From the NCBI GenBank assembly GCA_023954745.1, contig JAGSHC010000014.1, positions 1 to 52,684 of the forward strand: a DNA stretch of 52,684 bases. Direction: 5' to 3'. Shown here piece by piece: positions 1 through 52,684 of this stretch (its first letter is position 1; each line of letters begins with the position of its first letter). A program made the translations under genes and the position numbers. Under the pieces are notes generated by a model. That model was not told the origin of the DNA and did not search any database. It worked only from the letters and a program-made list of their open reading frames with translations. This DNA comes from Deltaproteobacteria bacterium. Its GTDB lineage: Bacteria > Myxococcota_A > UBA796 > UBA9615.

Positions 1-2
1 CC

Positions 3-557
3 CAAGGTCGCTTGTCCCCCGCCGAGTCGGCGGCAGTGGCCCGATCCGAGGGTGGAGGCGGCTTCCGGAGCGAAGCCCTGGTCCGGCTCAAGAAGATCCA
101 GAACAGCGGCGGCCTCGGCGGCGGCGATGAAGTCGCGCGGTCCTCGGGCCTCGACCCGGCGCTCCCCAGCGCTGGCGGCATGGTCTCCCGAGCTGCCAAC
201 AAGATGCTGGCCCGCCAAGAGCAGAAGGCGCGTCGCCGGACGAACGCCGCCTCGCCCAGCTCGACGGCGACCGTCGGCCGTGCAGGTCAGGGTCCGATGC
301 CCATCGCCGAGTTGGCGCGAGCAATCTCCCGCCAGGTCGCAGAGATGACCCACATCACGGGTGCAGCGCCCACGGTCTCTCGGTCGGCCGCAAAGGCGAT
401 CCAGCGCTCGTCGAGCGCCCAGGAGGCTCAGGGACGCGGTGCCGATCGGGACGTGGGCAAGAAGCCCGACCTCGACGACTTCCTTCGCCGTGCAGTGCGC
501 CGGGTGATGATCGAAGAGTCCATCGTCCAGAGCCGCGAGCTCAGCTTCCTCGACTAG
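3..557 (+). CDS. Hypothetical protein, C-terminal part (cut by left edge)
   Basis: The reading frame is open to the left edge with no stop, so this is probably the 3' part of a longer gene; a TTG at 12 is the first possible start inside the window. The visible ~181 residues are rich in Ala, Arg, Gly and Ser with little predicted order for the first 110, then become helical and end in an amphipathic stretch (KPDLDDFLRRAVRRVMIEES) before the stop at 555-557. I recognise no family. Its position next to the JAB and lytic transglycosylase genes suggests it may belong to the left flank of the injection-system locus, but that is inference only. Its stop codon lies inside the first copy of a short repeat. 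Confidence 0.55.
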   Translation, partial: QGRLSPAESAAVARSEGGGGFRSEALVRLKKIQNSGGLGGGDEVARSSGLDPALPSAGGMVSRAANKMLARQEQKARRRTNAASPSSTATVGRAGQGPMPIAELARAISRQVAEMTHITGAAPTVSRSAAKAIQRSSSAQEAQGRGADRDVGKKPDLDDFLRRAVRRVMIEESIVQSRELSFLD

Positions 558-619
558 ACGGCCTACCGTCTTCCGACTAGACGGCCTACGTCCTCCGACT
601 GACTGGACGGCCTGCGTCC
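551..619. repeat. Three imperfect 22-23 bp direct repeats
   Basis: Copies start at about 551, 574 and 596 and share the core GACTAGACGGCCTACGTC; the third copy is diverged (GACTGGACGGCCTGCGTC). The first copy contains the stop codon of the leftmost gene. The same ACTAGACG(G/C)C core is found at the stop codons of the JAB gene (minus strand, 763) and the lytic transglycosylase gene (5571). Function unknown. Confidence 0.6.
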
Positions 620-686
620 CCTCTTCCCCTGCAGCGGGGCGAGAGAGACGTCGGGGACAGCGGCAAATGCAGGGCCCTCACCCAGT

Positions 687-765
687 AGCGGTGGGTCCAC
701 GCGTCCAGCGGTGGGTCCACGTGTCCAGGTGCCCGGCGGCGGGTCCAGGTGCCCGGCGGCGTCTA
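687..765. repeat. 20 bp tandem repeat, four units in two subtypes
   Basis: Units at 687-706 and 707-726 read AGCGGTGGGTCCACGCGTCC and differ by one base. Units at 727-746 and 747-765 read AGGTGCCCGGCGGC followed by GGTCC or GTCTA. The period is 20 throughout. The array sits between the convergent leftmost gene and the JAB gene and its last unit contains the JAB stop codon. No U-tract follows, so it is not an obvious intrinsic terminator. The 205 bp between the two genes otherwise holds only this array and the 551-619 repeats. Confidence 0.6.
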
Positions 766-3657
766 GTTGCAGCTGCCGCTGACGAACGCGCCCTGCTTCT
801 GCACCTTCGGCGCGCGGCTCTGATTGCCGGCGGCGTCAAGAGTCACCGTGATGGTGAAGCAGGCGTTGCTCCCGGGCTCGTAGAGGCCGGTGGTCTCTGG
901 GATCGTGTACTTGGCGGGGACGCGCACTGCGATGTTCTCGTCGCTGCCCGTGTAGCTGAAGTTCAGCTGCATGGGCTCGCCCCCGAACTGGACGTTGGCC
1001 CAGCGCGAGCTGTTTCCGCTGCCGCAACTTCCCTGCGCGAACGCGTCCCGCTCGGCGAACGTCTTCCGGCCGCCCTTCGGGTTCACCGAGAACTCGCCGA
1101 CGACATCGTTGGTGGTCTCCCCAGCCTTGGCGCCAAGGAGCGGCTCGCCGTCCTCACGCTTCGCCATGACGCACAACCGATGCTCGATGGAATCCACCGT
1201 GCCTTCGCCCCGCAACGTGACGTCCAGCGTCAGCGGCGCACTCTTGTCCGGCGGTCGCAAGCTGATGGTCACCTTCGGCGCGTCGCCCTCGAGACCCGTG
1301 ACCTTGGCGTTCAAGGCCGGGGTCTTCATCACCTCGCCGATCGCCGGGGCCAGGTTCGTCTGGGAGCTCTTGAAGAGCACCGACGACGAGCTGCCACGCC
1401 CCAGCGCGCGTGAGCCCGCCTTCACCGACACCGTCCAGGCACCCGTGCCATCGCCGTCGATGAAGAGCGGAGCGGTAAACGCCAGGCGGGCGCGGTCGTA
1501 AACGGCGGCGTGCCGATCATCTCCGCTGGCCTTCCAGTGGAAGGTCGGAGCGCCCACCGGAGGCGGGTCCTGGGGGAGGTCGCCCCCCTCCGAGCCCTCG
1601 TCTTCGGGCTCTCCGCCAGTCCCCGAGAGCAGAATCTCAGACGTGCGGCGCAAGGGCGCCCACTCGTCTCCACCGGCCAACTCGGCCCCGCGCGGGAGCA
1701 GGGTCAGAGTCGCTCGGAAGTCGCTGCCATCGCCCCAGAAGTCGGTCCAGCGCTCCGACTCGGTCGACACGCTGAAGACCCAGTCGGAGCCCTCCTTGCT
1801 GCGCTCGAGACGAACCTTCGGTCGGTCCTGACTGACCTTGGGAAGCAGCCATGCCTCCAGGGGCTGAAACGTTGCCGCGTCGTAGGCGGGCAAGCGCTTC
1901 ACCCTGACGAGAGCGGCCACGCCACCGTCCGGCCCCAAGGGGGAACAGGTCTGGGTGGGGTTCCAGCCGGCGCCGCAACCGGTGATGGAGAACTCGTACG
2001 GTTCTCCCTCGATCTGGACGGGCTCGGTGGCCCCAGCGCCCGCTTCGGGCGACTCCTCCACTTCGCTGCCGCCGAGGAACACGAGGAGCGCGCCGATGAG
2101 CACCAAGGCCACGACGCCAACCCCCAGGAGCAGGAGCGGGACACCGCCGGACGCCTGCTTGTCCTCGTCGTCGTCTTCGACCGCATCCCAGTCGGTGCCG
2201 GTCGTCGTCGGATCGACGTAGTTGCCGCGCTGACTCGCCGGTGCCGCCGCGGACGGCGGTCGCGCCGCCTCCTTTTCCCGCTTGGCCTTCTCGTCCTGAG
2301 CCACCTTGAGCGCTCCCCAGGCGGGGGGCTTCAAGCACGGTTCATCGTCGATGTTGAAGATCGGGCCATCGACGGGCTCGTACCGCTCGTTTGCGCTCAT
2401 GGCCGGCGCCGCGAGGGCACGCATGGACATCAGCGGCACCGGACGCGAGGTCTTGTGCTGGGCGAACACCTGGAAGAACAGCGTGTCGTCCTCGATGCCC
2501 GGGTAGAGAGCGATCCCCACCTGGAACGGCACCTGATCGAGGTCGTAGCCCACCTCACCGAGGAGCAACGCGATCCGAATGTTGTGCTCGATGGGGTCGT
2601 ACGCGTCCCCACGACGGAACCGGTGGGGCGACACGATGCGCACCACGCCGAGGATCTTCTGCTCGCTGTGCGCGGGGAACGCCTCGGCCATGAAGCGCAG
2701 GGCCCCAAGGATGTCCGCGCGCTCTTGATCAGGACCATCCCCCATCGTTCCCAGGAAGCGAACCCGGTTGATGGTGATGTGGTTGTCCTTGGTCTTCGTG
2801 CCGAGAAGCACCGCGATGCGGTCCTGCTTCGTCTCCACGACCGACGCAGCCATGCCCTCGAGGATCGCGAGTACGGGACCTTCGGAGGGGTCCTCGCCCA
2901 GCGTCAGCCAGTCGGGATCTTCCATCCGGACCACGCCGAGCTGGGTGATCTCCGGTTTGCTTGAGACCGTGAGGGATGCTGCGTCCTCGGTGTCGTCGCC
3001 TTCACCTTCGTAGACGCCGTCAGCCTCTACCGATTGAAACCCCCAGGGAAGGACACGCCCGACGTCCTGCCCCTTGGGCACGCCGTAGAGACGCAGCCCA
3101 GGCAGGAGTGGTGTCCCTCCCCCTCGATTACAGAAGAACCCGACCGCGGTCTGGTCCGTGCCGGCCTTCGGGGCGAGCACCAGGGCGAATTGATACGGAC
3201 GCGCGAAGTCGCGGTGTGTCCGGAGGTCGTAGCGGCTGAGGAACACCGCCATGTTGGGGTGGGTGTGGTACCAGCCGAGAAGAAGGAGCTCTTCCCCAGC
3301 CTTTTGGCTGAGCTCCTCCATCTGGTCGATGAGGTCATCCCACACCGAGTAGCTGAACTTGAAGTGCACGGGACTGCTGTCTTCATCCCGAGCAACCGCA
3401 ATGTGGCTGACCTTGATGATTTGGCTGTCTGCACTTCGCGTACCGAGGAGAATGCCCGCGACCTCGAGGTCGACTTCGATGGACCGTTGCGCTTCGAACT
3501 GAAGTCGCTTTGCCACCGCCCACTCGAGGTAGATGGTGGGCATGGCCGGGTCGACGTCGGACTCGGGTACGGATCCAGCCCAGGTGAAGCCCTCCGGCAC
3601 GTCAAAGTGCTCGGCAACTTCACTGCTGTCCTCGGCGAAGAAGACCGGTTCGTCCAT
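763..3657 (-). CDS. Membrane-anchored tandem JAB/JAMM metalloprotease (candidate deubiquitinase)
   Basis: A ~964-residue protein numbered here from ATG 3657; GTG 3672 would add five residues. Residues ~40-205 form a JAB/MPN domain with a complete JAMM zinc site: E65, H131-T-H133-P, S141 and D144 (HxHP-x6-S-x2-D). Residues ~260-400 repeat the fold (AVLLGTKTKDN matching GILLGTRSADS, ILGVVRIVSP matching LLGWYHTHP), but the metal histidines are lost, so this half is probably a pseudo-enzyme. A charged linker leads to one membrane span at ~506-528, and ~435 beta-rich residues with several Cys follow, probably periplasmic. JAB proteases remove ubiquitin-like modifiers or trim their C termini, and a Ubl/E1/E2 set lies 11 kb away. 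The gene is divergent from the lytic transglycosylase gene across 191 bp. Substrate and the role of the C-terminal region are unknown. Confidence 0.88.
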   Translation of the reverse strand: MDEPVFFAEDSSEVAEHFDVPEGFTWAGSVPESDVDPAMPTIYLEWAVAKRLQFEAQRSIEVDLEVAGILLGTRSADSQIIKVSHIAVARDEDSSPVHFKFSYSVWDDLIDQMEELSQKAGEELLLLGWYHTHPNMAVFLSRYDLRTHRDFARPYQFALVLAPKAGTDQTAVGFFCNRGGGTPLLPGLRLYGVPKGQDVGRVLPWGFQSVEADGVYEGEGDDTEDAASLTVSSKPEITQLGVVRMEDPDWLTLGEDPSEGPVLAILEGMAASVVETKQDRIAVLLGTKTKDNHITINRVRFLGTMGDGPDQERADILGALRFMAEAFPAHSEQKILGVVRIVSPHRFRRGDAYDPIEHNIRIALLLGEVGYDLDQVPFQVGIALYPGIEDDTLFFQVFAQHKTSRPVPLMSMRALAAPAMSANERYEPVDGPIFNIDDEPCLKPPAWGALKVAQDEKAKREKEAARPPSAAAPASQRGNYVDPTTTGTDWDAVEDDDEDKQASGGVPLLLLGVGVVALVLIGALLVFLGGSEVEESPEAGAGATEPVQIEGEPYEFSITGCGAGWNPTQTCSPLGPDGGVAALVRVKRLPAYDAATFQPLEAWLLPKVSQDRPKVRLERSKEGSDWVFSVSTESERWTDFWGDGSDFRATLTLLPRGAELAGGDEWAPLRRTSEILLSGTGGEPEDEGSEGGDLPQDPPPVGAPTFHWKASGDDRHAAVYDRARLAFTAPLFIDGDGTGAWTVSVKAGSRALGRGSSSSVLFKSSQTNLAPAIGEVMKTPALNAKVTGLEGDAPKVTISLRPPDKSAPLTLDVTLRGEGTVDSIEHRLCVMAKREDGEPLLGAKAGETTNDVVGEFSVNPKGGRKTFAERDAFAQGSCGSGNSSRWANVQFGGEPMQLNFSYTGSDENIAVRVPAKYTIPETTGLYEPGSNACFTITVTLDAAGNQSRAPKVQKQGAFVSGSCN

Positions 3658-3848
3658 GGGTCTCAGCGCCACCCCGGGGGCTTGTTGCCCCCACTTCTTG
3701 TGGGTCGATGAAGGGCCTGACGACTGCGGAAGTCGTTGCCCGCGTGCAGCGATTGACAGCCGAAGCTGACATATTCAATGCTCGGCTTTGATATCACGGG
3801 GTCGCCTCCCACCACAAGCGGCCCTGCTGACCACCGAGGGAACGAACC

Positions 3849-5573
3849 ATGCCTGATCGCATTCGCTTCACTCTGGTCGAAGACGGAATGGACATCCGTT
3901 CCTACGACTTCGACACAGAGACCATCCAGATCGGTTGCGATCCGTCGCGCGGCGACAATCTGATGATCGAGTTGCCGCAGGGCAAGACCCACGTCCGCGC
4001 GATGGTCATTCGAAGCGATGACTACGTCGAGTTCGAGGTTCGTGGTGGGCCGGTGTTTCTTCAGGGATCGCGCCTCGACGAGGGCGACGTCGCCGAGTTG
4101 AACGTCGGCGACATGCTGATCTTCGGCAGCAAGGCCGACGGTCCGAAGCTCCGCTTCGAGCACGCCAAGGAGGCCGAGCTCGTCCTCGACGATGTCGCCG
4201 ACTGGGGCATCAAGTCCGGCAAGAAGAAGAAGAAGCGTTCCCAGGCCGCCGAAGACGACCTGATGTTCGAGGAGGAGGTCGACAAGTACGCCGGAAAGAA
4301 CGTCTGGCAGAAGTACCTCATCTGGTACCGCGAGCAGTACGCGAAGTTCGCGGGGTGGCGCAAGAAGGCCGCGCGCGTGAAGTACTGGGTCGGCCTGGTG
4401 CAGATGATCGGCAAGAAGGCTCAGGGGTTTGTGGGCATCGGCCTCGCCCTCGGCGCAGGCGCGATCGGCACGTACACGCAGTACACCGCCAAGGCCCAAG
4501 CGCTGATGAACGCGGACAAGGCGGTGGAGAAGGCCGAGGTCGCCGTCGACGGCGAGAAGGCAGCGCAGGAAGCCACCAAGGAGATCAAGGAGCAGATGGC
4601 CCAGTGCGGTTGCGAGGGCGCCGTGGGCACCAGCGCGGCCGCCATCGCCACCGCGGACGCGGTCCTCGACCGCTTCGGCGCAGAGAAGTCCCTCAACGTG
4701 GACCGCACCACGTTCTGGCCCAACAAGCAGTCCGTGTCCTACGCCTCGATCCTCGGCGGGCACTACAACGCGGCCAACAAGAACCGCACCACGCTGCCGA
4801 AGACCATCGACCGGGTCTGCTCAGCGTCCGGCGACAAGGACCGCATGAACCGCGCGGTCAACAAGGCGCTCGAATACAACCTGCACGAGGCCTACCTGTT
4901 CGTTCCGTTTGTGGAGTCGTACTGGTGCGAGCTCGCTGTGTCCCACACCGGGCCGCGCGGGATGATGCAGTTCACGAGGAACACCGCGAAAGCAGCCTGG
5001 AACAAGGTCGACAGCAGCCAGGCGGAGATTCCGAACTACGACTGGACGATGCATCGAGACTGGCTCATCGGTCTCGCCAAGCAGCGCGGCTACCGCGGCT
5101 ACTACGACCTGCTCGCCAACTGCAAGTCCACGGACCGCGCCGCCTACAAGGAGCACTTCTACCCAGGGCCCGGCAACGACAAGTACCCCAAGCGCCTCGA
5201 CCCGCGGGACCCGCGCACCGACTGGGAGTCGTCGACGGACGCGGCGGTCGCGTGGCTGGCCTCGTTGCACGACACCTACAAGTCGCGTGGCTTCGGCGAG
5301 TTCGACTCGATCCTCCTCGCCATGAGCGCTTACAACCAGGGCGAAGGCGAAGTGAACAGCTGGATCAACCTCGCGAAGGCCAACTACAAGCGCGACAACG
5401 CGTCGGCGCTCACCTTCCCGGAGATCCTCGGCGGAGCGGTGAAGAAGCTCGAGACGACGCCCGACGCCGAGAAGCAGCGACAGATCAAGGAGGGCATGCG
5501 TTACGCGCCCTCGATCATCGGCGCCTACCTCGCCGCCGCTCCCATGCTCGACGAGCGCAACTGCCGCAACTAG
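3849..5573 (+). CDS. FHA-like / transmembrane / SLT lytic transglycosylase fusion
   Basis: 574 residues from ATG 3849, preceded by a GAGGGA-type RBS. Residues 1-105 are a beta-rich FHA-like domain (IQIGCDPSRGDNLMI); the usual GR and SxxH phosphothreonine-binding signatures are weak, so phosphopeptide binding is uncertain. A Lys tract (123-130) and basic helices precede a membrane segment at ~181-207 and an Ala/Glu-rich coiled-coil-like stalk (~215-255). Residues ~335-510 form an SLT lytic transglycosylase domain with catalytic E356 in FVESYW, GPRGMMQF (368-375) and AYNQG (494-498). The expected topology is FHA in the cytoplasm and muramidase in the periplasm, where it would cleave peptidoglycan. 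Next to a CIS locus this suits opening the wall at a docking or firing site. That role is inferred; enzyme class is clear. Confidence 0.85.
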   Translation: MPDRIRFTLVEDGMDIRSYDFDTETIQIGCDPSRGDNLMIELPQGKTHVRAMVIRSDDYVEFEVRGGPVFLQGSRLDEGDVAELNVGDMLIFGSKADGPKLRFEHAKEAELVLDDVADWGIKSGKKKKKRSQAAEDDLMFEEEVDKYAGKNVWQKYLIWYREQYAKFAGWRKKAARVKYWVGLVQMIGKKAQGFVGIGLALGAGAIGTYTQYTAKAQALMNADKAVEKAEVAVDGEKAAQEATKEIKEQMAQCGCEGAVGTSAAAIATADAVLDRFGAEKSLNVDRTTFWPNKQSVSYASILGGHYNAANKNRTTLPKTIDRVCSASGDKDRMNRAVNKALEYNLHEAYLFVPFVESYWCELAVSHTGPRGMMQFTRNTAKAAWNKVDSSQAEIPNYDWTMHRDWLIGLAKQRGYRGYYDLLANCKSTDRAAYKEHFYPGPGNDKYPKRLDPRDPRTDWESSTDAAVAWLASLHDTYKSRGFGEFDSILLAMSAYNQGEGEVNSWINLAKANYKRDNASALTFPEILGGAVKKLETTPDAEKQRQIKEGMRYAPSIIGAYLAAAPMLDERNCRN

Positions 5574-5950
5574 ACGGCTTCTCATGCAACTGAGGCACTC
5601 GGGCTGGCCGAGGGACCGCCTCCCCCGTTGCATTCCCGGCCGGCGTCTCGCCCTCGTTGACGAATCGGAGGAAGGCCTCTTCACGGTGGGTGTCGCGGCC
5701 CCGGAGGCCCACGCCCATGCCGTGGCCCTCCACGGCACCGTCAGCGCGGACCCAGCGAACCTCCGCGGCGAGTGGAACTGCCGACCAGACACCGGCTCAC
5801 GTCGATGGCGGACCGGCGACGGTCCTTGCCCGCGTGGCGCACGCAGACCCGGAGCATGCTCGGGTAGGGCGCCCGCTGGCTGTTCGGATCATTGCCCGGT
5901 GCCATCTGGATGTTGCGGACGTCCACGTCACGCGGGGCGACTGCACTCAT
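5515..5950 (-). pseudogene. Probable frameshifted PilZ-domain gene
   Basis: An ATG at 5950 has a good RBS (GAGGAG five bases upstream) and opens a 69-residue frame with RAPYPSMLRV and IDVSRCLVG, resembling the N-terminal RxxxR and D/NxSxxG elements of PilZ (cyclic-di-GMP binding) domains. It stops at 5741. Another frame, open from about 5798 (just after a TGA) down to 5515, carries AAEVRWVRADGAVEGHGMGV, GL...EEAFLRFVNEG, which matches the C-terminal half of PilZ. Joining the two needs a frameshift near 5790 and probably a small deletion. The end overlaps the lytic transglycosylase gene by about 60 bp, which no intact gene would need. The alternative is a short unrelated protein from 5950 to 5741. 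The PilZ reading is from pattern only. Confidence 0.4.
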
Positions 5951-6063
5951 GGGATCTCCTCGAACCCGGGACCTCGGGCACGATGCTCATCGGACGTGAT
6001 GGGGACGACTTGACCCTTGTCGGGTGATCCAATACCTCTGCGATCCCACCTGGGAGGTCTCGG

Positions 6064-6975
6064 TTGATCGAAGTGCAGGATCTGGTGCGCCGCTACGGCG
6101 ACCTCGTGGCGGTGGACGGACTCAATCTGTCCGTCCGGCGAGGCGAGGTCATGGGTCTGCTCGGTCCAAACGGCGCCGGAAAGACGACGACCCTGCGGAT
6201 CCTCTGCGGCTGTCTCGGCCCCTCGTCGGGGTCTGTGCAGATCGCGGGCTTCGATCTCGCAACCGAATCGCGCCAGGCACGCGCCTCCTTGGGATACCTG
6301 CCCGAGCAGCCTCCGCTGTACGACGACATGAGCGTCGCGGAGTTCCTGGACTACGCGGCACGCCTTCGGGCAGTCGCGCGGGCGGAGAGAGCCGACGCAG
6401 TGGAGCGCGCCATGGAGCGCACCGGCCTCCTCGAGGTGCGACATCGGCTGATCGGCCAGCTCAGCAAGGGCTTTCGCCAGCGGGTGGGGCTGGCTCAGGC
6501 CCTCGTGCACCGTCCCGCAGTGCTCGTTCTCGACGAGCCGACCTCGGGGTTGGACCCCGCGCAGATGGCCTCGATGCGAGAGCTGATTGCCGATCTCCGA
6601 GGCGAGAGCACCATCGTGCTCTCCACCCATCTCCTGTCCGAGGCCACCTCGATGTGTGACCGGGTGACGATCCTCGCCGGCGGCCGTCGCGTGGCGACCG
6701 GGACGGAAGAGGAGCTCCGCGCCCAGCTGCTCGATGGGCAGCGCGTTCGGATCGAGATCACGGGCGAGCTGGCTGCCTGCTCCGAAGCGCTCGGCAAGCT
6801 GGAGGCTGTACGCAGCGTCGACCTCGGCGACCGAGCGATCACCCTGACCCTCACTCAGGGCACCCCCGACACCCTGGCGGCGGTGAACTCCGTCGCGGCC
6901 GCGTTCGGGCTCGTGAGTTCCCGCCCCGCCGACGGCCTCGAAGAGCTGTTCCTCCGCGCCGTGGATCCCCAGTGA
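6064..6975 (+). CDS. gldA: ABC transporter ATP-binding protein, GldA-like
   Basis: 303 residues from TTG 6064 with GGGAGG six bases upstream. Walker A is GPNGAGKTT (34-42), the Q-loop region is YLPEQPPLY, the signature LSKGFRQ (133-139) and Walker B VLVLDEP (153-159). The protein belongs to the CcmA/GldA/Nod-type ATPases that pair with ABC-2 permeases. It heads an operon whose next two genes start with 4 bp overlaps and are a GldF-like permease and a GldG-like auxiliary protein. Such trios are linked to gliding motility in Bacteroidetes and are widespread in myxobacteria, where the substrate is not established. The name reflects the family, not proven function. Confidence 0.85.
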   Translation: MIEVQDLVRRYGDLVAVDGLNLSVRRGEVMGLLGPNGAGKTTTLRILCGCLGPSSGSVQIAGFDLATESRQARASLGYLPEQPPLYDDMSVAEFLDYAARLRAVARAERADAVERAMERTGLLEVRHRLIGQLSKGFRQRVGLAQALVHRPAVLVLDEPTSGLDPAQMASMRELIADLRGESTIVLSTHLLSEATSMCDRVTILAGGRRVATGTEEELRAQLLDGQRVRIEITGELAACSEALGKLEAVRSVDLGDRAITLTLTQGTPDTLAAVNSVAAAFGLVSSRPADGLEELFLRAVDPQ

Positions 6976-7727
6976 TCTGGCACATCGCCCGCAGAGAGCT
7001 CCTGGTCCGCCTGCGCAGCCCCTTCGCGTGGGTGGTCGCTGGAACCTGGCTGGCGGTGCAGGGGTTGATGTTCACCCTGATTCTTGGCCTGTACCTGCAG
7101 GCGGGCTCGGGGGCGGCGGACCTGGAGCAGGAAGGGTTGCCCCTCCTCTCGGGCCTCATCGAGCCACTCTACTCCGCTCAGAGCCTCCTCCTCCTCCTCT
7201 TCATGCCCCTGCTCTCCATGAGCCTGCTCGCAGCAGAGCAGCGTGGAGGGACGCTCTCGCTGCTCCTGAGTTCGCCTGTCTCCACCCTGGAGGTCGTGCT
7301 CGGCAAGTGGCTGGGACTGCTCGGGTACGTCTCCTGCCTCCTCTTCGTAGGAGGCGCCCTCGCCCCCATCACCCTCGTGGTCTTTGGGGATCCTCCCCTG
7401 GCCCCCATGGCCGGTGCGGCCCTCGGCCTGCTCTTGCTCGCCGCTGCATTGAGCGCTCTGGGGCTCCTCGCCTCGGCCCTCTCGGGCTCCCAGCTCGTCG
7501 CGGCGGTGGTGACCTGGACGACCTCTCTCGGGCTGTGGCTCCTCGCCGTCCTGGAGGCAGGCGACGGACCCTTCGCGGCGCTGGGGCGGCACGGGTCGCT
7601 CCTCGTGCACACCCGCTCCTTCGGGCGCGGCCTCGTCGACGGCACAGACGTCACCTGGCTGATCGCCTTCGCCTTTGTCGCGCTGCTCGCTGCTTGGCAG
7701 CGGCTCGAGAGCTGGAGGTGGCGATGA
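6972..7727 (+). CDS. gldF: ABC-2 type permease, GldF-like
   Basis: 251 residues from GTG 6972, overlapping the ATPase stop (GTGA). About six hydrophobic spans are visible, starting near residues 17-40, 66-84, 105-130, 140-165, 170-195 and 226-242. SMSLLAAEQRGGTLSLLLSS is the conserved loop of ABC-2 permeases associated with GldA-type ATPases. It would form the membrane channel for the ATPase encoded upstream. The stop overlaps the start of the GldG-like gene (ATGA), implying translational coupling. Confidence 0.85.
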   Translation: MIWHIARRELLVRLRSPFAWVVAGTWLAVQGLMFTLILGLYLQAGSGAADLEQEGLPLLSGLIEPLYSAQSLLLLLFMPLLSMSLLAAEQRGGTLSLLLSSPVSTLEVVLGKWLGLLGYVSCLLFVGGALAPITLVVFGDPPLAPMAGAALGLLLLAAALSALGLLASALSGSQLVAAVVTWTTSLGLWLLAVLEAGDGPFAALGRHGSLLVHTRSFGRGLVDGTDVTWLIAFAFVALLAAWQRLESWRWR

Positions 7728-9253
7728 CCGCCCTCATCGCTCGCATCGTGGGCCTCCTGGGGGCCCTGGCGGCCGCCGTGGGCCTCGCGGCGCTCTTCGT
7801 CGCGCCGGAGCTACCCGGACTGCGAACGTTGGCCCTGATGGCTCTGGTGGGCCTCGGAAGCTGGCTCTATCTCGACTGGCCCGCCCTCTCCCGCTGGGCT
7901 GCTTCCCACGGAGGCATGGAGAGCGCGCGGGCGGGTCTGCTCATCCTCGTGGGTGCGGGGATCGCGATAGCCGCAGTGGTCCTCGTCGAGCGCCAGCCGC
8001 TGCGATGGGACCTCACGCCGCAGAAGCAGCACAGCGTGCAGCCCCGGACTGCCGAGGTCCTCACCAGCTTGGCCGGGGCCCCCATCGAGGTGCTCGGCTT
8101 CTTTGGTCTCGGGACAGACCCCATCGCGGCCCGGCATCGCGCGCGCTGGCAGGCTCTGGCGAGCGCCTTCGCTGACGCGGGCCCGACCCTCCAGGTGGAG
8201 ACGTTCGACCCCGATGTGAGTCGCCGTCGAGCGGACCTCGAGGGGGTGACGAGCAACGGCGTGGTGATCGTGCGCCGAGGGGACCGAGCAGAACGCATCT
8301 ACGCCCCGGACGAGAACTCCCTCCTGCACGCCATTGTTCGCGTGGCCAACGCCCGGGATCGGGGGGTCTACGTCTCGACGGGACACGGGGAGCGATCCAC
8401 CACCGACATCACGTCCACCAGCCTGACGGACCTGCAGGCCGAGCTCGCTGCCCTGGGCCTCGCCGTGCAGCCACTCGACCTCACGAGGTCCGACGTGCCG
8501 AGCGATGCCGCCGTGGTCCTGGTGGTCGATCCCACTGTGCCCCTCGCCGCCCCGAGCATCGCTCGACTCGACGTCTTCTTGAACCGCAACGGAGGTCTCT
8601 TCGTCGCCGGCGAGCCAGGGAGCGAGACGGGGCTCGACGCGCTCCTCCAGACCGCGGGCCTTGGGCTGGGTCCGGGCCTGGTCGTCGACCCGCTGGTCCG
8701 CTCGGTGACCGGTGATGCCAGCACCCCCATGGTGGCGCGCTACGGAATGCACGCCTCGGTTCGTGACCTACGCGCTCCGGCGATCCTCCTCGGAGCCAGC
8801 CCGGTGGTTCGGGTGGAGCACGACCCCCTCGCCGCGACGGTGCACACCCTCGCTCTGACTTCAGACCTTGCTTGGGCGGAGAGCCAACCCGCCGCGGAGC
8901 CCGTGACCCAGGGGGACGGCGACCTCGCCGGGCCCCTGGCGCTCCTCGCCCTGGGCGAGCGCCACCCAGAGGGAAAGAGCGCGGGGACGATCGTGCTGTC
9001 CGGCGACGCCGACTGGCTCTCCAACGACGGACTCCAGAGCGCCCCGAACCGGGACCTCGTCGTGCGCATCCTCGGCACCCTCGCGCAGCAAGACGACCTC
9101 ATCGCCCTGCCCCCGCGGCCTCCCCTCGAGGGCTCCCTCGCCATGGACTGGCTCGCGCAGGTGATCGTCGGGCTGCTGGCCCTCGTCGTCCTGCCCGGAG
9201 GATGCCTCGCGGTCGCGACGGGTTTGTGGCTACGTCGGCGCGTCGCCGCCTGA
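7724..9253 (+). CDS. gldG: GldG-like ABC transporter auxiliary protein (DUF4350/Gld_N type)
   Basis: 509 residues from ATG 7724, which overlaps the permease stop by 4 bp; a longer frame to the left only shadows the permease gene. Three N-terminal hydrophobic spans (~5-28, 33-50, 63-85) precede a large periplasmic domain that begins LRWDLTPQKQHSVQPRTAEVL, the typical entry of GldG/ABC-2 auxiliary proteins. It contains YVSTGHGERS and GLFVAGEPGS, and a final span (~476-500) ends in a basic tail. These proteins work with GldA/GldF ATPase and permease. Substrate unknown. Confidence 0.8.
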   Translation: MTALIARIVGLLGALAAAVGLAALFVAPELPGLRTLALMALVGLGSWLYLDWPALSRWAASHGGMESARAGLLILVGAGIAIAAVVLVERQPLRWDLTPQKQHSVQPRTAEVLTSLAGAPIEVLGFFGLGTDPIAARHRARWQALASAFADAGPTLQVETFDPDVSRRRADLEGVTSNGVVIVRRGDRAERIYAPDENSLLHAIVRVANARDRGVYVSTGHGERSTTDITSTSLTDLQAELAALGLAVQPLDLTRSDVPSDAAVVLVVDPTVPLAAPSIARLDVFLNRNGGLFVAGEPGSETGLDALLQTAGLGLGPGLVVDPLVRSVTGDASTPMVARYGMHASVRDLRAPAILLGASPVVRVEHDPLAATVHTLALTSDLAWAESQPAAEPVTQGDGDLAGPLALLALGERHPEGKSAGTIVLSGDADWLSNDGLQSAPNRDLVVRILGTLAQQDDLIALPPRPPLEGSLAMDWLAQVIVGLLALVVLPGGCLAVATGLWLRRRVAA

Positions 9254-9306
9254 GGCACGCGGCGCCGTGCCCTTGCGCGCCCCACGGTCTCACCCAGAAC
9301 TGAGAC

Positions 9307-10020
9307 TCAGTCCGGCAGGCGCTCCCAGTCGAAGCTCACGAAACCACCGTCGCCCGTCTCGTCGTAGTAGTCGGTGATCTGCATCTTCACGCAGCCCCCG
9401 TCGCGCAGCTCCACGACGTAGACGTGGCCCCACGGAATGACGTCACGGTTCGCGAAGTCGTACTCGAACCAGAAGGTGAGGCTGGGGTTGTGGGTCTTGC
9501 TTGCAAAGGGGCCGGCGCCGTCGGGGTCACGGGTGATGTCGACCACGTAGCCCTCATCGACGGTCGGGGTGACGCCGCTGCAGCCGAAGGAGGCTCTGTT
9601 GCTCGTCTCGTCGGCGCCGACGAAGTCGGAACAACGCCCGGTGAACGCGTCGAAGTCGGCCCAGGCGTCGGTCTGCCCCTCGACGGCGAGAAGCGCACCT
9701 CGGCTCACGGTGTCCGTCGCTGCAGAGTCTCCCGAGTTGGTCGCGATGACCCACTGAGAGAACGCGAGGTCCCAGCCCTCCTCGGCGGAGGGATCGTCCA
9801 CCGACAGGGGTTCTCCATCCCCGTCGCGCAAGACATCCTCGGTATCGAAGCTCCAAAGAATCCATCGACTGTTGAGCTGACTCTCGACCGTGACTGCGCC
9901 CTCAATGACGCCGTCTCCGCTGGAACAGCCCGGTCCGATCCCGGCGAGTGGGAGCAGGAGCAACCCGAGGGCGGCTGCCGCGGGGGCTACTCGGCGTCCG
10001 GCGAAGCGAGGCTGCGTCAT
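9307..10020 (-). CDS. HmuY-like lipoprotein
   Basis: 237 residues. The N terminus has an Arg-containing n-region, a hydrophobic core and a lipobox-like IGPGC, giving a lipidated Cys at ~32. The mature part follows the layout of HmuY-family proteins: WILWSFDTED, then EGWDLAFSQWVIATNSG, later KMQITDYYDETGDGGFVSF. HmuY proteins bind haem at the cell surface in Bacteroidetes; related lipoproteins in deltaproteobacteria are uncharacterised and haem ligands cannot be judged here. The start overlaps the end of the DnaC-like ATPase gene by 4 bp, so the two are probably co-transcribed although the functions look unrelated. Confidence 0.6.
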   Translation of the reverse strand: MTQPRFAGRRVAPAAAALGLLLLPLAGIGPGCSSGDGVIEGAVTVESQLNSRWILWSFDTEDVLRDGDGEPLSVDDPSAEEGWDLAFSQWVIATNSGDSAATDTVSRGALLAVEGQTDAWADFDAFTGRCSDFVGADETSNRASFGCSGVTPTVDEGYVVDITRDPDGAGPFASKTHNPSLTFWFEYDFANRDVIPWGHVYVVELRDGGCVKMQITDYYDETGDGGFVSFDWERLPD

Positions 10021-10883
10021 GGCCGCCTCCGACTCACGGCGAGCCCCGTCCGGCGGAAGTCATCCCCCTCGACCTTGATGAAGTCACACATCTCACACAG
10101 CCTCGAGTAGATCCGGGCGTCGAGTCGCTCCTCAAGCGAGGGAGCGCCGCCCCGAGTGGAGTCCACCTGCCTGCGATCGTAGGCCGGGTTCAGCCCCTTG
10201 CCAGTCGTGCGGCGGTTCGCCTGCACCGAGAGGTTCGTGGTGAAAAGGGTGATGCGATCGGCGTTGTAGCGGCGGCTGATGAGGTCATCGAGCACCGTCA
10301 ACTCCCACTCCGTATCGCGCCCCTTGCCGAGCTCGTCGACGATGAGCACCTCGGTCTCGACCAGCGGCAGCATCAAGGCGGCCTCGGACGTGCCTGCTTC
10401 GGCTCGGAAGCTGCGCCGCAGGTCCATGAGCAGGTTCCCGTAGTCCACGAAACGACACGGGATCCCGTAGTCGAGGGTCAGGGAGCGGAAGATGGACAGC
10501 GCGAGGTGCGTCTTGCCGGTGCCGACGGGCCCCCAGAACAGGAGCCCTCCCCGAGCGCCGCGCCCCGTGGCGTAGGTCGACGTGAAGAGGCGCGCCGTCT
10601 CGAGAGCCCGCGCCTGCGAGACGGGGCCTGGCCTGTAACTCTCGAAGGTCGCACCGGCGAAGCGCCGGCCGATGCGTGCAGAGTTGAAGAGATCCATCCG
10701 GCGGCGGGCCTGGCGGCGGTCGCAGGGCTGGAAGACCTCGTACCCCTCGTCGTCGCGAGCGAACTGGCCCTCCCGGCCCGAACAGGTTCCGCACTGGGAG
10801 GCCGGGGTCGCGAACTGCGCCACGCAGAACTCGCCGTCCGCCACGACCTCGACTCCAGGAATCGGGCACTCGGTCTCAGCCAC
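10017..10883 (-). CDS. DnaC/IstB-like AAA+ ATPase (helicase loader type)
   Basis: 288 residues. Cys at 20, 31, 34 and 54 may bind zinc. The AAA+ core has Walker A GPVGTGKTH (118-126), Walker B VLIVDELGKG (179-188) and a sensor-1 TLFTTNLS (~212-219). The layout matches DnaC/DnaI helicase loaders and the related IstB ATPases. No transposase is adjacent and the partner encoded upstream is a helical replication-like protein, so a chromosomal loader function fits better than a transposon helper. The start overlaps the upstream gene by 8 bp. Confidence 0.75.
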   Translation of the reverse strand: MAETECPIPGVEVVADGEFCVAQFATPASQCGTCSGREGQFARDDEGYEVFQPCDRRQARRRMDLFNSARIGRRFAGATFESYRPGPVSQARALETARLFTSTYATGRGARGGLLFWGPVGTGKTHLALSIFRSLTLDYGIPCRFVDYGNLLMDLRRSFRAEAGTSEAALMLPLVETEVLIVDELGKGRDTEWELTVLDDLISRRYNADRITLFTTNLSVQANRRTTGKGLNPAYDRRQVDSTRGGAPSLEERLDARIYSRLCEMCDFIKVEGDDFRRTGLAVSRRRP

Positions 10884-11595
10884 GGTGACGGCTCCCTTCT
10901 TCGATGAGCAGGGGGTCCAATATGGGGTCGGACTCCCGAAGGCGACGGCGCATCAGCTCTTCGAGAGCGTTCTCCCGAGCGGCGGGGGCCATGCGGCCGA
11001 GGGCTGGTCCCATCTCCGCCAGAGCATCCGCGCGAAGCTGCTGCTGCGCCGACTCGGGCAGTATCCCGAGCAGAGCGTCGTAATAGCACCGAGATGCCCC
11101 GAGGAGGGCGGCGAAGGCGGCGCTGTCGTCTTCAGCGGCGTGTGGCTGGAGACGCTCCGCCGCTTGAGCGAGCAGCGACAGCCGACCCGGAGGTCGGTCG
11201 CGGGACTCCGCCGCGAGCAGCGCCAAGGCATGCCCGGCGAGCCCGGCGTCTCGGACGGCGGCGTCTCCGCCGACCTCCGCAGCCGCCTGCCGAGCCACCG
11301 CACGACCCCCTTCCCTCTCGACCACCTTGCGCATCGAGGACAACGGCAAGCCCCGCGGAGGGCGCTTTCGCCGCTTGAGACGCTCGCCGGTCTCCCGCAC
11401 CGCTCGCAGCACCGTCGGCAGCGGGTAGCCCGCCTCCCACCACGAGGCCAGAAGGTGCTGATCCATCGACGTGAGCACAGAGCCGTCCTCCCGCAGGAAG
11501 AGGACGAGCTCGCCGACCGCGGCGGCGTAGTCGGACAGGGATGGCTCGGGATCGCGCACGCTGGCTCCGGCAGGACGGCGGACCCTATACCCCAC
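10876..11595 (-). CDS. Hypothetical helical protein upstream of the DnaC-like ATPase
   Basis: 239 residues from GTG 11595; a GTG at about 11559 (VRDPEPSLSDY) is an alternative start. Almost entirely helical, with SMDQHLLASWWEAGYPLPTV, VLRAVRETGERLKRRKRPPR and a basic patch at ~75-90, then an Ala-rich helical half. The arrangement recalls DnaD-like replication proteins that act with DnaC/DnaI, but similarity is structural impression only. It begins the three-gene minus operon with the ATPase and the HmuY-like lipoprotein, divergent from the outer-membrane gene across 86 bp. Confidence 0.65.
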   Translation of the reverse strand: MGYRVRRPAGASVRDPEPSLSDYAAAVGELVLFLREDGSVLTSMDQHLLASWWEAGYPLPTVLRAVRETGERLKRRKRPPRGLPLSSMRKVVEREGGRAVARQAAAEVGGDAAVRDAGLAGHALALLAAESRDRPPGRLSLLAQAAERLQPHAAEDDSAAFAALLGASRCYYDALLGILPESAQQQLRADALAEMGPALGRMAPAARENALEELMRRRLRESDPILDPLLIEEGSRHRG

Positions 11596-11681
11596 CGATC
11601 GACCCCGTCGAGGTCGCGTTGCCCGCAGAGAACCCTGGTCCGCCTTGCTCCTGCGTGCGCGCGCGGGATAAGTTCCCGGCC

Positions 11682-12743
11682 ATGAGCCGCCACCTGCTTC
11701 GCTTGCTGCTTCTCCTGCTCCTCGCTGCGGCGTTTGGAGCGGCCCCCGCCCTCGCTCAGGACGACCTGGACGACCTCGGCGACCTCGACGACCTCGAGGA
11801 CGAGGACGACGAAGACGCTGAGGAGCTGGACGACGAAGAGGTCGACAACGAGGAGATCTACAACGACTACAAGTCGGAGCTCCGCGGCGAGTCGGCCGCG
11901 GAGGAGTTGGACGCGTGGAGGCGGTACCTGGAGGTCTACCCGAAGTCCGAATATCGGATGGAGATCGAGAAGCGGATGAGTGGCCTCGAGGAGGCCGCGT
12001 TCCGGGAGCTCTCCGAGGACGACCTGGACGAGGAGGTCGACGACGCCGAAGACGCCAAGGACCAGGAGATGTTCCTGGCGGTCCCCGCGCTCATCCAGAA
12101 CGGGATCAACCCCCGCCGCCGCTTCAAGCTGCAGGCGCTGTGGGGCTTCGACGACATGCTGAACTACGAGCTGGGCTTTGAGTGGGCCTTCATGCGCCAG
12201 TTCAGCGCGTACGGCACCATCCGCCACCAGGGCCGGGGCTTCGGCGCCCAGATCGCCGCCGGCGCAAAGTACGCCCTCGTGAAGGACGTGCGCACCGGGC
12301 TCATCGTCACCGGCGCCTTCGGAATCTCCGTGGGCTTCAACGCCTTCGACAAGGTGAACTTCGGCATCGAGCCGATGATCGGATTCGGCTGGATCGCCAG
12401 CGAGAAGTTCCAGGTCCAGACGAGCATCACCCCGTACCTTCGCCTCGATCGCCTCCGCTTCACCCTCGTGTGGGACGCCATGATTGTGGTGAGCCCGACG
12501 CCAGTGCTGAGCATCTACGTCGAGTCGAGGCAGAAGCACAGCCCCGTGAGCACCGAGAACTCGGGCACGAAGTACTTCGGCTTCCACCACGCCGGCGTCG
12601 GAGTGAAGATCTACCCTCAGAAGACCTTCGAGTTGACGGTCGGCGTCAACGTCCCCTACGCCTGGGACCGCTGGAAGGACTACAAGTACTTCGGCGTGCA
12701 CGCGGGACTCGCGATCTTCTTCGACAAGAAGAAGAAGGGCTGA
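11682..12743 (+). CDS. Exported protein with acidic linker and beta-barrel-like domain
   Basis: 353 residues from ATG 11682; the frame is open further left but a signal peptide starts here (hydrophobic Leu-rich core, cleavage after PALA near residue 25). An Asp/Glu-rich tract (26-65) is followed by a helical segment (~66-120, YLEVYPKSEYRMEIEKRMSG) and then ~230 residues of alternating amphipathic strands ending in AGLAIFFDKKKKG, typical of an outer-membrane or periplasmic beta-barrel. No specific family was recognised. Translation start signals are weak. The next gene starts about 60 bp downstream in the same direction. Confidence 0.75.
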   Translation: MSRHLLRLLLLLLLAAAFGAAPALAQDDLDDLGDLDDLEDEDDEDAEELDDEEVDNEEIYNDYKSELRGESAAEELDAWRRYLEVYPKSEYRMEIEKRMSGLEEAAFRELSEDDLDEEVDDAEDAKDQEMFLAVPALIQNGINPRRRFKLQALWGFDDMLNYELGFEWAFMRQFSAYGTIRHQGRGFGAQIAAGAKYALVKDVRTGLIVTGAFGISVGFNAFDKVNFGIEPMIGFGWIASEKFQVQTSITPYLRLDRLRFTLVWDAMIVVSPTPVLSIYVESRQKHSPVSTENSGTKYFGFHHAGVGVKIYPQKTFELTVGVNVPYAWDRWKDYKYFGVHAGLAIFFDKKKKG

Positions 12744-12806
12744 CCCGCCCTCGGGCGAGGTTCCCCTCTGGACGTCTACCGGCTCGATCCGCTCCCGCCT
12801 GAGGAG

Positions 12807-14216
12807 ATGGCTGCGCTCCTCGCCTCCTGGGCGCGGACGCAGCAGTCCCTACGTCCTCACGGCAAGCTCCTGACCCATCAGGGTGTCCTGAGTTCGCCGT
12901 CCATGCCGGGTTTTCCAGTGGCGGGGGCGCGCCGCGCGCAGCTCGAGCGCGAGGAGCGGCTCGCCGCCTATGGCCACGACAGCATCGGCGAGCACGCCGT
13001 CGTGCACCTGGCCGCTGAGGACATCTCCCTTCTCGTGGCAAGGGCAACTCTGGACTCCCGCTCGGTCTCCTTCGTGGAGAAGTCAGGGAGGCCCCAGGAC
13101 GCCCGGGATGTCTCGCTGGTCCAGCCCCCAGGACTCGACAGCCCCGCGGCGCGGGGCGCCTGGACCGAAGCGACGACGCGATTGCTCGCGGTGCGCGACC
13201 AGATCGTTCCTGACCTCACGGACGCCACCGCTCGCATCCACCCTCGGGTCGAGGGAGAGAGCGAGGAGCGCTGGGCGCGGCGCTGCGACGACATCGTCCG
13301 CACCATTCGTCGTCAGATGCTGCCCCTGGCGACGCGGACAGACCTCGCCCTGACCGGAAACGCACGGGGGCTCCGCACCCTCCTCGACAAGCTCGCTGCC
13401 CGCCCGGAGAAGGAGGCCCGTCTCCTCGGAGAGCGCCTCCGACGCGCCGCGGCCGGCGCCCTCCCCTCCCTGCTGCCTGACACCCTCCAGACGGCCTACC
13501 GAGCCGGGACGGGGCGGGCCATCGCCTCCTGGGCTTCGGAGCTGCTGGAGCAGGGGGCGTCCGCCGTGGGAGAGCGGAACCGAGCGAAGCTGGTGCGGAC
13601 CCCCGAGGGCATCGAGGAGCGCTTGGTGACGGCGGTGCTCTATCGCTTCGCGGACCAGCCCTATGCGGCGGTTCGGACCCGGGTGGAGGAGCTGGACCAC
13701 GACGCCCGCGTTGCGGTCCTCGACGAGTACTTGCGACGCCGCGGCCGCCACGACGAACCCCTGCGGGACATCGAACACGCCCACTACACCTTCGAGGTGG
13801 TCCTGGACGGGGTGGCGCTGCACGAGGTCCAGCGGCATCGCATCTCGACGCGGACCCCCCAGGCGCAGTCTGCGGACCACGGATTCCTGGTGGACCCAGA
13901 GATTACCGAGGCCGGAGTCGAGCCGGCCTTCCGGGAGGCGATGGAGGGGGCGCAGACCGCCTTCAAGCTGCTCGTCGAGCTGGCGCCGGATGCCGCGCCC
14001 TACGTCCTCCCGCTGGGCTTCCGCCAGCGCGTGTTGATCACCTGGAACCTCCGCGCGTTGCACCACTTCGTGCAGCAACGGAGCAGCCGCACCGGAAACC
14101 GGTCGGTGCGGCACATCGCGCAGGACGTGTACCGCGAGATCGAGCGAGTGCACCCCATCGTGGCCCGCACCCTACGAGTGGACCTGACGGGCGACGACGA
14201 CCTCGGCGGACGCTGA
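12807..14216 (+). CDS. Duplicated ThyX-like protein (degenerate flavin-dependent thymidylate synthase fold)
   Basis: 469 residues from ATG 12807; the frame is open upstream to a CTG at 12768 giving LDVYRLDPLPPEEM, which looks protein-like, so the true start may be that CTG. The N half has YGHDSIGEHAVVHLAAEDIS and SVSFVEKSGRP; the C half has HEVQRHRISTRTPQAQS and LPLGFRQRVLITWNLRALHH. Both resemble ThyX, a FAD-dependent enzyme making dTMP, but the RHRxxSxNExSxRY signature is split: the N half keeps the SxxExSxR part and the C half keeps the RHR part. Canonical ThyX is a ~220-residue tetramer subunit, so this is a fused pair. Catalysis as a thymidylate synthase is doubtful. It ends before a bidirectional terminator. 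Confidence 0.75.
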   Translation: MAALLASWARTQQSLRPHGKLLTHQGVLSSPSMPGFPVAGARRAQLEREERLAAYGHDSIGEHAVVHLAAEDISLLVARATLDSRSVSFVEKSGRPQDARDVSLVQPPGLDSPAARGAWTEATTRLLAVRDQIVPDLTDATARIHPRVEGESEERWARRCDDIVRTIRRQMLPLATRTDLALTGNARGLRTLLDKLAARPEKEARLLGERLRRAAAGALPSLLPDTLQTAYRAGTGRAIASWASELLEQGASAVGERNRAKLVRTPEGIEERLVTAVLYRFADQPYAAVRTRVEELDHDARVAVLDEYLRRRGRHDEPLRDIEHAHYTFEVVLDGVALHEVQRHRISTRTPQAQSADHGFLVDPEITEAGVEPAFREAMEGAQTAFKLLVELAPDAAPYVLPLGFRQRVLITWNLRALHHFVQQRSSRTGNRSVRHIAQDVYREIERVHPIVARTLRVDLTGDDDLGGR

Positions 14217-14262
14217 GCGGCGTCTCATCGGCCGAACGAAGACGCCCGAGCGCCCCAAGAGG

Positions 14263-14297
14263 AAAGGCCCGCTCTCCAACTGGAGGCGGGCCCTTCA
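14263..14297. terminator. Bidirectional intrinsic terminator
   Basis: Inverted repeat GGCCCGC (14266-14272) and GCGGGCC (14286-14292) with additional pairing CTCC/GGAG and an AACT loop. On the minus strand the stem is followed by TTTCCTCTTG. It lies between the convergent ThyX-like gene and the E2 gene, so it probably ends the CIS/Ubl transcript as well. Confidence 0.65.
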
Positions 14298-14318
14298 CTG
14301 AACTCTGAAGCGAGAGAA

Positions 14319-14939
14319 CTACTCGTCGTCGTCCTCGCCCATGTCGAACGACATGCCGCCGCCCTCGTAGTAGAAGACCCGGAAGTTCTCGATCTCGTCG
14401 GCGTGGTTGTACGCCCAGCCCGCAGCATCCGGGTTGAGGTAGTCGCCAATCTCGACGCGCTTGTAGAAGTTATCGGGGTTCTCGTGGATGTCCGCCCAGG
14501 ACAACACGCCCATCAGCATCTCAGCGACGTCCGTGAGGTGGACCGTGAGGTCCCACGTGCGGTCGTTCACGTAGCAGACGTACCCGTCGTTGGGGCTCAC
14601 GTTGGGGTGCCAGATGTCCGAGCTCGCGTAGATCTCGGGCTTCACCACCGGGTAGGCCTCAGACAGGTAGATGTCGAAGCTCACGTCCTCGTTGATCGGA
14701 AAGTGATCGAACGGGAAGTTCTTGAGCCGCACCTTCACCGTCGGCGTACCGATCGTGGGCTTCTTGAACGTGAACCGATACTTGTACGGCAGGGCTTCTT
14801 CGCCCCAGGTGAAGTCCAGGGGCTCCACCTCCACTTCTTCCTGCTCCACCATGAACTGCTGGAGCATGTCCCACTCGGTCTCGAGCCGAGCCATGACGAA
14901 CTTGCCGTCGCCCGTGGGCTTCGTCTTCTTGCCTGCCAT
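14319..14939 (-). CDS. E2 ubiquitin-conjugating (UBC-fold) enzyme
   Basis: 206 residues from ATG 14939, which has GAGGAG seven bases upstream; an in-frame ATG at 14954 overlaps that RBS and is less likely. UBC-fold features run in order: a strand-rich N half with RLKNFPFDHFPINEDVSF, then YPVVKPEIYASSDIWHPNV with the HPN motif (111-113), the candidate catalytic C122 in GYVCYVND, the following Trp (TWDLTVHLTDV) and helix AEMLMGVL. E2 enzymes take the modifier from E1 as a thioester and pass it to a target, alone or with an E3. An acidic tail (GEDDDE) ends the protein. It is the last gene of the Ubl cassette, just upstream of a terminator. Confidence 0.9.
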   Translation of the reverse strand: MAGKKTKPTGDGKFVMARLETEWDMLQQFMVEQEEVEVEPLDFTWGEEALPYKYRFTFKKPTIGTPTVKVRLKNFPFDHFPINEDVSFDIYLSEAYPVVKPEIYASSDIWHPNVSPNDGYVCYVNDRTWDLTVHLTDVAEMLMGVLSWADIHENPDNFYKRVEIGDYLNPDAAGWAYNHADEIENFRVFYYEGGGMSFDMGEDDDE

Positions 14940-14990
14940 CGACGATCTCCTCATGCGCGCGCACCCTTTCGGGCCGACGCTTCGCCTCCG

Positions 14991-15281
14991 CTAGGCGGGG
15001 ATGTGCTCCATGACGAGCCGAATCTCATCACCCTCTTCGACCCCTGCGTCTCCGAGAGACTCATTGGGCTGAAGGATGTAGTGCTTGCGGCCGCCGGAAC
15101 GACGATCGGGCACCGAGATCTTGAACGTGCGGGGCTGGCCCTGCTCGTCCGTCATGTTCATCTTGAGCTGACGCGCGAGGAACGGCGCGAGCTTGCTCGC
15201 GGGCACGTTTGCGCTGATCTTCACAGTACGGTTCGTACCACCGGTCGGCTCCTTGAGCCGCACCTTGACTACGTCTGACAC
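14991..15281 (-). CDS. Ubiquitin-like beta-grasp protein lacking a C-terminal diglycine
   Basis: 96 residues from GTG 15281. The pattern is that of a ubiquitin/YukD-type beta-grasp: VKVRLKEPTGGTNRTVKIS hairpin, helix PASKLAPFLARQLKM, then strands around RTFKISV, HYILQP, the SLGDAGVEEGDEI turn typical of ubiquitin-like folds, and RLVMEHIPA. The chain ends in Ala with no GG, and no Gly within the last eight residues. It is therefore either a modifier that uses a non-Gly terminus, one that acts non-covalently, or one processed differently. It lies directly upstream of E2 (about 50 bp) and downstream of the RING-like gene (about 120 bp), so its role in this conjugation set is strongly implied by context. 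Confidence 0.85.
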   Translation of the reverse strand: MSDVVKVRLKEPTGGTNRTVKISANVPASKLAPFLARQLKMNMTDEQGQPRTFKISVPDRRSGGRKHYILQPNESLGDAGVEEGDEIRLVMEHIPA

Positions 15282-15404
15282 TGTCTACCCCTAGGCGGCG
15301 CGGGGAGGCCCCCGGGCTGTGGGGGAAGGGCGCCGCTGAGAATGCCGAATAAGTATAGCGAAGCGAGGCCTCGGCGCAGCCCCGCCCCTCTTGAGCAGTC
15401 CCGG

Positions 15405-16091
15405 CTAGGGCTTGCTCATTCCCTTTAGATCACGCTCACGAAGCGGCTGGTAGCAGCGTCGGCAGCGTCCTTCGAGCAGGTGCACGTAGTCTTTGAGATA
15501 GACCGCGTGACAGACCTGCGTGACGTTCATTCGGTTGTGACAGACGACGTACACGTCGTGGTCACGGTTCACGACCTGGTTCGTGAGAAGACAGACGAGC
15601 TCTTCTGGCTCCGTCGTGTAGTCGACGTCGTCCTCTTCTTCCTCATCTTCGAGGTCATCGGTGTCCTCGTCCGGGGCGGCTTGCTCCGTCACCCGGTAGT
15701 GGGCGAGAGAGAGCGCTCCGACGAAGGCACCAACGAAGCCGATTCCCATGCCCATGAGCATCGGAACCATGTTCGCCGAGGGGTCGAACGTGGATCCGGC
15801 GGACTCGATGGAGAGCTTCGCCGCCACCACCGAGATCACCCACATCAGCAAGAAGATCCCGCCTCCGGCGCCGCCAACAGCCCCCACGCCTCCGCGATCA
15901 CGCCCGAAGATCATGCGACTGGTGGCTCCGCTGAGGAGCCCCACTGCGAGGGGCGCGACGAGCGCCAGGCCCAAGAAGGTGCTGCCGTCACGGAACTGCA
16001 CGAGCCCCCACACGACACTGAACACCGCGAGCACGACCAACGTGGGGAAGAAGTCCCCCGGAGATCCCCATCCGGGACTGCCCTTAGCCAC
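15405..16091 (-). CDS. Four-helix membrane protein with C-terminal RING-like zinc domain (candidate E3)
   Basis: 228 residues from GTG 16091. Four membrane spans at ~14-33, 39-57, 79-95 and 109-130 place both termini on the same side, presumably cytoplasmic. An acidic linker (~140-165, EEEEDD) leads to a Cys/His-rich end with C167, C184, H185, C194, H195, H204, C210 and C213. The VYVVCHNRMN, VCHAVYL and CRRCYQPL elements resemble the second half of a RING/treble-clef domain, but the first CxxC pair has only one Cys, so at most one zinc site is likely intact. RING proteins bring charged E2 to targets. The start overlaps the E1 stop and uses a perfect SD. E3 function is inferred from context. 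Confidence 0.72.
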   Translation of the reverse strand: MAKGSPGWGSPGDFFPTLVVLAVFSVVWGLVQFRDGSTFLGLALVAPLAVGLLSGATSRMIFGRDRGGVGAVGGAGGGIFLLMWVISVVAAKLSIESAGSTFDPSANMVPMLMGMGIGFVGAFVGALSLAHYRVTEQAAPDEDTDDLEDEEEEDDVDYTTEPEELVCLLTNQVVNRDHDVYVVCHNRMNVTQVCHAVYLKDYVHLLEGRCRRCYQPLRERDLKGMSKP

Positions 16092-17436
16092 CCATCACCT
16101 CCTTCTCATCCCCGGTCAACTCGATCGCGATGCGCTTGCCGCCCCCATGCACCTGGAAGATCTGGAGCTTCGGGAAGCCCATCTTCGCCAGGGGCTCGTC
16201 CACGAACTTCTCGAAGACGCGCAGGGCCCGCTTGTACTCGGGTCGCGCCTCCTCGTTGTCGCACGCGGGACAGCTCAGGTCCAGGTTGCGGACGCGACGC
16301 GGCGTGTATCGCTCGCTGCGGGTCTTGCACCGATGACAGTACAGCTCGTAGATGAAGTCGTATCCGAGCGGGATGGCGACCTTCTTGATGTCGACTCCGA
16401 GGAGCTCGGCACCCTTCTGCAGCAGCTCGCGGAGCGTCGTCCCCTCCGCTGTGAAGTCCGTCTCTTCGTGCACCGGCCCCCAGTGGTCGTGACCAGGGCA
16501 GCCTTCGAGCTGCCGACGAGTCTGGACCTCGAGGTAGGGAGCACCTCCGCCAAAGTAGAACTGGTGCCCGTTGGGCATCTCCAACTGCTCGGGCGGCTCC
16601 TCCATCTTGTTCTGGTGGAGAAGCTTGAGGGCTTCCTGGGCCATCATCGCGCCGGACATCGCCGCCGCCAGAGGTGACGTCGGCTGGCGATTCATCTCGC
16701 GAATCGCTTCGGCGAGCGGAGCGCAGGTCGGTGCGTAGGGCAGGTGCTGCCGCTGCCGCATCGTCTTGTCCATGGTGCACTCGTAACAAGGACCGCCGTC
16801 GCTGTCCCAGCAGGAGACCCGCCAGCTCAACTCGCCGATGCCAGCGTCCAACCAGGGCTTGCCCAGGGCCGCGCAGATGCGGTTGAAGCCAACCCGCGCG
16901 TCGATGGAGTCCACGACGGACATCATCACATCCATGCGGCGGAAGACCCCGAGGCCGATCTCGTAGCGAATGTCCGCGGAGAGCGGGACCCACTTCGTGT
17001 CGGGCGACATATCGCTCAGCACCTCAGCGGCCACATCGACCTTGGCGCGGCCGATGTGACGGGGCCGGAAGAGAACCGACTTCGCGAGGTTGCTGGTGTC
17101 GATGTCGTCGAAGTCGCAGAACCAGACTTCGCCCACCCCGAGCAGCGCGAGGTTCTTGAGGACCTCGTTCCCCAGGGCGCCGGCGCCAGCGCAGAAGACG
17201 CGCCCCTCGCGGACGATGCCTTCGCGGAAGTGCGCCATCAGCTTGTAGATGGCGAAGCGATCGTTGTTGTCGTACTCCATCCGACGACGCGAGAGGTCGT
17301 CGAACGTCAGGTCGATGACGCCGTCGCTGTCCTTCGTGAAGTGAGCTTCCTCGTCCTCGACGATCTCGTTGCCGTCGTCATCGAGCGCGATGACGATCAC
17401 CTCGACATCGTCTTCTTCCGTGGCCTCGTTGCTCAT
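16084..17436 (-). CDS. E1-like ThiF-family ubiquitin-activating enzyme
   Basis: 450 residues. An acidic N-terminal extension (1-50) precedes DLSRRRMEYDNNDRF and a Rossmann core with GAGALG (84-89), VWFCDFDDIDTSNL (104-117, adenylate-binding Asp and Asn), R/K residues at 124-132 and the VVDSIDAR strand (174-181). CYEC (217-220) is the usual structural CxxC and C238 in PTCAPLA is the best catalytic-Cys candidate. A C-terminal extension of ~130 residues adds a zinc ribbon with CHRC (367-370) and CPAC (389-392). E1 enzymes adenylate the Ubl C terminus and form a thioester before transfer to E2. The gene is 101 bp downstream of a CIS baseplate-like gene on the same strand. The last residues are MGG, encoded by the next gene's SD region. 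Confidence 0.92.
   Translation of the reverse strand: MSNEATEEDDVEVIVIALDDDGNEIVEDEEAHFTKDSDGVIDLTFDDLSRRRMEYDNNDRFAIYKLMAHFREGIVREGRVFCAGAGALGNEVLKNLALLGVGEVWFCDFDDIDTSNLAKSVLFRPRHIGRAKVDVAAEVLSDMSPDTKWVPLSADIRYEIGLGVFRRMDVMMSVVDSIDARVGFNRICAALGKPWLDAGIGELSWRVSCWDSDGGPCYECTMDKTMRQRQHLPYAPTCAPLAEAIREMNRQPTSPLAAAMSGAMMAQEALKLLHQNKMEEPPEQLEMPNGHQFYFGGGAPYLEVQTRRQLEGCPGHDHWGPVHEETDFTAEGTTLRELLQKGAELLGVDIKKVAIPLGYDFIYELYCHRCKTRSERYTPRRVRNLDLSCPACDNEEARPEYKRALRVFEKFVDEPLAKMGFPKLQIFQVHGGGKRIAIELTGDEKEVMGG
16095..16104 (-). promoter_or_regulatory. Perfect Shine-Dalgarno for the RING-like gene
   Basis: The minus strand reads AAGGAGGTGA, fully complementary to the 16S 3' end, with six bases between GGAGG and GTG 16091. 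It lies within the last codons of the E1 gene and encodes Lys-Glu-Val before Met-Gly-Gly-stop. It fixes the start of the membrane RING-like protein and couples it to E1. Confidence 0.75.
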
Positions 17437-17537
17437 CCAGCACTCCCCAGGAGTCGTAGCCTACCAGTGGCCGTGTATGTCGTTCTCACTTCCGAGGAAC
17501 GACGGAGGGTCTTTCCTCAGCGATGCACAGCGTCGGC

Positions 17538-18500
17538 CTAATCGTCGTCGACCTCTTCGTAGTAGATCCCGCGCACGTTCTCGCGGTCTCGGGTCGCCGC
17601 CTTGATGGCTCCCTGCAGCGCCTTGCTCATCCAGTCGAGGCGCATGTCGAGCTTGTCGGACTTCGGCCGGTTCTGCTGGATCTTCTTGACGGCCTGCCAG
17701 CTCGTCTTGAAGTGAGCGAACAGCCCCTCCTTCGCATTCTCCTTGCGCACGCCGCGCAGGAAGTGCTGCGCGCGCTCCATGAGCAGCGAGAAGATGTCGC
17801 ACATCGCCTCTTCGGAGAGGCCCGACGAACGGAGCCGACTCTCCGACACCACGAGGGTCTGCAGGAAGAGGTGAGCGCGCACGTCTGCGACGGGCTTCTG
17901 CTCGACGAGGAACGCCTTCATGGCCAGCTCGACCTGGGCGTCCACGTACTCCCGCAGGCGACCGCGCAGCGCGTTGAGGTCCTCGGGCTCCGGGCGCGTG
18001 GCCTTGGGCACGTAGCGAAGGTCGACGACGCCGCCCTCCACCTTGCGACCATCGCCGACGCGGATCCGCCCGATCTCGACGCCGTTCCGGATCTCCTTCT
18101 CGTTGAAGACGATCTGGAACGTCTCCTCGGTGCGCGTCTCGTGGCGCTCCGTGGAGTTGTACGCCTGCCGGCGGCTCGTGGGGTCTGCCTGCTCCTTGTA
18201 GACCAGGAAGATCATGTACTTACCGGGCTTGTCGGGCACCGGCTCGCTGCGCTGACCCTCGGGCACGACGATGTCGTTGCCTTCAGCGTCGATGGCGTAG
18301 CCCTCGGTGAACTCCACGACGTCGCCGTCGGCGGTCTGAATGACCTCGGGGCGCAACCCGAAGACCACACCGTGACCGTTCAGGTAGACGTTCGTGAGCC
18401 GGCGCTTCCAGAGCTGGTAGTTCTGCTCATCGGCCAGGTCGATGTCTGACAGGCACATGCCCTCGAAGGGTCGCAGGCGCTTGTTGTAGACGAGCTCCAT
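17538..18500 (-). CDS. CIS baseplate-associated protein, family not recognised
   Basis: 320 residues. The N-terminal part (YNKRLRPFEGMCLSDIDLAD, then EQNYQLWKRRLTNVYLNGHG and VVFGLRPEV) has the pattern of phage/CIS proteins that begin with an EQ.Y..rR.l.n..lhG.GVV.GL element. A beta-rich middle follows (~55-175) and then a helical C half (~180-310) ending YYEEVDDD. It sits between the Afp12/gpI-like gene and E1, with 46 bp to the upstream gene. A baseplate-periphery or adaptor role is likely from context. It is the last CIS structural gene before the Ubl cassette and so a natural candidate for a link between the two. Confidence 0.65.
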   Translation of the reverse strand: MELVYNKRLRPFEGMCLSDIDLADEQNYQLWKRRLTNVYLNGHGVVFGLRPEVIQTADGDVVEFTEGYAIDAEGNDIVVPEGQRSEPVPDKPGKYMIFLVYKEQADPTSRRQAYNSTERHETRTEETFQIVFNEKEIRNGVEIGRIRVGDGRKVEGGVVDLRYVPKATRPEPEDLNALRGRLREYVDAQVELAMKAFLVEQKPVADVRAHLFLQTLVVSESRLRSSGLSEEAMCDIFSLLMERAQHFLRGVRKENAKEGLFAHFKTSWQAVKKIQQNRPKSDKLDMRLDWMSKALQGAIKAATRDRENVRGIYYEEVDDD

Positions 18501-18546
18501 GTCCGTCTCTCCTCAGATGTCGGCTCCGCCGAAGCGGAGCGGTCGG

Positions 18547-19641
18547 TCAGCCTCGAGGGCTGCCCATGGTTGAAGTGTCGTAGGCAAGGCAGGCACGCCC
18601 CAGCACCGAGTTCGGTGTCATCGCGCCGCCACCGGCGAGCACGAGTTCGTTGTGGGCGGCCCCCTGGTCGCGGAAACAGATGACGAAGTTCAGGTGCGCT
18701 GGGCGCTCCTGGCTGGCGATGCGCACGATCTGCTCGAGGAGCTCGGGCAGTCGGTCGCGGTAGCGCCGAAGAAGCACGTCACGCTCCTCCAGCTCGATGG
18801 TGAAGTACTCCTCGCGGGAGAACCGGGGCGAAACGAGGAGGTGCTCCCCCGCGTGAGTCACGTACGGGAGGGACAGCGCCGCCGACTCCGAGGCTGCCTC
18901 GGTGTGGTCGTCCTCGTCGATGGCGTCTGGGGGCCGGCTCAGCGCGCAGTTCCCCAGCTCCATGGGCTGCGGACCCCGCCGTCCCTGAATGGTGATCGTG
19001 AGGCCCGTGAGGGTCTTCACCATCTCGCAGATGCCGCGCACCGTTCCACGCCAGCGGAACAGCTCCACCGCCCGACGCAGGAAGATGCGTCGCCGGGTCA
19101 CCGGGATGCGCTCGTCCAGGGCAAAGCCCAGCCAGCTTCCCAGCCACGGCAGGAACTTGGGATCCGCTCGGACCGGGTCGACGATGGCCTCGCGGCTCGC
19201 AACGCGACTGACCGTGTGGTGGTTCAGGGTCTGGAAGACGAGGAGGAAGCGGCGCAGGAAGTCGACGTCCATCGACCCGGGACCGCCGCCCTCGCGCTGC
19301 ATCCCTCGGCTGTAGACCGCCGGGAGGAACTTGCCGTACCCCTCGGTCGCCACGAGGAGACTGATGCGGTCGCGCGCCTCGAGGCTGAAGTAGCGCAGAC
19401 GCTGCTCCCCGCGCTGGAAGAGCACGGTGTCATCCTCGGGGTCGAGGCTGATCGTCGTGGGCTGACTGCCGCCGTGCGGCCGCACCTTGACGCCGATGAC
19501 GCGTCCCTCGAGGTGCCGCCGACGCTCGGTCACGTACTCCACCCGACAGGGATTCCCCAGCACATGGCGCACGATGGCCGCGCCGGCCTCGCCGTCGAGC
19601 CGTTCCCGCAGGATCTGGGTCAGCGTCTGGAGATCGCTCAC
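18547..19641 (-). CDS. Baseplate protein, phage tail protein I / Afp12-like
   Basis: 364 residues. The diagnostic stretch is FLPWLGSWLGFALDERIPVT, RRRIFLRRAVELFRWRGTVR, GICEMVKTLTGL (~165-225), the conserved core of gpI-like/TIGR02242-type tail proteins found in Afp/PVC-type systems. Upstream, FLRRFLLVFQTLNHH and AVYSRG are also family features. In contractile machines this protein is part of the baseplate wedge and works with the gpJ-like protein. It lies 6 bp after the Afp11-like gene, consistent with co-translation. Confidence 0.85.
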   Translation of the reverse strand: MSDLQTLTQILRERLDGEAGAAIVRHVLGNPCRVEYVTERRRHLEGRVIGVKVRPHGGSQPTTISLDPEDDTVLFQRGEQRLRYFSLEARDRISLLVATEGYGKFLPAVYSRGMQREGGGPGSMDVDFLRRFLLVFQTLNHHTVSRVASREAIVDPVRADPKFLPWLGSWLGFALDERIPVTRRRIFLRRAVELFRWRGTVRGICEMVKTLTGLTITIQGRRGPQPMELGNCALSRPPDAIDEDDHTEAASESAALSLPYVTHAGEHLLVSPRFSREEYFTIELEERDVLLRRYRDRLPELLEQIVRIASQERPAHLNFVICFRDQGAAHNELVLAGGGAMTPNSVLGRACLAYDTSTMGSPRG

Positions 19642-19647
19642 GTGCCG

Positions 19648-22600
19648 CTAGCCCTCATCCACGGCCACTGTGGGCGACGCCGCGAGCACGAACAGCTGCT
19701 TCGGCTTCACCGACCGGGGGTCAAGCCGTCGAGACACTGAAAGGGGTGAACCTGGGTTCGCCGCGCGAGCGACCTCGCAGTGCTCCACGTGCCGAATCTC
19801 GGGAATCTCCGTGATGATGTGCTGCAGGTCCTCCGCGCGAGGGAGCTCCCCAAACGGCCACCCCTCCCCTTCGGTCCCACCGACGTAGGGATCGAGGAAC
19901 CTCACGACCCACTCCTCAGCACGCTCGCGCACGCCCGACGGGTTCGTGCCCGGCTGGAGCCGACACTGGAGTTCCACCGTGATGGGCACGAGCTCGGCCA
20001 TCTCCACCTTGACCTGGGTGTTGATGAGGCAGCGCTCCGACACATAGTCACGCACCGCCCGCAACAGACCGATCTCCTCCGCGTGGGGGATCTCCTTGGT
20101 GCGAAGGTCCCGCTCCGGGAGCACCGTCAGGCGCACGACCCACGGGTCGTCCGCCGGGTCCTTGTAGGCGTGGCAACGGGCAAGGGTCCCCGATGCTTCC
20201 TTGGCGATGAGCTCGAAGTCCTCCGTGGTCACTGCCCGCGAACGCCCGGTCAGGGCCTTCGGCGCGCGGCGCACGAGGTCATCGACGGTCTCCACATCCC
20301 GCCCGCCGGTGGCCGGGAACGGGTTGTTCACCACCACCTGGGACCCGAAGGCCGGGCAGACGCTGATGGACGCTGCCGGGACGTTCCCGCCGAGCCCATC
20401 CGTCGTGTAGTAGTGGTTCGCCACGATGTTGTGGGTCCCCGCCTTGGGGATGATGCCGTGCACGCCATCGCCGAAGCGGATGGTGGACCGCGCAGGGTCG
20501 ACCGCGTACATGGCCGACAGTCGATCGGCGTCCCGCAGATCGTCGTCCTCGGACCAGTCCCAGTCGCGGGTGTCGTCGCCCTCTTCCACGCCCACCGAGA
20601 TGAACTGCTCGTTGTGCAGGTCGTCGGGCAGGGCCTGCTTCAGCTCGGGGTCGAGCACGACCATCGGTCCAAAGAGGAGGTTCACCGTCTGGTTCGGGAT
20701 CCCAAACGCGGAGAAGCGTTCCAGCTCTCGGCGCTGCAGGTTCACCACCTCAGCAGCGTTCAGCATCACGTGGGTGAGGCGCGGGTAGCGAGCCAGGCCC
20801 ATGGCGCCGTCGGCTCGACGCACGCGCTCGGGGACCAGGCAGCGAATCCAGCGCACCCCGTCACCGCCAGAGCTCATGCCGAGCTTCGGAATGATGAACC
20901 GGAGGAAGCCGCTTCCACGGAAGTCAAAGGGCGTGGGCAGGAAGCGAAGCTCCCGCCAGCGGTCCCCGTCGAGGTACTCCCACTTTGCGTCGCGCTCTGC
21001 ACCACGGACGGGCTCCGCCGTCATGCGGTAGTAGACGCTGAACTCCTCGTCGGGCTGCAGCTCCCGGTCGAACTGCATGTACATCCAACGCCCGGGGCGG
21101 TTGATGTCCACCGGTGCGACCCACGGGAAGCTGGTGACCTTGCGACTGCCCTTGCTGACGAGAGGCCGGATCGACGTGAACCGTGGGTTGTTGCGGTTGT
21201 AGTTGACCCCGATGGCCTCGAAGTCGTGCAGCACATGGCTGTACCACTGCGGTCCGTCGCCGGCGGCCTTCTTGCGGCGTGCACCGCGGTGCTGGACCTT
21301 GATCTCGAAGATCTGCGGGAAGTAGTGCACGTCCCGGTTGATGAAGATGTTCGACGCCTCGCGGGCGGCTCCCGACTCACCTTCCTTGTCGACCTTGCTC
21401 GTCTGGGTCTGACCGATGTTCACTTCTTCCTGATCCGTGAGATCGGCTTCGGTGAGGATCAGGCGAATCCAGTACGTCTTGACCCCGTTGAGGGCCACGG
21501 GCGCGATGCCCTTCATCTGCTTTGGCGGCATCAACATCATGCGGACGCGGAAGAACTGGTCCTCCTGGTCGAAGTTCGGCTGCATGTCCGAGAAGTTGAA
21601 CTCGTCGTACTCGTTGCCGTCGTCGTCCATCAGCTTGATGACGCGCCACTTGTGCTTGTCGCGGTACTCGAGCTTGAAGCTGTACCGGTTCAGGTCGTCC
21701 TTGAGACCGGTCGCTCCCGCACGCGGGTACTTCCAGTTCTTGAAGAAGTAGCCCCACTCGAAGGCGACGCGCTCGACCGTGTCCTCGAACACGTCGGAGC
21801 CGATGTACAGCGCCTGGTTCTCTACCGGCTTGAGGTTGAACTCGCTGTTGGAGAACGGCTCGATGGGGACGCTCTCGAGCGATGTCTGCTCGAGGCGGTT
21901 GATGTTCGGGCCCTTGAACAGCTGGAGCTGAATCTGGCGCTCGAGGGACACGACGAGTTCACCCTCGTCGGTGATCGCCGAGAGGTCCACGGCCTTCGTG
22001 CGGCTGGATTGGACCTGCACCGGGGTCGCACAGTCCGCAGGCAGCGGTCCCTGGATGTTCGCGTCGAGTCCACGAATCCGCAGGTTGCGCTCGGGCAGTG
22101 ACGCCCAGCGTCCGTCCTCGGTCAGATAGAACCACTCCATCCCCGGCACGTAGGTCGGGTTCACGGTGAGGCTCAGCCGCGGGAAGCGGATGATGAGCGA
22201 CTCGCGCAGTCCCGGCCGAATGGGCTCGCTGAACGCGTACTGCAGCGTGGTGGTACCCACGGGCTCCACCCGCAGTTCCATCGGGCGGGTGCGACCACGG
22301 CGTGGCTTGAAGCGCCCCTTCGGGTGCTCCCGGATGAGCTCCAGGTAGTACTTCTCGAAGTCGAGAGCGCCGCGAATCCAGAAACGAGAGAAGTTGCGGC
22401 CGGAGTCGGAGACCAGCTCGCGCTCAGCCTCGTCCCAGTCCGCCAGGGCTGGCTGGGGGTCGATGCCCGACGCGAAGAGCTTGCGGTTGTCTTCCCAGGG
22501 CTCCCACTCGCCGGTGGACGTGAGGTGCTCCCAGCGGAAGAACCGCTGCAGCTCGAAGAGCTTCCCGCTCTCGTCGCCCTTGAGCTCGAGATGCAACGTG

Positions 22601-23250
22601 ATCTCGTTGTCCGTATGGAGACGCTCGAGCATGTTGTGCCCGACGTACAGGAACTGGTCGTAGATGTTTGCGTTGAGATTGTCCCGGACGCTGTCCAGCT
22701 CGAGGAGCGGAAGACCTGCGTCGGTCCCAGCAGCTTCGCCCAGCTCGTAGACCGGCGGGCTCTCGGGATCGGGGCTCATGATCCGCTCAGCGGCGAGCCG
22801 CACGCGATCGATGTCGCGCTCCCCGCTGACGTTGAGGCCGAGGATGCGCTCGAGGCGCGGCCCCAGGACCGTGAGGTCGCGGCTGGTCAAGAACCGCACC
22901 TCGTCGACGTCCTCGGTCTGCACGGTGGCGACCTCGGTGAGCTTCGGCACGGTGACCGGGCCCGTCTTGTCGTTGATCTTGCGGAACGAGACAAGGGTGC
23001 GCGCCGGCAGGGCAGCGCCGCGGCGCTCGCCGATGAAGTTCAGGAAGTGGACATAGGTGGCGTCCGGGACGCGGTTCAGACGATAGATCGTCATCTCCGT
23101 CATCCAGGCGAACAGCTGCACCAGGGTCATTCCCGGATCGGCGTCGTTGAAGTTCGTCCACTCGGGGCAGTAGACGGGAATCAACTGCTTCGCCCGCTCG
23201 ACGATGTCCTGGTAGGTCAGGTCGTCGAGATTCGGGGAGTCAATCGGCAT
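19648..23250 (-). CDS. Large baseplate assembly protein, Afp11/gpJ-like
   Basis: 1200 residues from ATG 23250, with GGAG seven bases upstream; an upstream in-frame extension only shadows the gp25 gene. The N terminus has YCPEWTNFNDADPGMTLVQL, FAWMTEMTIYRLNRV and HFLNFIGERRG, the hallmark of TIGR02243-type putative baseplate assembly proteins. The last third contains the baseplate-J-like region (DDLVRRAPKALTGRSRAVTT, EDFELIAKEASG). A long beta-rich centre (~250-800) is larger than in phage gpJ. The protein forms baseplate wedges around the hub. It overlaps the gp25 gene end by 11 bp and precedes the Afp12-like gene. Confidence 0.9.
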   Translation of the reverse strand: MPIDSPNLDDLTYQDIVERAKQLIPVYCPEWTNFNDADPGMTLVQLFAWMTEMTIYRLNRVPDATYVHFLNFIGERRGAALPARTLVSFRKINDKTGPVTVPKLTEVATVQTEDVDEVRFLTSRDLTVLGPRLERILGLNVSGERDIDRVRLAAERIMSPDPESPPVYELGEAAGTDAGLPLLELDSVRDNLNANIYDQFLYVGHNMLERLHTDNEITLHLELKGDESGKLFELQRFFRWEHLTSTGEWEPWEDNRKLFASGIDPQPALADWDEAERELVSDSGRNFSRFWIRGALDFEKYYLELIREHPKGRFKPRRGRTRPMELRVEPVGTTTLQYAFSEPIRPGLRESLIIRFPRLSLTVNPTYVPGMEWFYLTEDGRWASLPERNLRIRGLDANIQGPLPADCATPVQVQSSRTKAVDLSAITDEGELVVSLERQIQLQLFKGPNINRLEQTSLESVPIEPFSNSEFNLKPVENQALYIGSDVFEDTVERVAFEWGYFFKNWKYPRAGATGLKDDLNRYSFKLEYRDKHKWRVIKLMDDDGNEYDEFNFSDMQPNFDQEDQFFRVRMMLMPPKQMKGIAPVALNGVKTYWIRLILTEADLTDQEEVNIGQTQTSKVDKEGESGAAREASNIFINRDVHYFPQIFEIKVQHRGARRKKAAGDGPQWYSHVLHDFEAIGVNYNRNNPRFTSIRPLVSKGSRKVTSFPWVAPVDINRPGRWMYMQFDRELQPDEEFSVYYRMTAEPVRGAERDAKWEYLDGDRWRELRFLPTPFDFRGSGFLRFIIPKLGMSSGGDGVRWIRCLVPERVRRADGAMGLARYPRLTHVMLNAAEVVNLQRRELERFSAFGIPNQTVNLLFGPMVVLDPELKQALPDDLHNEQFISVGVEEGDDTRDWDWSEDDDLRDADRLSAMYAVDPARSTIRFGDGVHGIIPKAGTHNIVANHYYTTDGLGGNVPAASISVCPAFGSQVVVNNPFPATGGRDVETVDDLVRRAPKALTGRSRAVTTEDFELIAKEASGTLARCHAYKDPADDPWVVRLTVLPERDLRTKEIPHAEEIGLLRAVRDYVSERCLINTQVKVEMAELVPITVELQCRLQPGTNPSGVRERAEEWVVRFLDPYVGGTEGEGWPFGELPRAEDLQHIITEIPEIRHVEHCEVARAANPGSPLSVSRRLDPRSVKPKQLFVLAASPTVAVDEG

Positions 23251-23647
23251 CGAAGAACTCCTGCAGGTGCAGCAGCTGCACAAGGTTCTGATGGTTGTTG
23301 GACTTACGGACCACGTAGTCGATGTGAAGACTGATCTGGTTCGGGTTGTCCTTGGAGGGCCTGGCCTCGACCTTTTGAACGTCCACGCGAGGCTCCCAAC
23401 GACTGAGAGCTTCGCGGACCATCATCTCGGCCTCGTGGCGGGTTCGCTGAGAGTTCGTCTTGAACACCAGATCCTGGAGGGCGCAGCCGAACTCAGGGAG
23501 CATCGGACGCTCGCCGGGCTGGGTGTTCAGAATGATGTGCACGCACTGGAGGATGTTCCGCTCGTACTGCGAGAGCGACACGCCAGCCCCATCGGGCCGG
23601 GGTCGAACTGGAAAACTCCATCCTCGTCCAAGGAACTCGCGACTCAA
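23240..23647 (-). CDS. Baseplate wedge protein, gp25/GPW-like (Afp9)
   Basis: 135 residues with the gp25 pattern: LGRGWSFPV at the start, SQYERNILQCVHIILNTQPG, ERPMLPEFGCALQDLVF (the PGER.M.P.FG motif), then helix and strands with VRKSNNHQN. gp25 proteins join sheath to baseplate in T4, T6SS (TssE) and Afp-type machines. It overlaps the start of the Afp11-like gene. The 194 bp between this gene and the gpD-like gene (23648-23841) hold no convincing gene; a PAAR tip protein, often placed here in Afp-type loci, is absent. Confidence 0.9.
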   Translation of the reverse strand: MSREFLGRGWSFPVRPRPDGAGVSLSQYERNILQCVHIILNTQPGERPMLPEFGCALQDLVFKTNSQRTRHEAEMMVREALSRWEPRVDVQKVEARPSKDNPNQISLHIDYVVRKSNNHQNLVQLLHLQEFFDAD

Positions 23648-23841
23648 GACGCCCCTCCTGTGCGCGGGTCAACCGTCGCTGCCTGGCGTGAGCGGCGGCG
23701 AAGGCGGGCAGCAATTTTGCGGGAGATCAGCCCCTCAACGCAAGGCGCCGAGAGCCTTTGTCGGCAGGCCGATTGTCAAGAAGACTCGCACGCCGTGCTG
23801 CGTTTGCCGAAAGGTGGCAGCCGTGGCCGCCGCGAGGAGTG

Positions 23842-24885
23842 CTATTCGCCTGATCCGTCGGTGTTCGAGGAGAACTCGAAATCGGTCACGTAGCCCTTGG
23901 GCCCAATGATGTGACGGGCGGCGTGCACCGTGTATTTCCCGGTGTAGTCGCCGAGGAGCTTCAGGTTGACGGTGGACCCCGGAACGATCGCCGGGTTCCC
24001 CACCGCGCGGCCGCTCCCTTGAAGGAACTGCCCCGCCCGCCCGGAGATCAACGCCTTGGCGAGCGCGTTCGCTTCACCCTGGTTGGCCACCGGAAAGCTC
24101 GTCACATAGGCGGTCGCATCGCCGAACGCCTTCTTCGCCAGGTCGGCTCCGAGATTGTTGCCCCCGCCCTTGCTGACGTCGCCCGTCTTCGCCTTCCCGG
24201 TGATCTCCTTCTTCTGGAACATGTCCCAGCCGCGGACGATCACCTCGGAGACCTGAGAGATGGCGTTGAGGCGCATCCGACAGTCGATGAGCTCAATCTC
24301 GTACCCCAGCTCGATCTCGGCTCCACCCGACCCGGGCTTCTTGAAGCTGATCTTGCTGTCGTCGATGGAGACCTCGTACCCGTTGCGACGGGCCAGTGCC
24401 TTGATGAACTCACCGTTGGAGACGTTGTTCTGCAGGACGTACGGTCGCGTCTCAGAGGTGGAGTCCACGTCTGCCGAGAGGCCTACCTCCGCTGCGATCG
24501 CGGCGACGATGTCGGAGTCCTTGATTTCCTCCCAGAACCGCACCGCAGTGCCGCGCTTGAGGCGATGGAGGCGGTCCATCCCTCGCACCACCAGGGACGC
24601 CGGAGCACCTTCGGGCCAGCGAGGTTCCAGAGCGATGCACTCTCCCTTGAAGAGGGTCTCATTGCCGTCGTCGGCGTGGCCGAGATCGACCTGCATCGTG
24701 TCGCCGATCTTGTGACGGGCGCCGCTCAGCACGCCCCTCGCCACCTCGGCGAACTCGATCGTGCAGGCGTCGATCTTGTCCATCTCCATGTCGACGACGA
24801 TGGCCGAGATCTCCATCCCGTCCGAGGCCTTGATGGTCTCGTCGTCGATCTTGATCGAGAAGTCGGCGTAGTTGTGATCAGCCAT
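23842..24885 (-). CDS. Baseplate hub protein, phage late control gene D (gpD)/VgrG N-terminal type
   Basis: 347 residues from ATG 24885 with CGGAG upstream. The fold pattern of gpD/gp27-like hubs is visible: FSIKIDDETIKASDGMEISA, DMEMDKIDACTIEF, GDTMQVDLGHADD, the LHRLKRGTAVRFWEEIKDSD helix, a DSTSETRPYVLQNNVSNGEF linker and the C-terminal VPGSTVNLKLLGDYTGKYTV, HAARHIIG strand set. It lacks the gp5/gpV spike part, which is encoded separately by two genes at 32-34 kb, so the VgrG-like hub is split here. It lies between the LysM and gp25 genes. Confidence 0.85.
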   Translation of the reverse strand: MADHNYADFSIKIDDETIKASDGMEISAIVVDMEMDKIDACTIEFAEVARGVLSGARHKIGDTMQVDLGHADDGNETLFKGECIALEPRWPEGAPASLVVRGMDRLHRLKRGTAVRFWEEIKDSDIVAAIAAEVGLSADVDSTSETRPYVLQNNVSNGEFIKALARRNGYEVSIDDSKISFKKPGSGGAEIELGYEIELIDCRMRLNAISQVSEVIVRGWDMFQKKEITGKAKTGDVSKGGGNNLGADLAKKAFGDATAYVTSFPVANQGEANALAKALISGRAGQFLQGSGRAVGNPAIVPGSTVNLKLLGDYTGKYTVHAARHIIGPKGYVTDFEFSSNTDGSGE

Positions 24886-24933
24886 CGGATGCTCCGAGTC
24901 TGCGCGTCGGGCCCTTGCCCGGCTCGCCGGGGG

Positions 24934-25584
24934 TCAGCGGATGCGCGGGACGCGGAGGACTGCGCCAGGAGTCAATCCCAGCGGGTCCTCGATGTTGTTC
25001 GCTTCAGCGATGGGACGCCACTTGCTCGGGTCGTCGTACGCCTCGAGCGCGATGGAGTGCAGGGTGTCGCCGGGGCGAACGCGGTGCACCTTCTCGTGGT
25101 CGGGCGACTGAAGCCGGATCCGGTCCTTCTGCTGCTGCTCGGTGGCGTACTCCGTGAGGCTGACCTTCATCTCGGCACGCACAGGCACGCCGTTGCTGTT
25201 GAAGGTCTTGTACGTCGTGCTGAACGAAGTGAGGTTCCAGGTCAGGGTCGCGCCACCCTTGCGGTGGTACCAGGACTTGCCGCCCCAGAAGAACTCGATG
25301 ATCGGCGGACCGTGGGTCTCGTCCTTGACCATCGAGAGTTCCTCGATGCCCTGGGTGATGTCCCGGACGTCGCTGTCGTCTTCGTACGTGTCGAAGAACA
25401 GCGTCATCTCGAGCTTCATCGCCTTGCCGCCCTTCCACTCCACGAGGGGAAGGTCGAGGGTGTGATCACCCTTCTTTTCGGCCCAGTCGGCGGCCTTGCT
25501 CAGTGAGATGGTCTCGGGGTTGAACTGGACCTCATAGTCCCCCCCACCCTTGACCTTGAAGACGGCTTTCTTGAGTGACGACAT
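24934..25584 (-). CDS. CIS tube-initiator/LysM protein (Afp7-like)
   Basis: 216 residues. The N-terminal ~140 residues match the CIS tube protein family (YEVQFNPETISLSKAADWAE, LEMTLFFDTYEDDSDVRDIT, GPPIIEFFWGG). A LysM motif occupies ~165-213 (HRVRPGDTLHSIALEAYDDP ... GLTPGAVLRVP). In Afp/PVC machines this protein joins the first tube ring to the hub. It sits between a tube paralogue and the gpD-like hub gene, the expected order. Confidence 0.88.
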   Translation of the reverse strand: MSSLKKAVFKVKGGGDYEVQFNPETISLSKAADWAEKKGDHTLDLPLVEWKGGKAMKLEMTLFFDTYEDDSDVRDITQGIEELSMVKDETHGPPIIEFFWGGKSWYHRKGGATLTWNLTSFSTTYKTFNSNGVPVRAEMKVSLTEYATEQQQKDRIRLQSPDHEKVHRVRPGDTLHSIALEAYDDPSKWRPIAEANNIEDPLGLTPGAVLRVPRIR

Positions 25585-25631
25585 CGCGGGCTCCTGTTCG
25601 TGGTGCTACGCGTGCGGCGAAGGAGTCCCTT

Positions 25632-26087
25632 TCAGGACTCCTCGACGCCGTGGTGATTGAGAGTGATGGACTCGAACGCGAGTTCGGAGCCGCCAGAGTT
25701 GAAGGACGGGCCTTCCCAGGACTTCGGCCAGGCTTCCTTGAGCTTCCAGCTCTTCAGAGTCGACTGGCGGTCGTCGTCGAGGAGGCGAATGACGACAGTG
25801 CGGCGCAAGCTCTCCTTGCCTCCACCCTTGTCGTTGGTCACGACCTGACGCCACCACTTGTAGAGGGCGCCTTCGGCGTCCACTCCGCGCTTGAGCGTCA
25901 CGGGTCCCCAGGACACCCGTCCAGGTGCCTTGTAGGTGCGGTCGTTCACACCACCTTCTTTGATCTCGAACTCCTCGACATCGCCCTTGATGCCACCGAT
26001 CTCGTTGAACAACGCCTTGACGCCGTCATCGCCGAGTTCGACGTGGAAGTTGAAATTGCCGAAAGGATCGTCGTAGTCCGAAGCCAT
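25632..26087 (-). CDS. Tail tube protein paralogue (gp19/Afp1-5 type), baseplate-proximal
   Basis: 151 residues from ATG 26087, with GGAGG eight bases upstream; the frame extends left but only into the preceding gene. Features of the gp19-like tube fold are FNFHVELGDDG, GGVNDRTYKAPGRVSWGPVT, LKRGVDAEGALYKWWRQVV and RRTVVIRLLDDD. It is more diverged than the three tube genes at 28-30 kb and sits directly before the LysM gene, which suggests it forms a baseplate-proximal tube ring as Afp5 does. Confidence 0.85.
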   Translation of the reverse strand: MASDYDDPFGNFNFHVELGDDGVKALFNEIGGIKGDVEEFEIKEGGVNDRTYKAPGRVSWGPVTLKRGVDAEGALYKWWRQVVTNDKGGGKESLRRTVVIRLLDDDRQSTLKSWKLKEAWPKSWEGPSFNSGGSELAFESITLNHHGVEES

Positions 26088-26104
26088 CGTGTACCTCCGC
26101 CCGC

Positions 26105-27574
26105 TTACTGGGACGCGTCTCCGTGAGTGAGTTGCAGGTGAACGAACTCGTTGGTCTGCACAGGCTTGACCCAAACGTCAACGATGAGCATACCGGCGTC
26201 CACCACTGCGGACGGGTTGTTCTGTTCGTTGGCGACGACGAGATACGCCTCACTGGCGGAATCCCCGTCGAGGGCTCCGAGCTCCCACAGGTCGTGCAGG
26301 AAGAACTCGACGTCCTCCCGGACGCGCCGGCGTAGCGAATCGGTGTTGGGTTCGAAGACGGCCCACTGACTCTCGACTTCGATCTGCTTGCCGATGTAGC
26401 CGATGAGGCGCCGCACATTGATGTATTGCCAGTTGGGGTCGTCGCACTGCGTACGCGCTCCCCAGACCAGTACGCCCCGACCCGTGCGGGTCTGGAACAT
26501 GTTCACCGACGCCCGCTGGAGCAGGTTTCCGGGGAACTCGTCGACGTTGATCGCAAGGTCCGCGACGCCCTTGACGACCTCGTTGGCCGGGGGCTTCATG
26601 ACCCCGACGGGGCCATTCTCGTCGTCAGATCGCGAGTAGATCCCGGCGACGGCACCGCACGGTGGAACCACGAGGCCTCGCTCCGTGGTCACCCAGGGCC
26701 AGTACACGCCGAGGCACGACAGGTCCGTCTCGCGACGCCGCAGAAGACGCTGGGTCTCCATCATCGCGTCGCAGGTCAAACTCACGGCCAACGGCACCCC
26801 GTCGAAGCGCTGGTTCGCCCACCGCTCTTCGCGGTACCACTCCCCCACCACGCGGCGCGGGGTGAGCTCGAGGCGACCGACGTGTCCAGCCGACGCCTGA
26901 CGCGCCCGCTCCTCCTCGACGATCAGCTTCCACGGCGGAGAGGAGTCCCCAACCAGGAACCGGTTTCCAGTGCGCTTGCAGAAGCTTGCGCCCAGCGACC
27001 AGACCTCGGGGACGAGGTGCGGATGCTGGAGCCAGAGTTCGGGGAAGGCGTACTGGTTGACGGAGCCGCGTCCGTAGTCGTCCGTGCGCTCGAGAGCCCA
27101 CGAGTAGAACGCGAGCAGCGCAGCATCTTCGCGCTTCTCTTCCATCGTCTCCGGGTCTTCGTCCTCGGGGAGGTTGTCGAAGTCCAGGGGCGGGATGTGG
27201 AAGAGCAGGTCGAGAATGTGAAGAGTCTTTCCTCCGTTGAGGAAGAACGCCCGAGCCACCGAGGGCTGCCGCGTGCGGTACTCCCCGGCGAAGTGCTCGT
27301 CACGCCACTCGTCGAGCTGTCGATGGCGAATCGCGTAGGCGCACTCCACTCCATCTTCCGAGCCCGGGAGGCTCTCGAGAAGCAGCGACTGCACCGACTC
27401 CGGTGGAAGGTCGAGGGCGACGGGGTCCAGCGGAACGGGCGAGATTCGCACGCGCAGGAAGCAGCCCACGTCCGTCCGCACCACCGTGTCGGGGTGCGCG
27501 GGGGGCTCTGGCAAACCCAGTACGAGCCCCGGTCGGTGCTCTACGGGCAGTGCGCTGCTCTCAGCGATGGCCAT
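26105..27574 (-). CDS. Second, divergent tail sheath protein
   Basis: 489 residues. The C-terminal half carries the sheath core: GVYWPWVTTERGLVVPPCGA, VAGIYSRSDD, GVMKPPANEVVKGVADL, VLVWGARTQCDDPNWQYINV and QWAVFEPNTDSL, with DAGMLIVDVWVKPVQTNEFV near the end. The N-terminal ~250 residues do not resemble the major sheath and lack the TPGVYIQE start. Afp-type systems usually carry two or three sheath paralogues; this one may form a terminal or baseplate-contacting ring. It lies between the small overlapping genes and the fourth tube gene. Confidence 0.85.
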   Translation of the reverse strand: MAIAESSALPVEHRPGLVLGLPEPPAHPDTVVRTDVGCFLRVRISPVPLDPVALDLPPESVQSLLLESLPGSEDGVECAYAIRHRQLDEWRDEHFAGEYRTRQPSVARAFFLNGGKTLHILDLLFHIPPLDFDNLPEDEDPETMEEKREDAALLAFYSWALERTDDYGRGSVNQYAFPELWLQHPHLVPEVWSLGASFCKRTGNRFLVGDSSPPWKLIVEEERARQASAGHVGRLELTPRRVVGEWYREERWANQRFDGVPLAVSLTCDAMMETQRLLRRRETDLSCLGVYWPWVTTERGLVVPPCGAVAGIYSRSDDENGPVGVMKPPANEVVKGVADLAINVDEFPGNLLQRASVNMFQTRTGRGVLVWGARTQCDDPNWQYINVRRLIGYIGKQIEVESQWAVFEPNTDSLRRRVREDVEFFLHDLWELGALDGDSASEAYLVVANEQNNPSAVVDAGMLIVDVWVKPVQTNEFVHLQLTHGDASQ

Positions 27575-27625
27575 CCATCCTCCGCCGGGGTTTCATCCCG
27601 GAAAAAAGTGACGGTTCTCCGTCAG

Positions 27626-27841
27626 TCAGGAAAAGCTGCTGTTGATCTTCTTGTTGATCTCAGCAATTTCCTTCGCCCACCGGTGCCTCTCCTTGTGAGA
27701 GAGACGCATGATTTCTTCAGGCGCCCAGTGGAAGTGATATGCGACGTACGCTACCTCCTGGTACAGCTTGTCCAGGGGGTAGCGAACTATTCCCCCAGGC
27801 TGCCGAACTCCTTCTCGAAGCCGTGGCCACAGCTCGGGCAC
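27626..27841 (-). CDS. Small conserved CIS protein (DUF6760-like) without a clear own start
   Basis: The conserved part is VRYPLDKLYQEVAYVAYHFH, WAPEEIMRLSHKERHRWAKE, IAEINKKINSS (about 53 residues), matching a small protein found beside tube and sheath genes in eCIS loci. The only canonical in-frame start is GTG 27841, which lies 55 bp inside the preceding gene and gives an unconvincing 18-residue leader. Between it and VRYP there is no ATG, GTG or TTG. Either GTG 27841 is used, a non-canonical ATA at about 27790 is used, or the protein is made by -1 frameshifting from the preceding gene. Confidence 0.7.
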   Translation of the reverse strand: MPELWPRLREGVRQPGGIVRYPLDKLYQEVAYVAYHFHWAPEEIMRLSHKERHRWAKEIAEINKKINSSFS

Positions 27842-28149
27842 TTGATGCGAACCGAGACTTCGTCTTCATTGATGCGGTTGTAGAGCTCTTCGAGGTAGCG
27901 CAGGTCCGCAGCGAACAGGTTCTCGATGACGCCAGTGTTCATCGACTCCATCGTTCCCAGACGCTTCACCACCCGCGCCAGCAGCACGATGATCATGAAC
28001 GCCTTGTTCCGCATCACGCGGGGGTCCGTAAGGGGGATGATCTCGTCCTTGGCGTTGGCCAAGCGCATCACGCCCTGCTTGTGCAGGTTGCCTTCCTTGT
28101 CGATGTACCCCTTCGGAAGGGTGAACTCGTACTCGGTCTTCAGCTCCAT
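27787..28149 (-). CDS. Small CIS assembly protein (tail-chaperone-like)
   Basis: 120 residues with a beta start (YEFTLPKGYIDKEGNLHKQG), a helical middle (RNKAFMIIVLLARVVKRLGT, IENLFAADLRYLEELYNRIN) and a C-terminal CPSCGHGFEKEF element. The family recurs between tube and sheath genes in eCIS loci and resembles phage tail assembly chaperones in size and position. Only one CxxC is visible, so zinc binding would need pairing with another chain. The last 55 bp overlap the DUF6760-like frame and end with a run of five G before the stop. Confidence 0.7.
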   Translation of the reverse strand: MELKTEYEFTLPKGYIDKEGNLHKQGVMRLANAKDEIIPLTDPRVMRNKAFMIIVLLARVVKRLGTMESMNTGVIENLFAADLRYLEELYNRINEDEVSVRIKCPSCGHGFEKEFGSLGE

Positions 28150-28220
28150 GATCCGGGAAACCTCTCAGCGTCGTCCATTAGGGCCCGAGCACGCCATGCG
28201 CCCGGGCCGCTCCGTAAGAA

Positions 28221-28643
28221 TCAGCCCAACTCCACCCACTCGACCGCGAGCTCGAGCTTCTCGACAGCAGTCTCACCTGCGCCGGCGACCAACGCGGGAG
28301 CTTCCCAGCTCACCGGCCAGGCCTTGTAGAAGTTGTAACGAACCTGCTCGCTGCCATCGTGATCGAGAATGATCACGCTGCCATCGCGCTTTTCGTAGTC
28401 GCCCTCGCCGACTTCCTTGCGCCAGTCAAAGAGCGCGGTCTCGACGGTGTAGCCCATCTCGAGCACGAGATTGGTGAAGGAGATGCGGCCGGGCTTGCGG
28501 CGAATCGAGCGGTCTCCGCCGAATCGGTACTCGATCATGTCCTGCTTGCTGGCAAGGCCAGACATGGACTTGAAGTACCCGGCGTTCACGCCTTCGATTT
28601 CGATGAGGAACCGGTAGTTACCGAGTTGCTTGTCGTCTGCCAT
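28221..28643 (-). CDS. Tail tube protein (gp19/Afp1 type), third copy in the array
   Basis: 140 residues with GNYRFLIEIEGVNAGYFKSM, GLASKQDMIEYRFGGD, RRKPGRISFTNLVLEMGYT and RDGSVIILDHDG, the pattern of contractile-tail tube subunits. Closest in appearance to the major tube protein at 29270-29725. An inverted repeat (GGCCCG at about 28183, CGGGCC at about 28203) lies between this gene and the next but has no U-tract. Confidence 0.88.
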   Translation of the reverse strand: MADDKQLGNYRFLIEIEGVNAGYFKSMSGLASKQDMIEYRFGGDRSIRRKPGRISFTNLVLEMGYTVETALFDWRKEVGEGDYEKRDGSVIILDHDGSEQVRYNFYKAWPVSWEAPALVAGAGETAVEKLELAVEWVELG

Positions 28644-28695
28644 GGGTCTCTCCCTCAGGGGCCGGTGCTATCAGCCAGGTGGGGATGGGCTGAAG

Positions 28696-29151
28696 TCAGG
28701 ACCACCTGACCTCGGCCACCGCGATCTCAAACTTTTCGATTGTGACGGCGCTGCCGTCGGCGCTGAACTCTGCCCCGGCCCACCCCACTGGGAACGCCGC
28801 GTAGAAGTCCCAGCGGCGCACTTCGGACTTGTCGTTGTCGAGAAGGATGATGGATCCGTCCCGCTTGACGTCGTCCTTGCCCTCGATCGCTTCCTGGACC
28901 CAGTCTAGGAGGTCCATGTTGATCGTGAGCCCGCGCGTGAGGCTGATGTTTTCGTAGTCCACGGGGCCCATCTCGTACTCTCGCCGAGGCGAGTTTCCGG
29001 TGGTCACGTCCCGCTTTTCGATCTTCACTCCGCCGCCGCTGATTCCATTGAATCCGGCCACCACTTCGGTGCCACCATCAGTGACCCCGGTGATCTCGAG
29101 GAGGAAGTTGTAGTTACCGAAGAGATCTTCGGTGAGATTGTCGCTACTCAT
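28696..29151 (-). CDS. Tail tube protein paralogue (gp19/Afp1-5 type)
   Basis: 151 residues with FGNYNFLLEITGVTDGGTEV, FNGISGGGVKIEKRDVTTGN, ENISLTRGLTINMDLLDWVQ and RDGSIILLDNDK. It is a clear tube-fold homologue but lacks the RRKPGR element of the neighbouring copies, suggesting a special ring. It follows a hairpin with a U-tract at 29208-29241 that may reduce its expression relative to the major tube gene. Confidence 0.87.
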   Translation of the reverse strand: MSSDNLTEDLFGNYNFLLEITGVTDGGTEVVAGFNGISGGGVKIEKRDVTTGNSPRREYEMGPVDYENISLTRGLTINMDLLDWVQEAIEGKDDVKRDGSIILLDNDKSEVRRWDFYAAFPVGWAGAEFSADGSAVTIEKFEIAVAEVRWS

Positions 29152-29207
29152 CGGTTTGTCCTCTCGCCGGGAGCCCGGTCAAGGCTCAGGGAACGAAAGG
29201 GTGAAAA

Positions 29208-29241
29208 GGACAGGCCCCCGCCCCGTGTGGGGACGGGGGCC
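29208..29241 (-). terminator. Intrinsic terminator or attenuator after the major tube gene
   Basis: GGCCCCCG-CCCC (29212 onward) pairs with GGGG-A-CGGGGGCC (to 29241) around a GTGT loop. On the minus strand the stem is followed by TGTCCTTTTC. A smaller hairpin (TGAGC TTTT GCTCA on the minus strand, about 29247-29260) lies between it and the tube stop. This would let the major tube be made in excess over the downstream minor tubes and baseplate. Confidence 0.6.
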
Positions 29242-29269
29242 CGCAATGAGCAAAAGCTCAAAAACTCGC

Positions 29270-29725
29270 TTAGGAGCGCTTGACCTGCTCGACAGCGATC
29301 TCGATCTTCTCGATCGCCATGCCGGACTGGTCGGCGCTCATCTCCGGGACGTACCACTTGCAGGGCCAGCCCTCGAAGAACTCGTAACGGGCGACTTCGC
29401 CGTCACCGTCGTGGTCGAGGATGATCACCGCGCCGGAGCGACGGTCGATGTTTCCCTCTTCGATGGACTTGCGCCACTCCCAGAGGTCGTCGGTCGCGGT
29501 GTAGCCACGCTCGAGGACGATGTTGGAGTACGTGGTACGGCCAGGCTTCTTGCGGACACGGATGTCGTTGCCCTGCTTGAACTCGATGATCTCCGTCTCG
29601 GAGTCCATGCCGCTCACGCTCTTGAAGCCGCCAACCACCACGGCGGTGTCGCCGACGATGCCCTCGATCTCGAGGAGGAAGTTGAACGCGGCGTACAGCT
29701 CTTCAGTAATTCCGGGATTTGCCAC
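29270..29725 (-). CDS. Major tail tube protein (gp19/Afp1 type)
   Basis: 151 residues from GTG 29725 with a strong AAAAGGAG RBS. Tube-fold features: YAAFNFLLEIEGIVGDTAVV, FKSVSGMDSETEIIEFKQGN, RVRKKPGRTTYSNIVLERGY and RSGAVIILDHDGDGEV. It is called major because it follows the main sheath gene, has the strongest start signal and is bracketed by terminator-like hairpins on both sides. The 240 bp upstream leader (29726-29965) contains the sheath terminator and a CGGCCC-GGGCCG hairpin, with no strong promoter seen. Confidence 0.88.
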   Translation of the reverse strand: MANPGITEELYAAFNFLLEIEGIVGDTAVVVGGFKSVSGMDSETEIIEFKQGNDIRVRKKPGRTTYSNIVLERGYTATDDLWEWRKSIEEGNIDRRSGAVIILDHDGDGEVARYEFFEGWPCKWYVPEMSADQSGMAIEKIEIAVEQVKRS

Positions 29726-29878
29726 CTTATGTCTCCTTTTAGAAAGGTGTCGGCCCGAGGGCCGGTTGGGCCCCTCTCATCACGAGAAGGTGCACCATCT
29801 TAGATCCGATCCACACTTCGTGGGGCGGATTTCTTTGAGGCTTGAACCTTCTGCGCCCCGCTCAAGAGAACGAGGCGC

Positions 29879-29903
29879 AAAAAGCGTCCGACAAACGCCG
29901 GAC
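29879..29903 (-). terminator. Intrinsic terminator downstream of the major sheath gene
   Basis: On the minus strand GTCCGGC-GTTT-GTCGGAC forms a 7 bp stem (one G-U) with a 4-base loop, followed by GCTTTTTG. It lies about 60 bp past the sheath stop and just beyond a longer cUUCGg hairpin. Confidence 0.65.
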
Positions 29904-29918
29904 TGAGAAGCGAACCAG

Positions 29919-29956
29919 GTCCGACGCGATGCATCCGAAGATGCACCGCGCCGGAC
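29919..29956 (-). promoter_or_regulatory. 17 bp RNA hairpin with UUCG tetraloop after the sheath gene
   Basis: Arms 29940-29956 and 29919-29935 pair along all 17 positions in the minus-strand transcript, counting two G-U pairs, around a C(UUCG)G loop. It starts about 10 bp past the sheath stop and has no direct U-tract. Likely uses are protecting the sheath mRNA 3' end from exonucleases or acting with the terminator just downstream. Confidence 0.6.
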
Positions 29957-29965
29957 AAGGAATCA

Positions 29966-31642
29966 CTACTCCGAGATGGCGGCTCCGCCGTCCCACTGGC
30001 CGATCTTGAAGACCACGAACTCCGCGGGCTTCACCGGCGCAATGCCAATCTCGATGTTCACGTAACCGGCATCCACCTCTTCGGGCGGGTTGGTCTCCTC
30101 GTCGCACTTGACGTAGAAGGCCTGCTCGGCGGTCTTCCCAACGAGCGCGCCGGAGGCCCACACGCGGCTGAGGAAGGCCCAGATGTTGCGGCGCAGACGC
30201 GCCCAGAGGCGGTGGTCGTTGGGCTCGAAGACGGCCCACTGACTTCCGGTCTGGATGGTCTTCTCGATCATGATGAACAGGCGCCGGACGTTGATGTACT
30301 TCCAGCTCGGGTTGCTCAGGGTCGAGAGGGTGCGCGCGCCCCAGATGCGGATACCGCGGCCACCGAAATCACGGATGACGTTGATACCACGCACGTTGTA
30401 GGCGGCCTGCTCACGGCTGTTCACGTTGTACGCGAGGCCGGTGATGCCGGCGACGGTCTCGTTGGCCGGGGCCTTGTGGACACCGCGGGTGCCATCAACG
30501 CGGGCGTAGACGCCAGCGATGAAGCCCGACGGCGGAACCGCGACCTCGCTCTTGAACGACTTGTGCTTGTCGTTGAAGGGGTTGGTCACCGTCACCCACG
30601 GCACGTACAGCGCGCCGTAGCCACGATCCGAAGCGGGCAGCAGCCCGTTCTTCTCGATGTCTTCGCCGGCCATCCGGTCCTTGGGACCGTCGAGAACGGC
30701 GAACACATCCGCGCGCATCTCGCAGTACTCGAGGATCTCCTTCTGCTGGTTGTACGTGAGGCCGGGGCCACACATGATCTGGATGTCGTTCTCCAGATCG
30801 TCGAACGCGCCCAGGCCGTCACGCGGCTTGGCCGGGTTCACCAGCGGAATGGAGCTGTCTTCGGCGCACATCAAGTAGGTGTAAGCGATGCCGCCACCGT
30901 TCTTGAAGAAGCCGGAGACGCCCATCACGAAGTTGAACACCTCGGGGATGTTCAGGAACTCGATGTAGAGAGCGTCGAGCTTCTCCTCGTCGCCCTTCAA
31001 CGCGCCCTGCCCGTTGATTTCGACGATGTACTCCTCGAAGGCGGTGCGGTTGAAGTTGTTGAACTGGGTCGGGTTCGTGACCTTGGCCGGTCCCACGGTG
31101 AAACGGGTGAGACCCGCCTTCACGCTGACATCATCGCCGCCGAAGGCGTCGAGAACGTCGTTCACGGTGGAGGGGTTGTACTTCTCCAGCGCGCCCTTCG
31201 TGGTGAGCTCGTCGATGATGGACGCGACCTTGGTCTTGTCCTTCACGAGCAGGCGGCCCTTGGTGTCGACATCGGCTGAGGTCATTTCGACCTTGCCCTT
31301 GCCGAGCTCGACCGTGGCGTTGTCGCCCTTGACCGTGACCTTGGGCTTGAGGCCGAAGAGGCCACCAAACTTGTTGAGGTCCGTCACGTCGCCAGCATCG
31401 AGCCCGAGAGAGCTGATGAGGCTTCCGACGTCAGCGACCTTGGCCTTGGCGTCAGAGATGACGTCGCCAGGGAGACGACGCAGCTGCGACTCACCCTTGC
31501 TGTTGGACCAGCTGACTTCAGAGAAGCCACTGACAGGAACAACACCGATGAATGCGGCGTTTGACGTCGACGCCGCCTCAAGGGGCTTCGCGCCTGAGTC
31601 GATCTCCTGGATGTACACACCGGGTGTCTGATAGTTGGGCAT
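29966..31642 (-). CDS. Major tail sheath protein
   Basis: 558 residues. The canonical sheath start MPNYQTPGVYIQEIDSGAKP is followed by AAFIGVVP. Residues ~42-182 are an extra segment rich in Lys, Asp and Gly (for instance KPKVTVKGDNATVELGKGKV) not found in minimal sheath proteins. The core resumes at VGPAKVTNPTQFNNFNRTAF and includes GYGALYVPWVTVTNPFNDK, PPSGFIAGVYARVDGTRGVH, RIWGARTLS, YINVRRLFIMIEKTIQ and QWAVFEPNDHRLWARLRRNI. The sheath contracts to drive the tube. Its RBS (GGAGGAG) is inside the end of the preceding short gene, and it is followed by a UUCG hairpin and a terminator. Confidence 0.93.
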   Translation of the reverse strand: MPNYQTPGVYIQEIDSGAKPLEAASTSNAAFIGVVPVSGFSEVSWSNSKGESQLRRLPGDVISDAKAKVADVGSLISSLGLDAGDVTDLNKFGGLFGLKPKVTVKGDNATVELGKGKVEMTSADVDTKGRLLVKDKTKVASIIDELTTKGALEKYNPSTVNDVLDAFGGDDVSVKAGLTRFTVGPAKVTNPTQFNNFNRTAFEEYIVEINGQGALKGDEEKLDALYIEFLNIPEVFNFVMGVSGFFKNGGGIAYTYLMCAEDSSIPLVNPAKPRDGLGAFDDLENDIQIMCGPGLTYNQQKEILEYCEMRADVFAVLDGPKDRMAGEDIEKNGLLPASDRGYGALYVPWVTVTNPFNDKHKSFKSEVAVPPSGFIAGVYARVDGTRGVHKAPANETVAGITGLAYNVNSREQAAYNVRGINVIRDFGGRGIRIWGARTLSTLSNPSWKYINVRRLFIMIEKTIQTGSQWAVFEPNDHRLWARLRRNIWAFLSRVWASGALVGKTAEQAFYVKCDEETNPPEEVDAGYVNIEIGIAPVKPAEFVVFKIGQWDGGAAISE

Positions 31643-31648
31643 CTAGCC

Positions 31649-32203
31649 TCACTCCTCCGTTATTGGGCGGGTCCTGAGGGACGAAGCGTCCCTCGCAGTA
31701 AGTCGCGCGGGTGCGCGGGTGGTGAACGTTTTCGGGTCTGGGCGCTGTGGACCGCCCCGCTCCGGCAGGCCCTCCCGAACGTTGTGGATGCCGCGCGCCA
31801 CGGGCTCCTTACGGAGCAAGGCAGGGCGCGGTTCTTCTGAAACGTTGCTCCTCCAGAGCAGGAACCAGGACACCGGCAGCATGCTGTCCGGGTCGTCGTC
31901 CCAAGGACCGGAACGATACCGGATTCGCCGAAAGTGATCATCGACGCCTTTGATTTCGTCCCGGGACTCTGCGAACTCCTCCTGGCGACGGCGCGCTCGG
32001 GCCATGACCCGGGCGCCTCGCTCCCGCGATTCGAACGCGATGGCGCTCGCTGCGAGGCCCACGACGCAGCGCACGCGGCCCTCGCGGCCCCTTGTGCGGG
32101 CTGCGATTCGAGACTGGGCTGGGTTGAGGGTGTCGTCCACAGGGACGGCGAGGGTACCGAGGGGGGCCGGGGGCTCCAAGGCCACCAGGGGAAAAGCGGT
32201 CAA
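31649..32203 (-). CDS. Unrecognised small protein between spike and sheath genes
   Basis: A 184-residue frame from TTG 32203 that fits the operon exactly: it starts 12 bp after the spike stop and ends 6 bp before the sheath start. It contains an Arg-rich helical part (RARRRQEEFAESRDEIKGVD), WDDDPDSMLPVSWFLLWRSN and a Pro/Arg-rich tail. No family is recognised and the RBS is weak. If it is not coding, 31643-32214 would be the largest non-coding gap of the operon. Tight fit argues for a real gene; composition, which is less regular than its neighbours, argues for caution. Confidence 0.45.
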   Translation of the reverse strand: MTAFPLVALEPPAPLGTLAVPVDDTLNPAQSRIAARTRGREGRVRCVVGLAASAIAFESRERGARVMARARRRQEEFAESRDEIKGVDDHFRRIRYRSGPWDDDPDSMLPVSWFLLWRSNVSEEPRPALLRKEPVARGIHNVREGLPERGGPQRPDPKTFTTRAPARLTARDASSLRTRPITEE

Positions 32204-32214
32204 AACTCGGCTGA

Positions 32215-32871
32215 TTACGCCTCGGTGGAGACCTTCGGGCCCTTGATGTTCACCATGGCCGATGCCTTGAGGTCAAAGTTTCCGCCGGCCTTCTTGTCGA
32301 AGTTTCCGCCGGCCTCTTCGCTCGAGTTCGCGCTGGCCTTCATCTCGATGTTGGCGCCCGCCTCGACGCTGAACGCGCCGTCCGCGCACTTGAACGTGAT
32401 GTCGCCCGTACTCATCCAGGCGATGAGCTTGTCCGGCGTCTTCATGTCCATCGTCGTCGCTTCGTCCGTGGAGTAGATGCTGATGAACTCGGATCCGCTC
32501 TTGTCGTTGAACGTGAGCTTGTGCAGGTTCCGGGACCAGAAGATGCGCTCGTCGTTGTTCCCATCGGCGTTGTCGAACGGGACCTTGTCCTTGCCGTTGT
32601 GCAGTGACCCGACCACGACGGGCAGGTCGGGGAAGCCGTGCACGAACTTGAGCAGGACCTCGTCGTCAGGCTCGGGCAGGCAGGCCCAGCCGAACTCGAC
32701 CCCGGACATGAGCGTCTTCACCCGCGCCCAGTTGGCCAGGATTTCTCCGGACGGGACCGTGTACTGCACCTGCACGCGGTAGATGCCCTCAGGATCCTTG
32801 TTGTCGGTGACGAGACCGATGAGGGACCCCACGATGGGCTCGAAGTGCGGGTTGTACGGAGGAAGCGCCAT
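32215..32871 (-). CDS. Spike protein, gpV/VgrG OB-fold type (copy 2)
   Basis: 218 residues. An N-terminal OB-fold (GLVTDNKDPEGIYRVQVQYT, WARVKTLMSG, PEPDDEVLLKFVHGFPDLPV, VVGSLHNGKDKVPF) is followed by a repetitive beta-helix-like end with AGGNFDKKAGGNFDLKASAM, VNIKG. These are features of gpV/gp5 spikes that sit under the hub and pierce the target. A separate gpD-like hub is encoded at 23842-24885. This copy differs from the upstream one in surface and tip sequence. Confidence 0.87.
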   Translation of the reverse strand: MALPPYNPHFEPIVGSLIGLVTDNKDPEGIYRVQVQYTVPSGEILANWARVKTLMSGVEFGWACLPEPDDEVLLKFVHGFPDLPVVVGSLHNGKDKVPFDNADGNNDERIFWSRNLHKLTFNDKSGSEFISIYSTDEATTMDMKTPDKLIAWMSTGDITFKCADGAFSVEAGANIEMKASANSSEEAGGNFDKKAGGNFDLKASAMVNIKGPKVSTEA

Positions 32872-33063
32872 GGAGGACTCCGGGGTCAGTCGCCTCGATT
32901 AACGGGTCGGGGCAACCCTTCTTGTGTCTCTGCGGAGGAAAAGAGGCCCAGACCCTTGTCTGCTTGCTCTCTTCTGGTTCCTGCCCTGTGGCCAGGTCGG
33001 GCGAGCCCGTGGGAGAGCGGTGAGAGCGCTCGGGACCGGGGAGCGCAAGAAGCCACGAGGGAC

Positions 33064-33080
33064 GCGTATGTCGCATACGC
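33064..33080. repeat. Perfect 7 bp inverted repeat between the two spike genes
   Basis: GCGTATG-TCG-CATACGC. It lies in the 250 bp gap (32872-33121) between the spike genes, which otherwise shows no convincing gene. It could be an operator-like palindrome or a short RNA hairpin; no U-tract follows on the minus strand. Confidence 0.4.
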
Positions 33081-33121
33081 AACCGAGTGAGCGACGCAGC
33101 GATCGCCGCTCCCGTGCGCTC

Positions 33122-33769
33122 TCAGTTCATGTTGACCATGGCGCCCTTGATGTTCACCTGGCCGCCACCCTCGATGTTGTTGTTCGCGCCGGCCTTCGCC
33201 TCGAAGTTCGCGCCGGCTTCCTGCTTGGTGTCGGCGCTGGACTTCATGGAGATCTCCTTCGCCTCGACGGTCCAGTTGTTCGTCGCTTCGAAGGTGATGT
33301 CGCCAGAGCTCTTGAAGGAGATGAGCTTCTCGGCCGTGTCCATCACGATCTCGAGACCGCCCGACGTGTCACGCAGGGTGATCTTCTCGGCTCCCGACGT
33401 GTCGTCGATCTCGATGACGTGGCCGGATCGCGAGACCAAGGTGCGGATGTTGTTCTCGCCGTCGGCGTTGTCGAAGGGGGGCTTGTCCTTCCCGTTGAAC
33501 AAGGCACCCAGGATGATCGGCTCGTTCACGTTGCCGTTGACGAAGTCGATGAGAACTTCGTCGTTGACCTCGGGGTAGATCACCCAGCCCATGGCGTTTC
33601 CGGCCATCGGGAAGGCCATGCGAGCCCAAGCGGACAGGGTCTCGCCCCCGAGCCACGGAAACTGCACCTGAATGCGTCCGTACCCCTCGGGGTCCTTGTT
33701 GTCGGTGACGATCGCCTCGATGACGCCGTAGAAGGTCGAAGCGCGTCCGACGGTCCAGTCCTGGGCCAT
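33122..33769 (-). CDS. Spike protein, gpV/VgrG OB-fold type (copy 1), first CIS gene
   Basis: 215 residues from ATG 33769 with GGAGG eight bases upstream. The OB-fold part has YGVIEAIVTDNKDPEGYGRI, QVQFPWLGGETLSAWARMAF, YPEVNDEVLIDFVNGNVNEP and ILGALFNGKDKPPFDNADGE. The C-terminal part is a repeating beta-helix-like tip ending QVNIKGAMVNMN. It is the first gene of the minus-strand CIS array and has a candidate promoter at 33816-33844. Two spike genes suggest alternative or stacked tips. Confidence 0.87.
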   Translation of the reverse strand: MAQDWTVGRASTFYGVIEAIVTDNKDPEGYGRIQVQFPWLGGETLSAWARMAFPMAGNAMGWVIYPEVNDEVLIDFVNGNVNEPIILGALFNGKDKPPFDNADGENNIRTLVSRSGHVIEIDDTSGAEKITLRDTSGGLEIVMDTAEKLISFKSSGDITFEATNNWTVEAKEISMKSSADTKQEAGANFEAKAGANNNIEGGGQVNIKGAMVNMN

Positions 33770-33815
33770 AACTACCTCCGGGGGGGCCGCTCAAGGCCCA
33801 AACCGATACGGGTCA

Positions 33816-33844
33816 AGTGTCCCGCTCGGCTGGGGCACTGTCAA
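33816..33844 (-). promoter_or_regulatory. Candidate sigma-70-type promoter of the CIS array
   Basis: On the minus strand TTGACA (33839-33844) is followed after 17 bases by GACACT (33816-33821). The -35 is perfect and the -10 matches three of six positions. A transcript would start about 40 bp before the first spike gene. Unproven; sigma usage in this lineage may differ. Confidence 0.35.
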
Positions 33845-33887
33845 TGAATGATCCGTGGCCATCGCTCACAGGCTCGACCTCGCCGGA

Positions 33888-34988
33888 CTACCGCGCGGAG
33901 TCGTCGTCGTCGCCGGCCGAGTCGTCGTCGTCGCCCTGAGGCGCGCGCGCGGGCGCACCAGGCAATCCAGGAACCTCCGGCCACACGAGTCCTGCGACAC
34001 CCGACAGCGGAGCGCATGGGGTCAAGGCGACGGTCGCGGCCTGCGTGCTCACCAGCACCTGCTGGTAGGGGAAGATGTCGGGCGCCCGCGAGACCTGGCC
34101 GAAGAGGGTCAACTCCACGTCGGCGCCCTGCTCGGCTGCGATGGACCACTGCGGCAGAGACACTCCGAGGGGACGATCCTCCCCCTTCACGGAGATGTTC
34201 TCCTGGCTCTTGTAGTGGTGGTAGTACCGATGGTTGGCGACCTGGAGCGCCATGGACGCGCGGTCCGGGTAGGTCTCACGCCCGCGGTCGAGATCGTCGA
34301 GCAGCGCGCCCATCAGCGTGGGGCAGAGGTCAGCGGGGTCGATGTCCTGGGCAGGGTCCTGCCACGGCGCAGTTCCCGCTCCGTCGTTGTCGGGGAGGAT
34401 CCCCTCGCCGTGCTGGGAGCGCTCGTAGAGCCGGGATGCGTACGCACCAGGCGTCAGCAGTTCTCCCCCTTCGAAGGTTCCGCCTTCGGCTCCGGGGACC
34501 GCGGCACGAAAGACGCCGTCGGCAGGCGCGGAGTCGCCGGTCACCTCGATGAGGGTGTGAATGGCTCGGTAGACGCCCTCCCCGCCGAAGGCGTCGCGCG
34601 CAGCGCCGCCGATCTCCTGGCAGACGTAGGACACCCAGCTGGGCGGGCGTGCAGCCGGATCCAGACTCAACACGTCGTCCATGTAGACCTGCATGTCAGC
34701 CACATCGAGCATGAAGCGCGTGTAGGCGTCACACGTCACGTCTTGATCCGCACCGACGAGCACCACCTCGAGCATGTCGCGGGCCGCAGAGCCGCTGATC
34801 GCAGGATCGGTCGACACGCGATGCACGAAGCCCTGGACCTGATATGCGCCGCCGGCCGGGAAGGCCGACTCCCCTTCGGGAACGTCCAGCGGCCCCCACC
34901 AGGTCTGCATCCAGACCCCCGCATTGCCGCACCCCGCGCTGAGCGTGAGGAGGACGAGGATTCCAGGGATGGTGAGTGAGCGTTGCAT
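33888..34988 (-). CDS. Putative lipoprotein with GDDDDSA tail
   Basis: 366 residues. The signal ends in a lipobox LSAGC (Cys at 20). The mature protein has several Cys, RYYHHYKSQENISVKGEDRP in the middle of the C half and ends with two GDDDDSA repeats. No family was recognised. It is upstream of the CIS array on the same strand with about 118 bp between; the candidate promoter in that gap suggests it is not part of the CIS transcript. Confidence 0.7.
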   Translation of the reverse strand: MQRSLTIPGILVLLTLSAGCGNAGVWMQTWWGPLDVPEGESAFPAGGAYQVQGFVHRVSTDPAISGSAARDMLEVVLVGADQDVTCDAYTRFMLDVADMQVYMDDVLSLDPAARPPSWVSYVCQEIGGAARDAFGGEGVYRAIHTLIEVTGDSAPADGVFRAAVPGAEGGTFEGGELLTPGAYASRLYERSQHGEGILPDNDGAGTAPWQDPAQDIDPADLCPTLMGALLDDLDRGRETYPDRASMALQVANHRYYHHYKSQENISVKGEDRPLGVSLPQWSIAAEQGADVELTLFGQVSRAPDIFPYQQVLVSTQAATVALTPCAPLSGVAGLVWPEVPGLPGAPARAPQGDDDDSAGDDDDSAR

Positions 34989-35053
34989 CAGCGTGGTCCG
35001 TCTGCCGCACGAGCGGCGGTCGCGATCCTACCAGAGGCCTCGACCGGTGCGGA

Positions 35054-35782
35054 TCAGCCCGCCGGGACTCGGCGCGTTGACGCCGCCCGCAGCGCCTCAT
35101 CCAGCTCGGCCCTGGCATCGGCCTCGGCCCCGAGATGATCTGCGATCGCCTCCAGAGCATCGGCAGGACTCGGGGCCTCGGGACCCGTGGGGACGAGGGC
35201 ACCCGCGATCTCGTCGCAGTTCGCGATGAACGCTGCGGTCCGCTCCTCGGTGCGCGCCGCGAGCTCCTTGCCGCCGGTGGCGAGTCTCTTCCGATTCAGT
35301 GCCTCGATCTCGGACGCAGCCTCCTCCAGCGCAGTGAGAGTCGCTGCGGCCCGCTCCGACGGAAGATCGCTCCCGCGCACCGCCGACCGTGCCCTCTCGT
35401 AGGCGGGCTGCCAGTGCGGAGCCCCGCCCACGGTGGACTGCAGCGCAGCGAGTCGGGCCTCCCCCGTGCTGCCCACTTCCCCCTGACGCCGACCGAAACG
35501 CAGAGCCCCGACCGCGGCGAGCCCGAGCGCGACGGCTCCGCCGAGGGCAAGGGCTGAGATGGGAGTCCCCCAGGTCAGAAGCCCCAGAGGGACCATCAGC
35601 GCGGTCGCGGCCCCGGCGATCGCCGCGAGGACCTTCGCGGCGGAGGAGAGACTTGTGCCATCAGCCTTCGATGGCGCCCTCGCCCCCTCGGCCAGCGCGC
35701 CCCTGCGCTCGGCGTCACGGCTCGCGGCGGCCTGCCGGCGAGCGGACTCCTGCTCCTGACGACGCTGCTCGAAGTCACTCAC
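35054..35782 (-). CDS. Hypothetical membrane protein with coiled-coil-like ends
   Basis: 242 residues from GTG 35782, chosen because GGGAGG lies five bases upstream; a longer frame to 35836 lacks an RBS. The N terminus (DFEQRRQEQESARRQAAASR) is highly charged and helical. Two adjacent hydrophobic spans (~47-68 and 73-92) form a hairpin, followed by ~140 residues of Ala/Glu-rich helix. Function not recognised. Divergent from the Wzm-like gene across 65 bp. Confidence 0.65.
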   Translation of the reverse strand: MSDFEQRRQEQESARRQAAASRDAERRGALAEGARAPSKADGTSLSSAAKVLAAIAGAATALMVPLGLLTWGTPISALALGGAVALGLAAVGALRFGRRQGEVGSTGEARLAALQSTVGGAPHWQPAYERARSAVRGSDLPSERAAATLTALEEAASEIEALNRKRLATGGKELAARTEERTAAFIANCDEIAGALVPTGPEAPSPADALEAIADHLGAEADARAELDEALRAASTRRVPAG

Positions 35783-35847
35783 ATCAGCCTCCCGAGCCCA
35801 GCGACGCCGTCGCGCTCGACACCTCGATGATGACACACTGATACCGA

Positions 35848-36675
35848 GTGATTCCCTCTCCCCAGGCCCGCACTTCGCCGCAGTCGAGCGTCTCCGAACA
35901 GGTGACGCGCTACTGGCTCCTCACGCGCAGCTTCGTCGTGAACGACATTCGCAAGCGGTACGTGGGCTCCTTGATGGGGTTCTTCTGGACCGTGGTTCAG
36001 CCCCTTATCGAGCTGGTCACCTACACGTTCGTGTTCACGGTGATCCTGCTCGTGAGGTTCGAGCCCCACTACGACACGGCGACCAACGCGCTCTACCTCT
36101 TCTGCGGGATGATCGGCTGGCTCGCCCTGTCCGAGAGCCTCTCACGATCGGTGGACCTGGTGCGCGAGAACGCCCACCTGATCAAGAAGCTGAGCTTTCC
36201 TCCCTCGGTCCTCGTCGCCTCGGTGGTGCTCTCCGAGGGATTCTCCGCCGTGGTGCGCATGGCCATGCTGCTCGCGGCCGCGCTGCTCGTGTCCCAGGGC
36301 ATCACCTGGCACGCGCTGCTCTTCGTGCCGGTCCTGTTCCTGCAGATGCTGTTCACCATGGGGCTGTCGATGCTCCTTGCCACCACCCAGGTCTACTTCA
36401 AGGACACCCGGCATATCCTGGGGCCGGCCCTGCTGATCTGGATGTTCATCACACCGATCTTCTACCCAGCGAGCCTGTTCCCGAAGCAGTTCGCGCCGCT
36501 CTTGATGCTCAACCCCCTGAGCCACCTGATCGGGATCTACCGGGAGCTCGTGCTGAACCACGTGGTCCCGCAGTGGGGCTCGGTCCTGATCTTCACCACG
36601 ATGGCCGCCACGACCTTCGTCCTCGGTGCCGTGACGTTCTACCGCCACAGCAAGCGGTTCCCCGACCTGGTGTGA
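35848..36675 (+). CDS. Polysaccharide ABC transporter permease (Wzm-like)
   Basis: 275 residues from GTG 35848. Six membrane spans and the ABC-2 exporter motifs are seen: VVNDIRKRYVGSLMGFFWTV near the N terminus, FCGMIGWLALSESLSRSVDL and the re-entrant-like NAHLIKKLSFP, then ITPIFYPASLFPKQF and NPLSHLIGIYRELVL. It would pair with the Wzt-like ATPase at 37718 to export an O-antigen, teichoic-acid-like or capsule polymer across the inner membrane. A lipoprotein gene separates the two subunits. Confidence 0.88.
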   Translation: MIPSPQARTSPQSSVSEQVTRYWLLTRSFVVNDIRKRYVGSLMGFFWTVVQPLIELVTYTFVFTVILLVRFEPHYDTATNALYLFCGMIGWLALSESLSRSVDLVRENAHLIKKLSFPPSVLVASVVLSEGFSAVVRMAMLLAAALLVSQGITWHALLFVPVLFLQMLFTMGLSMLLATTQVYFKDTRHILGPALLIWMFITPIFYPASLFPKQFAPLLMLNPLSHLIGIYRELVLNHVVPQWGSVLIFTTMAATTFVLGAVTFYRHSKRFPDLV

Positions 36676-36809
36676 CGAGGCCCGTGGATTCCCGGCCGCG
36701 CCGAACAAAGCAGCCCTTGCCCGAACAAAGGCCGGGCCACCAGCGACCCGACGGGCGCGCATTCGCCCTTGAGGGTGCTCGTGTGCCCTCGTTAATTTCT
36801 CCCCCGTTC

Positions 36810-37655
36810 ATGCGCATCAGCGTCCCCCTTCTTCTGCTTCTCCTGGTCGCCGGCTGCGCGCCGCCGCCGCCGCTCACCCCTGTTCCCGTGCCGACGCCGG
36901 GGGATGACGACGACGACGCGCCCTTGGGCCCCCGCCCCACCCTGGGAACCTTCGCGGCTGCGATGCGCGGCGAGGTGGACGACACCGGAGCGCCGAGCCT
37001 CATCGCCACCAAGAGCGAAGGCACCTTCCAGTTTCTCTACTGGGAGGAGGACGCAACGACCCCCCTGTGTCGGCAGCGTCTCCCCTTCCGCGCCGAGTCC
37101 CGCTTCGGGCCCCTCACCGCCGCGAGCTGCGGGGGCTGCAGCGGCATGATCGAGATGACCGAGGTGCTCCCGGACGGCACGCCTCTCGACGGTGAAGAGC
37201 CTGAGGACGCCTGCTCCCCAGAGATCCTCGCGGGGGCGGACCTCTCGTTCCTGCTCACTGGGGACTCCTCCGTCCAGGGACGCGTGAGCGACTTCTCGCA
37301 CATGGCGCTGGTGAGGCTCGAGGCCCTCGGCGAAGAGGACTGGCTGCTGACACCCGAGGGCGTCCACGTGGAGGAGCTCATCGCGACCTACGACGCCGCA
37401 GGGCTGCACGCCACGCACCTGGCCATGGTGCGTCCCTCCGGCTGGCTCGGTGAGCACGGCGGCCTCGACTCCATCGCGAGTCCCTGGGGCATCCAGGGCT
37501 GGCTGCCGATGTTCGTGGTCTATCGGGATGCCGACCGGCCGCTCGACGCGGACCATCTGCCGGGGGACGTCTTCCTCTCCTCGTTGTGGCAAGTGGCCCT
37601 GGCCCAACCCACGCCAATCCAGAGCCCGGGGAACGACGCGGCGGCCGTGGAGTAG
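36810..37655 (+). CDS. Putative lipoprotein with acidic tract
   Basis: 281 residues from ATG 36810, where a short signal peptide MRISVPLLLLLLVAGC begins (lipidated Cys at 16). A Pro-rich linker and GDDDDDA follow, then a globular part with SCGGCSGMIEM, FSHMALVRLEALGEEDW and WGIQGWLPMFVVYRDADRPL. The frame is open further left but only shadows other sequence. No family was recognised. It lies between the exporter permease and ATPase genes, so a link to surface polysaccharide is possible. Confidence 0.7.
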   Translation: MRISVPLLLLLLVAGCAPPPPLTPVPVPTPGDDDDDAPLGPRPTLGTFAAAMRGEVDDTGAPSLIATKSEGTFQFLYWEEDATTPLCRQRLPFRAESRFGPLTAASCGGCSGMIEMTEVLPDGTPLDGEEPEDACSPEILAGADLSFLLTGDSSVQGRVSDFSHMALVRLEALGEEDWLLTPEGVHVEELIATYDAAGLHATHLAMVRPSGWLGEHGGLDSIASPWGIQGWLPMFVVYRDADRPLDADHLPGDVFLSSLWQVALAQPTPIQSPGNDAAAVE

Positions 37656-37717
37656 ACCTCCGCTCCCTCTGGGGCCCGTGGCGCCGGCCGACCCACGCCG
37701 CGGCTATCGTTCGGTCG

Positions 37718-39202
37718 ATGACCGGTTCCTCCAGTTCCTCCGTCGCGGTGACCGCCGACGGCCTCGGCAAGCGCTTCGACATCTACCCGTCGGATCGCGC
37801 GCGCCTGCTCGAGTTCTTCGGAAACCGAAGTCATCACAAGGAGTTCTGGGCTCTTCGGGACGTCTCCTTCGCCGTGCCTCGCGGGACCGCCTTCGGCGTC
37901 GTAGGGGCGAACGGAGCAGGGAAGTCGACCCTCCTTCGCCTCCTCTCCGGCGTGAGTCAGCCCACTGAGGGCACGCTGGATGTGGACGCCCGCCTGTCGG
38001 GCCTGCTCGACCTCGGCCTGGGCTTCCACCCGGACTTCACCGGACGCCAGAACATCGCTCTGAACTGTTCGGTGCTCGGGATGGGCGACGAGCAGGTGCA
38101 AGCCCTCACCCCCCCGATCATGGAGTTCGCCGAGCTCGAGGAGTTCATCGAGTACCCCGTGCGTACCTACTCCGCCGGCATGCAGCTGCGGCTGGCCTTC
38201 GCCATCGCGGCGCACATGGACTACGACGTGATCTTCATCGACGAGGTTCTCGCGGTCGGCGACCAGTATTTCCAGCGCAAGTGTGTGCTGAAGATCGAGG
38301 AATTCCTCGCCGAGGGGCGCACCCTGGTGATGGTGAGTCACGACCTCCACTCGATTCGATCGCTTTGCAGCAACGTGCTCTGGCTTCACGGGGGGCGGGT
38401 GGTGCACCAGGGCCCCACGAACGAGGTGGTCAATGCCTACGTCGACGTGGCGCGGGACAAGGAGGGCCGGATCAAGGCCCGCCTCTTCGGAGGAGCCAAC
38501 AGCGCGCAGAGCCGAGCGATGGCGAGCCGGGTCGCCACCGAGGCGAGCGGAGACCAGCCCCCAGTCCCCTCCCCGGTGCTCACCCCCGACTCGGAGATCC
38601 CCTACTACGCCACGTCCGAAGACCAGAGCTTGCGCGAGGCGGTGATCCGGGCAGTGAACCAGCCCCAGCGGCTCCAGGAGGAGTGGGACCGGAGCGAGTC
38701 GACCCAGGACTACGAGGAGACCCACGGCGAGCGACCGATCATCACCGGCACCGGCGAGATCCGGATCCTCGAGGTCCGCACGCTGAATGCCGCTGGCGAA
38801 GAGACGGACGCCTACGCCACGGGAGAGAGCGTCACCATCGCCACGACGTTCAAGACGCTGTCTCCGGTCGAGGACCCCATCCTCGGGGTGGCGTTGTTCC
38901 GCAACGACGAGGTCTACATCTACGGGCCCAACACCCGCTTCGACCGGATCGAGGCGATGCGCGGCACGTACGACGGCGTCTACACCTACTTCATCCACTA
39001 CCCCACGATGCCGCTCCTCACGGGCACCTATCGGATCTCAGTGGCTGCCTTCGACAAGCACCACCTCAAGCCCCACGTCTGGCACAACCAGCTGTACGAG
39101 TTCAAGGTGACGTGCCCGCGTGAGGATCATGGGGTCATCGAACTGGCCCACGAGTGGGGTCTGGTCAGGCACATCTCGGGGCCCGGAGAGGCGCTGCCGT
39201 GA
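37718..39202 (+). CDS. Polysaccharide ABC transporter ATPase with C-terminal binding domain (Wzt-like)
   Basis: 494 residues from ATG 37718. Walker A is GANGAGKST (63-71), signature YSAGMQLRL (151-159) and Walker B VIFIDEVLAVGD (171-182); FWALRDVSFAVPRG is typical of TagH/Wzt ATPases. A linker leads to a ~140-residue C-terminal domain (~345-485) with EIRILEVRTLNAAGEETDAY, GVALFRNDEVYIYGPNT and GTYRISVAAFD, the Wzt C-terminal carbohydrate-binding fold that selects the export-ready chain. The stop overlaps the glycosyltransferase start (GTGA). Confidence 0.88.
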   Translation: MTGSSSSSVAVTADGLGKRFDIYPSDRARLLEFFGNRSHHKEFWALRDVSFAVPRGTAFGVVGANGAGKSTLLRLLSGVSQPTEGTLDVDARLSGLLDLGLGFHPDFTGRQNIALNCSVLGMGDEQVQALTPPIMEFAELEEFIEYPVRTYSAGMQLRLAFAIAAHMDYDVIFIDEVLAVGDQYFQRKCVLKIEEFLAEGRTLVMVSHDLHSIRSLCSNVLWLHGGRVVHQGPTNEVVNAYVDVARDKEGRIKARLFGGANSAQSRAMASRVATEASGDQPPVPSPVLTPDSEIPYYATSEDQSLREAVIRAVNQPQRLQEEWDRSESTQDYEETHGERPIITGTGEIRILEVRTLNAAGEETDAYATGESVTIATTFKTLSPVEDPILGVALFRNDEVYIYGPNTRFDRIEAMRGTYDGVYTYFIHYPTMPLLTGTYRISVAAFDKHHLKPHVWHNQLYEFKVTCPREDHGVIELAHEWGLVRHISGPGEALP

Positions 39203-40590
39203 CGCGCGTCCTCCTCATCGGCACGGGCCCGCTCCCCGAGGATGGTCCGCGCGAGTTGGGCTTTCCGCAGCTCCGCGCCCGCCAGTTCCTCCGCCCGCTG
39301 CTCGGCGCCGGCCACGACGTCCTCTTCGTCTCCCTGACCCGCCGGGATCTCCTCGCCCCCGGCGACCAGCTCGCCGTCGAGACCCCCGTGACCCGCCAGG
39401 TCGAGGTCCACGGAGTCTCGAGGAGCTACTCCATGGCCGTCGTGCTCCCGGACGAACCCGGTCGGTTCCTCCGGGCTCGGGATCTGCGCCGCGAGTTCGG
39501 GCCGGACGTCATCGTCACGGCCGGCCCCTTCCTCCCCATGGCCGCCGGAGCCCGGGCCGCCGGCGATGAGCCTCTGTGGGTCGACGTCCCTGGGGACCCC
39601 ATGTGCGAGGCCCAGGCCAAAGCGCTTCGGTCCGGGAGCACCGACCCCATCCACCGCTACCGCCAGATGCTCAGCCAGGCACTGGCCCGGGGCGACCGCT
39701 TCTCGGTGATCTCCAAGACCCAGCGCGGATCACTCATCGGCGCGCTGGGGTTTGCGGGGCGTCTCACCGGTGATGCCGTGGGCGACGAGCTGGTCCACGT
39801 GGTGCGTGGCTCCGTGGAGGGTCTCCCCCAAGCCCCCGATGCTCCCCTGCCCGAAGCGTTCCCCGAGCTGCCGGCCCACGCGCTTCCCGTCCTGTTCTGT
39901 GGGGGCTACAACAACTGGCTCGACGGGGAGACCCTCCTCGACGGACTCCTCCGCGCCATGGACTCCAACCCGCACCTGCACTACGTGTCCACCGGCGGCG
40001 CCCTGCCGGGCCACGACGAGAGCACCTACCACCGCTTTCGGGACGGGGCGGCTGCGAGCCCCCACGCCGCCCGCTTTCACTTCTTGGGCTGGGTCCCCCT
40101 CGAGACGCTTCCGGCGATCTTTGCGCGGTCCTGGCTGACTCTGAGCGTCGACCGCCCGTGCTACGAGGCCGAGTTCGGAGCGCGCACCCGCATCCTGGAG
40201 TCGCTGGAGCGGGGCGTCCCCGTGTGCAGCACCGACCTGTGTGATCTCACCCGTGAGCTGGCGGAGGCGGAGCTGATCCACACGGTCCCCGTGGGGGACT
40301 CGGTGGAGGTCGCCCGCACCCTGGTCGGCCTCGCCGACGGGAGCGTCCCCATGCGGGACGGAGCTCGGTGGAGCGATGCCCGCGATCGGTACGGGCTGGA
40401 CGCGACGACCGCGTCGCTGCTGGAGTGGGTGGCCTCGCCGCGCCGTGCGCCCGGAGGGGTGCCCGTCGACTTCCTCGAAGACTCATGGCAGGAACTCGCC
40501 AGGCTTCAGGACCGGCTCGAAGAGGTGTGGAAGAGCCCTACTTGGAGGACGCTCGGGCGGGTGCACCAGCTGCTGAAGCGCCTGCGCTGA
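39199..40590 (+). CDS. Glycosyltransferase (GT-B fold, GT4-like)
   Basis: 463 residues from GTG 39199, overlapping the ATPase stop by 4 bp; the frame extends left only into that gene. A GT-B layout is visible: RVLLIGTGPLPEDGPRELGF with a first Rossmann half, a centre with LPVLFCGGYNNWLDGETLLD, and a second half with FHFLGWVPLETLPAIFARSW, EFGARTRILESLERGVPVCS. The latter resembles the nucleotide-sugar site, though the usual ExxxxxE motif is imperfect. A helical tail ends the chain. It probably builds the polymer exported by the neighbouring transporter. Confidence 0.75.
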   Translation: MTRVLLIGTGPLPEDGPRELGFPQLRARQFLRPLLGAGHDVLFVSLTRRDLLAPGDQLAVETPVTRQVEVHGVSRSYSMAVVLPDEPGRFLRARDLRREFGPDVIVTAGPFLPMAAGARAAGDEPLWVDVPGDPMCEAQAKALRSGSTDPIHRYRQMLSQALARGDRFSVISKTQRGSLIGALGFAGRLTGDAVGDELVHVVRGSVEGLPQAPDAPLPEAFPELPAHALPVLFCGGYNNWLDGETLLDGLLRAMDSNPHLHYVSTGGALPGHDESTYHRFRDGAAASPHAARFHFLGWVPLETLPAIFARSWLTLSVDRPCYEAEFGARTRILESLERGVPVCSTDLCDLTRELAEAELIHTVPVGDSVEVARTLVGLADGSVPMRDGARWSDARDRYGLDATTASLLEWVASPRRAPGGVPVDFLEDSWQELARLQDRLEEVWKSPTWRTLGRVHQLLKRLR

Positions 40591-40602
40591 CCGCAGCGGA
40601 CG

Positions 40603-41043
40603 TCACTTCTCCGGGTCGTCCCCCAGCTCGCCGGGCCACTCCTGGGCCACCGGCCACTCGCCGCTCAGCGCGACCAGGTCCTCGATGCGCCGCGCCGTGA
40701 CCTCCGAAGACTCCCGGGTGGACGCGGTGTGCTCCATCATCTGGAGCTGCACGTGGGCCATGCGCGCCTGGAGCCGGAGCCACTCGGCGAACGGACGCAC
40801 CATGCCCAAGCCCAGGGCTGCACCCAACGCGGCCCCAGCGAGCGGCTCCCAAGATGGCTGGTGGTCCCAGCCCCCGCGAAAGTCGCTCCACAGGTATGCG
40901 AGCACGCCGAAGGAAAAGGCGGCGCCGACCATGCCGGCGGCCTCGCTCCAGGTGGCGCGCTTGTAGAGCAGCTCCGCCTGAAGCCTCACGAGGTCGGCGG
41001 CCTTTCGGCCGTTCTCGTCGCCGAGATCGGGCAGAAGACTCAT
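40603..41043 (-). CDS. Small membrane protein of unknown function
   Basis: 146 residues. Two hydrophobic spans (~33-51 and ~67-86, the second Gly/Ala-rich: LAGAALGAALGLGMV) sit between charged helical ends. The stop lies close to the convergent glycosyltransferase gene and the start is 23 bp after the HflX gene stop, so it may be co-transcribed with hflX. No family recognised. Confidence 0.65.
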   Translation of the reverse strand: MSLLPDLGDENGRKAADLVRLQAELLYKRATWSEAAGMVGAAFSFGVLAYLWSDFRGGWDHQPSWEPLAGAALGAALGLGMVRPFAEWLRLQARMAHVQLQMMEHTASTRESSEVTARRIEDLVALSGEWPVAQEWPGELGDDPEK

Positions 41044-41065
41044 GGCTGCAGGCCAACCGGTGGAA

Positions 41066-42790
41066 TCACGCAGGAACCTCCTGAGCGGCCTCCGCTTCGA
41101 GGCGCGCCATCAACGCCTCTGACTCTACCTTCCAGCGCGGCTTCACGTTGCCGTGCCCAGAAGCCTGAAGAGCGGACTCCACGCGGCGCATCAGATCCTC
41201 CAGGCCGACCCGCTCCTGGGCAGAGACCCGAGCGGCGTTGCCCTGCCGATCCATGGCGGCGAGCTGTTCCGGGCTGGCCAGGTCGGTCTTGTTCAGCACG
41301 TCGAGGACCGGGATGTGGTCCAACTCCAGGTCGCGGAGAACTTCATCCACGACCCGCGCGTGCAGCTCAGCGTGCTCGTCTGCGGCGTCGATGACGTGCA
41401 GGAGCAAGTCGGCGTCCTGCAGCTCCTCGAGGGTCGCCTTGAACGCTCGGAGCAGATCGACAGGCAGGTGCTCGATGAAGCCCACGGTGTCGGTCACGAC
41501 GACCTCGCGCGCGTCGGGCACGCTCATGCGCCGCGAGGTGGTGTCCAAGGTCGCGAAGAGCTTGTCCTCTGCGAGCACATCGGCGGTGGTCAGGGCGTTG
41601 AGAAGCGTGCTCTTCCCTGCGTTCGTATAGCCAACGAGGGCCACCACGGGCACCCCGCTCCGCTCACGATTCTCGCGGCGAAGCTGCCGCTTGCTGGCCA
41701 ACTCCTTGAGCTGCTTCTGGAGGCGCGCGATGCGGTCGCGCGCACGACGCCCGCGAATCTCCAGCTTCGTCTCGCCCGGTCCTCGGCCGCCGATGCCCCC
41801 GGTGAGCCGTGACAGCGACTTCTGCATCAAGGAGAGCCGAGGCAACAGGTACTTGAGCTGAGCCAGCTCCACCTGCAGCCGGCCATCTCGCGAGAGCGCG
41901 TGCTGCGCGAAGATGTCGAGGATGAGCTGCGTCCGGTCGAGCACCTTGAGTTCGGTGCGATCGGCGATGGTCTTCCCCTGGGAGGGCGACAGGTCCCGGT
42001 CGAAGACCAGCAGGTCGGCTTCGAGGTACATGGAGCGCACGAGAAGCTCATCGAGCTTGCCCTTGCCGACCACGGTGCGGGGGTCCACCGCGCGGCGACG
42101 CTGCACGATGGTGTCGATGACGGCGAGGCCTGCGGTGTCCGCGAGGCGCTCGAGCTCCTGCATGCGGCGGTCGAGCCCGCGCTCCGAGGCTTCCTCGACG
42201 CCCACGAGAATCGCCCGGGGACGCTCGTCGAGAGCCTGTACCACTCCGGTGGCTTCAGCGAACTCTCCCTCGAGCGCCGCGATGAGCTCCGTGAAGTCCT
42301 CGTGCAGAGCGTGGACGCGCACCGGGCCTTCGACGCGGTACGGAGGGGCGTCCTCCCGCAAGGCATGCGGAGGAAGCAGCGTGGCGTACTCGAGCGTGCC
42401 CGGGAATCCAGCGTCACCGACCTGCAGGGCCGCGACGAGATCCAGGCGCAGCAGGGAGAGGTCGGTCAGGTCATCCCGGGACAGCGGCTCGCCGGACACG
42501 TGAGTGTGCAGCAGGCGCAGACCACGAAAGCGCTGACGGCCCGCACGGGCGCGCCCCAACTCCGGGATGAACAGACGCTTCGTGTCCCCGACGATGACGT
42601 GAGTCACCGCGCCGCGCCGGTCCACCATGACGCCGATCTGCCGACCGATCTGATGCGAGAGCTCGCTCAGGTTGCGAGCGAGCTCGGGGCTCAGGATCTG
42701 GTGCGGAGCGAGGCGACGCCGGTACAGGTAGGCGAGGGACTTGAGCTCACTGGGCTTGAGGCCCGCGATATGGCCATGAATTGTTTGCAC
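41066..42790 (-). CDS. hflX: GTPase HflX (long form)
   Basis: 574 residues, longer than the ~430 of E. coli HflX because of a ~150-residue N-terminal extension. Family motifs are VVGKGKLDELL and FDRDLSPSQ in the ATP-binding N domain, SRLTGGIGGRGPGETKLEI before the helical linker, and GTPase motifs G1 GYTNAGKST (~387-395), G3 DTVGF (~431-435) and G4 NKTD (~497-500). HflX splits stalled 70S ribosomes and acts in stress recovery. It is divergent from the kinase gene across 208 bp, which should hold both promoters. Confidence 0.93.
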   Translation of the reverse strand: MQTIHGHIAGLKPSELKSLAYLYRRRLAPHQILSPELARNLSELSHQIGRQIGVMVDRRGAVTHVIVGDTKRLFIPELGRARAGRQRFRGLRLLHTHVSGEPLSRDDLTDLSLLRLDLVAALQVGDAGFPGTLEYATLLPPHALREDAPPYRVEGPVRVHALHEDFTELIAALEGEFAEATGVVQALDERPRAILVGVEEASERGLDRRMQELERLADTAGLAVIDTIVQRRRAVDPRTVVGKGKLDELLVRSMYLEADLLVFDRDLSPSQGKTIADRTELKVLDRTQLILDIFAQHALSRDGRLQVELAQLKYLLPRLSLMQKSLSRLTGGIGGRGPGETKLEIRGRRARDRIARLQKQLKELASKRQLRRENRERSGVPVVALVGYTNAGKSTLLNALTTADVLAEDKLFATLDTTSRRMSVPDAREVVVTDTVGFIEHLPVDLLRAFKATLEELQDADLLLHVIDAADEHAELHARVVDEVLRDLELDHIPVLDVLNKTDLASPEQLAAMDRQGNAARVSAQERVGLEDLMRRVESALQASGHGNVKPRWKVESEALMARLEAEAAQEVPA

Positions 42791-42998
42791 GGGCCGAACC
42801 TAACGTCGCCGCCTCGAGGCTTCAATGAGGGAGGCGGGAACCCTGTCAGCACGGCGACCCGAAAGCGTCCCGAGGCCGGCGCTGAGGACGAGGAGAGTCA
42901 AACTGGAGAGGACGAGCCCACGTTGGCAATGCATGGCGTTCTCATCGGCAGCCCCGCCGACATTCTGAAGCGCCCCCGACTGATAGAATCCAAGGGGA

Positions 42999-45377
42999 AT
43001 GGTGCGTCTGGGTAGATACACACTGCTCGAAGCCGTCGGTGAAGGTGGAATGGCGGAAGTCTTCCGCGCTCGCCTCGACGGGCCCATGGGCTTCAAGAAG
43101 ACGCTCGCCATCAAGCGGATTCGCGATTCGTTGGTGCGCCAGGACGAGGAGCACGTGCGCTCCCTCATCAACGAGGCGCGCATCGGCGGAAAGCTGCGTC
43201 ACCCCAACATCGTCGAGGTCTACGACCTTGGCGAGGACGACGGCGCCTACTACATCGCCATGGAGTTCGTGGAGGGGGTCAACCTCACCCGAATCATGGA
43301 GGTCGCCCGCGAGCACCGGGTGCGCATCCCCCCGTCGGTGGTGCTCGACATCGGGATCCAGGTCTGCCAGGGCCTCAGCTACGCCCACGCCATCGAAGGC
43401 GAAGACGGCGAGCCCCTGCACCTCGTGCACCGGGACCTCAAGCCCAGCAACATCATGCTCTCCCTGGGGGGGCAGGCGAAGCTCATGGACTTCGGCATCG
43501 CGAAGGCCAGCTCCAACCTCTTCGACACCACCGAGACGGGCATCGCCAAGGGCACGCCGTTGTACATGTCGCCCGAGCAGCTCCGGGGTCTTCGCCCTCT
43601 GCGCGCTGCGTCGGACCTCTTCTCCCTCGGGGTGCTGCTGTACGAGATGACGACAGGGCGGCTCCTCTTCGCTGGCCGCACCATCCCCGAGATCATCACC
43701 AAGGTGCTGAACCAGCCGATGAAGGACGCGGTCGACGCTGCGGATGCCTGCATTCCAGGCATCGGCCCGGTTCTCATGCGCCTCCTGGATCGGGACCTCG
43801 CAGCCCGATACCAGGACGCCAACGAGGTCCGGGTCGAGCTGGCCCACCTGTTGGAGTGGCAGGACAAGGACGTCAGCACGGCAGAGGTCGCCCAGGCCGT
43901 GCACAAGGGCCAGTTCCCCGGGGCGAAGCGGCTGGACACCACGGCCGCCGCCATCCTCCCCATCGTCGACCGGGTGGACGCCTCGGAGCACGGAAGCTCC
44001 TTCGAGGGCGACCCGGACTACCACCTTGCGGCGGGCGCGGGTGAGACCCTCGTCGACACCTACGTGCGCCGACAGAAGCGACGCCGCCTGGTGGTGCTCC
44101 TCACCATCGGACTCTTCGTAGGCAGCGCAGCGGCCGTCGCCACGTATGTCTTTCGGGGGACCCTCGGCGTGGACCTGCGCATCGACTCCGCCCGGGAGGC
44201 GCTGAACGCCGGTAACCTCGACGGCGCCCTCGAGCAGTGGCAGCGCGCCCTCCGAGAGAACCCCGGGCGCGAAGACGCACGGTTTGGAGCGGCCACGCTG
44301 TCGTCCTGGGCAGGACGCCCCACCGAGGACATCGCCCGGAGCCTGGAGTTCGCCCCCGAGGACACGCCGCCAGCCTTCGCAAGGAAGTACCTGGCGTTCG
44401 GCCGGGTCCTGCGGCGAGGCGGCGAGTACACCGAGGCATTCAGGAACCTCAAGCTCGCCCTGGACGCCGGCCGGAAGCACCAGAGGGAGACGGCGGAGCC
44501 CCTCTCGCCGGAGCTGCTCCACGAGGCGGCCGAGGTCGCCCTGGTGCTCGGCTCTCCCGAAGCTGCGAAGGGCTACTTCGAGGAGATCGCGAAGGACCAG
44601 CCGGCGGGCGCGCTGGCGGACCTCGCCGCCTCCTGGGCCGATGCGGTCATCGAGGGCCGAGGCGCCTTGCTCGGAGCCGAGCTGCTCTACATCGACGGGC
44701 GGGTGGAGGAGGCGTACTCCGGCTTGATGGCCGCCCTCGATGCAGCGAGCGGGTCCCGGGAACGACTGCAGGCCGACCGCCTCCTGTGGGCGTATCGCGC
44801 CCTGGGAGACGGCAAGTACGAGGTCGCCAGCAACCTCGTGTCGGATCTCGGCGCGCTCTCCGGTGAGCGCGGACGGCGGAAGGCAGCGGGCATCGCCCGG
44901 GCCGCCGCCCTGGCCGGGCTCGGGCGCAACACGGCAGCCCGCAAGGAGCTCACCTCTGCGCTCCGGCTCGCCGACAACGCCGTCGACCGCTCGACGGCCA
45001 GGCTTCAGGTCGCCCTGGCCCTCACCCGCAGCGGCCGGGACGATGGCTGGGCTTCGTCGCTCGTGGAGGAAGCGGCCGTCGAGGTCGGCGACAACGACGT
45101 CGACGTGCAGTACCTGCTTCGCCTCCGCGCCACCCCCGAGTCGCCCCCCTCTCGCGACCCCTTCGCGGGCATGCTCCGACTGGCTCTCGACGCGCGCTCT
45201 GGGCGCTTCCTGCCGGTGGGACTGAGCCGCGGGGGACCCTCGGGGGGCGCGGTGGTGCCGCCCGAGGCCTACACCCGCGAGAACATCTCCCGCGACGGAC
45301 TGGCCGCACCCTTCGGGCCGACGTTCAACCCCCTCGACGGCACGCTGCTCGCCTGGGTCTACCACCCGGCCCGCTGA
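42999..45377 (+). CDS. PknB-type Ser/Thr protein kinase with TM and TPR-like tail
   Basis: 792 residues from ATG 42999 with AGGGGA upstream. The N-terminal kinase domain (~7-275) has a glycine loop GEGGMAEV, K39 (AIKR), E59, HRDLKPSN (144-151), DFG (164-166) and SPE (191-193), so catalysis should be intact. A linker, one membrane span (~365-387) and ~400 mostly helical residues with repeated A-L-x-x-G-N-x-D-G-A-L-E-type units (TPR-like) follow, probably periplasmic. Such kinases are numerous in myxobacteria and sense envelope or regulatory cues. No substrate is encoded next to it. Confidence 0.9.
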   Translation: MVRLGRYTLLEAVGEGGMAEVFRARLDGPMGFKKTLAIKRIRDSLVRQDEEHVRSLINEARIGGKLRHPNIVEVYDLGEDDGAYYIAMEFVEGVNLTRIMEVAREHRVRIPPSVVLDIGIQVCQGLSYAHAIEGEDGEPLHLVHRDLKPSNIMLSLGGQAKLMDFGIAKASSNLFDTTETGIAKGTPLYMSPEQLRGLRPLRAASDLFSLGVLLYEMTTGRLLFAGRTIPEIITKVLNQPMKDAVDAADACIPGIGPVLMRLLDRDLAARYQDANEVRVELAHLLEWQDKDVSTAEVAQAVHKGQFPGAKRLDTTAAAILPIVDRVDASEHGSSFEGDPDYHLAAGAGETLVDTYVRRQKRRRLVVLLTIGLFVGSAAAVATYVFRGTLGVDLRIDSAREALNAGNLDGALEQWQRALRENPGREDARFGAATLSSWAGRPTEDIARSLEFAPEDTPPAFARKYLAFGRVLRRGGEYTEAFRNLKLALDAGRKHQRETAEPLSPELLHEAAEVALVLGSPEAAKGYFEEIAKDQPAGALADLAASWADAVIEGRGALLGAELLYIDGRVEEAYSGLMAALDAASGSRERLQADRLLWAYRALGDGKYEVASNLVSDLGALSGERGRRKAAGIARAAALAGLGRNTAARKELTSALRLADNAVDRSTARLQVALALTRSGRDDGWASSLVEEAAVEVGDNDVDVQYLLRLRATPESPPSRDPFAGMLRLALDARSGRFLPVGLSRGGPSGGAVVPPEAYTRENISRDGLAAPFGPTFNPLDGTLLAWVYHPAR

Positions 45378-45422
45378 CCTCCGGGTCAGCCGAGCGGAGC
45401 AACCGCCCGCAAGAGCGGCTTC

Positions 45423-46373
45423 CTACCCGGGCCCCGCGGCGAGGCGGCGAGCCATCGTGAGGGCCGACACCATGTGCTTCGGGTCTGCCGACCCAGTCCA
45501 GGCGATGTCTCGCGCCGTCCCGTGGTCGACGCTGGTGCGCCAGATGGGGAGCCCCGCCGTGATGTTCACGGAGCGCCCAAAGTCCAAGGTCTTCACGGGG
45601 ATCAGCCCCTGGTCGTGATAGAGCGCGATGACCAGATCCCAGTCGCCGCGCGCCGCCGCAGGAAAGAGTGTGTCCGCTGGGAAGGGACCGTGGGCATCGA
45701 CGCCCTGCCGCTGAAGCACACCCACCGCGGGGCCGACCTTGGTCTGCTCCTCGTCCCCGAGAGCGCCCTCTTCGCCGGCGTGGGGATTGAGGCCACAGAC
45801 GGCCACGCGGGGCGCGCTCTGGCCCAGTCCCCGCACGAGCAGGTCGACCGCGGCTCTTCCCGCCCACACGATGTCCCGCAGCGTGAGGGTCTCGGGTACG
45901 TCCCGCAGGGGGCGATGCACCGTCGCGAGGGCCACCTGGAGCCGTCCACCAGCAAACAGCATCACCGCTTCCTCGGGGCTCAGTCCGCAGAGCCACGCCA
46001 GGTACGGGGTGTGGCCTTGAAACGGAAAGCCGCGCTCGAGGAGCGACTTCTTGTGAATCGGCCCGGTGCAGACCGCTCCATACCGCCCGGCGAGACACCC
46101 GGCCACCGCCGTCGCGACGGCGCCGATCTCCGGGATGTGCGCGTAGTCCCCGGCGGCGTCCGGGTCGGGCGCGAGGCAGACCAGCTCGGACCGCAGGTCC
46201 TGGGATAGCTCGACGAGGTCGGCGGCCCGAGCCCACAGCTCCAAGGGACCGATGAACACTGCGTCCTCGGGGCCCAAGGCGTCGGCGCGGCGAAGCTCGC
46301 TCCACGCGGCCAGCGCGACCTCAGCCCCGACTCCGAGCGGGTCGCCGCAGGTGACGGCGACCGGAGCAGTCAC
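45423..46373 (-). CDS. pdxA: 4-hydroxythreonine-4-phosphate dehydrogenase PdxA
   Basis: 316 residues, the normal size. TCGDPLGVGAEVALAAW matches the PdxA start, FQGHTPYLAWLCG carries a metal-ligand His, and ALYHDQGLIPVKTLDFGRSV, NITAGLPIWRTSVDHGTARD are canonical. The enzyme oxidises 4-phosphohydroxy-L-threonine in the DXP-dependent pyridoxal phosphate pathway. Its start overlaps the SurA-like stop by 4 bp, an arrangement also known in enterobacteria (surA-pdxA). Confidence 0.93.
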   Translation of the reverse strand: MTAPVAVTCGDPLGVGAEVALAAWSELRRADALGPEDAVFIGPLELWARAADLVELSQDLRSELVCLAPDPDAAGDYAHIPEIGAVATAVAGCLAGRYGAVCTGPIHKKSLLERGFPFQGHTPYLAWLCGLSPEEAVMLFAGGRLQVALATVHRPLRDVPETLTLRDIVWAGRAAVDLLVRGLGQSAPRVAVCGLNPHAGEEGALGDEEQTKVGPAVGVLQRQGVDAHGPFPADTLFPAAARGDWDLVIALYHDQGLIPVKTLDFGRSVNITAGLPIWRTSVDHGTARDIAWTGSADPKHMVSALTMARRLAAGPG

Positions 46374-47335
46374 AGCAGGATCTCGATGTGGGCCCGACGA
46401 CGCTCTTCTTCGGTCCAGATCTGCAGCTCGCGCTCCATGGCCTCGTCGTACAGAACCCGGCTGATCTGCTCACGTACCGCATCGAGGGGCTTGCGCGCAC
46501 GGTCGACCTCTTCGGCGACCCGCAGCAGGTAGACACCACCGGGGGTGTCGACGCGCACCGCGGTGCCGATGGGCGTGTCCTCGAGCTTGCTGGCGAACAG
46601 GGGGCTGAGTTCGTTGGCCTTGACCACCCCGGCTTCCCCGCCCGACGCCTTGCCGGCCGGGTCGTCGCTGCGCGCGCGAGCCACCTCGCCAAAGTCCTTA
46701 CCGCCCGCGATCTCGGCGAGCAGCGAGTCTGCTTCCGCGTCGATGCGACTCCGGTCTTCGTCGGTGGCGGACGCCGGGAACGCGAGGAGAACCATCTGAA
46801 GGCGCCAGGCGAGGTCCGCCGCGACGTCCGCCGTCATCTGGTTGTAGTAGTTGAGGATGTCCTCGTCGGCGATCTTCACGCGGCCGCGAATCTCGAGGTT
46901 CATGAACTTGTACTGGCGCAGCTGCTTCTTCAGCTCGCTGCGGTACTCCTCGAGCCCCAGGCCCTGACGGGCCAGCTCCGCAGTGAGCTTCTCCACCGTG
47001 AGGTTGTTCTGCCGCGCCACGTCGGCCATCGCAGCTTCGACGTCCGCTTCCGTCACCGACATGCCGGCGCTGTCCATGGCCTGCTCCATGAGCTTGTTGG
47101 CCACGAGCCCGTCCAGGACATCGAGCTTGAGCTGCGCCTCGGCCGCCGGGCGTTCGCCCAAGGGAGTCCCCCGCAGCGCTTCGTCCTTGATCATCGAGTA
47201 CGTGTCGTCGAACTCGCTGCTCAGGATGATGTCCCGGTTGACGACCGCGACGATGCGATCGACCACTTCGCCAGCCGACGCAAGGAGCGGGGCGCAGAGG
47301 GCAATCAGGAGGGTCAGCAAGGAAACGGTACGCAT
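46370..47335 (-). CDS. surA: SurA-like periplasmic parvulin chaperone
   Basis: 321 residues with an N-terminal signal (VSLLTLLIALCAPLLASAGE). EVVDRIVAVVNRDIILSSEF is the typical SurA N-domain start. The N-terminal chaperone domain (~23-165) is followed by one parvulin domain (~175-275: MVLLAFPASATDEDR, SDDPAGKASGGEAGVVKANE, GGVYLLRVAEE) and a C-terminal helix that returns to the chaperone module. SurA folds outer-membrane proteins. E. coli SurA has two parvulin domains, so this is a one-domain form. It abuts the upstream PPIase gene (TAGATG). Confidence 0.85.
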   Translation of the reverse strand: MRTVSLLTLLIALCAPLLASAGEVVDRIVAVVNRDIILSSEFDDTYSMIKDEALRGTPLGERPAAEAQLKLDVLDGLVANKLMEQAMDSAGMSVTEADVEAAMADVARQNNLTVEKLTAELARQGLGLEEYRSELKKQLRQYKFMNLEIRGRVKIADEDILNYYNQMTADVAADLAWRLQMVLLAFPASATDEDRSRIDAEADSLLAEIAGGKDFGEVARARSDDPAGKASGGEAGVVKANELSPLFASKLEDTPIGTAVRVDTPGGVYLLRVAEEVDRARKPLDAVREQISRVLYDEAMERELQIWTEEERRRAHIEILL

Positions 47336-48322
47336 CTAGCTCTCCTCGGGGGCCCCCAGGTAGGGCTCCCCTTCTCGACAACACTTCACGCGCGTCAGCA
47401 CATCCTCGCGGACTTCGACGCTCATCGCATCACTGCGGGCGGCCAGCCATGCCCGGAGGCGACTCTCGACAGCCTGGTCCATCAGCCACTGCTCGACGAG
47501 CGGCAGCGCCTCTTCGTCCGACGCGACGCCCCCTGCCTGCTTCGCGAGCAGGAGAAACACGTGGTAGCCCAGTGGGCTGCGAAGAACCGCCGTGTGCTCT
47601 CCGGGCCGGAGCTCCGCGCTCGCCTGGACCAGCAGGGTCGGGGCGGCGTCTTCGCTCATGAGGCCGAGGTCCCCTCCATCGGGCAGCCCCAGCTCGGCGG
47701 CGAGGGCGGTGAAGTCTTCGCCGTCCTCGAGCCGAGCGTGCAGCGCCCGCACGGTCTCCGGGTCTTCGTCGAAGAGCTGGCGGGCGCGGAGTCGCCCCGG
47801 GCGGCGCAAACGGTCGGCGTATCGCGGAACTGCCGCCGCCACCTGTTCGGGGGTGACGGAGGTGCCCTCACGCAGCTCGGCCCGCAGGGCCTCCTCGGCA
47901 GCGCGCACTGCGAGTCGCCGGGCGATGGTGGCGCGCCAGGCTGACTCGCTTCCAAAGAGCTCGACTGCCGCCGCAGCCACCCCAGGCAGCGGCGGGTCAC
48001 CCTGAAGCGCGACGAGCTCCGTGGCGACGGCCTCGGGGGACGGGTGGAGCTTGCGGGTGTCTGCCTCGGTGAGGAGGACTTCCTCGACGACCCGGGCGTG
48101 CAGGGTGCGGTCCCGAAGGGCCTCGAAGCCCCGGGCGCGGGGCAACTCACCTTGACGAGCCAGACCCGCGAGGGCCACGAGCAGGTCATCGACCGCGACG
48201 GTCCGCTCGCCTACGGTGGCGAGAGGGGGAGTGGACGCAGCACGCGTCGCGTCCTCGGGGCAGCCCCAGAGCAGCAAGCTCCCGCCGAGCAGCGCGAGCA
48301 TGGCCGGTCGGCCCCGAGTCAT
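47336..48322 (-). CDS. Lipoprotein peptidyl-prolyl isomerase (parvulin/PpiC type)
   Basis: 328 residues with a lipobox LLWGC (Cys ~21). A helical N domain (PLATVGERTVAVDDLLVALA) precedes a parvulin domain (~180-270) with RLRARQLFDEDPETVRALHA, FTALAAELGLPDGGDLGLMS and LGYHVFLLLAKQAGG. It is one of three consecutive parvulin genes and probably assists folding of exported proteins. Catalytic competence is not certain because some parvulin residues are diverged. It starts 1 bp from the end of the upstream PPIase gene. Confidence 0.83.
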   Translation of the reverse strand: MTRGRPAMLALLGGSLLLWGCPEDATRAASTPPLATVGERTVAVDDLLVALAGLARQGELPRARGFEALRDRTLHARVVEEVLLTEADTRKLHPSPEAVATELVALQGDPPLPGVAAAAVELFGSESAWRATIARRLAVRAAEEALRAELREGTSVTPEQVAAAVPRYADRLRRPGRLRARQLFDEDPETVRALHARLEDGEDFTALAAELGLPDGGDLGLMSEDAAPTLLVQASAELRPGEHTAVLRSPLGYHVFLLLAKQAGGVASDEEALPLVEQWLMDQAVESRLRAWLAARSDAMSVEVREDVLTRVKCCREGEPYLGAPEES

Positions 48323-49342
48323 CTACTCCTCGCCCGAACCCGACAGCTCCTCGGGCTCATCGCCGGGGGCCGACAACGTGGGCCGCTTCGGAGAGCTGAC
48401 TTCGTGGGCGTTGAGCTTGGCGGAGTCGATCTCGACGGTGGCGCCCGCACGCAGCTCGCTGACGTAGCCGTCGTAGAGCGACTTGTAGGTGTCCGACTTC
48501 ACCTTGCGAAGCACGCTCCCGCGCATCTGGTCGAACGTGCGCTCGACGCGGTCGCGCTTGTTGGGCACGTAGACAATGTTCCAGCCCTGGGTGGTCTTGA
48601 AGGGCTCGGAGACGCCGCCCTTCTCGAGGCCAAAGGCCGTCTCGATGACCTCCTTCGGGATTCCAGGCTTGCCCTCCTGGGTCACGAAGCCCAGGTCACC
48701 GCCCCGGCGGGCGTACGCCCCGGACGACTGGTCCTGCGCGAGCTTGCGGAAGTCCGCCTTGCGCTCGAGCACCTTGGCTCGCACGGCCAGGGCCTCCTGC
48801 TCCGCCGCCGACCAGGCGTCCGGCGTCGCGTTGGCCTCGCCTTCGGGGGCGATGAGGATGCGCTTCACCTGCGCCTTCTCGGGGACGACGAACTCTTCCT
48901 TGTGCTCGTCGAAGTAGGCCTGCAGCGCGTCGTCGGTGATGTCCGAGGTCTTCACGGAGCTGTACACGTCCTGCTTGAGCAGGGTGTTCACCATCATCCG
49001 CTGGATCTTGGGGTCCTGGTCGATGCCCTGTCGGAGCGCCTCCTGATAGAGCAGCTTCTCCTCGACCAGACGGTCGAGGATCTCCTGGCGGCCAGCCTCA
49101 TCGACGGCCACGTCGCGACCGCGACGCGACGCGAGCTGGTCGAACTCGTTGCTGCCAATGGGCATGCCGTTGACGGTGCCGAGGGTCTCGCCGATGACCT
49201 CGGGGTTGGGCAGCGTGGGCGCGGGGGCCGTAGCCAGGCTTCCCTTCGCGCCGCTCGCACCCTCCGAGGCCGGACCTCCGCAGGCACAAAGCGCCAGGGC
49301 AGCGGTCAAGAGAATCCCAAGGGGCCAGTCAGTCCGGTGCAT
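48323..49342 (-). CDS. Lipoprotein peptidyl-prolyl isomerase (PrsA/PpiC type)
   Basis: 339 residues from ATG 49342, chosen because the signal MHRTDWPLGILLTAALALCAC starts here and GGAG lies upstream; an in-frame start 30 bp earlier has no RBS. The mature protein has a SurA/PrsA-like N domain (GTVNGMPIGSNEFDQLASRR) and a parvulin domain (~170-285) with AQVKRILIAPEGEA, RRGGDLGFVTQEGKPGIPKE and TTQGWNIVYVPNKRD, an unusually well-conserved PPIC core. It is the first of the parvulin trio, 105 bp downstream of the mfd stop. Confidence 0.87.
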   Translation of the reverse strand: MHRTDWPLGILLTAALALCACGGPASEGASGAKGSLATAPAPTLPNPEVIGETLGTVNGMPIGSNEFDQLASRRGRDVAVDEAGRQEILDRLVEEKLLYQEALRQGIDQDPKIQRMMVNTLLKQDVYSSVKTSDITDDALQAYFDEHKEEFVVPEKAQVKRILIAPEGEANATPDAWSAAEQEALAVRAKVLERKADFRKLAQDQSSGAYARRGGDLGFVTQEGKPGIPKEVIETAFGLEKGGVSEPFKTTQGWNIVYVPNKRDRVERTFDQMRGSVLRKVKSDTYKSLYDGYVSELRAGATVEIDSAKLNAHEVSSPKRPTLSAPGDEPEELSGSGEE

Positions 49343-49447
49343 CGTCTCTCCACTCGTCTGCGCGCGCGTCATGCAAGGGTGCCGCGGCGGCGCGTGATAG
49401 CACGCAGGCCATGGGGTGTCGACGCTCTACGGCCCGCCCTGCCTGCC

Positions 49448-52400
49448 CTAAACGGCTGAAGGGGCCTCGACCTTCCCCGGCGGGTCGACCAACTTCATCA
49501 GCCGCTTCAACAGACGCAGGGACGTCACCACCAGGTCCGACCGGTCTTCGTCGCCCAAGTGGACATGCAACACGCCGTCCTGCCGAAAGGAGTACCGCTT
49601 CGGGGCCCGGGCGACGAGCTTCATCAGGCGCATCGGGTCCAGGGGTGTGCCCTCTTCGATGGTGAGCTGCAGGCGCCCTCCCCGCACCGTGCGAAGTCGG
49701 CCGATCCGCAAGGTGCGGGCCAGGACCTTCACCTCGATGAGTTGCTCGAAGCGGCGGACCTCGGGGGGCGCGGGGCCGAAGGTGTCCTCGAGCTCGTGCA
49801 GCGCCTTCTGAAGCTCCTCTTCGGTGCGGGCATCGGCGAGGGTCTTGTACTCGAGCAGCCGCTCCGCCTCGTCGGGGATGTAGTCGGCGGGGATGTAGGC
49901 ATCGGCCCGCAGCTCGATCTCGGGGTCGAGACCGTCGTCCACCCGCTCCCCTTTGAGCCGCTTCACCGCCGTCTCCAGCAGGTTCATGTAGGTGGAGAGC
50001 CCCACGTCGGCCACGTGCCCGGCCTGGCGCTTGCCCAGCATGTTCCCCGCCCCGCGCAGCTCCAGATCGTGCTGGGCGATCTGATGGCCTGCGCCCAGAT
50101 CGCTGTGGTCCTGAAGCACCTTGAGCCGAGCGAGGGCCTCGCTCCGCACTGTCCGCCCCGGCGGAACCAGCAGCAGGCAGTACCCCTGCTCGAGCCCGCG
50201 GCCGACGCGCCCCCGCAGCTGATGCATCTGCGCCAGGCCCATCATGTCGGCGCGGTTGATGATCATGGTGTTGGCGGTGGGCAGATCGATGCCGGACTCG
50301 ATGATGGTGGTGCAGAGCAGCACGTCGAACTCGCGCTTGAAGAAGCTCACCATGATGTCTTCGAGCTGCCGCTCCCCCATCTGCCCGTGGGCCACCCGCA
50401 CCTGCACGTCGGGAAGCAGCTTGTGCAGGAGCTCCGCCATCTTGTGAATGGTCTTCACGCGGTTGTGGACGAAGTAGACCTGCCCACCGCGGTCCACCTC
50501 CCGCTGCACGGCGTCGACGATGCGGCGAGGCGCGAACCGCACCACCTGGGTGCGCACCGGGCGCCGGCCCTCGGGCGGCGTCGCGATGATGGAGAAGTCC
50601 CGAATCCCCGCAAACGCGAGGTTCAGGGTGCGGGGGATGGGGGTCGCGGTGAGGGTGAGCACGTCGACAGCGGCGCGCAGCTCCTTGAGACGCTCCTTGT
50701 GCTTGACCCCGAACCGGTGCTCCTCATCGACGACGACAAGCCCCAGGTCCGAGAAGGACACGTCCTTGCTCACCAGGCGATGGGTCCCCACCACCACGTC
50801 CACGCGCCCCGACTTCACGTCTTTGAGGATCGCGCGCTGCTGGGCAGCGGTCTTGAAGCGACTCAGCATCTCGATGCGCACCGGGAACGCGGCCATGCGT
50901 TCCTGAAACGCCCGCGTGTGCTGCAAGGCGAGGATGGTGGTGGGGACGAGGACCGCCACCTGCTTGCCATCCTCGATGGCCCGAAAGGCGGCGCGCATGG
51001 CGACCTCGGTCTTGCCGAAGCCCACATCCCCCACCACGAGGCGGTCCATGGGCTTCGCGGAGCTCATGTCCTCCAGCACCGCGTCGATGGCCGACTGCTG
51101 GTCCGGCGTCTCCTCGTACTCGAACCCGTCGGCGAACTCCCGGTAGAGCACGTCGGGGGGCGGGTAGGCGTGGGACCGCGCCATCTGACGCTTGGCGTAG
51201 AGGTCGAGGAGCTCGCGAGCCACCTTCTGGGCGGCTTCCGAGGCCTTCTTGCGCCGCCTTGCCCAGGTGGTGCCTCCCAGCTTGTCGAGCTTGGGCTCGC
51301 CCCCCCCGGGCGCCACGTACCGCGAGAGCTGGTCGAGCTTGTGCACCGGCAGGTAGAGGCGGTCGCCGCCGCGGTAGGTGAGGAGCAGGTAGTCGTTGTG
51401 TGATCCGCGGTCTGCCCCCGCCTTGCCCCCGGTGCCGGGGACGTAGGTCGGATCGGCCGCCCGCTCCCGCTGGGCCTGCTTGATGTCGAGGGCCGACGGG
51501 TCGAGCTGGATCTTCGTCATCCCGACGAAGCGCCCGATGCCGTGCAGCGAGTGCACCACGACGTCCTGAGGGCTCAGCTGCGCGAAGGAGCCAATGGCCT
51601 CGGCGCCCTGGAGCCGCTTCTGCTTGCGCCGGGCCGTGGCCTTGCGGCCGAAGATCTCGACCTCCGAGAGCGCGACGACCCCCGCGCTCGGCAGGGAGAA
51701 GCCGCGCTCCAGGTCTCCCTGCACCACCTCGACGAACCGGCCGACGCGCAGCTCCGAGCTCGCCTCGAGGAGGTCCTCCAGGGGGGGAGGCTCGGCGTGC
51801 TCGCGCACCGCGATCTCGTAAGGGCGGAGCAGCTCCGTCAACTGGCGCGCGCGACGGCGGGACCGGCAGACGATGAGGACCGCCAGGTTCTCCTTCTTCC
51901 AGCGCCGCACCCGCTGCGCCAGCGGCTCGAGCATCCCGGCTTCGTTGGTGCGCCTCGCGAGGAGCTCGGCGCGCAGGCCGCTGTGGTCCGGCGCTTCGAG
52001 CCGGAGCAGCTGGTCGCCCTTTGGGATGTCCTCGGTGACGTCGGGGAGCACGATTCGGCGCAAACTGGACGTCGCTGCGTCGAGCTGGTCCCCATCGAGC
52101 CACAGCGTCCCTGGCTCGGGCAGCAAGCGCTCGGCGCCGCCCTCGCGCTCGTACCGCTGTTGAATCTGGTCCGCCTCCCCGTAGAGCGCCGTGGCCACCG
52201 CGGTTGGGGACTGGTGGACGAGCAGCGCGCCGGGCTGACGGAGATAGTCGAGCACCGGCACCAACGGCTCGGACCGCAGCAGCGGGAGGTACAGCTCGAT
52301 CTCCTGGACCAGCCGGCTCTCCTTGAGCTCGTCCTGGATCTGGATGCGCTTGCGGGGAATCACTCTGCGGGCGTCCGCCAGCTCCTTGAGCCTCGAGGGA

Positions 52401-52684
52401 AGCCGCCGCAGCGCTCCGTCGGTGACGACCTCCTCCCGGATGGGCAGCAGCACGGCGCGCTGGAGCGTCTCGCGAGACCGCGACGTGTGGGGGTCGAAGG
52501 TGCGGATCGACTCGATCTCGTCCCCCCAGAAGTCGATGCGGAGGGGGAGCGGATACGAGGGCGCGAAGATGTCGAGGATCCCGCCCCGCACGGCGAAGGT
52601 CCCCGGCTCGGAGCACAGATCCGTCGAGAAGTAGCCGCGGTCCACGAGGCGGCTCAGCACCCGGTCGCGGTCGACCTCCTCGCC
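49448..52684 (-). CDS. mfd: Transcription-repair coupling factor Mfd (N terminus cut by right edge)
   Basis: 1078 residues are visible; the frame runs off the right edge, so roughly the first 130 residues are missing. The visible start RGYFSTDLCSEPGTFAVRGG belongs to the UvrB-homology region. An RNA-polymerase-interaction domain (VVHSLHGIGRFVGMTKIQLD) precedes the RecG-like translocase with DVGFGKTEVAMRAAF (Walker A), VVDEEHRFGVKHKERLK (DEEH box), TLTATPIPRTLNLAF and GRVGRGLEQGYCLLL. A C-terminal TRCF domain follows (ADAYIPADYIPDEAERLLEY). Mfd removes stalled RNA polymerase and recruits UvrA. Confidence 0.95.
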   Translation of the reverse strand, partial: GEEVDRDRVLSRLVDRGYFSTDLCSEPGTFAVRGGILDIFAPSYPLPLRIDFWGDEIESIRTFDPHTSRSRETLQRAVLLPIREEVVTDGALRRLPSRLKELADARRVIPRKRIQIQDELKESRLVQEIELYLPLLRSEPLVPVLDYLRQPGALLVHQSPTAVATALYGEADQIQQRYEREGGAERLLPEPGTLWLDGDQLDAATSSLRRIVLPDVTEDIPKGDQLLRLEAPDHSGLRAELLARRTNEAGMLEPLAQRVRRWKKENLAVLIVCRSRRRARQLTELLRPYEIAVREHAEPPPLEDLLEASSELRVGRFVEVVQGDLERGFSLPSAGVVALSEVEIFGRKATARRKQKRLQGAEAIGSFAQLSPQDVVVHSLHGIGRFVGMTKIQLDPSALDIKQAQRERAADPTYVPGTGGKAGADRGSHNDYLLLTYRGGDRLYLPVHKLDQLSRYVAPGGGEPKLDKLGGTTWARRRKKASEAAQKVARELLDLYAKRQMARSHAYPPPDVLYREFADGFEYEETPDQQSAIDAVLEDMSSAKPMDRLVVGDVGFGKTEVAMRAAFRAIEDGKQVAVLVPTTILALQHTRAFQERMAAFPVRIEMLSRFKTAAQQRAILKDVKSGRVDVVVGTHRLVSKDVSFSDLGLVVVDEEHRFGVKHKERLKELRAAVDVLTLTATPIPRTLNLAFAGIRDFSIIATPPEGRRPVRTQVVRFAPRRIVDAVQREVDRGGQVYFVHNRVKTIHKMAELLHKLLPDVQVRVAHGQMGERQLEDIMVSFFKREFDVLLCTTIIESGIDLPTANTMIINRADMMGLAQMHQLRGRVGRGLEQGYCLLLVPPGRTVRSEALARLKVLQDHSDLGAGHQIAQHDLELRGAGNMLGKRQAGHVADVGLSTYMNLLETAVKRLKGERVDDGLDPEIELRADAYIPADYIPDEAERLLEYKTLADARTEEELQKALHELEDTFGPAPPEVRRFEQLIEVKVLARTLRIGRLRTVRGGRLQLTIEEGTPLDPMRLMKLVARAPKRYSFRQDGVLHVHLGDEDRSDLVVTSLRLLKRLMKLVDPPGKVEAPSAV

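Follow-up and report, generated by a model that had tools for sequence, protein, structure and literature searches.

The locus

Near the start of the window, by which we mean the whole stretch of 52,684 nucleotides analyzed here, lies a gene for a protein in which a JAMM domain is followed by a second MPN domain, a membrane span and a large ectodomain. It is read on the minus strand from an ATG at 3657 to a stop codon ending at 763, and a lytic transglycosylase gene diverges from it.

763..3657, minus strand: tandem MPN+/MPN− JAMM gene, 964 amino acids, arranged as MPN+, MPN−, linker, TM segment and ectodomain
3058..3549, minus strand: MPN+ (JAMM) catalytic domain, residues 37–200 (Pfam JAB, 1.7e-13), with E65, H131, H133, S141 and D144
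2395..2940, minus strand: MPN− (dead) domain, residues 240–421, from AF2 and Foldseek; both histidines absent in 4/4 orthologues covering the domain
2080..2136, minus strand: single transmembrane (TM) helix, residues 508–526 (hydropathy 3.07 over 19 residues)
766..2079, minus strand: ectodomain, residues 527–964, of no known family, with six invariant cysteines
3849..5573, plus strand: SLT lytic transglycosylase protein, divergent from the JAMM gene (C-terminal Pfam SLT, 7.8e-15)

Orthologues of the JAMM protein have overall identities of 43–65% (65% in G001, 44% in G002 and 43–45% in G003), and that of G004 is truncated by the end of its contig. In G001, G002 and G004, and in diverged form in G006, the SLT gene again accompanies the JAB gene. 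By eye the N-terminal region of the SLT protein is FHA-like; Pfam did not confirm the FHA domain suspected there. Elsewhere in the window an HmuY-like protein is encoded at 9307–9801 (Pfam 8.6e-13).

An MPN+ and an MPN− domain in one chain

The first domain contains the residues that define a JAMM/MPN+ protein, with the glutamate, the H-x-H, the serine and the aspartate set in an MPN fold. The Pfam JAB match (E = 1.7e-13) covers residues 68–158 in the numbering of P0001, which begins at a GTG start and runs five residues ahead of the ATG numbering. The initial annotation had assigned the full JAMM site to this copy, and all five of its residues (E65, H131, H133, S141 and D144) are invariant in 5/5 genomes. 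The solved structures closest to it in sequence are those of Rpn11, AMSH and BRCC36, all isopeptidases, and the domain may well cleave isopeptide bonds.

The second domain, predicted to be MPN over approximately residues 250–412, is more divergent. A sequence profile of the domain finds nothing in the PDB, so that its relatives are found by structure only. When both domains were folded together with AF2 the model was weak (pLDDT 60, pTM 0.43), and the second was therefore folded alone. This gave a better model (pLDDT 71, pTM 0.69) in which the order of secondary structure elements fits the MPN fold. Foldseek comparison with the PDB yielded 47 matches at E ≤ 1e-3, and all those listed are MPN-domain proteins or complexes. 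The best are Rpn11, CSN6, Rpn8 and EMC8. Those listed include Rpn11 (4o8x, E = 4.1e-5), NPL4, CSN6, Rpn8 and BRCC36, together with EMC, eIF3 in 43S complexes and a bacterial Ubl-DUB (8tyx). The TM-scores are modest, about 0.4–0.53 on the query, as is perhaps to be expected because the model was built from four sequences. The initial annotation had named structure prediction as the check on this copy, and a fold other than MPN as its refutation; the predicted structure is MPN.

Does the similarity between the two domains exceed chance? Direct hhalign comparison was weak, picking out the ILLGT strand with a local E of 0.002 and a probability of only 14%, and for this reason a shuffle test was added. 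The profile–profile local score lies at z = 6.0, reached by none of 150 column shuffles, and the semiglobal score at z = 2.9, reached by two of 150. In the resulting alignment E65 corresponds to D279, H131 to R340 and D144 to D354, while H133 falls on V342 or S343 depending on the placing of a gap. The Arg and Val originally read in place of the histidines are thus recovered, the latter subject to that gap, and none of the four orthologues covering domain 2 has a metal-ligand histidine pair there. Two weak matches to domain 2 in distant genomes lie in proteins that are not JAB-like, and were taken as chance.

The membrane span and the ectodomain

The other three full-length orthologues also have the TM segment, one of them with a lower score. 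Beyond it lie 438 residues, close to the 435-residue outer region described initially. Overall identity in the ectodomain drops to 30–50% while all five JAMM residues stay invariant, and cysteines 561, 571, 829, 878, 933 and 963 (window numbering) are themselves invariant. An ectodomain profile found no relative among solved structures in the PDB, and Pfam gave one sub-threshold match, to a pilin domain.

The charges flanking the TM helix give no clear positive-inside signal. No signal-peptide-like N terminus was seen in the JAMM protein, and from this and the cysteines we infer that the MPN domains are cytoplasmic and the ectodomain periplasmic. The coupling of outside to inside proposed in the initial annotation would be a reasonable consequence of this topology.

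A putative ubiquitin-like conjugation module beside a contractile injection system

About 10 kb from the JAMM gene, genes for E1, a membrane treble-clef protein, a YukD-like ubiquitin-like protein (Ubl) and E2 lie at the end of the operon of a contractile injection system (CIS). Both the conjugation module and the CIS were missed in the initial annotation.

14319..14939, minus strand: E2-like enzyme, with H-P-N and catalytic Cys122 (Pfam UQ_con, 2.2e-7)
14991..15281, minus strand: YukD-like Ubl, 96 amino acids, ending ...VMEHIPA (Pfam YukD, 1.4e-6)
15405..16034, minus strand: membrane protein with a C-terminal Cys-rich treble-clef/RING-like motif, candidate E3 (Cys pattern, three TM segments)
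16084..17436, minus strand: E1-like ThiF-family activating enzyme (Pfam ThiF, 4.5e-39)
17538..33769, minus strand: CIS operon, encoding CIS13-like, tail I, baseplate J, gp25, hub and LysM tube proteins, and further tubes, two sheaths and two spike proteins

The CIS was assigned from its sheath, tube, gp25, baseplate J and spike genes, leaving aside the AAA+ ATPase and tail terminator. Its operon encodes two sheath proteins, at 26105–27484 and 29966–31642. Separately, G048, of the same class, has a Ubl/E1/JAB locus of its own and a CIS on a different contig (C156 and C343; L023, L101).

Linked genes for an E1-like enzyme, an E2-like enzyme with its active site, a Ubl and a JAB protein are the mark of bacterial Ubl conjugation, and all are present here. 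H111, P112, N113 and C122 of the E2 are invariant in 4/4 sequences. Strong matches to the E2 alignment occur in all six genomes of the family and in G006, which belongs to a different family of the same order; in the other sampled genomes of the phylum the matches are only weak. The candidate E3 (window 15405–16034) matches no Pfam family. When the motif was compared with the eight-ligand cross-brace of RING domains, its counterpart in G006 (L024 12556–13149) showed a full set of zinc ligands, CxxC..C..C..HxxH..CxxC, about half of which the window family has lost.

The Ubl has neither a C-terminal Gly-Gly nor a single Gly, ending -HIPA. Aligned by eye, its last alanine falls where distant Ubls have their terminal glycine, and no extension follows it. 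With a terminal Ala and no Gly-Gly, Ubl conjugation itself is uncertain. The Ubl is nonetheless the most conserved protein compared: the copies of five same-family genomes (G001–G005) match that of the window at 94–99% identity. The corresponding values are 71–82% for the E2 and 64–82% for the E1, and the CIS structural genes, where compared, are also less conserved than the Ubl. A Ubl under near-ubiquitin constraint across same-family genomes of several genera thus occurs together with E1, E2, a candidate E3 and a candidate eraser.

In the window family the JAB gene stands outside the E1/E2/Ubl operon, with about 9–10 kb of other genes between. It lies about 7–10 kb from the E2, Ubl and E1 genes in three same-family genera (G000, G002 and G003), the distance to E2 being 7–9 kb in G002 and G003. 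The arrangement in G006 is tighter: E1, membrane protein, Ubl, E2, SLT (on the opposite strand) and JAMM fall within ~5 kb, and the SLT gene alone separates JAB from E2. The JAMM protein of G006 lacks a TM segment and contains a single MPN domain. The possibility that a small gene beside it encodes a split-off dead MPN was rejected, domain 2 having no match in the G006 genome. More widely, an E1-like match is found in the locus of 37 of 45 distant JAB relatives.

Some of these loci contain other JAB arrangements. A Chloroflexi protein (L047 9335–10444) has an N-terminal region that is FHA-like by eye fused to JAB, with an E1-like gene in the locus. In L041, L042, L053, L057, L059 and L065 the JAB domain follows a long N-terminal region that is E2-like by eye, with FHPHF in most, which suggests E2–JAB fusions; Pfam put no name to this region in the scanned members of the six loci.

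A putative membrane-anchored Ubl deconjugase

What might the JAMM protein do? The domains, the active-site residues, the topology signal, and the linkage and conservation of the genes are read directly from the sequence and the computed model. We think it likely that the protein is an inner-membrane Ubl deconjugase, with the dead MPN as a partner of the Rpn8 type within the same chain. The YukD-like Ubl would be conjugated by E1 and E2, perhaps assisted by the treble-clef membrane protein as E3, and the membrane-anchored JAMM isopeptidase would remove this same Ubl from its conjugates; both the catalysis and the identity of the substrate are inferences. The dead MPN would stand in for a subunit that is otherwise separate (Rpn8, CSN6 or Abraxas), and in that presumed role might hold the active domain in shape or help bind Ubl or substrate. 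Both MPN domains would face the cytoplasm with E1 and E2, and the cysteine-rich ectodomain would face the periplasm, where it could gate or localize the enzyme. The JAMM protein is thus probably the eraser of the neighbouring Ubl tagging system. The word deubiquitinase, used of it in the initial annotation, is supported only indirectly, by way of the putative Ubl/E1/E2 module in the same locus.

The position of the module raises the alternative that it and the JAMM protein serve the CIS. Attachment of the Ubl to a sheath, baseplate, effector or docking component at the inner membrane would then control assembly or firing, and the JAMM protein, with its divergent transglycosylase neighbour, would reset or license the machine. 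The E1–membrane protein–Ubl–E2 set directly follows the last CIS gene in G000, G001, G002 and G006, and in the stretches read from G010, G011 and G058, which have a related CIS, no match to a Ubl-module gene was found past the CIS13-like gene. However, searches of the G003 genome for the sheath, baseplate J and tube proteins found nothing. The junction there is clean and lies on one contig (L019 10954–13636), where a lipoprotein-like gene related to window 33888–34910 runs straight into E1, membrane protein, Ubl and E2. G003 keeps E1, E2, a 96% identical Ubl, and a JAMM protein with all its catalytic residues. Since a CIS is widespread in the class, its absence from G003 is most simply a deletion, and as the module was kept it is not strictly dependent on the CIS. 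In favour of a link with the CIS, a search of G003 did not find the SLT protein either, though it could miss a diverged copy like that of G006. Moreover, strong E2 matches occur in 7/71 genomes of the class, against sheath matches in 68/71. Dependence of the Ubl module and the JAMM protein on the CIS is therefore doubtful, and we consider service to the CIS unlikely. The fuller scheme, in which the CIS is run by its own Ubl cascade and the transmembrane MPN+/MPN− protein reads a periplasmic cue, strips the Ubl from a component at the inner membrane and so licenses assembly or firing, is one we would put forward as speculation. The clean loss of the CIS in one sister genome makes any dependence of the Ubl system on the machine directly testable.

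It is improbable that the JAMM protein, instead of being a deconjugase, acts as an endopeptidase, as a maturase of Ubl precursors or as a scaffold. Processing of precursor Ubls is thought to be the task of certain JAB proteins of phages and bacteria (PMC1779556), BilA is matured by BilC (PMC11354881), and the Ubl of this family has no Gly-Gly. Yet by the alignment made by eye the Ubl stops at the residue matching the terminal Gly of distant Ubls, which leaves nothing to remove; deconjugation is likelier than maturation because the Ubl has no extension past -HIPA. It is more improbable still that domain 2 is a functionless, degenerate remnant of duplication rather than a regulatory partner, for although it has lost its catalytic residues and its G002 and G003 copies share 55–57% identity with that of the window, where domain 1 in these genomes reaches 73–76%, it is full-length in every genome that covers it, has many invariant positions and is clearly more conserved than the ectodomain.

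Comparison with known systems

Rpn11–Rpn8, CSN5–CSN6 and BRCC36–Abraxas/KIAA0157 are eukaryotic MPN+/MPN− heterodimers, in which two chains are paired via helices of their MPN domains. The window protein resembles them in placing an active JAMM domain beside a dead MPN domain. It differs from the two separate chains of the Rpn11–Rpn8 type in that both domains belong to one bacterial polypeptide, which is membrane-anchored and has a large ectodomain. Its gene neighbourhood showed no subunits of a proteasome or signalosome.

Bacterial operons of E1, E2, Ubl and JAB genes have been described by Iyer, Burroughs and Aravind (PMC1779556), and BilABCD (PMC11354881) is among such operons. The window shares with these a JAB encoded with E1-like, E2-like and Ubl genes, and a bacterial Ubl-DUB structure (8tyx) is among the Foldseek matches of domain 2. 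Here, in contrast, the one Ubl is YukD-like and lacks Gly-Gly, a treble-clef membrane protein is encoded, the JAMM protein is an MPN+/MPN− tandem and the locus lies beside a CIS. BilA is a two-domain ISG15-like Ubl, whereas the window Ubl is a single domain of 96 amino acids. Tail clusters of lambdoid phages encode a Ubl (TAPI) and a JAB-NlpC/P60 protein (TAPK) without E1 and E2 (PMC1779556). They likewise link Ubl and JAB to a machine of the phage-tail type, but the window has the full E1/E2 cascade and a CIS, and the JAB of TAPK is fused to NlpC/P60. In a full-text search of a partial literature collection, no title or abstract described a ubiquitin-like system with a contractile injection system, or an MPN+/MPN− tandem architecture.

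How general is the one-chain tandem? Among 379 sampled genomes of the phylum, only those of the window's family yielded an MPN+/MPN− tandem with ectodomain, and a scan of viral contigs gave no relative. The initial annotation had regarded the one-chain tandem with a membrane anchor as unusual. The architecture and the single span hold, but a membrane span is common, being predicted in 21 of the 45 distant JAB relatives. Membrane-anchored JABs of Planctomycetota and Chloroflexota, and of G048 in the same class, similarly have JAB followed by a predicted TM segment, and their loci usually include an E1-like gene. Those looked at have a single JAB, and no dead second MPN was seen in them, the domain scan covering ten JAB proteins among the 45 more distant loci. 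A Tannerellaceae protein (L062 1076–2512) has two JABs in one chain, both with the HTHP motif, and an E1-like gene in its locus. What is particular to the JAMM protein is the predicted dead second copy, confined to this family within the phylum sample. If the dead domain acts as Rpn8 does on Rpn11, the one-chain pair would be a bacterial answer to the problem of the pseudoenzyme partner, in a form that is easy to express and study.
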